33,177 nt of DNA, taken from IMG/VR virus record IMGVR_UViG_3300027963_000200, positions 1-33,177 of that record. The stretch is one strand, 5' to 3'. The stretch's first letter is position 1; each line of letters starts with the position of its first letter. The notes beneath the pieces are model-generated. The model had not been told where the DNA came from. It made no database searches and was given only the letters and a program-made list of their open reading frames with translations. A program made the position numbers and the translations under genes. The DNA comes from a virus. Shown in pieces: positions 1-33,177 of this stretch.

Positions 1-83
1 TTTATGCCAACACTCAGTTGTTGCAGGTTTTGTTCCGCAGCACTTGTGTCAATTACAAAACTTCTAACAATAGGTTCAGCCAT
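1..83 (-). CDS. Tape measure protein, N-terminal fragment (contig end)
   Basis: The first 83 bases encode, on the minus strand, the start of the tape measure protein (MAEPIVRSFVIDTSAAEQN...), which runs off the left end. The same bases occur in the complete gene at 32539-32621, so this is the closure overlap of a circular map and not a second gene. The start ATG (83-81) overlaps the TAA of the upstream 57-residue membrane protein by one base. Confidence 0.9.
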   Translation of the reverse strand, partial: MAEPIVRSFVIDTSAAEQNLQQLSVGI

Positions 84-256
84 TAGTATATGAGTATAGA
101 TAGTAAATAGATAAGACCAAAAAACAAGATGGTGCGCCACACATACAGGGTCGCATACCATAGCACACGCTGCCACTTACGAAGTGCATGGTTGTGTTGT
201 GACTTTGCGTTAATGCCTAGCTGTAAATAGCGCATTGAATTTTTGATTGAGTCCAT
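83..256 (-). CDS. Small basic single-pass membrane protein, 57 aa (allele 1)
   Basis: The product starts MDSIKNSMRYLQLGI. It has a basic, aromatic middle (LRKWQRVLWYATLYVWRT) and a C-terminal hydrophobic segment of about 16 residues (ILFFGLIYLLSILIY). Both ends use one-base TAATG overlaps: its ATG overlaps the stop of the tail-tip gene, and its TAA overlaps the ATG of the tape measure gene. This argues for coupled translation of all three. I do not recognise the family. The placement between tail tip and tape measure is odd for a membrane protein; it might be a chaperone, a tail component or an ejection factor. The second allele at 32621-32794 differs at only five residues, so it is under constraint. 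Confidence 0.75.
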   Translation of the reverse strand: MDSIKNSMRYLQLGINAKSQHNHALRKWQRVLWYATLYVWRTILFFGLIYLLSILIY

Positions 257-3200
257 TATGCTGTTTTGTTTTGTTGGTATTGTAATGATGTGTTAATGAC
301 GAATGCATCCGGGTAAGTGCCACCTGTAAACGTCACATTTATTCGATGCTCATCTGTGTTGGTTGTTGTGTCAATGCCAAAGGTAAAAACGTTTGCACCG
401 ATAGAACCTATTGTGCTAATCGTGCTTATTGCACTGGCAGCAGCTAAGCCTCCAACCTTTTCAAGTGTAAAGTGTAGCAATGATGTTTCACTTGCGCCTG
501 ATGGTTCTTTGATTGTCACATTGAGTAAACAACTCCACAGCGTATCATCGGGCATGTTGATGTATTCACCTGCGATGCCTTCAATGTATAGATTCTCAAC
601 TTGACCTGATGTAGTAATGGTTGGATAGCGATGCAAAGCAAACTGCCCAAACTGCGCCCATCCATCTTCAGTTGCCGCAGGGTTGCCCGCTCTGTAACCC
701 CCGCCCACGTGCATGCCCGGAAGATTCGTCGTAACATTTTTACCTAATAAATTGCTACCGTTCACATTCTTTGTCAACTCCAAACGCTGACCAACTGCAA
801 CCATGTTTTGGTTTCCATTTTGAATTGTAACATTGTCACCATTGACAAATGAATTTACCACAGCCGCATTGCGTAGTTGTGCCTTTGTAACACGAGGCGA
901 GGGATTAGTAGAGCTTCCTGATGTGACCGAATTAGGTCTATCGCCCGTTGGTATGAATGCCCAGCACACTCCATTAGCCTCGTCCCATGTGTAGCCATAA
1001 CGACTACAGCAATCTTGCGTTGGTGGTACAGGATTATTTCCTGCGTCAACAAAGTTCACTTCACCATTAATTGCAATAGTTGAAGGAGTAGATGCACAGT
1101 CTTCCGTGTCCTCAAGGAACTTTAACAACTTAACCTTTGTGCTTTCCACATCGCCTACCTTGTAATCATTTACTTCAATGATTCTCCAGTAGCTATCCTG
1201 AATCCAAATCTTGTCGCTGAACTGAAATGTAAGAATGTCTTTAAGCGATAGCGCAAATGATGCTTCCATCATGCGTGCATCAGGTGAATACAGCGCATTC
1301 ATATAGGTGCGCCAATACTGATTAAATAGGTTGTTGTATGGATTGCTATAAATGAAGTGCGGTGGTACTTCAGGAGCCCAATTCAAATCTGAATCATCCA
1401 AATTAGCATAGACCGTGCTATAGTTATTTAACACAGGTACATTTGTTAGTGCAGCAGATGATACCGTCTCGCGATACAATTGCAACTGCACAACACCAGC
1501 TTCAAATAAACATCGCGGCCCCGGTGCAACAAATTGAACTTGCTCGTTCAAAAACATAGGCATCACATAACCACTACCATTGACAACACCTGATGGTGTG
1601 CTGCGTGTAACAAGTGAAATCTTTTGATCTCCGATTGCGAAGTCACTTGGCGCAATATCAGGATTGACTGTATAACCTACAGCTTCGTAGTCACCATACG
1701 TGCGTTCAACGTTCTTGTATTGCTTGCTTAGTATGTCTTCACCTGCTGTGTATGTAAATTGAAACTTACCTTTTTGCAAGTCAACTGTGCTGCCTATCGT
1801 GATGTCTTTTGATATGTCGAGCTTATCTGTCCAGTCGAGTACATTGCCGCTACCTAAATAGCTATTCTGCGGCACAATGTAAATGCGTGAAGGTATAGCC
1901 TTATCCGCTACGATTGCGCAGTTGTGCATCTTAATCACATCCGTTACGAAGTCGATTTGCTTCATATCGGGTGCGTTCAATTCGTAGTAAATACTTTGGT
2001 CATAGTTCAAGTTTGCAACAGCAAGACTTATCGAACTACCAATAACAAATTGCGCTGTGCCAACGCCTTGCTTATAGGTGTACCACGTTAGTGTATCACC
2101 TGCTTCTAGGACTTGCGAATCACCAAACGCCCACGGAGTCTCACCATCAAAAAATTGCACATCAATAATCGGGTAGTTGTTTGTTCCGTTTTTGATAGCT
2201 TGAACAAATACTCGCGCACTTGCGCCTGCAATCTGAACTATGAAATTGAAATTGAAAAAATAGCGACCACTTGCAGGTGCGGTGAAGGTATATGTTGCCG
2301 GGTTATAGTTACCATCATTGTCAAATATCTCGCTGTCCCATGCAATGTAGTTAAAGGCGCATGGCACTAGTGCTGTATTCTCTGCACGAAATGCAAAGCC
2401 ACCTGAGGTATCACTACCTTGCAAGAATCGAGAATTGCACCACGGCATCCAGTACGTGCTTAATATGCTTTCAATCGTACCACCAACCAATTCAAAACCT
2501 GCTTCCTTTACGATGTTACTAAACAAGAACCACCAACTAACCGCTGGCGTTAGGTCGGCAGGAAACACGGGCGCATTTGGGTCTTGCAATGGTCGAGTAT
2601 TTGCTTCCTCGTTATCGCTCCACTTTTGACCACGGTCTAATATCGTCCAAATACGATTGGCATTTGGGTCAGTAACTATTGCATACTTGACACTTTCATT
2701 TAGCGTTGTAAGTTCTGCAATATCTGCGAGCTTCTTTTCTCCGATGTTGCGTACAAGGTCAGGCGTTTCAGCATAGAATGCAAGCTCAACCTCGTTGATT
2801 CGGTTCTGTTGCTTGTATATCTTACGCACACGAACATAACCTGTAGCGATTGGCAGCGTATCTACACGAATTTCAGCAGGTAACTTGTAGTGAAAATAGT
2901 TGGATGAACCTGCATCTACGTTCACATCGAACAATGCACCCAGTGCAAGTTGGTTTGTTGCGCTAAATGGTACTCTGAATTCACGGCTGAAAGAACCCTG
3001 TGCAGTAAAGTTGTTGAGGTCTTGAAACTTCCAGTTTTGCGAAATGCTTTCATTCTCGAATAGATCAAGATATGTTTCTCTTTCATCACCCCATACAAAG
3101 TAACCGCCCGATGCTAAGGTAAAATCGAAAGTAAATGCAGTGCTAAAATTCACACGAGTGAATCCGGGTGTGGGCGTATCAGCTTGAATTGAATTACATG

Positions 3201-3387
3201 TACGCACATTCGTTTGTCCAAGTGAATTAATAAGCGTTACCGAAGTGCCAACAATCGTAGATTGATTTGAAAATGCAGGTACAATAATTCGAAACGAACC
3301 AACAGCACCTAATGTTGGCGCATTGCTTTGGCTGAATAAATTTATATTGCCCCCTGTGTTTACTATTAACTGTACTTCTCCGTTCAT
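256..3387 (-). CDS. Large tail-tip / baseplate protein with variable C terminus, 1043 aa
   Basis: This is a large structural protein of a type common in Bacteroidota siphophages. The N-terminal part carries a module around FENESISQNWKFQDLNNFTAQGSFSREFRVPF that I associate with this tail family. The central part (about residues 460-600, MKQIDFVTDVIKMHNCAIV...) resembles tail-associated hub proteins. The last 250 residues are low-complexity beta-rich sequence expected of receptor-binding tips. The gene lies just upstream of the 57-aa membrane protein and the tape measure gene, and one base after the 427-aa tail gene. The C-terminal 110 residues have a diverged homologue at the right end of the window (32805-33177), pointing to allelic variation in the host-contacting part. 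Role is inferred from size, composition and position. Confidence 0.75.
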   Translation of the reverse strand: MNGEVQLIVNTGGNINLFSQSNAPTLGAVGSFRIIVPAFSNQSTIVGTSVTLINSLGQTNVRTCNSIQADTPTPGFTRVNFSTAFTFDFTLASGGYFVWGDERETYLDLFENESISQNWKFQDLNNFTAQGSFSREFRVPFSATNQLALGALFDVNVDAGSSNYFHYKLPAEIRVDTLPIATGYVRVRKIYKQQNRINEVELAFYAETPDLVRNIGEKKLADIAELTTLNESVKYAIVTDPNANRIWTILDRGQKWSDNEEANTRPLQDPNAPVFPADLTPAVSWWFLFSNIVKEAGFELVGGTIESILSTYWMPWCNSRFLQGSDTSGGFAFRAENTALVPCAFNYIAWDSEIFDNDGNYNPATYTFTAPASGRYFFNFNFIVQIAGASARVFVQAIKNGTNNYPIIDVQFFDGETPWAFGDSQVLEAGDTLTWYTYKQGVGTAQFVIGSSISLAVANLNYDQSIYYELNAPDMKQIDFVTDVIKMHNCAIVADKAIPSRIYIVPQNSYLGSGNVLDWTDKLDISKDITIGSTVDLQKGKFQFTYTAGEDILSKQYKNVERTYGDYEAVGYTVNPDIAPSDFAIGDQKISLVTRSTPSGVVNGSGYVMPMFLNEQVQFVAPGPRCLFEAGVVQLQLYRETVSSAALTNVPVLNNYSTVYANLDDSDLNWAPEVPPHFIYSNPYNNLFNQYWRTYMNALYSPDARMMEASFALSLKDILTFQFSDKIWIQDSYWRIIEVNDYKVGDVESTKVKLLKFLEDTEDCASTPSTIAINGEVNFVDAGNNPVPPTQDCCSRYGYTWDEANGVCWAFIPTGDRPNSVTSGSSTNPSPRVTKAQLRNAAVVNSFVNGDNVTIQNGNQNMVAVGQRLELTKNVNGSNLLGKNVTTNLPGMHVGGGYRAGNPAATEDGWAQFGQFALHRYPTITTSGQVENLYIEGIAGEYINMPDDTLWSCLLNVTIKEPSGASETSLLHFTLEKVGGLAAASAISTISTIGSIGANVFTFGIDTTTNTDEHRINVTFTGGTYPDAFVINTSLQYQQNKTA

Positions 3388-3388
3388 G

Positions 3389-4672
3389 TTATGTCCAGTA
3401 TGAGTTTGATAAGCGCACTTTTAGAGTTACGTTGTATAGCTTGCCATCGCTTGCACGCTTTTCAACAAAGCTTGTATCGTCTATGTTGACAGGTATTTCA
3501 ATGGGCTTGCCTGCGTCTTCAGTTAGCCATGTGACTTGATTGCTCGCAAGTAGTCCACGCAATAGTTTAAACTCACCTTCCGTGATGTAATCAGATGTAA
3601 CAGTCAACACTTGCTGCACTAAGTTTTGGCGTTGTGTTAATCCCCTGTCGTTTGTGCTGAATATAGAAGTGCTGCCATTAAATAACACCTTTCGGTATTG
3701 CTTGCGTTCAATCTCGTTGGTTGTTTCCGACTTCTTTGTAAAGTTGAAATAGTCCCAACCGCCACGCGAGTTCACCCAACCAAGGCGCATGTTAGGCCAA
3801 TTGCAATCTGCCTGCCCGTAATCGTGTGCGTTATAGAAGATATATGTTTCACTCCTTCCACTTGCAGCATTAAATACAGCCACTGCATAGCACTTCCAGT
3901 TTGGGAATAGCGATGGCTTAACTGTCAATCCTGTCCAATCATTTAAGTTAGCAGGATACACAGGCAGGTTTTCGATGTTATAAGCATTCAAAAAAATTGT
4001 TTGCTGCACAGGTGCGCCTGCACTTGGAAAGATTGTGATGGTATACCTATCAATTACGTTGTTGCTTAGATATGTGTCATTGCCGGGTATCGACAACACG
4101 CCATAATCACTTTCCATAACAGGTATCCAAATGCTATTAGTTGCAGGGCCAAATCCCCATGTTTGGCTAAGGTAAAAAGGTGATGTGTCATTGTTGCGGT
4201 CACTCATTGCGTACGATGATGTACTCGTAAGCGATTGCTTCACCTTCTGACTTCCTGTTTCTACGTTTGGTTTGTAACCATCAATGACTTGAAAGTAACC
4301 ATTGACAGCTAAGCACTGGTCACCATTCACTTCACTACCTGCATTGAGCGTGAAAAGACCGTCTACCAACCACCATTCAGTTAAGATGAAATCGAGACTT
4401 ATTCCACTACCATCATCGCTTGTATCATCTGTGGCAAAGTGAAAGTTTTGCGGCTCTGCATTGCGCATAGTGTCAAGCAATGGATTGATGTCAAAATATA
4501 ACCTACCATCGGGCGCAGGGTTAAGATAGAACTGATAAGGCGTGCCCTGCAATATCACTTCAACACCGTACTTAAAACCAACGTTTGCGGTTTCATCACT
4601 TATTGCCACGATCATTAGCTTCTGCCCTCGCAATGCCCATTTATATGGTTGGTCATTTATCGTTATTGCCAT
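3389..4672 (-). CDS. Tail structural protein, distal-tail-like, 427 aa
   Basis: The protein is beta-rich and starts MAITINDQPYKWALRGQKLM. The gene lies immediately upstream of the large tail-tip gene and its start overlaps the stop of the 176-aa tail-completion-like gene by one base (TAATG). No enzyme motif, signal peptide or membrane segment is visible. Size and position just before the tail hub suggest a distal tail or baseplate component, comparable in place to Dit proteins. That role is inference from gene order; I do not recognise a specific family. Confidence 0.6.
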   Translation of the reverse strand: MAITINDQPYKWALRGQKLMIVAISDETANVGFKYGVEVILQGTPYQFYLNPAPDGRLYFDINPLLDTMRNAEPQNFHFATDDTSDDGSGISLDFILTEWWLVDGLFTLNAGSEVNGDQCLAVNGYFQVIDGYKPNVETGSQKVKQSLTSTSSYAMSDRNNDTSPFYLSQTWGFGPATNSIWIPVMESDYGVLSIPGNDTYLSNNVIDRYTITIFPSAGAPVQQTIFLNAYNIENLPVYPANLNDWTGLTVKPSLFPNWKCYAVAVFNAASGRSETYIFYNAHDYGQADCNWPNMRLGWVNSRGGWDYFNFTKKSETTNEIERKQYRKVLFNGSTSIFSTNDRGLTQRQNLVQQVLTVTSDYITEGEFKLLRGLLASNQVTWLTEDAGKPIEIPVNIDDTSFVEKRASDGKLYNVTLKVRLSNSYWT

Positions 4673-5202
4673 TATCTTTTATTTAGTAGTAATCGATTCT
4701 CTATTGATTTGATGTAGCCATCCATCAACTTATCTTTGTATTCGTCCCATGTATCGTCTATTGCTTCTTGGTAGTAGTTGATACCTTCAATACCCTTTTC
4801 GCCTATGCTCTTTGCAATGGCAATAGCTGCACTCTTAATGCTGCTTTCTGTTGCACGTATGAATTCACCTTGTCTATTACGAAGCTTCAATGGTTTCAAC
4901 TTAATCCACTTCATGATTTCTTTGTATGGTGGACGTTTAGTAGGGTCACCCGGATAAGGTTTGCGCCCAAACTCAATCACATCTGCATACTTTCCTGCCT
5001 CATCATTGCTTACGGTGAAGTCAATGGTGGGTTTGTTGTAGCGAATCTTTAAGTTGTAGTATAGTGAATTGAGCAAACGTCCTGAAGCAACACGATTAAC
5101 TGTCTTGCCACGCACTCTGCGTTTGATGCGCAGGTTAGATTGCGCACGCTCAACTACAGCCAGTGCGTATTCGTTTAGTATGTCCTCAAATGCATCGCTC
5201 AT
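4672..5202 (-). CDS. HK97 gp10-like tail completion / head-tail joining protein, 176 aa
   Basis: The N-terminal helix (FEDILNEYALAVVERAQSNL) is followed by a basic segment, RVASGRLLNSLYYNL, then DEAGKYADVIEFGRKPYPGDPTKRPP. The ASGRLLNSL and YADVIEFGR-P-P pattern is characteristic of the HK97 gp10 / minor tail completion group. Such proteins cap the tail or join it to the head connector. The ATG overlaps the stop of the 87-aa gene (ATGA), and its stop overlaps the next ATG by one base, so it belongs to the tightly coupled tail operon. Confidence 0.65.
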   Translation of the reverse strand: MSDAFEDILNEYALAVVERAQSNLRIKRRVRGKTVNRVASGRLLNSLYYNLKIRYNKPTIDFTVSNDEAGKYADVIEFGRKPYPGDPTKRPPYKEIMKWIKLKPLKLRNRQGEFIRATESSIKSAAIAIAKSIGEKGIEGINYYQEAIDDTWDEYKDKLMDGYIKSIENRLLLNKR

Positions 5203-5462
5203 GGTATCTCAGTCAAGAAGACAGTAAAGGCTGTTGAAGGGTTAGCAATTAGAAGTGTGGCAAAACGTTCTGCCTTAACAGGGTCAATGAGTGCTTTGCT
5301 CACACGATTGCGGTTAACCTGCACAGCATCACCTGCGGTTGACCAGGTTAGTGATCCATCAGGATTTTCCACAGGGTCTAAGTAATCGCTGCCGCACTTA
5401 AAGATTATCACTTGCCCGTTATTATCAACTACAAAGTTGTTGCCGTCAAAATTGATTGTCAT
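5199..5462 (-). CDS. Small tail-operon protein, 87 aa
   Basis: A small, soluble, beta-rich protein starting MTINFDGNNFVVDNNGQVIIF. It has no recognisable motif. It overlaps both neighbours by four bases (ATGA), sitting between the fibre gene and the gp10-like gene, so a structural or assembly role in the tail is likely. I cannot name a family. Confidence 0.6.
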   Translation of the reverse strand: MTINFDGNNFVVDNNGQVIIFKCGSDYLDPVENPDGSLTWSTAGDAVQVNRNRVSKALIDPVKAERFATLLIANPSTAFTVFLTEIP

Positions 5463-7840
5463 ATTGTAATTATTACTTGGTTAGAAAGTACGTTGGCACT
5501 TACAGTTGCGGGTGCGTTGTTTTGGAACTTCATACCCATAAGGTCACCTGCTGCAACACTTACGCTATTGACCAAATCAGTGAACACGCCTGCTGCACTT
5601 CCTGCCGCAATGGTCAATGTCAATGCTTGGTCTACGCTGTTCTTGCGCACCGTGCATACAAGTGAACCTGTACCCGGCTGTGCAGTTGATGTTTGCACAT
5701 ATAGCTTTGTCAATGTACCTCCCGAAGCAATTGGTGTTCTACGCAATGTGTCCGTACTTACTATTGAGAGCGCACCACCAAACAAACAACCGAAGTAAGT
5801 TGAAGCCGCAGGTATGTTTGTAGCGTTTTGCGATTGGTATAATAGACTTGTGGAGCTTGAAGTAATACCTAAATCACTTACCATTTCAGCAGCAGTTCGT
5901 GCAGTAACCGTGTTGTCTGCATTAATCTTTAGATAGCGAACTGCACTTGGGTTTGTTAGCTTGGCTATGTTTTGTCCAACGGTTGTCGTGTCACCTAACT
6001 GAGTTACGTTTAGCTTTTGATGCCTCCACTCCACAGGTTGCGGACCAAAAGGAGTTGGCACAACTACCCATGTTTGACCATCTGTAGGTAGTCCACTTTG
6101 CATATCGTAGCTATGTATACGATGCACGGTTGGATTTGGATAGCTTCCTGTAAGGTCACCTGATGCTGCACCATTTGGAGGTAGTGCTGTTGGAGTTGTA
6201 GCAAGTTGACCATCGCCCCTCACGTATTGCGCACTTGTACCTGACGCACTTATCGCAAGTGTTCCTGCTGTAGTAATTGGGGAGCCTGTTACGCTGAATG
6301 CGGAAGGAACGGTAAGAGCAACCGATGTGACCGTGCCACTTGGTATGGTTGGTTTATTTTTTATAAAGTCTAGTGCCGCATTGTTTGATTGATTCCAATC
6401 ACTTTGAATCTGAGCAGCAGGAATGGTTGGTTGATTTATTAAGTCATTATAACTACCACTTGTGGCAACGGTTGCTAATGTTGGCTTATTGAGAATCTGT
6501 GCAACCCCGCTCACTGCATTCCAGTCTGAGTTAACTTGCGCAGGCGGTATAGTTGGAAACGTAGTCAATGCCCCATCACCTCGAACATACTGCGCACTTG
6601 TACCTGCGGCTGTTATGGCTATCGTGCCTGATGTTGTCACAGGTGAACCTGAAACGTTAAAGGCTGCAGGTGCAGTAAGTGCAACTGAAGTAACCGTGCC
6701 ACTACCTGTAGTTGGTGTAGATGCTATCCATTGCCCGGTGCTAGTGTTGTATGTAAGTACCTGCCCGTTTGTTGGTGCAGGCGTGTTGACATCCGTTAAG
6801 CTATCAAGCGTGGTCGGTATTGTTGGCTTGTTTAGTATTTGAGACAAACCACTAACACTATTCCAATCACTGTTCACTTGAGCAGCAGGGATAGTTGGTT
6901 TATTCAAGATTTGTGCAAGACCACTTGAAGCATTCCAATCTGCATTCACAGGTGTTGTGATGGTTGGCTTGTTCAATATTTGAAAATCACCTGTTGTTGC
7001 ATTCCAGTCTACAGGTGTTTGACGCAACCTGTTACCAACGCTTACAAGTTGCCAATACAAAGTGTTAGTTGGCAGGATAGCATCGTTGTTTGCAATGCAT
7101 TGGTATACGTTGCCTAGATACCATACCCTATCACCAACTACGTAAGGGTTGCCCGTTGCTGTGGTGTGGTTAACGTCAAAGGCAGTACTTACGTAATCAA
7201 TTAACGCACCTGCTGAATCAATTGTCACAGATCCATTGCCATTATCCGTGATGGTTATGTTAGTGCCTTCGACTAAGTTCAAAAGTGTTTGCACTACGTT
7301 CTCCACACCATTTGTTTCAAGCGTGATGCCATACCCTGTGCCTTCACCACCTGTGCCACTTGTACCACCAACAGACCATATCGCAGGAATGTCGCAAGCA
7401 CTCCAGTCCCACGGAACCGAAAGCTTCAAAGTGAACGCAATGCCGGTTACCGTGTTCTTTTGTTCCTCCATGAACGGTTCGAACGTTGGTGTTTCAAGAA
7501 GTTGCACATCGAAGCCAAACAACTCAAGACCATTCTTTACTTCAGCTATCAAGTCCTGCCCCAATCGGATGCAATCACTAATCACTTCGCGCTGGTATTC
7601 TGCCTTGTATTCTTTGTCGCGTGGTATATCCGCAAACATGATGTGAAAACCAAAGTTCATTGCACCCGGCACAGGCTCGATAGTGTCAGGTGTAACGTGC
7701 ATGAATGGATATTGATCGTCCTGTAGTTGGTCGCTCATATCAATTTGACCATGCGTGAAGCGTCTAATCAAGAAGTGACCTGCAGCAAATGCCTCAAGTC
7801 GATTGATGAGTACGTTGTAACTATAGTTGTAACTATTCAT
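5459..7840 (-). CDS. Tail protein fused to repeat-rich tail fibre, 793 aa
   Basis: Residues 1-160 form a globular alpha/beta domain (MNSYNYSYNVLINRLEAFAA..., ending LKLSVPWDWSACDIP) resembling tail-terminator or tail-attachment proteins of Bacteroidota phages. A glycine/serine linker follows. Residues 278-340 hold three copies of DWN-x(7-8)-QILNKPTI; a fourth lies at 439-454 and a degenerate fifth at 481-498. Two copies of a 47-residue module beginning GTVTSVALT and ending YVRGDG lie at about 381-427 and 502-547. These repeats are typical of phage fibre shafts. The C-terminal 120 residues are beta-rich without repeats and are the likely receptor-binding or trimerisation head. The ATG overlaps the stop of the frameshift product by one base. 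The role as adhesin is inferred. Confidence 0.75.
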   Translation of the reverse strand: MNSYNYSYNVLINRLEAFAAGHFLIRRFTHGQIDMSDQLQDDQYPFMHVTPDTIEPVPGAMNFGFHIMFADIPRDKEYKAEYQREVISDCIRLGQDLIAEVKNGLELFGFDVQLLETPTFEPFMEEQKNTVTGIAFTLKLSVPWDWSACDIPAIWSVGGTSGTGGEGTGYGITLETNGVENVVQTLLNLVEGTNITITDNGNGSVTIDSAGALIDYVSTAFDVNHTTATGNPYVVGDRVWYLGNVYQCIANNDAILPTNTLYWQLVSVGNRLRQTPVDWNATTGDFQILNKPTITTPVNADWNASSGLAQILNKPTIPAAQVNSDWNSVSGLSQILNKPTIPTTLDSLTDVNTPAPTNGQVLTYNTSTGQWIASTPTTGSGTVTSVALTAPAAFNVSGSPVTTSGTIAITAAGTSAQYVRGDGALTTFPTIPPAQVNSDWNAVSGVAQILNKPTLATVATSGSYNDLINQPTIPAAQIQSDWNQSNNAALDFIKNKPTIPSGTVTSVALTVPSAFSVTGSPITTAGTLAISASGTSAQYVRGDGQLATTPTALPPNGAASGDLTGSYPNPTVHRIHSYDMQSGLPTDGQTWVVVPTPFGPQPVEWRHQKLNVTQLGDTTTVGQNIAKLTNPSAVRYLKINADNTVTARTAAEMVSDLGITSSSTSLLYQSQNATNIPAASTYFGCLFGGALSIVSTDTLRRTPIASGGTLTKLYVQTSTAQPGTGSLVCTVRKNSVDQALTLTIAAGSAAGVFTDLVNSVSVAAGDLMGMKFQNNAPATVSANVLSNQVIITI
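6200..7009 (-). repeat. Fibre-shaft repeat region within the 793-aa gene
   Basis: The stretch encodes four clear and one degenerate copy of the DWN...ILNKPT motif and two copies of the GTVTSVALT...YVRGDG module. The modules are repeated at protein level and clearly related at DNA level. They probably form the fibre shaft, and offer homology for unequal recombination that changes shaft length. Confidence 0.8.
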
Positions 7841-8603
7841 TAGTGATGTCTTTTTCTCATTTCTACTTTCTGCACATAAACATAGTCGGCTAAATATGTC
7901 AAGTGCGTAAATACTTCAAATGCGTTGCGCTCTGTTACCGCATCAAACTTCGTTATGTCCCTGTCCGCAAGTGATTCGATGATGTGAAACCATCCGTAAG
8001 CGGCTAAGCCGTCTGGGGTTGTTCCGTCATCTCCTTCACTATCTCCGTTATCTCCTTTGCCAAATATTCGAGGGAACTGTTGTACAGCTCGATTTCTAAA
8101 CTCGAAAAAAAAAGCAGTACATTCAGTACATGGTCAAGCGTTAACTCCTTCACAGCGTCCACATACTTGCGTTTCGCATCAGTCTTGTATGGCTCGATGT
8201 CGTAGTAGTTGCCAAACTTCGCCTTAATCGGGCGATATAGTATGCACATCATCTTGAGTGCAGCCTCACCATTCACCTTACCATTTTGATAAAGGCTACT
8301 GCATGCGCTGTCAAGGTCAACGTATTCGCCAAAGGTCATTTCCTGAAGGTTAGGGATAAAGCCTAACTCAATTGCGTTGGCACGCACCTTCCGTTCAAAG
8401 TCATTGCTGCCTAACTTTATTGCAGCTTCAAAGCGCATGATGATTTCATCAATGATGTTGGCCTGTAGTAGTCTTATGCTTTCGCTGCTCTTACCCGTAA
8501 TGATATGCACCTGCTCAACCTTGTCGACTGCGTTCTGGTAGTCGATGTACTTGGCAAGTGATACGGCCTTTGCGTTAGCTGCTATGTTTAGCTTTAACTT
8601 CAT
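7840..8603 (-). CDS. GT-type tail assembly fusion made by -1 frameshift, 254 aa
   Basis: The 199-aa reading frame (8603-8004) overlaps a second open frame that ends at 7840 with TAATG overlapping the next gene. The second frame has no ATG, GTG or TTG before its well-folded-looking part (DGLAAYGWFHIIESLADRD...), so it needs ribosomes arriving from the first frame. A perfect slippery heptamer T_TTT_TTT lies in phase at 8112-8106. A -1 slip there yields 166 + 88 = 254 residues. The layout matches the conserved G/GT tail-assembly chaperones of siphophages, which coat the tape measure protein and recruit tail-tube subunits. The extension is acidic first (GKGDNGDSEGDDG) and then globular. Its position is some distance from the tape measure gene, which is unusual. 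Confidence 0.75.
8004..8603 (-). CDS. G-type tail assembly chaperone, unshifted product, 199 aa
   Basis: This is the zero-frame product of the frameshift gene, starting MKLKLNIAANAKAVSLAKYI. It is largely helical with the segment LTLDHVLNVLLFFSSLEIEL at residues 155-174, where the slip site encodes LFF (164-166). It ends EMTEQPQTA. Family assignment as tail assembly chaperone rests on the frameshift architecture and tail-operon location; direct sequence similarity to lambda G is not apparent. The 34-base gap upstream carries no obvious Shine-Dalgarno sequence, as usual in Bacteroidota. Confidence 0.7.
   Translation of the reverse strand: MKLKLNIAANAKAVSLAKYIDYQNAVDKVEQVHIITGKSSESIRLLQANIIDEIIMRFEAAIKLGSNDFERKVRANAIELGFIPNLQEMTFGEYVDLDSACSSLYQNGKVNGEAALKMMCILYRPIKAKFGNYYDIEPYKTDAKRKYVDAVKELTLDHVLNVLLFFSSLEIELYNSSLEYLAKEITEIVKEMTEQPQTA
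8106..8112 (-). promoter_or_regulatory. Programmed -1 ribosomal frameshift site T_TTT_TTT
   Basis: The mRNA carries nine consecutive U (8113-8105). In zero frame the codons are CUU UUU UUU UCG, giving an in-phase X_XXY_YYZ heptamer. A -1 slip continues UUC GAG UUU into the open frame ending at 7840. Both frames remain open for about 100 bases after the site, so this is not a simple truncated gene. A sequencing error in the homopolymer is the main alternative. Confidence 0.7.
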
Positions 8604-8637
8604 GTTGTATTGTATTGTAGTTTTTGATTCCGTTTTG

Positions 8638-8922
8638 TTACAGGTCTGAATGCACCTGTATGATCACTGGTGCTTTTTCATCTCCGCTGTGCGTGATGCG
8701 TGCCTGTTTTGGTTTGAAGTATTCGAGCAAAGCAGTGTAATGTTTGATGTATTCTTCATCTTCCATCTCGTTCATGATGCGCATGCACTTGGCTGCACCT
8801 GCTTGCACGAACCATTCACCCAGCTCATTCCACATCTTAGTCTTTTCACTTACTGCACCCTTTGGTTTTAGACCACCATGACCGGGTAGCAAGTGGCCTT
8901 TGTCGTTGCGTGTTTTTTCCAT
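8638..8922 (-). CDS. Putative terminase small subunit-like protein, 94 aa
   Basis: The N-terminal segment KGHLLPGHGGLKPKG looks like the glycine-rich lead-in common in TerS-like and KGG-type phage proteins. A helical part, MWNELGEWFVQAGAAKCMRI, follows, then EEYIKHYTALLEYFKPKQAR, typical of small DNA-packaging proteins in Bacteroidota phages. I chose the ATG at 8922 (MEKTRNDKG), 20 bases after the upstream stop; an in-frame ATG at 8955 would add 11 residues and overlap the upstream gene by 14 bases. If it is TerS, it is encoded on the opposite strand from the large terminase. Moderate confidence. Confidence 0.55.
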   Translation of the reverse strand: MEKTRNDKGHLLPGHGGLKPKGAVSEKTKMWNELGEWFVQAGAAKCMRIMNEMEDEEYIKHYTALLEYFKPKQARITHSGDEKAPVIIQVHSDL

Positions 8923-8941
8923 AACGTTCGATAAGATATTG

Positions 8942-9082
8942 TTATTTAGCTTCATACTGCACAATGCATACCGCTATGCGTTGCTGCGCATCAGGATATT
9001 CACTTTGCATTTTTGCATCACTCATGCAGCGTGCGATGAATGCGCTCTTTGATTCGTCTGTGTTGGGTGTTGGTAATGGCAT
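8942..9082 (-). CDS. Small conserved phage protein MPLPTPN..., 46 aa
   Basis: The product starts MPLPTPNTDESKSAFIARCM and ends with YPDAQQRIAVCIVQYEAK. The pattern MPxPxPxxxESxxxFxxRCMxDxxMxxEYPDxxQRxAVC is a recurring small motif in tailed phages, either free or joined to head morphogenesis proteins. Two conserved cysteines are present (residues 19 and 39). Its function is not established to my knowledge. It sits between the HAD phosphatase and the TerS-like gene. Confidence 0.75.
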   Translation of the reverse strand: MPLPTPNTDESKSAFIARCMSDAKMQSEYPDAQQRIAVCIVQYEAK

Positions 9083-9088
9083 ATGGTT

Positions 9089-9418
9089 TTATTTAAATAG
9101 TATTGCACGGGTTAGCGTGTTGGCATTTATCTTATCCACTTGGTCTTGGTTATTGTCATAGTGTATGTCTATGTCATAACGCTGCATGTACGGCCACTTA
9201 TCTTTGCCGTTTGTGTATTTGATGCGTGAGCGTGGTATGCCTAACCTTTCAGCTGTGGTATAGACTGCATCATTGTTGTCTTCGCGCTGGCGTGCTGTGA
9301 TTATCCACACGTCATGCCCTGTAGCTATCTTTTCCGCTGCAAGTTCTTTGCCTTTGGTGGTTGATAGCGTACCATCGTAATCAAAGGATATTTTTGTTTT
9401 AGCAAGTTGTATTTTCAT
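9089..9418 (-). CDS. HAD-superfamily phosphatase, short form, 109 aa
   Basis: Motif I is FDYDGTL with nucleophile D13 and acid D15. Motif II is IITAR with T41. A lysine-containing motif III is probably GKDKWPY (71-77), and the acidic motif IV is HYDNNQDQ (D88, D92). All catalytic positions are therefore present in a minimal HAD core without a cap domain. The likely reaction is phosphate monoester hydrolysis, on a nucleotide or nucleic-acid end or a small metabolite; the substrate cannot be read from sequence. It overlaps the upstream Cys-rich gene by four bases (ATGA), at the start of the leftward block. Confidence 0.8.
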   Translation of the reverse strand: MKIQLAKTKISFDYDGTLSTTKGKELAAEKIATGHDVWIITARQREDNNDAVYTTAERLGIPRSRIKYTNGKDKWPYMQRYDIDIHYDNNQDQVDKINANTLTRAILFK

Positions 9419-9861
9419 TTATCGACTTTATTTAGTTGTCTTCTGAATTCGGTTATTAACTCGCGTATGCATGATGCACAACCTGATGGTAGTTGGTATT
9501 TTTTTGTCATCTTACCAAACCATTCGTACAGCTGATGCAAATCATGCGGCTCAATTTTATTCGCCTTATGGATGCGGTGAATAAATTCATCTAACGCCGC
9601 AATTTCTTCATCCTTCCAGTCGAGTGCAAACCACTTATGTGCCGGGCATGATGAAAAGACAAACTTTGTCTTAATGGGCATGATGCAACCGCACAACTTT
9701 ATCTTCTCCTTGTAGTGCGTGACGCTGTTCTCTTCAGGATCTACAGTGTTACCTACGATAAGTGTGCCGCATGACTGCGTTAATGGCTTAAAGAACTTGC
9801 ATTTCTTACAAGTCGCTAGCCTCTCTCTTTGAATGTGCAATGGCACGTTGAAGTTCAACAT
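9415..9861 (-). CDS. Cysteine-rich putative zinc-binding protein, 148 aa
   Basis: The N-terminal half carries CKKCKFF (C18, C21), C31, LCGC (C57, C59) and SSCPAHKW (C72), a zinc-ribbon-like arrangement often seen in small proteins near the start of structural operons in Bacteroidota phages. A second CASC pair is at 128-131. The helical C-terminal part has no known motif. Overlap with the upstream sigma-like gene is 56 bases. Function unknown; a DNA- or RNA-contacting role is plausible but unproved. Confidence 0.65.
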   Translation of the reverse strand: MLNFNVPLHIQRERLATCKKCKFFKPLTQSCGTLIVGNTVDPEENSVTHYKEKIKLCGCIMPIKTKFVFSSCPAHKWFALDWKDEEIAALDEFIHRIHKANKIEPHDLHQLYEWFGKMTKKYQLPSGCASCIRELITEFRRQLNKVDK

Positions 9862-10330
9862 GTTCTCGTATCTTTTTTAATGCCCTATGTATAGCTGTGC
9901 GCAGGTAAGGGTAGGGTATGCCCGTTGTACTGCTCAGTTCTTTGTAGTTAAAGTCAGGTTTACTGTATAGGCGCAGTAGGATAGCATCGAATTCGTGCAT
10001 ACGTCCTATTGCGCTGTACAAATACTCACCATCAACAAATGCACCTATCCATGTTTCATCTTGCTTTGAATCTTCAGCGCTTTTCTCCGTGTGCAGCTCG
10101 TAGTACTTGCGGTACTTTATTGCATAATCGCTGCGGTTACTATGCCAACTTAACCATAATGCACGATTGACATATTGCTCTACCTTACCACCGCACACGA
10201 TATCCTGAACATCTTGCTCTGGTCTATCCATCAACCTGGCTAACACTTCGTGCAATAGATCGCTTCCCTTACATTTATCGTGAGCAAGCCTTGTAGCCTT
10301 GTCCAGCCATGCGTTGTAATGCTTTTTTAT
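9806..10330 (-). CDS. Sigma-70-like / HTH transcription regulator, first gene of leftward block
   Basis: The C-terminal part (FDAILLRLYSKPDFNYKELSSTTGIPYPYLRTAIHRALKKI, split here by eye) looks like a sigma-70 region-4 helix-turn-helix. The N-terminal part (GSDLLHEVLARLMDRP..DIVCGGKVEQYVNRALWLSWHS) matches the usual start of phage sigma-like proteins of this group. The first conventional start is a TTG at 10255, but coding sequence of the same character (KKHYNAWLDKATRLAHDKC) continues upstream in frame. The only start-like codon there is ATA at 10330-10328; a stop lies 21 bases further up. I extend to 10330 (174 aa) on protein character; 10255 gives 149 aa. As first gene behind the leftward promoter it may direct late transcription. 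Confidence 0.65.
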   Translation of the reverse strand: MKKHYNAWLDKATRLAHDKCKGSDLLHEVLARLMDRPEQDVQDIVCGGKVEQYVNRALWLSWHSNRSDYAIKYRKYYELHTEKSAEDSKQDETWIGAFVDGEYLYSAIGRMHEFDAILLRLYSKPDFNYKELSSTTGIPYPYLRTAIHRALKKIREHVELQRAIAHSKREASDL

Positions 10331-10370
10331 GTTATAACTAACGCAGTCTATTTGTTAAAGGTTGTTAAAT

Positions 10371-10382
10371 TTTACGGGTAAA
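10371..10382. promoter_or_regulatory. Inverted repeat TTTAC-GG-GTAAA, possible operator
   Basis: A 12-bp near-palindrome lies directly before the -33 element of the rightward promoter. Part of it belongs to a 14-bp element recurring at 16357. It is a reasonable binding site for a phage regulator such as the small HTH protein at 11068; no direct evidence. Confidence 0.35.
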
Positions 10383-10384
10383 TA

Positions 10385-10415
10385 GTTGCACCTTTAAAAG
10401 ATTGGTGTATATTTG
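10385..10415 (+). promoter_or_regulatory. Rightward early promoter (GTTG-N19-TATATTTG)
   Basis: GTTG at 10385-10388 and TATATTTG at 10408-10415 are separated by 19 bases, matching the Bacteroidota housekeeping consensus. Transcription would begin near 10422 and run into the gene at 10458. The -7 box overlaps an inverted repeat GTGTA-N6-TACAC (10405-10420) and faces the leftward promoter. Confidence 0.75.
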
Positions 10416-10420
10416 TACAC
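10405..10420. promoter_or_regulatory. Inverted repeat GTGTA-N6-TACAC over the rightward -7 box
   Basis: Perfect 5-bp half sites flank six bases containing the -7 box. A repressor bound here would block the rightward promoter and hinder the leftward one eight bases away. Candidate operator by position only. Confidence 0.45.
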
Positions 10421-10422
10421 GT

Positions 10423-10452
10423 CAAAGATAACACATAACAATTTAAAACAAT
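10423..10452 (-). promoter_or_regulatory. Leftward promoter (ATTG-N18-TATCTTTG)
   Basis: On the minus strand, TATCTTTG occupies 10430-10423 and ATTG lies 18 bases upstream at 10452-10449. The start site would be near 10416, leaving about 85 bases of leader before the sigma-like gene. The start site falls on the -7 box of the rightward promoter, so the two cannot be used at once. Confidence 0.7.
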
Positions 10453-10457
10453 AACCC

Positions 10458-10712
10458 ATGTATTTCACTTTTGAACACGACTGCGACAACGCCCCAATGC
10501 TTCTGACAATCTATGTTGAGTACAGCATGTGGCAATGGCCCGGCACTTACGATGAGCCTGCTGAACTTGAGATTAAGGATAGCAAATACACTATCATGTG
10601 CGGCCGTTTAGAAATGACTAACTTCTTCAAAGCATGCACGGATGAAAAGCTAACCACCGAAATCGAAGACGCTGTAAGCACAGCCATTTGGAATCACTAC
10701 AATAATCAGTAA
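10458..10712 (+). CDS. Hypothetical early protein, 84 aa
   Basis: First gene behind the rightward promoter, starting MYFTFEHDCDNAPMLLTIYV. It is acidic, soluble and without recognised motifs; pattern and tryptophan/tyrosine content (MWQWPGTYDEP) suggest a small beta-rich fold. Immediate-early position fits a host-takeover or anti-defence role, but nothing in the sequence shows this. Confidence 0.7.
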   Translation: MYFTFEHDCDNAPMLLTIYVEYSMWQWPGTYDEPAELEIKDSKYTIMCGRLEMTNFFKACTDEKLTTEIEDAVSTAIWNHYNNQ

Positions 10713-10732
10713 TCTTTTAAAACCTCAATACA

Positions 10733-11071
10733 ATGACAACAGTATCTATTAAACATCGCGTGTTAACCACCATTGACACCACCGAAGTAACATTACCTTT
10801 CTACTTCACCACTGGCAAGGTATCAAAAAGCTATTGCTGCATGACACCAGAGTTCAAGCTTATCACCGTATGGGCATTACGCAATGGCGGCATGTCATTC
10901 GATGTGCGCTCTTATGATGACTTGGATGAAGTAGCCGACAGCATTGCTTACGACATGGAGCACTATGAAGAATTCGCTATCATTGACGCTGCAGTGTTTC
11001 AACATCAGTTCAGCGTTGCACATCGTGACTTATTTTACATCGTTAATCCTGATTTAAAACCTAAACAATGA
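10733..11071 (+). CDS. Hypothetical early protein, 112 aa
   Basis: Starts MTTVSIKHRVLTTIDTTEVT and ends NPDLKPKQ. Soluble, mixed alpha/beta, acidic centre (RSYDDLDEVADSIAYDMEHYEE). Stop overlaps the ATG of the HTH gene by four bases (ATGA). No family recognised. Confidence 0.7.
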   Translation: MTTVSIKHRVLTTIDTTEVTLPFYFTTGKVSKSYCCMTPEFKLITVWALRNGGMSFDVRSYDDLDEVADSIAYDMEHYEEFAIIDAAVFQHQFSVAHRDLFYIVNPDLKPKQ

Positions 11072-11304
11072 GGCAATCCAACGAACTAAACGGATTGATT
11101 GCACGCACGGTGGGGAGCAAAGCCGCTCTCCTTCGTGCTATGCAAAGAAGCAACACACCCATAGTTAAAAAGACTTTGCACAACTGGTGTGTAGATCCGG
11201 GCAGCATCAAGCTGCGACAGCTAATGAACCTGAGCAACGTTATGCAGTTGCCACTATGTGAAATCATTAATTCAATAACTATAAAAAACGAAGGCGATGA
11301 GTAA
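11068..11304 (+). CDS. Small XRE/Cro-like DNA-binding protein, 78 aa
   Basis: The order of helices in LIARTVGSKAALLRAMQRSN, TPIVKKTLHNWCVDPGSIKL and RQLMNLSNVMQLPLCEIINS fits a Cro/CI-type helix-turn-helix: SKAALLRAM as helix 2 and VKKTLHNW as recognition helix. It is encoded in the early block near the divergent control region, so it may bind the inverted repeats at 10371 or 10405 and set the choice between blocks. Overlaps the preceding gene by four bases and the next by eight. Confidence 0.6.
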   Translation: MRQSNELNGLIARTVGSKAALLRAMQRSNTPIVKKTLHNWCVDPGSIKLRQLMNLSNVMQLPLCEIINSITIKNEGDE

Positions 11305-11557
11305 ACACACTTATGGAACTTATTGGTTGTATGACCAAGCAAATGCTTTATTGCTTAAATATCTAAAAAGACAAATATCTGTTAATGATTTTACTAGTCA
11401 ATTTATTGACTTAAAATCTAAAGCAAGTCTAATGGAGGTAAATAATATTGCTGATGCATGGCATCAAGGTTATTCCGATGCGGAAGATAAAACAAGATTA
11501 ATCAAAGCAAGTAAAGTAGATGATTACTTCGAAAAATACAAACACAACTATGAGTGA
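11297..11557 (+). CDS. Small early protein of a DA-H-GY-D family, 86 aa
   Basis: The motif MEVNNIADAWHQGYSDAEDK at about residues 45-65 recurs as EMNHIHDAYHEGYTDCKAG in the protein at 18393. The two are short paralogues, otherwise weakly similar. The motif is helical with conserved H, Y and D. Function unknown. It overlaps the HTH gene by eight bases. Confidence 0.65.
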   Translation: MSKHTYGTYWLYDQANALLLKYLKRQISVNDFTSQFIDLKSKASLMEVNNIADAWHQGYSDAEDKTRLIKASKVDDYFEKYKHNYE

Positions 11558-11969
11558 TATCAAACACCCAACAGCAAAACAGGTAGCGTACATCCGCAGG
11601 AACATCAACAAGATGCCATTCCATGTCATGCGTCAACAACTAAAGGTTAGCACGGGCGTGATGTATGAATGGTTCAGGAACATCTACCAACCTGATAAGC
11701 AAGTAGTAGTGGATGATGAAGGGCAGGAGCTGCACAGCACCTATTTGGTTACACTAAACCAATTCAACTACATTGTGAATTTCAATGTGCCTATTGAGTA
11801 TCACACCATCCAGTATTGTGGTCATCGCATTGGTTTTGATTACGAGGTAAGCAAGTTGAGTTTTTGGGAATATAACCACTTGCGCCACAACATACCATGC
11901 GTAAACATAAAGACCGATGCTAACTATGTATCAAACTTTTGGGCAACTACTAAACTTTGGAGCGAATGA
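11550..11969 (+). CDS. Putative HTH protein, 139 aa
   Basis: Starts MSDIKHPTAKQVAYIRRNIN. The first 50 residues (KQVAYIRRNINKMPFHVMRQ followed by LKVSTGVMYEWFRN) resemble a small helix-turn-helix domain of the kind found in transposase-like or phage regulator N termini. The C-terminal 85 residues are unrecognised. The ATG at 11550 overlaps the preceding stop by eight bases; its TGA overlaps the next ATG. Likely a DNA-binding regulator, moderate confidence. Confidence 0.55.
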   Translation: MSDIKHPTAKQVAYIRRNINKMPFHVMRQQLKVSTGVMYEWFRNIYQPDKQVVVDDEGQELHSTYLVTLNQFNYIVNFNVPIEYHTIQYCGHRIGFDYEVSKLSFWEYNHLRHNIPCVNIKTDANYVSNFWATTKLWSE

Positions 11970-12328
11970 AGCACGACGAAAGTAGAATGCAGCAGCGATG
12001 TGTTGAGTGGTTTAGGTATTCCTTTCCACGCACATTGATTGCTTCCTTTCCTAATGGTGTATTCATAGGCGGTACAACAGTGCAAAGAGCCAAACGCTGG
12101 AACATACTCAAAGCAGAAGGTGCAATGCCCGGCATGCCCGACTTAATGATCTGTATGGCATCGGCAGGACATCATGCGTTGTTCATCGAGATGAAGACTG
12201 AGAAAGGGAAACTTTCCGAAATGCAGAAAATCGTTCACGCACAACTGATAAACGCAGGATTCTGCGTGAAAGTGTGCAGGTCATTTGAAGAATTCACAAT
12301 AACAATCAAAACATATTTAGAGAAATGA
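11966..12328 (+). CDS. VRR-NUC domain nuclease, 120 aa
   Basis: The core motif PGMPDLMICM...FIEMKTEKGKLSEMQ shows the PD-(E/D)xK signature of VRR-NUC nucleases: D in MPDLM, E and K in IEMKTEKGKLS, and Q following. Length is that of stand-alone phage VRR-NUC proteins, which process recombination or replication intermediates such as Holliday junctions. The ATG overlaps the preceding TGA (ATGA), and its stop overlaps the next ATG. An in-frame TTG nine bases upstream is less likely as start. Confidence 0.85.
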   Translation: MKHDESRMQQRCVEWFRYSFPRTLIASFPNGVFIGGTTVQRAKRWNILKAEGAMPGMPDLMICMASAGHHALFIEMKTEKGKLSEMQKIVHAQLINAGFCVKVCRSFEEFTITIKTYLEK

Positions 12329-12744
12329 GAAATTACACGAAACAAAAGTATTTTGAAGCATTGAAGTATATGGCAACGGTCGATACTTTTCACAGCAAGC
12401 AAACTGCTAAAAAATTGAACATTACGCATACTTTTTTTTGCGTATGTACTGAGTTGGGTTTGCTTAGAAGGGGAATGTCAAATGGCACATACGCTTGGAA
12501 TTTAACACGTGCACCGATGTTATCCGATGTGGAAGCTATTGACCTTAGATTGAAAGCGAAAATGGCCATGCATAAAGTTAAAAAAGAAACTCCACAGCTA
12601 ACCATTAAGCCTATCCGAAAAGCACCAGCACCCACACCAATGCCGATTGTGCATGAACCCGAATGCGATAACAGCAACAGCAAGATGCTTTTGATCATGG
12701 CTGTTGGTGCTGTAATCGGATTCATGATTGCAACAATTATTTGA
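12325..12744 (+). CDS. Tail-anchored putative winged-helix protein, 139 aa
   Basis: Residues 1-55 (YFEALKYMATVDTFHSKQTA, KKLNITHTFFCVCTELGLL) look like a helix-turn-helix domain. A charged, proline-rich linker follows (KPIRKAPAPTPMPIVHEPE). The last 19 residues, MLLIMAVGAVIGFMIATII, form one membrane span at the extreme C terminus. This predicts a DNA-binding domain held at the inner membrane. Overlaps the VRR-NUC gene by four bases. Which DNA or process it serves is unknown. Confidence 0.6.
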   Translation: MRNYTKQKYFEALKYMATVDTFHSKQTAKKLNITHTFFCVCTELGLLRRGMSNGTYAWNLTRAPMLSDVEAIDLRLKAKMAMHKVKKETPQLTIKPIRKAPAPTPMPIVHEPECDNSNSKMLLIMAVGAVIGFMIATII

Positions 12745-12770
12745 AAGTAGAGATATTTTGATTATCTTTG
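12740..12770 (+). promoter_or_regulatory. Promoter (TTTG-N19-TATCTTTG)
   Basis: TTTG at 12740-12743 and TATCTTTG at 12763-12770 with a 19-base spacer are a near-perfect Bacteroidota promoter, overlapping the stop of the tail-anchored gene. It would start RNA near 12777, upstream of the structured leader and the 71-aa gene. Confidence 0.8.
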
Positions 12771-12802
12771 CAACGCTAGTTCGTATGAAAACATTTTTAA
12801 AT

Positions 12803-12866
12803 CCCATCTTCACTGCATTGCCATAAGCCATTCGGCTACGGACTAGCCTTTGCATGTGAAGGTGGG
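12803..12866 (+). ncRNA. Structured leader or small RNA with long stem and alternative inner hairpins
   Basis: The arms 12803-12817 and 12851-12866 pair over 11 consecutive base pairs (one G-U), then a small bulge and 3 more pairs. The enclosed loop can form AGCC-ATTC-GGCT (826-837) or GGCTA-CGGAC-TAGCC (834-848), which exclude each other. Near the start of the transcript, GCTAGT (12775-12780) is complementary to ACTAGC (12842-12847), a third option. The stem ends 11 bases before the ATG at 12878. A 13-codon ORF (12785-12826) overlaps the 5' arm. It may be a translational switch, processed RNA or protein-binding leader. Confidence 0.5.
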
Positions 12867-12877
12867 TATTTAGTTTT

Positions 12878-13093
12878 ATGTATCACGATTCAGTTCGATG
12901 GACTTTTGGAAGTTATCCTGATAGATTCAGAGATACGCGAAATAAAAATTTTGTAAGAATTGCAAAAGTCAATAGTCAAATAATGTTTGCTTCAGCTCGC
13001 GAAGATGATGGTCAAGAAGTGTATGTATTCATGACTCAATATGAAGCTGAACAAATGATAAACTACTTAAGAAAATTACTGGATGAAAAATAA
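12878..13093 (+). CDS. Hypothetical protein behind structured leader, 71 aa
   Basis: Starts MYHDSVRWTFGSYPDRFRDT and ends MTQYEAEQMINYLRKLLDEK. A small beta-then-helix protein with no recognised family. It is the first gene after its own promoter and structured leader, and overlaps the replication initiator gene by 11 bases, so its expression may pace replication. Function not inferable from sequence. Confidence 0.7.
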   Translation: MYHDSVRWTFGSYPDRFRDTRNKNFVRIAKVNSQIMFASAREDDGQEVYVFMTQYEAEQMINYLRKLLDEK

Positions 13094-13883
13094 CGGTTAT
13101 GACCTTTCCCGGAAGTGGTTTGATTTTGCCTTTGAGCATTCAGAGGTCAAGTGCCAGCACACTGCATTGTTCATGTGGATCATTGAACTAAATAACCGTC
13201 TTGGATGGAAAGAGCAGTTTGGAATACCAACTAACGCAACAATGGAAGGTTTGCATATTGGCAATAAGAGAACCTACTTGGACGCACTTAGCGACTTAGC
13301 TAAATGGAATTTTATTCAAATAGTAAGTGAATCTAAGAATCAGTATAGCAGCACAATAATATCAATATGCCGTAGCAAAAAAGCCACAGCATTGCACACG
13401 GCATTGGATACGGCATTGATACAGCATAGCAACGGCATTGACCACAGCATTGAACACAGCAGTGCCCCTATAGATAAACAAAGAAACCAAGAAACCAAGA
13501 AACCAAGAAACAATAGAGTGGTGTTTACACCACCATCCGAAGATGATATTTATAATTTGATGGGTGAGTTAAACATGAAGTCAGGTGGTAAATGGCCTGA
13601 ATCTAAAATTGTTTCTGAAAGTAAAAATTGTTTTGACCACTACACAAGCACTGGATGGAAAACCACCGGGGGCGCAAAAATTGTTTCTTGGGAAGCAACC
13701 GTTCGCAAGTGGATGAACAAAGCATATACATTTGAAAAAAATCAAAACTCCAAATCATATGGCAACAAATCAAATTCAACATCAGACAGCATTGCAAAAG
13801 CTAATGCACTTTACGCCGAAGCAGTCGCTATCAGTCGAGCACGCGATAACACAAGACCAGATTGGACTCCTTCGGAAGCTTGA
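13083..13883 (+). CDS. Phage replication initiator-like protein, 266 aa
   Basis: The N-terminal half (residues 10-95, FDFAFEHSEVKCQHTALFMW... NRLGWKEQFGIPTNATMEGL... NKRTYLDALSDLAKWNFIQIV) fits the winged-helix domain of phage replication proteins of the O/DnaD-like type. The middle (about 100-145) is low-complexity, coding for the iterons, and poorly conserved-looking. The C-terminal part (FDHYTSTGWKTTGGAKIVSW..ATVRKWMNKA) is characteristic of helicase-loader-associated replication proteins in Bacteroidota phages and prophages. It would bind the origin repeats inside its own gene and recruit the host helicase. It overlaps the previous gene by 11 bases and the next by at least 80. Confidence 0.7.
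   Translation: MKNNGYDLSRKWFDFAFEHSEVKCQHTALFMWIIELNNRLGWKEQFGIPTNATMEGLHIGNKRTYLDALSDLAKWNFIQIVSESKNQYSSTIISICRSKKATALHTALDTALIQHSNGIDHSIEHSSAPIDKQRNQETKKPRNNRVVFTPPSEDDIYNLMGELNMKSGGKWPESKIVSESKNCFDHYTSTGWKTTGGAKIVSWEATVRKWMNKAYTFEKNQNSKSYGNKSNSTSDSIAKANALYAEAVAISRARDNTRPDWTPSEA
13386..13464 (+). other. Candidate replication origin: seven iterons ACRGCATTG
   Basis: Nine-base units start at 13386, 13398, 13410, 13421, 13432, 13444 and 13456, with spacings 12, 12, 11, 11, 12, 12. Four fit ACRGCATTG exactly apart from the R position plus one more (five of seven), and the other two (ACAGCATAG, ACAGCAGTG) differ at one base. The two 11-base spacings break codon phase while the DNA period persists, so selection appears to act on DNA and not only on protein. 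Iterons lie inside the initiator gene, as in lambdoid phages. Confidence 0.65.
13476..13513 (+). repeat. T-free A-rich tract with GAAACCAA tandem repeats
   Basis: Directly after the iterons, three perfect GAAACCAA units (13483-13506) plus a partial one form a stretch lacking T on the plus strand. A strand-asymmetric A-rich tract next to iterons is the arrangement of the lambda origin, where it is the site of unwinding. In protein it encodes a basic NQETKKPRNN segment. Confidence 0.6.
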
Positions 13884-14448
13884 CAAAGCAACAACCAAAG
13901 ACAAAATCATTCAGTTGCTTACTCGATGCACACAACTTATGAATGTCCAAAACAACATGAACGGTATGCAGATTGAATTCTGTGCTGAAAACATCATGGA
14001 AAAGATGTATATGTATTCACTTGAAGATGTGCAGCTGTGTTTAGATCGCGGTGCTATTGGTGCTTATGGTACGATATACAACCGCATCGACCCGGCAACA
14101 GTGATTGCATGGTTTCCTTTATACGACCAACAAAGACAAGTGTATGTAACTGCAAAGCGACAAGCCGAAGAGCAAGCCAACAACATCTACGAAATGTTCC
14201 AACACCCGCAGGTGGTCGATGCCATACACCAGGCAGCAGACAAGTTGAAGATTGAACAAGCTCCAGTGCAAGAAGCGAAAGAGCGCAAGCCATCGGACTT
14301 TGAACAAAAGCTCATTGATGAATACGATGCGCTGCCTTTTTGGGAGGAAAACAATCGTTTCAGACTTTATAAAAAAACACCTTTTCAGTTTACCGAATAT
14401 CGCATGTGGCGTTACCGTGAATTGATTGAACAGCAAAATGAGTATTAA
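13759..14448 (+). CDS. Replication-associated protein of unknown family, 229 aa
   Basis: The recognisable part is about residues 60-130: MNVQNNMNGMQIEFCAENIM..YSLEDVQLCLDRGAIGAYGTIYNRIDPATVIAWF. This is a pattern I know from proteins next to replication initiators in Bacteroidota phages and prophages. The C terminus is helical and charged. The chosen ATG at 13759 (MATNQIQHQ) overlaps the initiator gene by 125 bases in another frame; a later ATG at 13804 would still overlap by 80. Homologous-looking sequence (TQDQIGLLRKLDKATTKDKI) lies within or near the overlap, supporting a long real overlap. A helicase-loader role is possible, unproved. Confidence 0.6.
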   Translation: MATNQIQHQTALQKLMHFTPKQSLSVEHAITQDQIGLLRKLDKATTKDKIIQLLTRCTQLMNVQNNMNGMQIEFCAENIMEKMYMYSLEDVQLCLDRGAIGAYGTIYNRIDPATVIAWFPLYDQQRQVYVTAKRQAEEQANNIYEMFQHPQVVDAIHQAADKLKIEQAPVQEAKERKPSDFEQKLIDEYDALPFWEENNRFRLYKKTPFQFTEYRMWRYRELIEQQNEY

Positions 14449-14608
14449 CATGCAGTACGATAAACAGCGTGAAATAGAGCTACTACGCAAGTTGTTTTTG
14501 TTAACAGCTAAGCGCAGCATGCGTCCTGCCATGAGTGATAATATGGCAATGCGTCTTATCTTTGAGGAGTTACTTCTGCTCACTGACAAAGACGAATACA
14601 AGCTATGA
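14438..14608 (+). CDS. Small helical protein, 56 aa
   Basis: Starts MSINMQYDKQREIELLRKLF and ends LLLLTDKDEYKL; almost entirely helical and charged. Overlaps the previous gene by 11 bases and the next by four. No family recognised. Confidence 0.6.
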   Translation: MSINMQYDKQREIELLRKLFLLTAKRSMRPAMSDNMAMRLIFEELLLLTDKDEYKL

Positions 14609-14787
14609 CCATTGGCGAATTGTTTGATAGGTTAGCTGACTACCCGGATGAGATGGAAATCTTCATAGGCTTTATCGACATCCATAGCATCTACCTAGAA
14701 CACTTCGAAATAGTAGAAACAACAGACACTAAAGGTGATAAGACAATTGCACTTATGGTCGATGACATCGCAATAATTAATAATTAA
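14605..14787 (+). CDS. Small acidic protein, 60 aa
   Basis: Starts MTIGELFDRLADYPDEMEIF and ends MVDDIAIINN. The first 25 residues resemble the short motif found in many phage and plasmid micro-proteins that begin T(I/V)xELxxxLxxYPDDxEV. Function unknown. Confidence 0.65.
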   Translation: MTIGELFDRLADYPDEMEIFIGFIDIHSIYLEHFEIVETTDTKGDKTIALMVDDIAIINN

Positions 14788-14791
14788 TATA

Positions 14792-15022
14792 ATGAGTTAT
14801 CAATTGAAAGAAGGGCAAGGAAGCCTATTTAAAAACGTAAACAAGAAAGTACCAGCGCAACCCGACTGGACAGGCAATGTTATGATCAACGGACAAGAGA
14901 TGCGACTTGCTGCATGGGTGAAAGAGGGTAAAGGCGGCAAGTTCTTTTCGCTGCAACTCTCGGAAAATGAAAAGCCAAAGGAGCAGCCAATATCTAGTGA
15001 TGATGACGACGGTTTGTTCTAA
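14792..15022 (+). CDS. DUF736-like / SSB-like small protein with acidic tail, 76 aa
   Basis: The core GSLFKNVNKK...PDWTGNVMINGQEMRLAAW follows the DUF736-like pattern G-LFKN-KK-P-(Y/W)-G-AAW. The C terminus SSDDDDGLF resembles the acidic, hydrophobic-tipped tail by which single-strand DNA-binding proteins recruit partners. The protein sits between replication and terminase genes and in the block with recombinases. An accessory ssDNA-binding role is plausible. The terminase ATG overlaps its stop. Confidence 0.55.
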   Translation: MSYQLKEGQGSLFKNVNKKVPAQPDWTGNVMINGQEMRLAAWVKEGKGGKFFSLQLSENEKPKEQPISSDDDDGLF

Positions 15023-16320
15023 TGATTGAGTACCTGCCGAAACAGAATGAAGCACTGCGTGTGTTGGGTAATTCACACCCGGCACGTGTGGTGCTGTTCG
15101 GTGGTGCAGCAGGTGGATCTAAATCATTCATTGGATGTGCATGGCAAATAAGCCGCAGGTTCAAGTATCCCGGCACGCGAGGGTTGATAGGTCGCAGTAA
15201 GTTGGATACGTTAAAGAAGACTACGCTAAAGACTTTCTTCGAGGTAGCACAGATGTTTGGTCTTGCACCTAATGAGCATTACACCATTAACAACCAAACG
15301 CATGTGATAACGTTTGCTAATGGTAGTGAGATAATCCTGAAAGACTTGTTTGCGTATCCAAGTGATCCTGAATTTCACGCACTGGGTGGTCTTGAATTGA
15401 CAGATGCGTATGTAGATGAAGCTGCACAGGTTAGCAAACGAGCAATAGACATATTGCAGTCACGTCTTCGTTATAAGCTAAACCAATATGACCTCAAACC
15501 AAAGATGTTGCTTACATGCAACCCTTCAAAAGGATGGTTGTACAACGAGTTCTACGCCCCGTATAAGACGCAAAACTTACCGCAACATCTTGCGTTCATA
15601 CAATCATTGCCAAATGACAATCCGCATCTACCCGAATCGTACATTGAAACGCTGCGCATGTTGCCTGAAGTGGACAGAAGACGTCTACTGGATGGAGATT
15701 GGGAGTATGATGAGTCCGTAGACAACCTGTATCAATACGATGATTTGGTGCGCTGCTTTCGGGAAGAAGAAACAAAAGGCGATAAGTTTATCAGTGCCGA
15801 CATCGCACGCCTTGGAAAAGACCGTAGTGTCATTTGCGTGTGGCATGGTTTGCAATTGATGGAAATACACGAGCTGCGTAAGCAACCAATAACAACTGTT
15901 GTCGCTACCATACGCCAACTATGCGACAGGCACGCTATCAAATTAAGCAATGTGATCTGTGACGAAGATGGGGTCGGAGGGGGTGCGGTCGATGCGCTCC
16001 GTTGCCGGGGCTTCCTTAATGGTGGACGTGCTAAGCAATCAGATAAGTTCACCAACCAAAAGGCAGAATGCTATTTCAAGCTTGCCGAATTGATTGAGCA
16101 GAACAAAGTAATTTTCAAAGTGTCTCAGTTTCGCGATGTCATCGTGCAAGAACTGGACATGATACGTCGTAGGCAACCAGAAGCCGATGGTAAGTTGGCT
16201 GTGATAAGCAAAGATGAAATCGCACGCATGCATGGTAAGTCTCCTGACTATGCAGATGCCATCATGATGCGCATGTACTTCGAACTATTCCCGAACTACG
16301 GCAGCTATAGTTGGGCATAG
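15022..16320 (+). CDS. terL: Terminase large subunit, 432 aa
   Basis: This is the DNA-packaging motor. The ATPase half shows Walker A GGAAGGSKS (residues 27-35), Walker B AYVDEA (D132, E133) and a motif III-like LLTCNPS (163-169). The nuclease half shows D260 in SADIAR, CDEDGVGGG (D314, D316) and SPDYADA (D409, D412), the expected three acidic clusters of an RNase H-like fold. Length is normal and complete. It lies in the rightward early-type block on the strand opposite portal, capsid and the putative small subunit. The ATG overlaps the preceding stop by one base (TAATG). Confidence 0.95.
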   Translation: MIEYLPKQNEALRVLGNSHPARVVLFGGAAGGSKSFIGCAWQISRRFKYPGTRGLIGRSKLDTLKKTTLKTFFEVAQMFGLAPNEHYTINNQTHVITFANGSEIILKDLFAYPSDPEFHALGGLELTDAYVDEAAQVSKRAIDILQSRLRYKLNQYDLKPKMLLTCNPSKGWLYNEFYAPYKTQNLPQHLAFIQSLPNDNPHLPESYIETLRMLPEVDRRRLLDGDWEYDESVDNLYQYDDLVRCFREEETKGDKFISADIARLGKDRSVICVWHGLQLMEIHELRKQPITTVVATIRQLCDRHAIKLSNVICDEDGVGGGAVDALRCRGFLNGGRAKQSDKFTNQKAECYFKLAELIEQNKVIFKVSQFRDVIVQELDMIRRRQPEADGKLAVISKDEIARMHGKSPDYADAIMMRMYFELFPNYGSYSWA

Positions 16321-16356
16321 CCTTCCTCAATTTTAACAATTATTAACAGGGTGAGT

Positions 16357-16378
16357 GTAAATACTTGCACTATCTTCG
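16357..16378 (+). promoter_or_regulatory. Probable promoter with 14-bp element shared with 10378
   Basis: TATCTTCG at 16371-16378 matches the -7 box except for one base; a good -33 element is not apparent. Immediately upstream, GTAAATACTTGCAC (16357-16370) matches 13 of 14 bases at 10378-10391, which contains the -33 element of the early promoter. It lies between the terminase stop and the 33-aa gene, so it likely drives the recombination module. Confidence 0.5.
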
Positions 16379-16403
16379 CCCTATCAATTTAAAAACAACA
16401 CAC

Positions 16404-16505
16404 ATGAAAACACTTTCCACTGTCATCCGCTACGTTGTAGCCATCATCGTAATCTTCGCTGTTCTTTCTTACTGCCAAGAGTTAAACGATTGCCTCGCTA
16501 AGTAA
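16404..16505 (+). CDS. Membrane micro-protein, 33 aa
   Basis: MKTLSTVIRYVVAIIVIFAV followed by LSYCQELNDCLAK: one hydrophobic span of about 18 residues with a basic N terminus and two cysteines outside it. It is the first ORF after the candidate promoter at 16371, has an A-rich upstream region and sits 20 bases before the annealing protein gene. It could be a toxin-like or superinfection-related micro-protein; function unknown. Confidence 0.5.
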   Translation: MKTLSTVIRYVVAIIVIFAVLSYCQELNDCLAK

Positions 16506-16525
16506 ACCAATCAATAATCAATAAC

Positions 16526-17197
16526 ATGAATTTTCACAAAGACAACCTAGAAGCATTGCAGAAATTTCAGCAGATGCTCAATGCAGAACCCGACCCGCTC
16601 GGAGTTGAATCTACACCCGACAAGAAGGCACAGACGCTTGTTATCAGTCACGTTGAAACCACACTGGATGAGTTATTCTTCGGACACTGGAGAACTGAGA
16701 ACTTTAAATGGGCGGTACTTGCTAATGAAGTGCAGGCATCTTTAGAGTTGGTTGTAATACACCCCATTAGCGGCTACGAGTTGAAGCGTACCGGGGCTGC
16801 ATCGGTTATCATCATGGTCGACAAAGTGCCTGATAATGTGTTCGGCAGCGATCGCAATAGATGGGCATTAAACCCCGACAATAAAAAAGCCAACGCTATG
16901 GATTTGGCATTTGGTAAACTCAAATCTGAGTGCCTTAAAAACGCAGCACTGTCATTGGGCAAAGTGTTTGGCCGTGACCTTAACCGAAAGAACAAAGACA
17001 CCTACAAGCCATTTAAGTTGAAAGGCGCACTTGGTCGCGGGCATGAGCAGGATGTAGCGTATGTGCGTGAACTTATTGCAGCTGCAACCGACATCAACCA
17101 GCTTGCTAAAATCTTTAAGGCATGCAGCCCAGAAGTGCTTGCGGAAGTAGGCGAAGAAATTAACTTTAAAAAACAGTCGTTCGGTATTTCCGAATAA
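16526..17197 (+). CDS. Single-strand annealing protein (Rad52/Sak-like), 223 aa
   Basis: The core HVETTLDELFFGHWRTENFK...LELVVIHPISGYELKRTGAAS and KANAMDLAFGKLKSECLKNA ALSLGKVFGRDLNRK (split) fits the Rad52-like recombinase group of phages (Sak / DUF1071-like): a beta sheet followed by a long helix with an LK-A-LG--FG motif. The C-terminal region may bind partners. The adjacent exonuclease gene makes a Red-type pair: the nuclease resects ends and this protein anneals the strands. Family choice among annealing proteins is by eye. Confidence 0.7.
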   Translation: MNFHKDNLEALQKFQQMLNAEPDPLGVESTPDKKAQTLVISHVETTLDELFFGHWRTENFKWAVLANEVQASLELVVIHPISGYELKRTGAASVIIMVDKVPDNVFGSDRNRWALNPDNKKANAMDLAFGKLKSECLKNAALSLGKVFGRDLNRKNKDTYKPFKLKGALGRGHEQDVAYVRELIAAATDINQLAKIFKACSPEVLAEVGEEINFKKQSFGISE

Positions 17198-17226
17198 CTA
17201 TATTTGACCATCAATAACAACACAGA

Positions 17227-17994
17227 ATGGAAAACGTATTATTCAGAGCGTCACAACTTGGGAAGTTGATGACCGATGCAAGAACCAAAACAGGTCTTAG
17301 CGAAACAACAAAGAGCGCACTACTGGAAGTGTATGTGCAGCAGAAGTACAAACGCTACAAAGAGATAAGCAATAAGTACATTGAGAAAGGTTTGGCTGTT
17401 GAGAATGATGCCATCGACATGTGGCGCAGGGAACGTAAGCAAATCGTGTTTAAGAACGAGCAGAAGTTCCGCAATCAATTCGTAGTTGGCACACCCGACT
17501 TGCTAATCATTGATGACAATGACAAGTGTACTAACGTGCCTGACATCAAATCATCTTGGGACATTCACACGTTCATGGACGCGAAGCAGAATGACATTAG
17601 CAAAGACTACTACTGGCAAGGTCAAGCATACATGTGGCTAACAGGCGCACCTACTGCAACGTTCTGCTATGTGCTTGTCAACGCACCCATCGAAATGATT
17701 AACGACGAGAAGTATCGACTATCTCGCAGGCTCAATCTTATTGATCCACAAGGTGACCCTACCTTTATTAAGAAAGCACAGAGCATAGAGCGCAACATGA
17801 TATACGACATGGAGCAGTTCATGCGCGATTACCCGGATGCAGATTTAGAAAGTCACCGCATGGAGTGGACGTATGACATACCAGTGCAGGAGCGCATACA
17901 CGAAAAGGTTGTGGAGTTTGATGCCGATGCAATCGCAAAGCTTCAGGAGCGTGTACCAATGTGGCGTGAATATCTTAATACCTTAGCACTATGA
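17227..17994 (+). CDS. YqaJ / lambda-exonuclease-like recombination nuclease, 255 aa
   Basis: Core motifs of the PD-(D/E)xK fold are visible: E59 in KGLAVEN, VVGTPDLLI with D91, VPDIKSSW with D106 and K108, and YYWQGQAYMWLTG with Q131, all in YqaJ/lambda-exo order. The N terminus (RASQLGKLMT) also matches the family. It would degrade one strand of linear DNA 5' to 3' for recombination with the neighbouring annealing protein. The stop overlaps the next ATG by four bases. Confidence 0.85.
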   Translation: MENVLFRASQLGKLMTDARTKTGLSETTKSALLEVYVQQKYKRYKEISNKYIEKGLAVENDAIDMWRRERKQIVFKNEQKFRNQFVVGTPDLLIIDDNDKCTNVPDIKSSWDIHTFMDAKQNDISKDYYWQGQAYMWLTGAPTATFCYVLVNAPIEMINDEKYRLSRRLNLIDPQGDPTFIKKAQSIERNMIYDMEQFMRDYPDADLESHRMEWTYDIPVQERIHEKVVEFDADAIAKLQERVPMWREYLNTLAL

Positions 17995-18272
17995 AAGCAA
18001 AAGACAAAGCATGGCAACTGTACTCGAATTATTTTGATATAGTCGAAGGAGGTGAGCAGTACGGCCAACTAGCGCTGGTGCATATCAAAGCTGTCAACGC
18101 TGCATTGCATTCAGTAAATGAAGCATTAACTTACGCCCCGGATGATATTGTGAATGACTTTGAAGGGACAGGTGAATACTACAGCGTCAAAGCATACTAC
18201 ATGCACGTCAAAAGCGAACTATTAAAATTAAATAAGTATGAAGCGAAAGGAAATGTTAAGCATGACCAATGA
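17991..18272 (+). CDS. Hypothetical protein, 93 aa
   Basis: Starts MKAKDKAWQLYSNYFDIVEG. Helical, mildly acidic, with KAWQLY..Y near the start as seen in a family of small phage proteins of this phylum. Overlaps the exonuclease gene by four bases and the next by about 11. Function unknown. Confidence 0.65.
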   Translation: MKAKDKAWQLYSNYFDIVEGGEQYGQLALVHIKAVNAALHSVNEALTYAPDDIVNDFEGTGEYYSVKAYYMHVKSELLKLNKYEAKGNVKHDQ

Positions 18273-18396
18273 TGAATTACGGTTGCTTCGGCATAAGTAC
18301 CTTGGCATGGTTGGCAAAACGCCTTCAGAAAAGGATTACATCAACAGGACTTTAATCAGAATCAGACAAGAATTATTTATAAGAGGAGCACAATGA
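18262..18396 (+). CDS. Hypothetical micro-protein, 44 aa
   Basis: MTNDELRLLRHKYLGMVGKT followed by a basic helical C terminus ending IRIRQELFIRGAQ. I chose ATG 18262 because an 11-base overlap with the upstream gene recurs at other junctions here and an AAAGGAAA lies before it; an in-frame ATG at 18238 would give 52 residues. Stop overlaps the next ATG by four bases. Confidence 0.55.
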   Translation: MTNDELRLLRHKYLGMVGKTPSEKDYINRTLIRIRQELFIRGAQ

Positions 18397-18623
18397 CACA
18401 GCAGAAAAAAGAAACAGCCATTAGACGTTTGCACATGGCTTTAAAGAAGCGATTTCAAGGTCAAGCTATCAACATGCCTTGGTCTGAAATGGAAGGCTTT
18501 TTAAACGCAGCGCAGACCGTTGAGATGAACCACATTCATGATGCATACCATGAAGGCTACACAGATTGCAAAGCAGGATTACCAAATAAAACCCAACAAA
18601 ATGACAGCAACATTAACATTTGA
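18393..18623 (+). CDS. Small protein of the DA-H-GY-D family, 76 aa
   Basis: Paralogue of the protein at 11297 through the motif EMNHIHDAYHEGYTDCKAG. The N terminus is basic and helical (KKETAIRRLHMALKKRFQGQ). It overlaps the next gene by 23 bases. Function unknown; the repeated presence at both ends of the early block is notable. Confidence 0.65.
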   Translation: MTQQKKETAIRRLHMALKKRFQGQAINMPWSEMEGFLNAAQTVEMNHIHDAYHEGYTDCKAGLPNKTQQNDSNINI

Positions 18624-18813
18624 ATTGCCCGATGATCAGTATGCATACAACTACACGTTGAACGCTGCCCGGTATAAAGATGCGTTGAGTGATATCATGA
18701 ACATGATACGCAATGAAGTTAAGTATGGTAATCATGATGAAGCAACTCACGAGGTACTAGACAACTTGTATGTGCAGTTTGGTGAAATCACTGGTGAATT
18801 GTTAGATGTATAG
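18601..18813 (+). CDS. Hypothetical protein, 70 aa
   Basis: Starts MTATLTFELPDDQYAYNYTL, followed by NAARYKDALSDIMNMIRNEV and an acidic helical C terminus. Small alpha/beta protein of a type common in phage early regions (ELPDD-ef--A--g-k---aL-d). The ATG at 18601 follows an A-rich stretch; upstream in-frame ATGs would lie inside the previous gene. Function unknown. Confidence 0.65.
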   Translation: MTATLTFELPDDQYAYNYTLNAARYKDALSDIMNMIRNEVKYGNHDEATHEVLDNLYVQFGEITGELLDV

Positions 18814-18922
18814 ATTCCTAATCCTTAGCAGTGGCCGCATCATTGCTGCACCTAGTGATAGCGATGACATAAAAGAAATACAAGTTGTGGAAGCACTATC
18901 CGATGTCAGTTTGGAAGCTTAA
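18806..18922 (+). CDS. Micro-protein, 38 aa, last gene of the rightward block
   Basis: MYRFLILSSGRIIAAPSDSD followed by DIKEIQVVEALSDVSLEA. It overlaps the previous gene by eight bases, as at other junctions, which supports it despite its size. No family recognised. Its 3' end carries the -33 element of the promoter at 18910. Confidence 0.5.
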   Translation: MYRFLILSSGRIIAAPSDSDDIKEIQVVEALSDVSLEA

Positions 18923-18941
18923 TCTCCGTGTTCTATATTTG
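18910..18941 (+). promoter_or_regulatory. Promoter (TTTG-N20-TATATTTG) just before a terminator
   Basis: TTTG at 18910-18913 and TATATTTG at 18934-18941 with a 20-base spacer fit the Bacteroidota consensus. The only thing downstream on this strand before the terminator at 18993 is about 45 bases of non-coding sequence. Confidence 0.7.
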
Positions 18942-18946
18942 CAACA

Positions 18947-19018
18947 GCGATGTGAGAATTTGCATCATTGTTTTGTTATTGATTGATAGATTAAGGCTCC
19001 TAACGTGGAGCCTTTTTC
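18947..19018 (+). ncRNA. Candidate small RNA of about 70 nt
   Basis: A consensus promoter ends at 18941 and an intrinsic terminator spans 18993-19018, predicting a transcript of about 70 nt with an unstructured, U-rich 5' half (ATCATTGTTTTGTTATTGAT region) and the terminator hairpin at its 3' end, the standard form of a bacterial small RNA. No ORF of useful size lies in it. Start site is estimated, not seen. It ends at the stop codon of the convergent phosphoesterase gene. Confidence 0.5.
18993..19018 (+). terminator. Intrinsic terminator between convergent blocks
   Basis: AAGGCTCC (18993-19000), loop TAACGT, GGAGCCTT (19007-19014) and then a T-rich run: a perfect 8-bp stem. It closes the rightward block; the A-rich 5' flank is weaker as a leftward terminator for the phosphoesterase transcript. 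Confidence 0.9.
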
Positions 19019-20059
19019 TTATCTAATCTTACCATTGACAATGCGGTAGTTGTTCACTTCAAATTCTTCGTTATCCATCACACGCACATGCGCAAAACCG
19101 TGATGGTGTTTGTTTATAGGCATGTAGTCAGGGTGCAGCTCGCACAGACATGCCACACTCCAGCAAGTTGTCAGCTTGCCGTTGATGTTTGGTTCAGTGT
19201 GTTCACTTGCCTGATGATGATGTCCGCACAATGCACTGTCCTTTGCACGCAAGAACAAACCTCGCGCAATGTTTACGGGACTGAATACCGATGCACCCAG
19301 TTCATGACCATGCAGAATGGTTAGCTTTCCGGCATGGATTATCTGCTTGTCAGGAATGAATGTGATGTTCAATTCGTCAAGCTTCATAAGAGATTCAAAG
19401 TTGAACTCATCCATACCCAACAGGTCGGGTGCATTGCGCATGATGTAGTGTTCATAGCGCACATCGTGGTTGCCGCACTTGTAATAGATAGCAGCATTTG
19501 GAAATAGCTTGCGTAACGTTGCAAGAAACTGCCTTGTCATCAATACCTCATGCCCAAAGTTGCGTTTGCGTGGGTCTTTTTCAAAACGACTGATTGCATA
19601 GAAGTCGATGATGTCACCATTGAGCAGAATGGTGTTTACTTCATTCTCCAGTCCGTACTTTAACGCAAGTGTCAACGCCTGAATGTTGTGATACGGCACG
19701 TGAATATCCGATAGCAGCAGGATGTTGTTGTGGTTTATCGGAAGTTTGAATGGTTTGTAGTTGCTTTCCTGCGATGGTGGAAGGTCGAGCGGGTTGCTCT
19801 GTTCAGGCATCAACTCGTTTAGCATATTCCCGAAGTCAGCAATATGGTTTTCAAGCTTTGCCAAATTTCCATTTAGCTTCGGTTTAACGGCCTCTACTGG
19901 ATGCAAGCTATGATACTTGCGCCAACTATAAAACAACCGCTCAAATGACTTGTATGTTGTTGTGATGCCATGCTTCACCATTGCCGCCCTAATACGGTCT
20001 GCTATTGCTCCTGTTCCTGCATGTATCTCTTTGTAAATTTCCGCATGCTTGTTGATCAT
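19019..20059 (-). CDS. Calcineurin-like metallophosphoesterase, 346 aa
   Basis: All metal-ligand motifs are present in order: LLSDIH (D118, H120), LLNGDIIDF (D149), KCGNHD (N197, H198), LHGHE (H250, H252) and CGHHHQ (H280-H282). The N-terminal 105 residues are separate, helical and resemble a DNA-binding domain (MVKHGITTTYKSFERLFYSW). It would be a nuclease or phosphodiesterase; substrate unknown. It is the last gene of the leftward block, its start overlapping the stop of the 97-aa membrane protein by one base. Such enzymes are common beside lysis genes in phages of this phylum. Confidence 0.85.
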   Translation of the reverse strand: MINKHAEIYKEIHAGTGAIADRIRAAMVKHGITTTYKSFERLFYSWRKYHSLHPVEAVKPKLNGNLAKLENHIADFGNMLNELMPEQSNPLDLPPSQESNYKPFKLPINHNNILLLSDIHVPYHNIQALTLALKYGLENEVNTILLNGDIIDFYAISRFEKDPRKRNFGHEVLMTRQFLATLRKLFPNAAIYYKCGNHDVRYEHYIMRNAPDLLGMDEFNFESLMKLDELNITFIPDKQIIHAGKLTILHGHELGASVFSPVNIARGLFLRAKDSALCGHHHQASEHTEPNINGKLTTCWSVACLCELHPDYMPINKHHHGFAHVRVMDNEEFEVNNYRIVNGKIR

Positions 20060-20352
20060 TATTGTTTTGCTTTTAGATAGCCAGTGAGTTCCGCAATGTT
20101 TGCGCTAATGATTGCGTTCTGCGTTTGGATTGCATCAATCTTTGCTTCCAACTTATCTGTTTTACTTGACAGTTCAACTTTTTGCGCACGCATGCTATCT
20201 GTTATTGTAGTCATTTCTCGTTTATGATATGATTCTAGGTTGCCTATCTTTTCATTCAGCTTGTCATCACTACGCTTTAATGCAAAGTATAAACTAGCAA
20301 GTGAAATAGTTCCACCAACAATTGTTGCTACATCGCGAAATTCAAACTCCAT
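20059..20352 (-). CDS. Membrane-anchored coiled-coil protein, possible holin-like, 97 aa
   Basis: One N-terminal membrane segment (TIVGGTISLASLYFAL, residues 10-25) is followed by a coiled coil to the end (KLNEKIGNLESYHKREMTTI... IDAIQTQNAIISANIAELTG). This topology resembles small XhlA-like or holin-accessory proteins. Position after the spanin-like pair supports a lysis-related role; not certain. Confidence 0.55.
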   Translation of the reverse strand: MEFEFRDVATIVGGTISLASLYFALKRSDDKLNEKIGNLESYHKREMTTITDSMRAQKVELSSKTDKLEAKIDAIQTQNAIISANIAELTGYLKAKQ

Positions 20353-20358
20353 GGCTGT

Positions 20359-20814
20359 TTATAGTATTGCAAAATATATAGTAGAAACTGCGACAGCTGT
20401 GATACCTAAAGTGAGAGCAGTGTTAGTAATTATTAACCGTCTGTTGCGCTTCTTCAACTGTTTGATTTCTTCGTCTTTCTCAGTGGCAATAGCCTTTTCA
20501 ATAGCCTGCTTGTTGGCATAGATTTCAGCAAGCGTTTCATAACTCTGCGCCTGAATGCCTGTAATCTTGGCGTAATAGGTGGTCTTTAAGCGCTCAAGTT
20601 GGTACAAGCTATCTATTTCCATAGCCGTGCCGTACCAGTACATCATGCTATTGTAGTTGAGATTGAAAAGCTGCAGATCGTAAGTTGTAAGTTCGGGTGT
20701 AAAATCCTGCTTTGAGTAGGGAATCCGACTTTTTGAGCGTTGCCCTAAACTGAGCATTGGCATTAGAAGGAGTAGAAGAAAGAATGTTGTAAGTTTCATT
20801 GCGGTAAATTTCAT
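20359..20814 (-). CDS. Exported coiled-coil protein with C-terminal membrane span, spanin-like, 151 aa
   Basis: MKFTAMKLTTFFLLLLLMPM then LSLGQ is a good signal peptide; an ATG at 20796 is an alternative start that still keeps it. A periplasmic helical region follows (SYETLAEIYANKQAIEKAIA..EEIKQLKKR), then a C-terminal hydrophobic span (LIITNTALTLGITAVAVSTI). Signal plus C-terminal anchor resembles a unimolecular-spanin plan, but there is no lipobox cysteine. Its first 167 bases overlap the end of the neighbouring spanin-like gene in a different frame, like Rz/Rz1 pairs. Confidence 0.6.
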   Translation of the reverse strand: MKFTAMKLTTFFLLLLLMPMLSLGQRSKSRIPYSKQDFTPELTTYDLQLFNLNYNSMMYWYGTAMEIDSLYQLERLKTTYYAKITGIQAQSYETLAEIYANKQAIEKAIATEKDEEIKQLKKRNRRLIITNTALTLGITAVAVSTIYFAIL

Positions 20815-21064
20815 TAGTGATTTGCTGCTGTTGGATGATGGTGTCCTGATGGATATTGAGTGAATCAATTTTTAGAAAAAGACTATCTGCCTTTTGATTG
20901 TTTTGGTCAATCACATCATAGAGTGAATCATTAATAGACCGCAGCCTATCAACAGCCGGGTCGGTGTTCTCATTGCAGGTCTTCATACCAACAATAATCA
21001 TGATTAACATCACGGATGCAACCGCTGCGATAAGCACAGTGTTTCTTAGTTTGTTTTCTTCCAT
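20648..21064 (-). CDS. Inner-membrane spanin-like protein, 138 aa
   Basis: One N-terminal membrane anchor (TVLIAAVASVMLIMIIVGM, residues 9-27), then a periplasmic helical coiled-coil region (VDRLRSINDSLYDVIDQNNQ... KIDSLNIHQDTIIQQQQ) and a short C-terminal domain. This is the topology of i-spanin (Rz) proteins, which act on the outer membrane at the end of lysis. Gene order after the endolysin and overlap with an exported partner gene support this. Overlaps the endolysin gene by 19 bases. Confidence 0.65.
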   Translation of the reverse strand: MEENKLRNTVLIAAVASVMLIMIIVGMKTCNENTDPAVDRLRSINDSLYDVIDQNNQKADSLFLKIDSLNIHQDTIIQQQQITNEIYRNETYNILSSTPSNANAQFRATLKKSDSLLKAGFYTRTYNLRSAAFQSQLQ

Positions 21065-21621
21065 CTTGTTATATGTAAGTTTTTGGATAGTGGGCGAATC
21101 TTGTAATAGACACCATCACCTGTGCGGCTATCGCGCATGCCTTGGTCATTGGTGTTGCCTTCAATGGTGCGTACTGAATACTTAGCAATCTTATCTACGA
21201 TGCCAGTGTGACCTATGCCCTTGTAACGTGAACGGTTGCCGCTGCTATAACTCAACGTCATAACCAGCACATCTTTATCATTGAACGCTTGCACGAATTT
21301 GCCGCCCGTGAATACGACATCATTGCGGTTGTATGCAGTAGGCGCCCATCCATTGATGGTGTTAGGTATGCCGCATTCGTTGAGCATAGCCATAACGAAG
21401 AAACTGCACCATGCATAGCCGGGTTTCCAACCTTGCTGCTTCATGAGAACGAGCAATGCTCGGTCATTAAAGCCCATGTTGTTGCCACCCTTTTCCCTTA
21501 CACCTACGAATGATGCAGCGGTCGCTCTTACGCAGTAACCGTCATCAGCATGTGTAAGATATACAGGTACGCAGCAAAGTAGAATGCATATAAGCACAGA
21601 TATAAAAGAACCTTTTGCCAT
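21046..21621 (-). CDS. Exported endolysin, CHAP/NlpC-P60-like cysteine peptidase, 191 aa
   Basis: An N-terminal signal peptide (MAKGSFISVLICILLCCVPV, cleavage likely after THA at 25) precedes the catalytic domain. The domain shows FVGVREKGGNNMGF, then GYAWCSFF with catalytic C72, GIGHTGIV with H138 and TIEGNTN with E154: the Cys-His-polar triad of peptidoglycan amidases/endopeptidases common in Bacteroidota phages. The signal suggests Sec-dependent export, not passage through a holin pore. Its first 94 bases overlap the third membrane span of the upstream gene in another frame. Confidence 0.85.
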   Translation of the reverse strand: MAKGSFISVLICILLCCVPVYLTHADDGYCVRATAASFVGVREKGGNNMGFNDRALLVLMKQQGWKPGYAWCSFFVMAMLNECGIPNTINGWAPTAYNRNDVVFTGGKFVQAFNDKDVLVMTLSYSSGNRSRYKGIGHTGIVDKIAKYSVRTIEGNTNDQGMRDSRTGDGVYYKIRPLSKNLHITRWKKTN

Positions 21622-21938
21622 GTGGTGAGGTAGGTGTTTATTTCATACTTAACTTCCTTGTTGTATATCTCGCGTTGCAATGCCCGAAAATTGAATCTAA
21701 TGCCCAAAAAAACCACGAAGTTGGCAAAGACCATAACTAGTGCAGCCAATACAATATACTGGATGTATTCGGTGCTTATGATTGCGTCGTTGAAATAGGC
21801 AACGGACACTGTGCCTGAAATCGCAAACACTAAGAAGGCAAGTGGTATCGACCACAAACCATCTATCAATTGCAACTTGTAGCGCAATGATTTCAAAGCG
21901 TTACTTTTTGTAACCGTTTGCTTTTTCTGTTCTTCCAT
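21528..21938 (-). CDS. Three-span membrane protein, holin candidate, 136 aa
   Basis: Three hydrophobic segments: about residues 30-50 (WSIPLAFLVFAISGTVSVAY), 62-82 (IVLAALVMVFANFVVFLGI) and 108-132 (VLLYLCLYAFYFAAYLYILH). The N terminus is short, polar and basic. Position directly before the endolysin gene fits a class I-type holin. The last span is encoded by DNA that also encodes the endolysin signal peptide. It overlaps the 40-aa gene by 38 bases. Confidence 0.6.
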   Translation of the reverse strand: MEEQKKQTVTKSNALKSLRYKLQLIDGLWSIPLAFLVFAISGTVSVAYFNDAIISTEYIQYIVLAALVMVFANFVVFLGIRFNFRALQREIYNKEVKYEINTYLTTWQKVLLYLCLYAFYFAAYLYILHMLMTVTA

Positions 21939-22023
21939 TTGCTCTTAGTTTTAGTTGCAGCTCGCGCTCATATTTACGCAAACGTTCGGTATAATCTTGC
22001 TTTAGTTTTTTCTTATCACTCAT
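21901..22023 (-). CDS. Basic helical micro-protein, 40 aa
   Basis: MSDKKKLKQDYTERLRKYER followed by ELQLKLRANGRTEKANGYKK: a highly charged single helix. The ATG overlaps the connector stop by four bases and the gene overlaps the holin candidate by 38 bases. No family recognised, but ATGA coupling supports it. Confidence 0.55.
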   Translation of the reverse strand: MSDKKKLKQDYTERLRKYERELQLKLRANGRTEKANGYKK

Positions 22024-22589
22024 GGTATACGATTAATGATGTTACGTGAGTAGGCAGGATTAAATGAAGTAGCCGTATTGCCTGTGCTGAACTGGTAGTT
22101 GAGTACATTGTTCACGTCCGTGCGTGGTGAGCGGTCAGGCCACGTTGCTGTGCTGTATTCAGGGAACAAACTGCTGTTAGCACATAAGTAATCGACAAGC
22201 AAAGTCGTGTAGTGCTGTGCGTTTTGTCTTGCACGATCTATCATGTCCTTCATAACTACATCCGAAATAGGTACGGTGTCTTCAGACTGTCGTTGCACCA
22301 GCGTGCCGTTGTCCATTCGGTAGCAAAGGTTAGGAGTCACATCCACCATAACCCACCACAGTAGCATCTTTTGAATGTAATCCTCAAGTAATACTTGATA
22401 GTTGCCCGCTATTGTGTTAGCTGCTACATCAGCCTTAATCTTATTAAGCAAATCAGTTCCCAAAAAGGGAAGCAACCACTTGTCCTGTGCTAAATAGATG
22501 GATGGGTATAACAGGTTTGGGTCAACGCTTCCGTTTACCGTGCTATATTTTTTGATATAGTTCTCTGATATAAGTAGTACTTCTGGCAT
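22020..22589 (-). CDS. Head-tail connector-like protein, 189 aa
   Basis: Starts MPEVLLISENYIKKYSTVNG; contains LYPSIYLAQDKWLLPFLGTD LLNKI (split) and a helical core (LLEDYIQKMLLWWVMVDVTP) and CYRMDNGTLVQRQSEDT. This pattern recurs in a protein directly after the portal in Bacteroidota phages, where an adaptor or connector is expected (DUF6712-like as I remember it). Nine bases separate it from the portal stop. Confidence 0.6.
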   Translation of the reverse strand: MPEVLLISENYIKKYSTVNGSVDPNLLYPSIYLAQDKWLLPFLGTDLLNKIKADVAANTIAGNYQVLLEDYIQKMLLWWVMVDVTPNLCYRMDNGTLVQRQSEDTVPISDVVMKDMIDRARQNAQHYTTLLVDYLCANSSLFPEYSTATWPDRSPRTDVNNVLNYQFSTGNTATSFNPAYSRNIINRIP

Positions 22590-22597
22590 AGTTGTAA

Positions 22598-24526
22598 TTA
22601 TTGATTTCCGTAAATAGGATTGGTTGGTAAAAATCCGTTATAGGGCATGTCTTCTGGAAGCTTTGCAACAAGTGCATTGTTACGCACCTTATAGCCCATG
22701 CGTTCAGCAAGTGCAACAGCTATTCGTTTTGCGTCAGGATCATTCGGATTAATCTTTGCGCCTTTTGCATCTACATACACACGCTTTTCCCAAAAGTGTC
22801 GGCAGTTACCACCGCCTTTATAGAACCAAATGTCATAAGTGTCTGCGCCTTCAGGCCCCCATCCGGGATTGACTGCTACATTTTCCATCGACACGATGTC
22901 TTCTTTGCGGTATAGCTTGCCTGCCTCAATCATCTTCTTGCAAAATGGGCGCATGTTCTCATGAGTAAAACTACCTGCGTACACATAACGAGTAATAAAA
23001 TATTTGCCATCGATAACAGCATCTTGTTCACTTTTTGCCGCTGGTCGTGCTGCACCTGTGCGCACTGCAAACTCGTGTTCAATTTCTTCATCTGCGTTGT
23101 AGGCATCAATGAGCAACCACTCTTCCTTCCAGTCTTCGCCTAATGCAATGAGCGCATCACCTACTGTGCTATCATCTTTTTTTTTTTCGTCACTCATGAT
23201 GACCTCCTGCGGTTGCAAGCTACCCGGTAAGACATCGGCAAAGATTGCATCGACAGTTGCAGCAGGTAGTGTTGGGAATGCAGCTTGTACGATAGCCTTA
23301 GCACTTGTTACAGGTACAGCACCCGCAGCACTTTGCATTACGATGTCCACAAGTGAAGTAATCTGCGCACCATTTAAGGCTGTTGCAGCAACATCCGCTG
23401 TTGTTCCACCTGTTGTATCCGTAATCACTTCTGCCTGCTCAACTGCAAGTGGTGTGTTTGGTATAATCTCAAACGTTACACCCGGCATTTGATTGCTCAA
23501 TAGTTCTTCCAAGCTATAGTTAATCTTAGCCTGATATGGCTCAATCACCTGGTTGTTGAATATCTCAAGACCTGTAGCCATCTCATCTTTATTGCTACCA
23601 AATCCAGTGTTCTCGCGAATACCAAAGAGAAGTGGCGTAGTAACACGATGCGCTGTTATTATCTTCTGAGTTGCCGTATCGTTCATTAGTTGATACTGCT
23701 TATCCGCATCATTCACAGGGAATGGTGTAATCTCAGTCTTAGGTTGGTCACGCTCGTTGAAGAACATAACCACCTTACCTGCATTACGTGCGCCACTCAT
23801 CTTGTTCTCCCAATCATTCATCATCTGTTGCTTCTGTTCAGGCGTTGCCTGCCCGTTGTAGAAGTTGATAATGGTTGATGGAAAAAGACCGTTGCTTATT
23901 TGGTTGATATGGAAGATTGAAATCTGTTTATCTAACTCAATATAGTTGATAGCACTCCAGTAGTCAGGTCGTGGATAGACATCGCTGCCCGTATAAGTGA
24001 AGCACCAGTATATCTGTCGTGGTTCAGCCTCGCGTGTGAGGTAGTTATACTTGGGAATGAATTCAGGAGTGTTTCTTTTCTTGCGTGTATTTGCCCAATC
24101 GTAGCTGTGGAAGATTCCTATTTCGCTATCGTCATCCTGATTGACCGCAATGCGACATTCCTCGAATGGTATCGCGTTTAGCTTTGAAATAACCGTTCTA
24201 TCATTGCTCCAAATCACTTCAACATAAAAGCCACCAAACAACTTCAAGTCGTGCGCAGCAGCATAAGTCAATGTGTCGATGTTGAGTGCGTCAAGTTCTG
24301 CTTGATATTGCTCTGACTGGATGCCCTTCCCGGCTATCATATCACCAATGGCAACAACAAGTGATCCATGCACTGGAGATTCGTGCGCAAGGTCACGCAG
24401 GTATTGCGGAAAGTCGTTTGCATCACCGTAGTTAACCCAACCTTTGCGGTCTACTTTTTCCGCATCCGACTTAGCAACATACTCGCTAAGCTTTAATGAT
24501 ACTATATTCGATTCGTTATGGCTCAT
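22598..24526 (-). CDS. Portal protein with C-terminal extension, 642 aa
   Basis: Residues 1-400 form a portal: WVNYGDANDFPQYLRDL, IAGKGI, FGGFYVEVIW, PKYNYL..., then RVTTPLLFGIRENTGFGSNK DEM (split) and FNNQVIEPYQAKINYSLEEL, all typical of SPP1-type/Bacteroidota phage portals. Normal portals end near 440. Here a further 199 residues follow, including RYVYAGSFTHENMRPFCKKM, NPGWGPEGADTYDIWFYKGG and GNCRHFWEKRV, a small Cys/His domain that occurs joined to various head proteins in these phages. The junction (M444) carries a strong Shine-Dalgarno sequence and 11 A. I chose ATG 24526 (11-base overlap); ATG 24538 adds four residues. Confidence 0.85.
   Translation of the reverse strand: MSHNESNIVSLKLSEYVAKSDAEKVDRKGWVNYGDANDFPQYLRDLAHESPVHGSLVVAIGDMIAGKGIQSEQYQAELDALNIDTLTYAAAHDLKLFGGFYVEVIWSNDRTVISKLNAIPFEECRIAVNQDDDSEIGIFHSYDWANTRKKRNTPEFIPKYNYLTREAEPRQIYWCFTYTGSDVYPRPDYWSAINYIELDKQISIFHINQISNGLFPSTIINFYNGQATPEQKQQMMNDWENKMSGARNAGKVVMFFNERDQPKTEITPFPVNDADKQYQLMNDTATQKIITAHRVTTPLLFGIRENTGFGSNKDEMATGLEIFNNQVIEPYQAKINYSLEELLSNQMPGVTFEIIPNTPLAVEQAEVITDTTGGTTADVAATALNGAQITSLVDIVMQSAAGAVPVTSAKAIVQAAFPTLPAATVDAIFADVLPGSLQPQEVIMSDEKKKDDSTVGDALIALGEDWKEEWLLIDAYNADEEIEHEFAVRTGAARPAAKSEQDAVIDGKYFITRYVYAGSFTHENMRPFCKKMIEAGKLYRKEDIVSMENVAVNPGWGPEGADTYDIWFYKGGGNCRHFWEKRVYVDAKGAKINPNDPDAKRIAVALAERMGYKVRNNALVAKLPEDMPYNGFLPTNPIYGNQ
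23177..23207 (-). promoter_or_regulatory. Internal Shine-Dalgarno, ATG and A11 run in the portal gene
   Basis: On the mRNA strand GGAGGT (23207-23202) stands four bases before an in-frame ATG (23197-23195), soon followed by 11 A (23187-23177) read as GAA AAA AAA AAA. Either a separate 199-aa C-terminal protein is made from this ATG, or slippage on the A run ends translation: both other frames stop within five codons, giving a portal of about 455 residues. Such a strong Shine-Dalgarno sequence is rare in this genome. Confidence 0.5.
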
Positions 24527-24905
24527 AGATGATGTCATTTGGTATAGTTACTACAGGCACATCAAACCACGTGGTGTTCTGATTTAATACAGCATATCCA
24601 CGCTGACATAAACCAATAACAAGACCGCTTGCCGGGTCAACATTGCTACTAGAATTTTGTCCATATACTTCATACCTGTACCTGCCTGCTAATGTAAGGC
24701 CAACAGTAGTTACTTCAAGTTCTGTAATGCGCACATTCTCATTAACAATGGTTGCAACCTGTGCAAGCTTATTGCCTGTTGTGCTATTCTCTTCGTGTGT
24801 TAGTACCAACAAATAGTTGGTGAATGGTGTGGCAAAGTATTGCCGTGCTTCGTCAAGTGATAGAAACACTTGTTGCGTTGGTGTATTTGTTTGAAGATAG
24901 ATCAT
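24516..24905 (-). CDS. Head-module protein, 129 aa
   Basis: Starts MIYLQTNTPTQQVFLSLDEA. Beta-rich, with RYRYEVYGQNSSSNVDP in the centre. It lies between the capsid terminator and the portal, overlapping the portal start by 11 bases. Proteins of this look occur in structural regions of Bacteroidota phages; a head or stopper role is inferred from place only. Confidence 0.6.
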   Translation of the reverse strand: MIYLQTNTPTQQVFLSLDEARQYFATPFTNYLLVLTHEENSTTGNKLAQVATIVNENVRITELEVTTVGLTLAGRYRYEVYGQNSSSNVDPASGLVIGLCQRGYAVLNQNTTWFDVPVVTIPNDIIYEP

Positions 24906-24914
24906 TGACGTTAT

Positions 24915-24949
24915 TTAAAAAAAAGGGGCAAGTGTAAACCTGCCCCTTT
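24915..24949 (-). terminator. Strong intrinsic terminator after the capsid / tail-tube genes
   Basis: On the minus strand AAAGGGGCA (24949-24941) pairs perfectly with TGCCCCTTT (24930-24922) around a 10-base loop, followed by U8. It ends leftward transcription after the 180-aa gene. Readthrough or another promoter must supply the portal and lysis genes; on the plus strand the U tract is short. Confidence 0.9.
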
Positions 24950-24978
24950 CAATACAACAAGAACACAACGGAAAGCTA

Positions 24979-25521
24979 TTAGTAAGCAGGGCTTACGGTA
25001 ATGCCGGGGAAGTTGTCAAAAGGTACTGTTGTGAATGGTTCAACGTGAACAGCAGGTACAAGTTCTTCTGCTGTAGTTGTCACTTGGTAACCCATCAAAT
25101 CTGCCTTCTGCTGTCCTGACTGAACAGTACCAGCAGTAAGCTGTGAACCTTCACCTGAACCGACCATCAAAATTTGGTCATCATTGGTGCGAACAAATAC
25201 AATCATCTTAGCCTTAGCAACGTTCAAAAATTCGTTGCGCATATCTTGATTCAACTTACCGAAAGTCCATCCAACTTCTTGTGAGAAATACAATGTACCT
25301 GTTTCCAAGTTTTTGTTTACAGTCTCAATGTATGAGCCGCTGTTGCGGAATGGAACGTAACGATATAGAGTTGCAGTAGGCAATCCATCAACTTCACCTG
25401 TTACAGCATCGAAAGTGATGCCTGATGTGAAGTCATCAAAGTTAGCAATAAGTACTTCGCGTACCCCTCCGATACCTTCAAGGCATCCGAGTGTAAAACC
25501 TGTAGTTAATTCACAAGCCAT
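24979..25521 (-). CDS. Probable major tail tube protein, 180 aa
   Basis: Starts MACELTTGFTLGCLEGIGGV and is beta-rich with a single long helix region (QDMRNEFLNVAKAKMIVFVR). The motif N-terminal Cys-GF-LGC--G-GGV is typical of an abundant structural protein adjacent to capsid genes in Bacteroidota phages. Placement directly after the major capsid gene and before a strong terminator implies high expression, as needed for tube subunits. I cannot exclude a capsid decoration role. Confidence 0.55.
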   Translation of the reverse strand: MACELTTGFTLGCLEGIGGVREVLIANFDDFTSGITFDAVTGEVDGLPTATLYRYVPFRNSGSYIETVNKNLETGTLYFSQEVGWTFGKLNQDMRNEFLNVAKAKMIVFVRTNDDQILMVGSGEGSQLTAGTVQSGQQKADLMGYQVTTTAEELVPAVHVEPFTTVPFDNFPGITVSPAY

Positions 25522-25572
25522 TTTTTTATAGTTTTAAAAGAGGGCTTTTACACCCCCGTTATTATTTAAAGA

Positions 25573-26469
25573 TTATGCACCCCAGTATGTGATGTCTTCA
25601 CCTACTGCAATCTGCGCTCCAAGGTAGAATCGTGCACCGTAACGAACGTTTTGTGAACCATCCAAGTTCTGCATGTCCAAGATGAACACTTCGTTCATTT
25701 GGTTCTCCTGCCATGTACCCAACATCAAGTTGCTAGGTTGTGAGAAGATGATGTTGTTTGCAGTCATACCCGGACAAACGTAAATCTCGTACATTCCTAC
25801 GAAACGACGATTAACCTCTGGTCCTGCTGTCAAGTACCAACCATTGCCATCAGCAATCTGTGCTTGCATGTAAGCTTCCCATGCAGCCTGTCCCATGTAA
25901 AGTGCAGGCTTTTCAGCAGCACCTTTAACCGCAGCAGGTGCAGTGTTGATTACATCCCAAATAGTAGCGATGATGTTACCAGAACTAAGTGCACCTGAAC
26001 CCGCAGATACAGCACCTGAACCACCTGCCTTAATCAAAGTTTCAAAACCATCGTACTGACCAACTGTTGCGTTAACACCTGACCACATGATTGTCTCGTT
26101 AGCTGCAGCGATACCACCAACCAAACGGCCGATGATTGCATCTTGTATTTGTGTGTTTACACGTCCTGACATTACATCGGCAGTAGTCCAGTCAATGAAG
26201 AAATCCTTTTTACAGATTTGACGTTGAACTTGGAACTCTTCCAAAGTAAGGATGCGCTCAGTCAAAGTGATAGTACCTGTTGGGGTAAAATCACAAGTGC
26301 CTGCAGCGAAAGTTACAGTGTCATCAATTTTACGTACTACTGATTTGTAAGGTACGTTAGGCTTCATTGTCACGTACTGTGCAGATACGTTTTGCAACAA
26401 AGCCTTTGCTACGATTTCACCAGCTAATTCACCTGCATAGGTGGTGGTGAGTGAAGTTGTTGTTGGCAT
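25573..26469 (-). CDS. Major capsid protein, HK97-fold, 298 aa
   Basis: The start (MPTTTSLTTTYAGELAGEIV) and the stretch CDFTPTGTITLTERILTLEE FQVQRQICKKDF (split) are characteristic of major capsid proteins of Bacteroidota phages, as are GIAAANETIMWSG and PALYMGQAAWEAYMQAQI. Length suits a short HK97-fold protein without a delta domain in front; the scaffold is encoded just upstream (199 aa). Thirty bases separate the two genes. Confidence 0.85.
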   Translation of the reverse strand: MPTTTSLTTTYAGELAGEIVAKALLQNVSAQYVTMKPNVPYKSVVRKIDDTVTFAAGTCDFTPTGTITLTERILTLEEFQVQRQICKKDFFIDWTTADVMSGRVNTQIQDAIIGRLVGGIAAANETIMWSGVNATVGQYDGFETLIKAGGSGAVSAGSGALSSGNIIATIWDVINTAPAAVKGAAEKPALYMGQAAWEAYMQAQIADGNGWYLTAGPEVNRRFVGMYEIYVCPGMTANNIIFSQPSNLMLGTWQENQMNEVFILDMQNLDGSQNVRYGARFYLGAQIAVGEDITYWGA

Positions 26470-26499
26470 TTTTAATTAAAATTTATGAGGTGAATTAAT

Positions 26500-27099
26500 T
26501 TACTTTTTTGAGCGAATGGTTTCCATGAAGTCGCTGAATGTGTTACCATTCGATGCAACAACCGGTTGAGCATTCTTTTTAAATTCTTGTGACTTTACAG
26601 AAGGTACAGCTGGTGCTTTCTTAACTGACGCGAGTTCAGTTTTTACCGATGCAAGTGCAGCAGATAGTTCAGTTTTTTCGCCTTCAAGCGCAGCGATGCG
26701 AGTGTTTTGAGAAGCGATTTGTTCGCTTAGTGTGCTGATAACAGACACAAGGTCTTCGCTGCTCATCTCAGTTTGCATTTCCATCTCGCCAATCATTGCA
26801 ACCATACCATCTTCGCCTACGGTTACCATAGTAACGCCATCTTCTAGCATGTACTCGCCCGCAGGAACTGGAACTGGATTGCCATCTGCATCCTGTGTGT
26901 AGATGTCTACGCCTGCTACCCATTCGCTAGCTGTAGAATAGATTTTAGTACCATCGCTCAAAGTGCCTTCGACTGCAAACTTCAATTCTGTTGCAGGTGC
27001 TTCCGCTGTGGCTTCTTCTTCGAACTTGATACCAACTGTTGATGGGTCAATGCCGTACTTATTGAATACGCTTTTGATTTGTTCTTTTATGTTTGACAT
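26500..27099 (-). CDS. Putative scaffolding protein, 199 aa
   Basis: Residues 115-160 form a coiled coil (LVSVISTLSEQIASQNTRIA ALEGEKTELSAALASVKTEL, split), followed by a basic tail ending FSDFMETIRSKK. The N-terminal part is acidic and beta-rich. Coiled coil with basic C terminus directly upstream of the major capsid gene is the classic pattern of a capsid scaffold. There is no protease motif in it; the prohead protease is probably the XkdF-like protein. Confidence 0.65.
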   Translation of the reverse strand: MSNIKEQIKSVFNKYGIDPSTVGIKFEEEATAEAPATELKFAVEGTLSDGTKIYSTASEWVAGVDIYTQDADGNPVPVPAGEYMLEDGVTMVTVGEDGMVAMIGEMEMQTEMSSEDLVSVISTLSEQIASQNTRIAALEGEKTELSAALASVKTELASVKKAPAVPSVKSQEFKKNAQPVVASNGNTFSDFMETIRSKK

Positions 27100-27134
27100 G
27101 TTGGATATTTGGGCTATTGTAGAAAAGAGCCTGT

Positions 27135-27165
27135 TTTGTTACATCCGACATTTGATTTATCTTAG
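27135..27165 (+). promoter_or_regulatory. Promoter of an opposite-strand unit (TTTG-N19-TATCTTAG)
   Basis: TTTG at 27135-27138 and TATCTTAG at 27158-27165, 19 bases apart, differ from the consensus at one base of the -7 box. It reads rightward, against the structural genes, into the 43-aa gene at 27190. Confidence 0.7.
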
Positions 27166-27189
27166 CGGGGTAATTAAATACATAGATTT

Positions 27190-27321
27190 ATGAAAGCACC
27201 GGAAACACTAACTAAAAAAGTTACAGCACGATTGACAGAGAAGCAATACAAGACGATGTGCAAGAATGCAAAGGTATCAAAGATGAACCTAGCCGAATAC
27301 GTGCGGGCATGCATCCTTTGA
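27190..27321 (+). CDS. Ribbon-helix-helix DNA-binding micro-protein, 43 aa (moron)
   Basis: MKAPETLTKKVTARLTEKQY followed by KTMCKNAKVSKMNLAEYVRA CIL (split). The strand VTARLTEKQYKTM and helices KNAKV-SKMNLAEYVRACI fit the ribbon-helix-helix fold of Arc/CopG/MobC-type regulators, at about minimal size. It has its own promoter (27135) and terminator (27338) and is the only gene on this strand within the structural region. It may be expressed independently of lytic growth, for example as a repressor or in superinfection control. Confidence 0.7.
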   Translation: MKAPETLTKKVTARLTEKQYKTMCKNAKVSKMNLAEYVRACIL

Positions 27322-27337
27322 TTGATTTAGTTTTGGT

Positions 27338-27373
27338 AAAAAAAGAAGGCCCTCGTTTGGGCCTTTCTTTTTA
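27338..27373. terminator. Bidirectional intrinsic terminator
   Basis: AAGGCCC (27346-27352), loop TCGTTT, GGGCCTT (27359-27365), flanked by A-rich and T-rich runs on both sides. It can end the rightward moron transcript and also the leftward transcript after the subtilisin gene. The head genes from 27099 leftwards would then need readthrough or a further promoter. Confidence 0.9.
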
Positions 27374-27424
27374 CTTTGAAACCTAAATACTGAAACTACA
27401 TCTACCGATGCTAAGGTAATGAAA

Positions 27425-29488
27425 TTACTTAGTCACTAGAATAGTTGAAGTGTTATTTGTTGCGACCGCATCTGGTGAACCATTCACGGCTACGATTTGA
27501 ATCGTAAAGTTGCGTGGCACAGTAATGCCATTTAAGTACATCACACTTCCAAATGACATGCTTGCACCTACAGCAATCCTATCTGCTCTATCCCATGTCG
27601 CAATCTGACCACCTTCAAAACCATATGTTGCCTTCCAACTTGTAATCGGAACACTACCACGATTGAATGTGGTGTAGTTAATGCGAACACGATTAGCATC
27701 GAGCCATGTAAAGCTGTTAATCTTTATTTCTGCATCTACACCTGTTGTTGGTGGATTGAGTGCAGTAATGGTCGTGCCTGTGCTTATGGTGTTATCATTC
27801 TCATTGAACTCTAGTATCACCATGTTTGGATCTATGGTAAGTGAGAATTGAGAATTACCAGTCACGTTGTTTGGTAAACCAAAAGGCGTTGTCTTAGTTG
27901 CTACCAATTGACCTGCGGGAATAGTTACATCTCCAGTGTAGAATATAAACTTTGTACCATCGGGACGTGTGAACGTAAGCTGCACAGTTGCCGTTACATC
28001 TTTACTATACACTCTGTCCATGTTGACCGTATAAACAACGTTGATGCTTGTGCCTTGTACCGCGTTTGCAGGCGTGCTAATTGTACCAAACAGATTGAAC
28101 TCAGGCGTTGGTACAGGCACAGGATTTCCACCATCTAAACTTTTAGCGATGGTCACTGCACTAAACATATCGATTACACCATAGCCAAGTTCTGCACTCT
28201 TGCCGTTAACGTCGTAAACATAGCCGCCTGTCTTTCTCGCAGCTTGACGCATTACATCGGACACCTGCGATTCAGTAAGTGCAGGATTAGCAAGAATTAC
28301 ATTGCCTGCAATTGCAGCCATAACAGGGCATGAACATGATGTGCCACTGAAGTTGGTGTAGTTGCTTGTCGCGTTATAACCAAATGCGCCCATGCGGTCA
28401 ACTGTTGGGCATCCTCTGCCGGGTGTTGCAGCAAAAGTCTTTGGCCCATAGTTACTAAATGACGCACGTGTGTTTGTTTGCGTTGATGCACCAACCGCAT
28501 GTACCATCGGATAGATAGCAGGAGCTTGTGTAAAGTTGCCATTGTTTTGGTTTCCGCTACTAGCAAAAATCGGAATGCCTTTTCCACCACGTCCATAAGT
28601 CTTTGCCGCTGTCATTGCGTTTTGAAATAGTGGATAGCTTGACGAATCACCACCACCCCATGACATTGACACAGCCACGCAGTTAGGATTAGCAATTGCT
28701 TTGTTAATTGCACGTGTTACGATGGTATCCGATGTGCCAAAGCTACCACCTGCTGTAGATCCATATCCAATGTGTAGAAATTGAACCTTCAACTTGTTGT
28801 TGCCAAGTGATGACACGCCTATGTTGTTGTCTGTTGATGCGCATATCAAACCACTGCAACATGTACCATGTTTTTCAAACTCACTAATAGGGCGAACATC
28901 AGCCGCATCCGTTACGCAATTCCATGATGTGTTGCTTATCATGCCCTGCAAGTCTTCATGGTCAACATCGCACGCAATATCCAGCACAGCTACTTCACCA
29001 TAGGCAGCACCATCAATCAATCCCCATGCTTCTTTGGCTTTAAGGTTTGGCAAATGCCATTGTCCATCGTACGTGTAAGCATCTGCATTCACTTGGAATG
29101 GTTGAATGTAGTCAGGCTCGACGCTCGTGAATAGTTTGGTATTCATTAACGCAGCATAGAACTCGTCAAACGAGGCGAATGCAGGCACTTCCACAAACAT
29201 CGTGTTGGTTAGTCTAAACGTTTCAGTAACCAATACCTTGTTCTTGTTTAGATATGCAATTGCCGCATCCAAATCAGGAGCAACAAGGATAGCAAGTCCA
29301 GTAGGTATGTTGTTGAGTGAACCATCTACTTGGTATGCCTGCGATACTTTGGAAGAATCAGGAGCAACCGGGTTAACATCTTCGAAGACGATGATGCCAA
29401 ACGGCTCATGCACTGCACGAACATTCGGCTTGTTTTTGTTTTTGTCAAAGGACGTTTTGTCTTTGAACTTAACAGCATTTATTTTCAT
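27425..29488 (-). CDS. Subtilisin-like serine protease with CARDB-like C-terminal domains, 687 aa
   Basis: The S8 triad is complete: D170 in VAVLDIACDVDHEDL, H207 in EKHGTCCSGLI, S384 in SGTSCSCPVMAAIAGN, with oxyanion N313 in ASSGNQ. Residues 60-130 resemble an I9-type propeptide (LVAPDLDAAIAYLNKNKVLV). Residues 460-687 form two beta-sandwich domains of the CARDB kind (VQGTSINVVYTVN, FNENDNTIST; VPITSWKAT). There is no signal peptide. It overlaps the XkdF-like gene by four bases, so it belongs to the head-assembly genes. It might mature virion proteins or act at the cell surface as a virion enzyme. Confidence 0.85.
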   Translation of the reverse strand: MKINAVKFKDKTSFDKNKNKPNVRAVHEPFGIIVFEDVNPVAPDSSKVSQAYQVDGSLNNIPTGLAILVAPDLDAAIAYLNKNKVLVTETFRLTNTMFVEVPAFASFDEFYAALMNTKLFTSVEPDYIQPFQVNADAYTYDGQWHLPNLKAKEAWGLIDGAAYGEVAVLDIACDVDHEDLQGMISNTSWNCVTDAADVRPISEFEKHGTCCSGLICASTDNNIGVSSLGNNKLKVQFLHIGYGSTAGGSFGTSDTIVTRAINKAIANPNCVAVSMSWGGGDSSSYPLFQNAMTAAKTYGRGGKGIPIFASSGNQNNGNFTQAPAIYPMVHAVGASTQTNTRASFSNYGPKTFAATPGRGCPTVDRMGAFGYNATSNYTNFSGTSCSCPVMAAIAGNVILANPALTESQVSDVMRQAARKTGGYVYDVNGKSAELGYGVIDMFSAVTIAKSLDGGNPVPVPTPEFNLFGTISTPANAVQGTSINVVYTVNMDRVYSKDVTATVQLTFTRPDGTKFIFYTGDVTIPAGQLVATKTTPFGLPNNVTGNSQFSLTIDPNMVILEFNENDNTISTGTTITALNPPTTGVDAEIKINSFTWLDANRVRINYTTFNRGSVPITSWKATYGFEGGQIATWDRADRIAVGASMSFGSVMYLNGITVPRNFTIQIVAVNGSPDAVATNNTSTILVTK

Positions 29489-30081
29489 TTGTTGGGGTTT
29501 ACATCTTTCAATAACTGATCTATCTCCAGCAACAATTCCGCTTCGTAATTCATCACGCCACTTAATGACACGCCTACCTCGTTAAAGAATCCTTCAATGC
29601 TATAGCCTCGCACTTTACCTTCTTTTACATCTTCCCATACGTGATCTTCATCCACCTTAGTTCCGATGAACCATGTGCCATCAGGTAGGTCGGGCAATCC
29701 AAGCTGCATTGATTTATCCATCTTGCCTTCTTTGATCCATGATTCAACCACGGTCACGCCCGTGACTGGTATCTCATGCTGCAGGTTGGTCGTGTGTTGC
29801 AGGTTCTTTTTGAAAAACTGATGTGCAATTGCGCTTACTGTGGCCTTTTCAAAGTACACATAGTATGGTTCGCCCTTATCATCATAGCGCAATATCTCCT
29901 TATCCGGGATGAGTGCAGGGCCGTACAGCATGCGACGTTCTTCGTCAACCTTTGCAAGTTGCATCTTGCTCAGCGCAATCCAGTTCTCTTCGATTGCAGG
30001 ACTATCAACTAAGCCCATTGCTGTAATGCCCAAACGGCCTTCCTCATCTATCACACACTTAACTACTTTTCTTTTTTCCAT
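29485..30081 (-). CDS. XkdF-like prohead serine protease, 198 aa
   Basis: The pattern LGITAMGLVDSPAIEENWIAL, then RMLYGPALIPDKEILR, YYVYFEKATVSAIAHQFFKK and WEDVKEGKVRGYSIEGFF is that of the PBSX XkdF family of phage head proteins with protease fold. H in FFKKNLQHTTNLQHE and S in RGYSIEG are the likely catalytic His and Ser. It would cleave scaffold and capsid during prohead maturation. Located between tape measure and subtilisin genes. Confidence 0.75.
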   Translation of the reverse strand: MEKRKVVKCVIDEEGRLGITAMGLVDSPAIEENWIALSKMQLAKVDEERRMLYGPALIPDKEILRYDDKGEPYYVYFEKATVSAIAHQFFKKNLQHTTNLQHEIPVTGVTVVESWIKEGKMDKSMQLGLPDLPDGTWFIGTKVDEDHVWEDVKEGKVRGYSIEGFFNEVGVSLSGVMNYEAELLLEIDQLLKDVNPNK

Positions 30082-30101
30082 GTTACAAATTTAGTTTATG
30101 A

Positions 30102-32621
30102 TTATCCTATTCGTGCTAAGTCTTGCACCTTCTCGCGTACTTCTTGCTGCGATGCTACGTCACCTGCCAGCACATACGCTCGTGGTGTGATTTGCTCAGG
30201 TCTATCTTGCAAGAATGATGCGGCAAGAGGGTTGAACTGCGCAGGTTGTGCGCCCGTATCCGCTCCACCACCTGTTGCAGGAACTGAGGCAGTCGAGTCA
30301 TTGCCACCTGAACCACCTCCACCAAATTGCGAGTTTTTAATTTTGATGATTTGCGCCAAACCTAGTGCAGCAGCAATACCTGCCTCAACAAATTGAGCAC
30401 CTGTTGCAAGCTTTACAGGGTTACCACCTGCGGTCAATGCCCCGGTTACGGCAGATGCAGTTTGTACTGTTGCCGCACCAATAGCAAGTGCCTTATCTGT
30501 TTTAAATTTCTTGCGTGCATCTGCATCACCTTTCTTTGTTGACGCATCACTGAATGCCTGCAATACTTGCAATGCACCTTGTGCTAACTGCAAACCTTTT
30601 TGAACGCTATCCGCTTTAATTGCTACTTCTTCGTTTGCACTATTTTCTTGAATGGCCTTAAGTTCAGCGGCTAATCTTTTTTGCAAATCAACTGTGCTTT
30701 TGCCTGCTGCATCTGCCTTAGCAAACAACCTTTCGTAGCGTTCTGTCACTCGCAGTTCTTCCTGTTCACCCTTGCTCAATGACGCTGCGTAAGCTTCGTC
30801 CTCTGCGGCAAACTTTTCCTGATTCAGTGCTTGTAGATCTGCAAAGAAATCGTCTTCAAGTGACTTGCGCTTGTCAGCTTCAGACTGTGCATTGGCTGTG
30901 CGCTGTGCTTCCAGTGCAGCAAGTTCAGCGTTTAGTTGTTGCTGTAGTAAGATTGTGTCTTTACCTGCGGCATCTGCTGCGGCAAACAATGCTTCGTACT
31001 TCTGAACGATGGCAAGTTCTTCCTGCTCTTGTTTGGTTAGCGTTTCGCGATAGCGCTCGTCTTCAAGGGCAGCAAGTTTTTGATAATACTCATCAACTTT
31101 TTGCGCTTGCTTTTCAAGATTTGCCTTTTGTGCTGCTAGTTCTTTATCAGCTACTGCCTTATTATCTGCTGCTGCTTTTTCCCTACGTGCTTTGTCTTTT
31201 GCATCTTGTGCGTTTAGTATCGCATCACGTTGATTGTTTAGCGACACCAAACTCTTTTTCGTATCTGCAACAATCTTTGCCTGATCTTTCTTCTCTTGTT
31301 CCGGGTCAAATATCTTCTTTACAATGAAGTTGTTTACATCTTCAAATACACCTGAAACATCTATCTTTTCAATGCCCAGTCCTAACTTGTTCAGGATATC
31401 AATTGAGCCGTTTACAAAGCCTTCAAAGAACTCAGCAAGCTTGCGCTGTGGAAACGTAACAAAGTCAAGGAATGTCTTTAAGTATTCAGCATTACGTTCA
31501 GCTGCTTTGATTTGTGCCTCTGCCTGTATTTGTGTGGTTTCAACTACTGCCTGTTGTTCAAGTATGGCAGTGTCTAATGCTTGCAACTTCAGGTCTGTAA
31601 TCTGCTTTTCAGTTAATCCTTGACGCTTTAATGATTCCTCCTGCGCACCTATCGCATCGACTTGTTCCTTTGCCAATGCTGCACGTTCCTTCTGTATATC
31701 CAGTGACTTTCTTTCTGCATCTGTTACGCCATCGACAAGAGACAACAGTTCATCTGCGTAAACAATAGCAGCGGCAATGGCTGCACCAATTAAAAATATC
31801 GGGTTAGTAAGTAATGCCTTACCAATGGATGCAAATGCGCTGCCTATTCCCTGAATGCCTTTTGCAATATCACCCGGTTTAATGTCTGTGATATTTTTAG
31901 CCAGCAACTTAGCACCTTCTGCTGCACCTTCAAAGTCAAGGTTTGCAATACGTGAGGTGACTAATCCTAGTGATCCACCAACACGCTCGAATGCACCACC
32001 CGCCTGTGTGCCTACTGCCTGTGCAGCATCCTGAATCTTGTCTTTAAGTTCACCCGCTGCCGCACTCAATTCGCGATACTTTGCACTATCAGGTTCTGTG
32101 TTTGCAAGTTCAGCCTGTAATTCACGCAGCTGTGCTTTAAGTGACTTGCTGGATGTAACTACTTTTTCTTCGGTAACTGCCAACTCTTGAAAATCTGCAC
32201 TCGCAGTTTCAATGCTGGATGTGTCAACCTTTGTATCTTTTAATTCCGTGTTGAGTTGGTCGGTTGCATTAGCTAATTGCGTCACGGGTGCAACAGCTTG
32301 TTCAACTGCATCGCCTACTTGCTCAATACTCTTTGCTGCATCACCTGCATCGATGTCTTGTAATGCTGTGCCTATCTCATCAATCTTGCCCGTTTCAATC
32401 TGCGTGATGGTTGTTTCGAGCTGTTTGATTTGGCTATTGACATCTGCAAATGCTTCTGTGTTTGGGTCAAGATTTTTTAGTTGCCCATCCAAGTTAAGCA
32501 ACTGCGCATACATCGCATCCAGTGATGCGGTCGTTGCATTTATGCCAACACTCAGTTGTTGCAGGTTTTGTTCCGCAGCACTTGTGTCAATTACAAAACT
32601 TCTAACAATAGGTTCAGCCAT
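30102..32621 (-). CDS. Tape measure protein, 839 aa
   Basis: The chosen start (32621, MAEPIVRSFVIDTSA) overlaps the upstream TAA by one base; an in-frame ATG at 32714 lies inside the small membrane protein gene and is rejected. Coiled coil covers the N-terminal 200 residues; a hydrophobic segment (FLIGAAIAAAIVYADEL) lies near 270-290; long helical repeats follow. Two tandem copies of EQEEL...YE-LFA-ADAAGK-T--LQ--L-AEL are visible near 540-690. The C terminus has glycine-rich linkers. By the usual rule of about 0.15 nm per residue the tail would be roughly 125 nm. Confidence 0.9.
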   Translation of the reverse strand: MAEPIVRSFVIDTSAAEQNLQQLSVGINATTASLDAMYAQLLNLDGQLKNLDPNTEAFADVNSQIKQLETTITQIETGKIDEIGTALQDIDAGDAAKSIEQVGDAVEQAVAPVTQLANATDQLNTELKDTKVDTSSIETASADFQELAVTEEKVVTSSKSLKAQLRELQAELANTEPDSAKYRELSAAAGELKDKIQDAAQAVGTQAGGAFERVGGSLGLVTSRIANLDFEGAAEGAKLLAKNITDIKPGDIAKGIQGIGSAFASIGKALLTNPIFLIGAAIAAAIVYADELLSLVDGVTDAERKSLDIQKERAALAKEQVDAIGAQEESLKRQGLTEKQITDLKLQALDTAILEQQAVVETTQIQAEAQIKAAERNAEYLKTFLDFVTFPQRKLAEFFEGFVNGSIDILNKLGLGIEKIDVSGVFEDVNNFIVKKIFDPEQEKKDQAKIVADTKKSLVSLNNQRDAILNAQDAKDKARREKAAADNKAVADKELAAQKANLEKQAQKVDEYYQKLAALEDERYRETLTKQEQEELAIVQKYEALFAAADAAGKDTILLQQQLNAELAALEAQRTANAQSEADKRKSLEDDFFADLQALNQEKFAAEDEAYAASLSKGEQEELRVTERYERLFAKADAAGKSTVDLQKRLAAELKAIQENSANEEVAIKADSVQKGLQLAQGALQVLQAFSDASTKKGDADARKKFKTDKALAIGAATVQTASAVTGALTAGGNPVKLATGAQFVEAGIAAALGLAQIIKIKNSQFGGGGSGGNDSTASVPATGGGADTGAQPAQFNPLAASFLQDRPEQITPRAYVLAGDVASQQEVREKVQDLARIG

Positions 32622-32794
32622 TAGTATATGAGTATAGATAGTAAATAGATAAGACCAAAAAACAAAATGGTGCGCCAAACATACAGGGTCGCATACCATA
32701 GCACACGTTGCCACTTGCGAAGTGAGTAGTTGTGTTGTGGCTTTGCCTTAATGCCTAACTGCAAATAGCGCATTGAGTTTTTAATAGATTCCAT
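32539..32794. repeat. Right copy of the 256-bp map-closure repeat
   Basis: Counterpart of bases 1-256, identical over 32539-32665 and then diverging by substitution without indels. It contains the tape measure start and a second allele of the small membrane protein gene. Sequence beyond 32794 shows similarity to the left end only at protein level. Confidence 0.9.
32621..32794 (-). CDS. Small basic membrane protein, 57 aa (allele 2)
   Basis: Starts MESIKNSMRYLQLGIKAKPQ and ends ILFFGLIYLLSILIY. Compared with the left copy it changes D2E, N16K, S19P, H23Y and A24S; the other substitutions are silent, and the membrane segment is unchanged. Its stop overlaps the tape measure start. Unlike allele 1, its ATG is 10 bases after the stop of the preceding gene (32805) instead of overlapping it. 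Confidence 0.75.
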   Translation of the reverse strand: MESIKNSMRYLQLGIKAKPQHNYSLRKWQRVLWYATLYVWRTILFFGLIYLLSILIY

Positions 32795-32804
32795 TGTGTT
32801 GTGT

Positions 32805-33177
32805 TTATCTTGTTTGTGTATAGTAAAGGGTCAGCACCACTTGGCTGAATACCGGGAATCCTGTTCCGGCACTTGTCACTCCGAATCTATGCTCATCAGG
32901 GTCGGTTGCGATGTCGATGCTCAGGACAAAAGTAGTAGTGCCTGAGTTGTCCGTTGTGATTTGAATCGGTGAACTTTCCACGGTCACACCACCAATCTTT
33001 TCAATAAAGACTGAACCTGTTTGGTAGTATGCATTGCCTGCCATGTTCGACGCTTGTAACACATACATAATAGTCATTGATGTGTCATCAGGTAGGTTAA
33101 TGCGTGTTAGCACATCATTGCCTGTAAACAATTCTAAGTATTGACCTGCTGCCGTAAAGCTTCGTGCGTTGGCAAGC
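32805..33177 (-). CDS. Tail-tip protein C terminus, second allele (5'-truncated at contig end)
   Basis: The frame is open to the window edge, so this is the 3' part of a longer gene. The product (LANARSFTAAGQYLEL..., then RINLPDDTS, FIEKIGG, TDPDEHRFGVTSAGT) aligns with the last 110 residues of the 1043-aa protein (ALHRYPTITTSGQVENL, YINMPDDTL, TLEKVGG, TNTDEHRINVTFTGG). DNA similarity is no longer obvious, so this end has diverged much faster than the adjoining membrane protein gene. A shorter reading from TTG 33131 is possible but less likely. Confidence 0.8.
   Translation of the reverse strand, partial: LANARSFTAAGQYLELFTGNDVLTRINLPDDTSMTIMYVLQASNMAGNAYYQTGSVFIEKIGGVTVESSPIQITTDNSGTTTFVLSIDIATDPDEHRFGVTSAGTGFPVFSQVVLTLYYTQTR

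Follow-up and report, generated by a model that had tools for sequence, protein, structure and literature searches.

Ribosomal recoding is classically exemplified by the frameshifted tail assembly chaperones of phages, and the slippery heptamers vary from one such frameshift site to another. The tail chaperones of dsDNA phages are described as products of -1 ribosomal frameshifting (reviewed in PMC5009743). In Shigella mxiE, two ORFs are joined in a different way, i.e. by the insertion of one extra U (PMC1088944), and mxiE and tssM are tested examples of transcriptional slippage (PMC1088944, PMC4256274), which at such sites reaches an efficiency of about 15-30% (PMC4256274). A run of nine A or nine T whose length is conserved among homologues has been considered very likely to reflect purposeful transcriptional slippage (Baranov et al. 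2005, PMC1088944). In the open-access literature we found no case of a phage tail chaperone that uses transcriptional slippage.

Here, we analysed a locus, termed Z/E, in a stretch of 33,177 nucleotides of viral DNA (IMG/VR record IMGVR_UViG_3300027963_000200; referred to as the window), which bears a likeness to both groups of systems. As in lambda G/GT, P2 E/E' and HK97 gp13, two frames overlap and the shift takes place near the end of the first, and as in lambda the pair precedes the tape measure gene within the tail operon, on the same strand. However, Z/E precedes the tape measure gene by five genes, whereas lambda G/GT is adjacent to it; there is no clear sequence homology between the two pairs, and profile searches matched E to no named family. 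Moreover, the join in Z/E is always a run of nine to twelve T (T9-T12), whereas pairs of the G/GT type use varied slippery heptamers. With mxiE, tssM and the insertion sequence (IS) elements, which slip at 9-11 A or T, Z/E has in common a homopolymer of at least nine that joins two ORFs, a length conserved among homologues, and an organisation, conserved in 495 of 496 Z/E loci, in which one inserted base would give the long product. In contrast to these bacterial genes and IS elements, Z/E is a phage structural-assembly gene, and slippage is deduced here from conservation, whereas mxiE and tssM are tested cases. A further parallel is dnaX of Thermus thermophilus, where transcriptional slippage on A9 likewise involves a homopolymer of nine and two products per gene; slippage in dnaX yields the shorter product, whereas at Z/E it would yield the longer one.

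The -1 join at the T run

In the window, the zero frame of the minus-strand ORF 8603-8004 reads CTG CTT TTT TTT TCG AGT at the site (Table 1). The encoded protein Z consists of a conserved 166-aa domain with its C-terminal end (..LLFF) at the T run, followed by a 33-aa tail that is dual-coded with the -1 frame. The -1 frame, which is entered when T8106 of the minus strand is re-read and which encodes the extension E, is open from just past a TGA at 8136-8134 through to a TAA at 7842-7840, and this stop codon shares its last A with the next ATG (7840). The predicted products comprise 199 aa (Z) and 254 aa (Z-E, with 88 aa past the shift). A preliminary description of this DNA had noted the in-phase T_TTT_TTT, the -1 frame that is open up to a TAA overlapping the ATG at 7840, and the same two product sizes, all of which we could validate by sequence, frames and translation. 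Its second frame without a start codon was likewise found in the window clade, the first ATG, GTG or TTG of the -1 frame in the window being a TTG at 7902 within the globular part.

Table 1 Features of the Z/E locus and of related tail genes in the window.
Feature	Position	Strand	Evidence or remark
Z, zero-frame ORF, 199 aa	8004-8603	minus	phrog_32199, E 3.6e-9; AlphaFold2 model
T9 run, junction of both frames	8105-8113	minus	contains in-phase T_TTT_TTT, 8112-8106
E, -1 frame extension, 88 aa, start-less	7840-8106	minus	homologous to phrog_38404 (P12024S gp39) via intermediates
Tail-fibre-like next gene, 793 aa	5459-7840	minus	phrog_9729 tail fibre, E 1e-36; start overlaps E stop (TAATG)
Syntenic tail/neck gene common with P12024S	4672-5202	minus	phrog_29822, E 3.6e-6
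Tape measure gene as called	30102-32714	minus	phrog_24676 tape measure, E 1.4e-12

The set of loci was extended by profile scans with search patterns that did not contain the T run. A first scan yielded 80 loci, close relatives from many metagenomes, of which 79 carry exactly T9 in the same phase and in the -1 relation, and a start codon is absent in these 79 save for one GTG case. Both domains are present in 496 loci according to the profile searches, and Z and E stand in a -1 relation at the T run in 495 of them; the expectation raised earlier, that homologues would always be joined at the T run, thus held with one exception, the in-frame fusion L002. These loci collapse to 322 distinct contexts, which fall into 37 lineages at <50% protein identity (22 at 40%). 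Run lengths are T9 (282 contexts), T10 (36), T11 (2) and T12 (2), and none is shorter, i.e. a run of 7 or 8 T occurs in none of the 322 contexts or 37 lineages. Likewise, neither T_TTT_TTC nor any other heptamer takes the place of the run in the 322 contexts, all of which contain the in-phase T_TTT_TTT. The E extension measures 73-95 aa across the loci. The distinctive feature of the family is a run of at least nine T as the sole join across 37 lineages.

In the other coding sequence of 62 diverse representatives and the window (389 kb), long T runs are avoided. No run of nine or more T was observed there compared with 3.2 expected from synonymous shuffling, and for T8 the numbers were 3 observed and 8.9 expected (T8 or longer: 3 vs about 12). 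From the absence of such runs elsewhere we conclude that T9 at the -1 join is not a product of chance. The exceptional locus (L002:2475-3137) encodes a natural in-frame Z-E fusion of 220 aa that is devoid of the T run and the overlap segment; its Z part is 95% identical to that of another locus, L079, and it represents either a true constitutive fusion or an assembly deletion.

Predicted identity of the two products and their genomic setting

Since Z sequences were aligned with the E region in a joint alignment led by L002, the structures of Z and E were predicted separately. The AlphaFold2 model of Z (8603-8106) is confident with a pLDDT of 92.5, and that of E (pLDDT 75) shows a small helical domain behind a flexible linker. 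The N-terminal helices of relatives are matched by the tail protein family phrog_166 (E 2.9e-5) and, in one relative, by Phage_TAC_7 with a best E of 0.0067, which is below the family cut-off. Among solved structures, the HK97 tail assembly chaperone is the only entry listed at a Z-score of at least 2 (3.6 over 57 residues), and those entries of the BFVD list whose names bear a function are tail assembly chaperones or tail assembly proteins (E 0.09-1.9); for Z, Foldseek returned no significant match in the PDB. For E, the Foldseek search of the PDB gave one weak chain, which was rejected as unrelated. Eight viral proteins of 234-267 aa occur in the fold lists of both Z and E, which suggests that distant relatives carry Z-E as a single ORF. 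Based on gene order, the two-product architecture and these family and fold matches, which are weak but agree with each other, Z/E is probably a tail assembly chaperone-like pair. By analogy, it would work like lambda G/GT, in which case Z may coat the tape measure and E may recruit the major tail protein.

The only cultured relatives that we found are the Nonlabens (Persicivirga) phages P12024S and P12024L from the phage collection, with about 24% identity. P12024S gp38 carries CTTTTTTTTTATC, and its -1 frame runs into gp39. The pairs gp38/gp39 and gp40/gp41 of P12024S/L define PHROGs 32199 (Z) and 38404 (E), with function unassigned there. They are true homologues of the window pair, with which they agree in the register of T9 and in the -1 join, and they have the gene order up to a tape-measure-like gene in common with it; they differ in that an ATG is available in the second frame and in that the record gives two hypothetical proteins and no frameshift. 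In bacterial genomes, a first scan with the Z/E profiles gave no match and a later one gave a single match, a 3-kb contig of a Winogradskyella MAG. A distant Z-like gene without T9 was observed in Flavobacterium phage 6H (L352:10352-10927, minus strand; HMM E 2e-4).

Z/E, the phrog_29822 gene and the tape measure gene are arranged in this order in both the window and P12024S, whose gp42 matches phrog_29822 at an E of 2.8e-111 and, in addition, phrog_5 (tail completion/Neck1) at 4e-4. The tape measure gene start occurs a second time at positions 1 to about 90 of the window, which means that on a circular map the tape measure gene follows a gene for a 1043-aa protein (256-3387). With this placement, E and the tape measure gene are separated by five genes, which agrees with the distance from the tape measure gene that had been pointed out before. 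The contig ends (1-255 and 32600-33177) overlap as strain variants, each of them containing the tape measure start, and a variant C-terminus of the 1043-aa gene is found in the right one. Judging by this overlap, the genome is probably a complete one that is circularly permuted and encodes a variable tail-tip protein. The large terminase gene (15022-16320, plus strand) is surrounded by early-type genes and separate from the head and tail module on the minus strand; in P12024S, Z/E comes immediately after it. Also on the minus strand (27425-29488 and 29485-30081), a large protease-like protein (phrog_3677) directly follows an XkdF-type head protease and precedes the capsid genes.

RNA polymerase or ribosome as the slipping machine

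Judged from the sequence comparison, the Z-E fusion is almost certainly expressed, and it would arise by slippage on T9. It is very improbable that E is made separately by internal or coupled initiation and that the overlap is incidental. In the annotation of P12024S, gp39 starts at an ATG within the E frame, and an ATG precedes the conserved W motif of this frame in 56 of 313 contexts, which would fit such initiation. However, the remaining 257 contexts lack an ATG there, 122 lack ATG, GTG and TTG altogether, and all of them keep the T run; furthermore, Z and E share one frame in L002 and probably also in the distant viral proteins with a single ORF. The preliminary description had regarded a start codon in the second frame of homologues as evidence against a programmed frameshift; such codons do exist in places, but the T run and the -1 overlap are kept there as well. 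Even less credence can be given to a sequencing or assembly error or a phase-variable DNA run. Homopolymers are indeed error-prone in sequencing and replication, but a run of the same or greater length, always in the -1 relation, is found in several hundred assemblies as well as in two cultured phages, and no run allele brings E in frame with Z. With T9 in 79 of the 80 close relatives, T9-T12 in 495 of the 496 loci and T9 in P12024S/L, an assembly error or phase variation can be rejected.

The position of the run relative to the codons differs among lineages. Most lineages show the usual register nTT TTT TTT Tnn, and others the alternative nnT TTT TTT TTn. In 78 of the 322 contexts the codon preceding the run is not nTT, and in all 78 of these the following codon is TTn, compared with just 4 of the 244 contexts in which the preceding codon is nTT. 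From this compensation we conclude that a length of at least nine is conserved, and not the register. In the alternative register, the preceding codon encodes Asn, Gly, Ser, Ala, Asp or Cys, so that hydrophobicity does not hold this position family-wide. The register requires four changes on trees of 54 and 62 representatives, and at least two to three switches are forced by well-supported branches. The raw Fisher test of the association between register and TTn (p 1e-70) ignores relatedness, and a sign test over the independent switches fell short of significance with too few pairs.

Windows of 60 nt around the site were folded for 54 representatives. The mean z was about 0 directly before and after the run, i.e. 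there was no hairpin signal, and the only mild dips, at -180 and +80 nt, are farther away than stimulators usually lie; the 95 nt downstream of the run in the window gave no structure signal either (z 0.33). A Shine-Dalgarno-like motif within 22 nt upstream of the run was present in 4 of the 54 representatives. In 58 of 62 representatives the third frame stops at most seven codons past the run, and such early stops would limit junk products of other slips, both the count and this reading being confounded by dual coding. A bias between the Arg codons AGR and CGN was considered as a sign of a selected third-frame stop (p 0.012), but was discarded since it is confounded by dual coding as well.

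Since any T9 contains an in-phase T_TTT_TTT whatever its register, the sequence alone cannot decide which machine slips. The features of the run nevertheless make it fairly likely that RNA polymerase slips rather than the ribosome, since at least nine T are conserved across register moves, folding gave no hairpin signal next to the site, Shine-Dalgarno-like motifs precede the run in only 4 of 54 representatives, and a -1 ribosomal slip needs only T7. A less likely but serious alternative is ribosomal -1 frameshifting by tandem tRNA-Phe slippage at T_TTT_TTT, as in G/GT pairs of the lambda type and with the same chaperone role, in which case the extra T's would be held by amino-acid constraints or would improve slippage. 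It could draw on the heptamer kept in every context, on the precedent of the tail chaperones of dsDNA phages (PMC5009743) and on the hydrophobic residues beside the run in most lineages; in the usual register, the outer T's fit an amino-acid constraint (L/V/I before the run, F/L in the -1 frame). However, although seven T would suffice, no lineage has settled for seven or eight or has adopted a different heptamer, and the length is kept as the register shifts. Thus, while the conserved -1 join and the tail-module arrangement of the G/GT-like programmed frameshift in the preliminary description stand, its ribosomal mechanism is disfavoured, and the minority share that it gave to the longer product is an assumption. 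As a whole, we lean slightly towards a chaperone-like two-product gene whose long form would arise by RNA polymerase slippage on T9. Ordinary readout would give the 199-aa protein; slippage of the polymerase would leave a fraction of the transcripts with one U gained or two lost, which would put the -1 frame in phase, and ordinary translation of these transcripts would yield the 254-aa fusion.

We tentatively suggest, as somewhat less than an even prospect, that this family of Bacteroidota phages sets its two chaperone forms by RNA polymerase slippage on T9 or longer, as the first tail-chaperone system of this kind, possibly with a second site at an A10-A11 run in the portal gene of the window clade. 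If this is true, a large and mostly uncultured phage family has found a second solution to the two-product problem, at another step of gene expression; the RNA polymerase of the late genes would determine the product ratio, and the long product escapes gene callers in every one of these genomes. The cultured P12024S and its Nonlabens/Persicivirga host make polymerase slippage directly testable.

The A run in the portal gene

The window contains an A11 run at 23177-23187 (minus strand) inside the portal ORF 22598-24538, where the portal domain meets an extra C-terminal domain. An A10 or A11 run is kept in frame, with differing flanks, in the KKK linker of 15 of the 16 portals of the window clade. 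One extra A in the run of the window would lead to a stop codon two codons further on and hence to a portal protein without the extra domain. The run is a candidate for slippage of the dnaX type, to which it would be a closer parallel than Z/E. The L521 portal has A10 with a different junction, and the distant relatives L523-L525 encode a portal protein without the A run.
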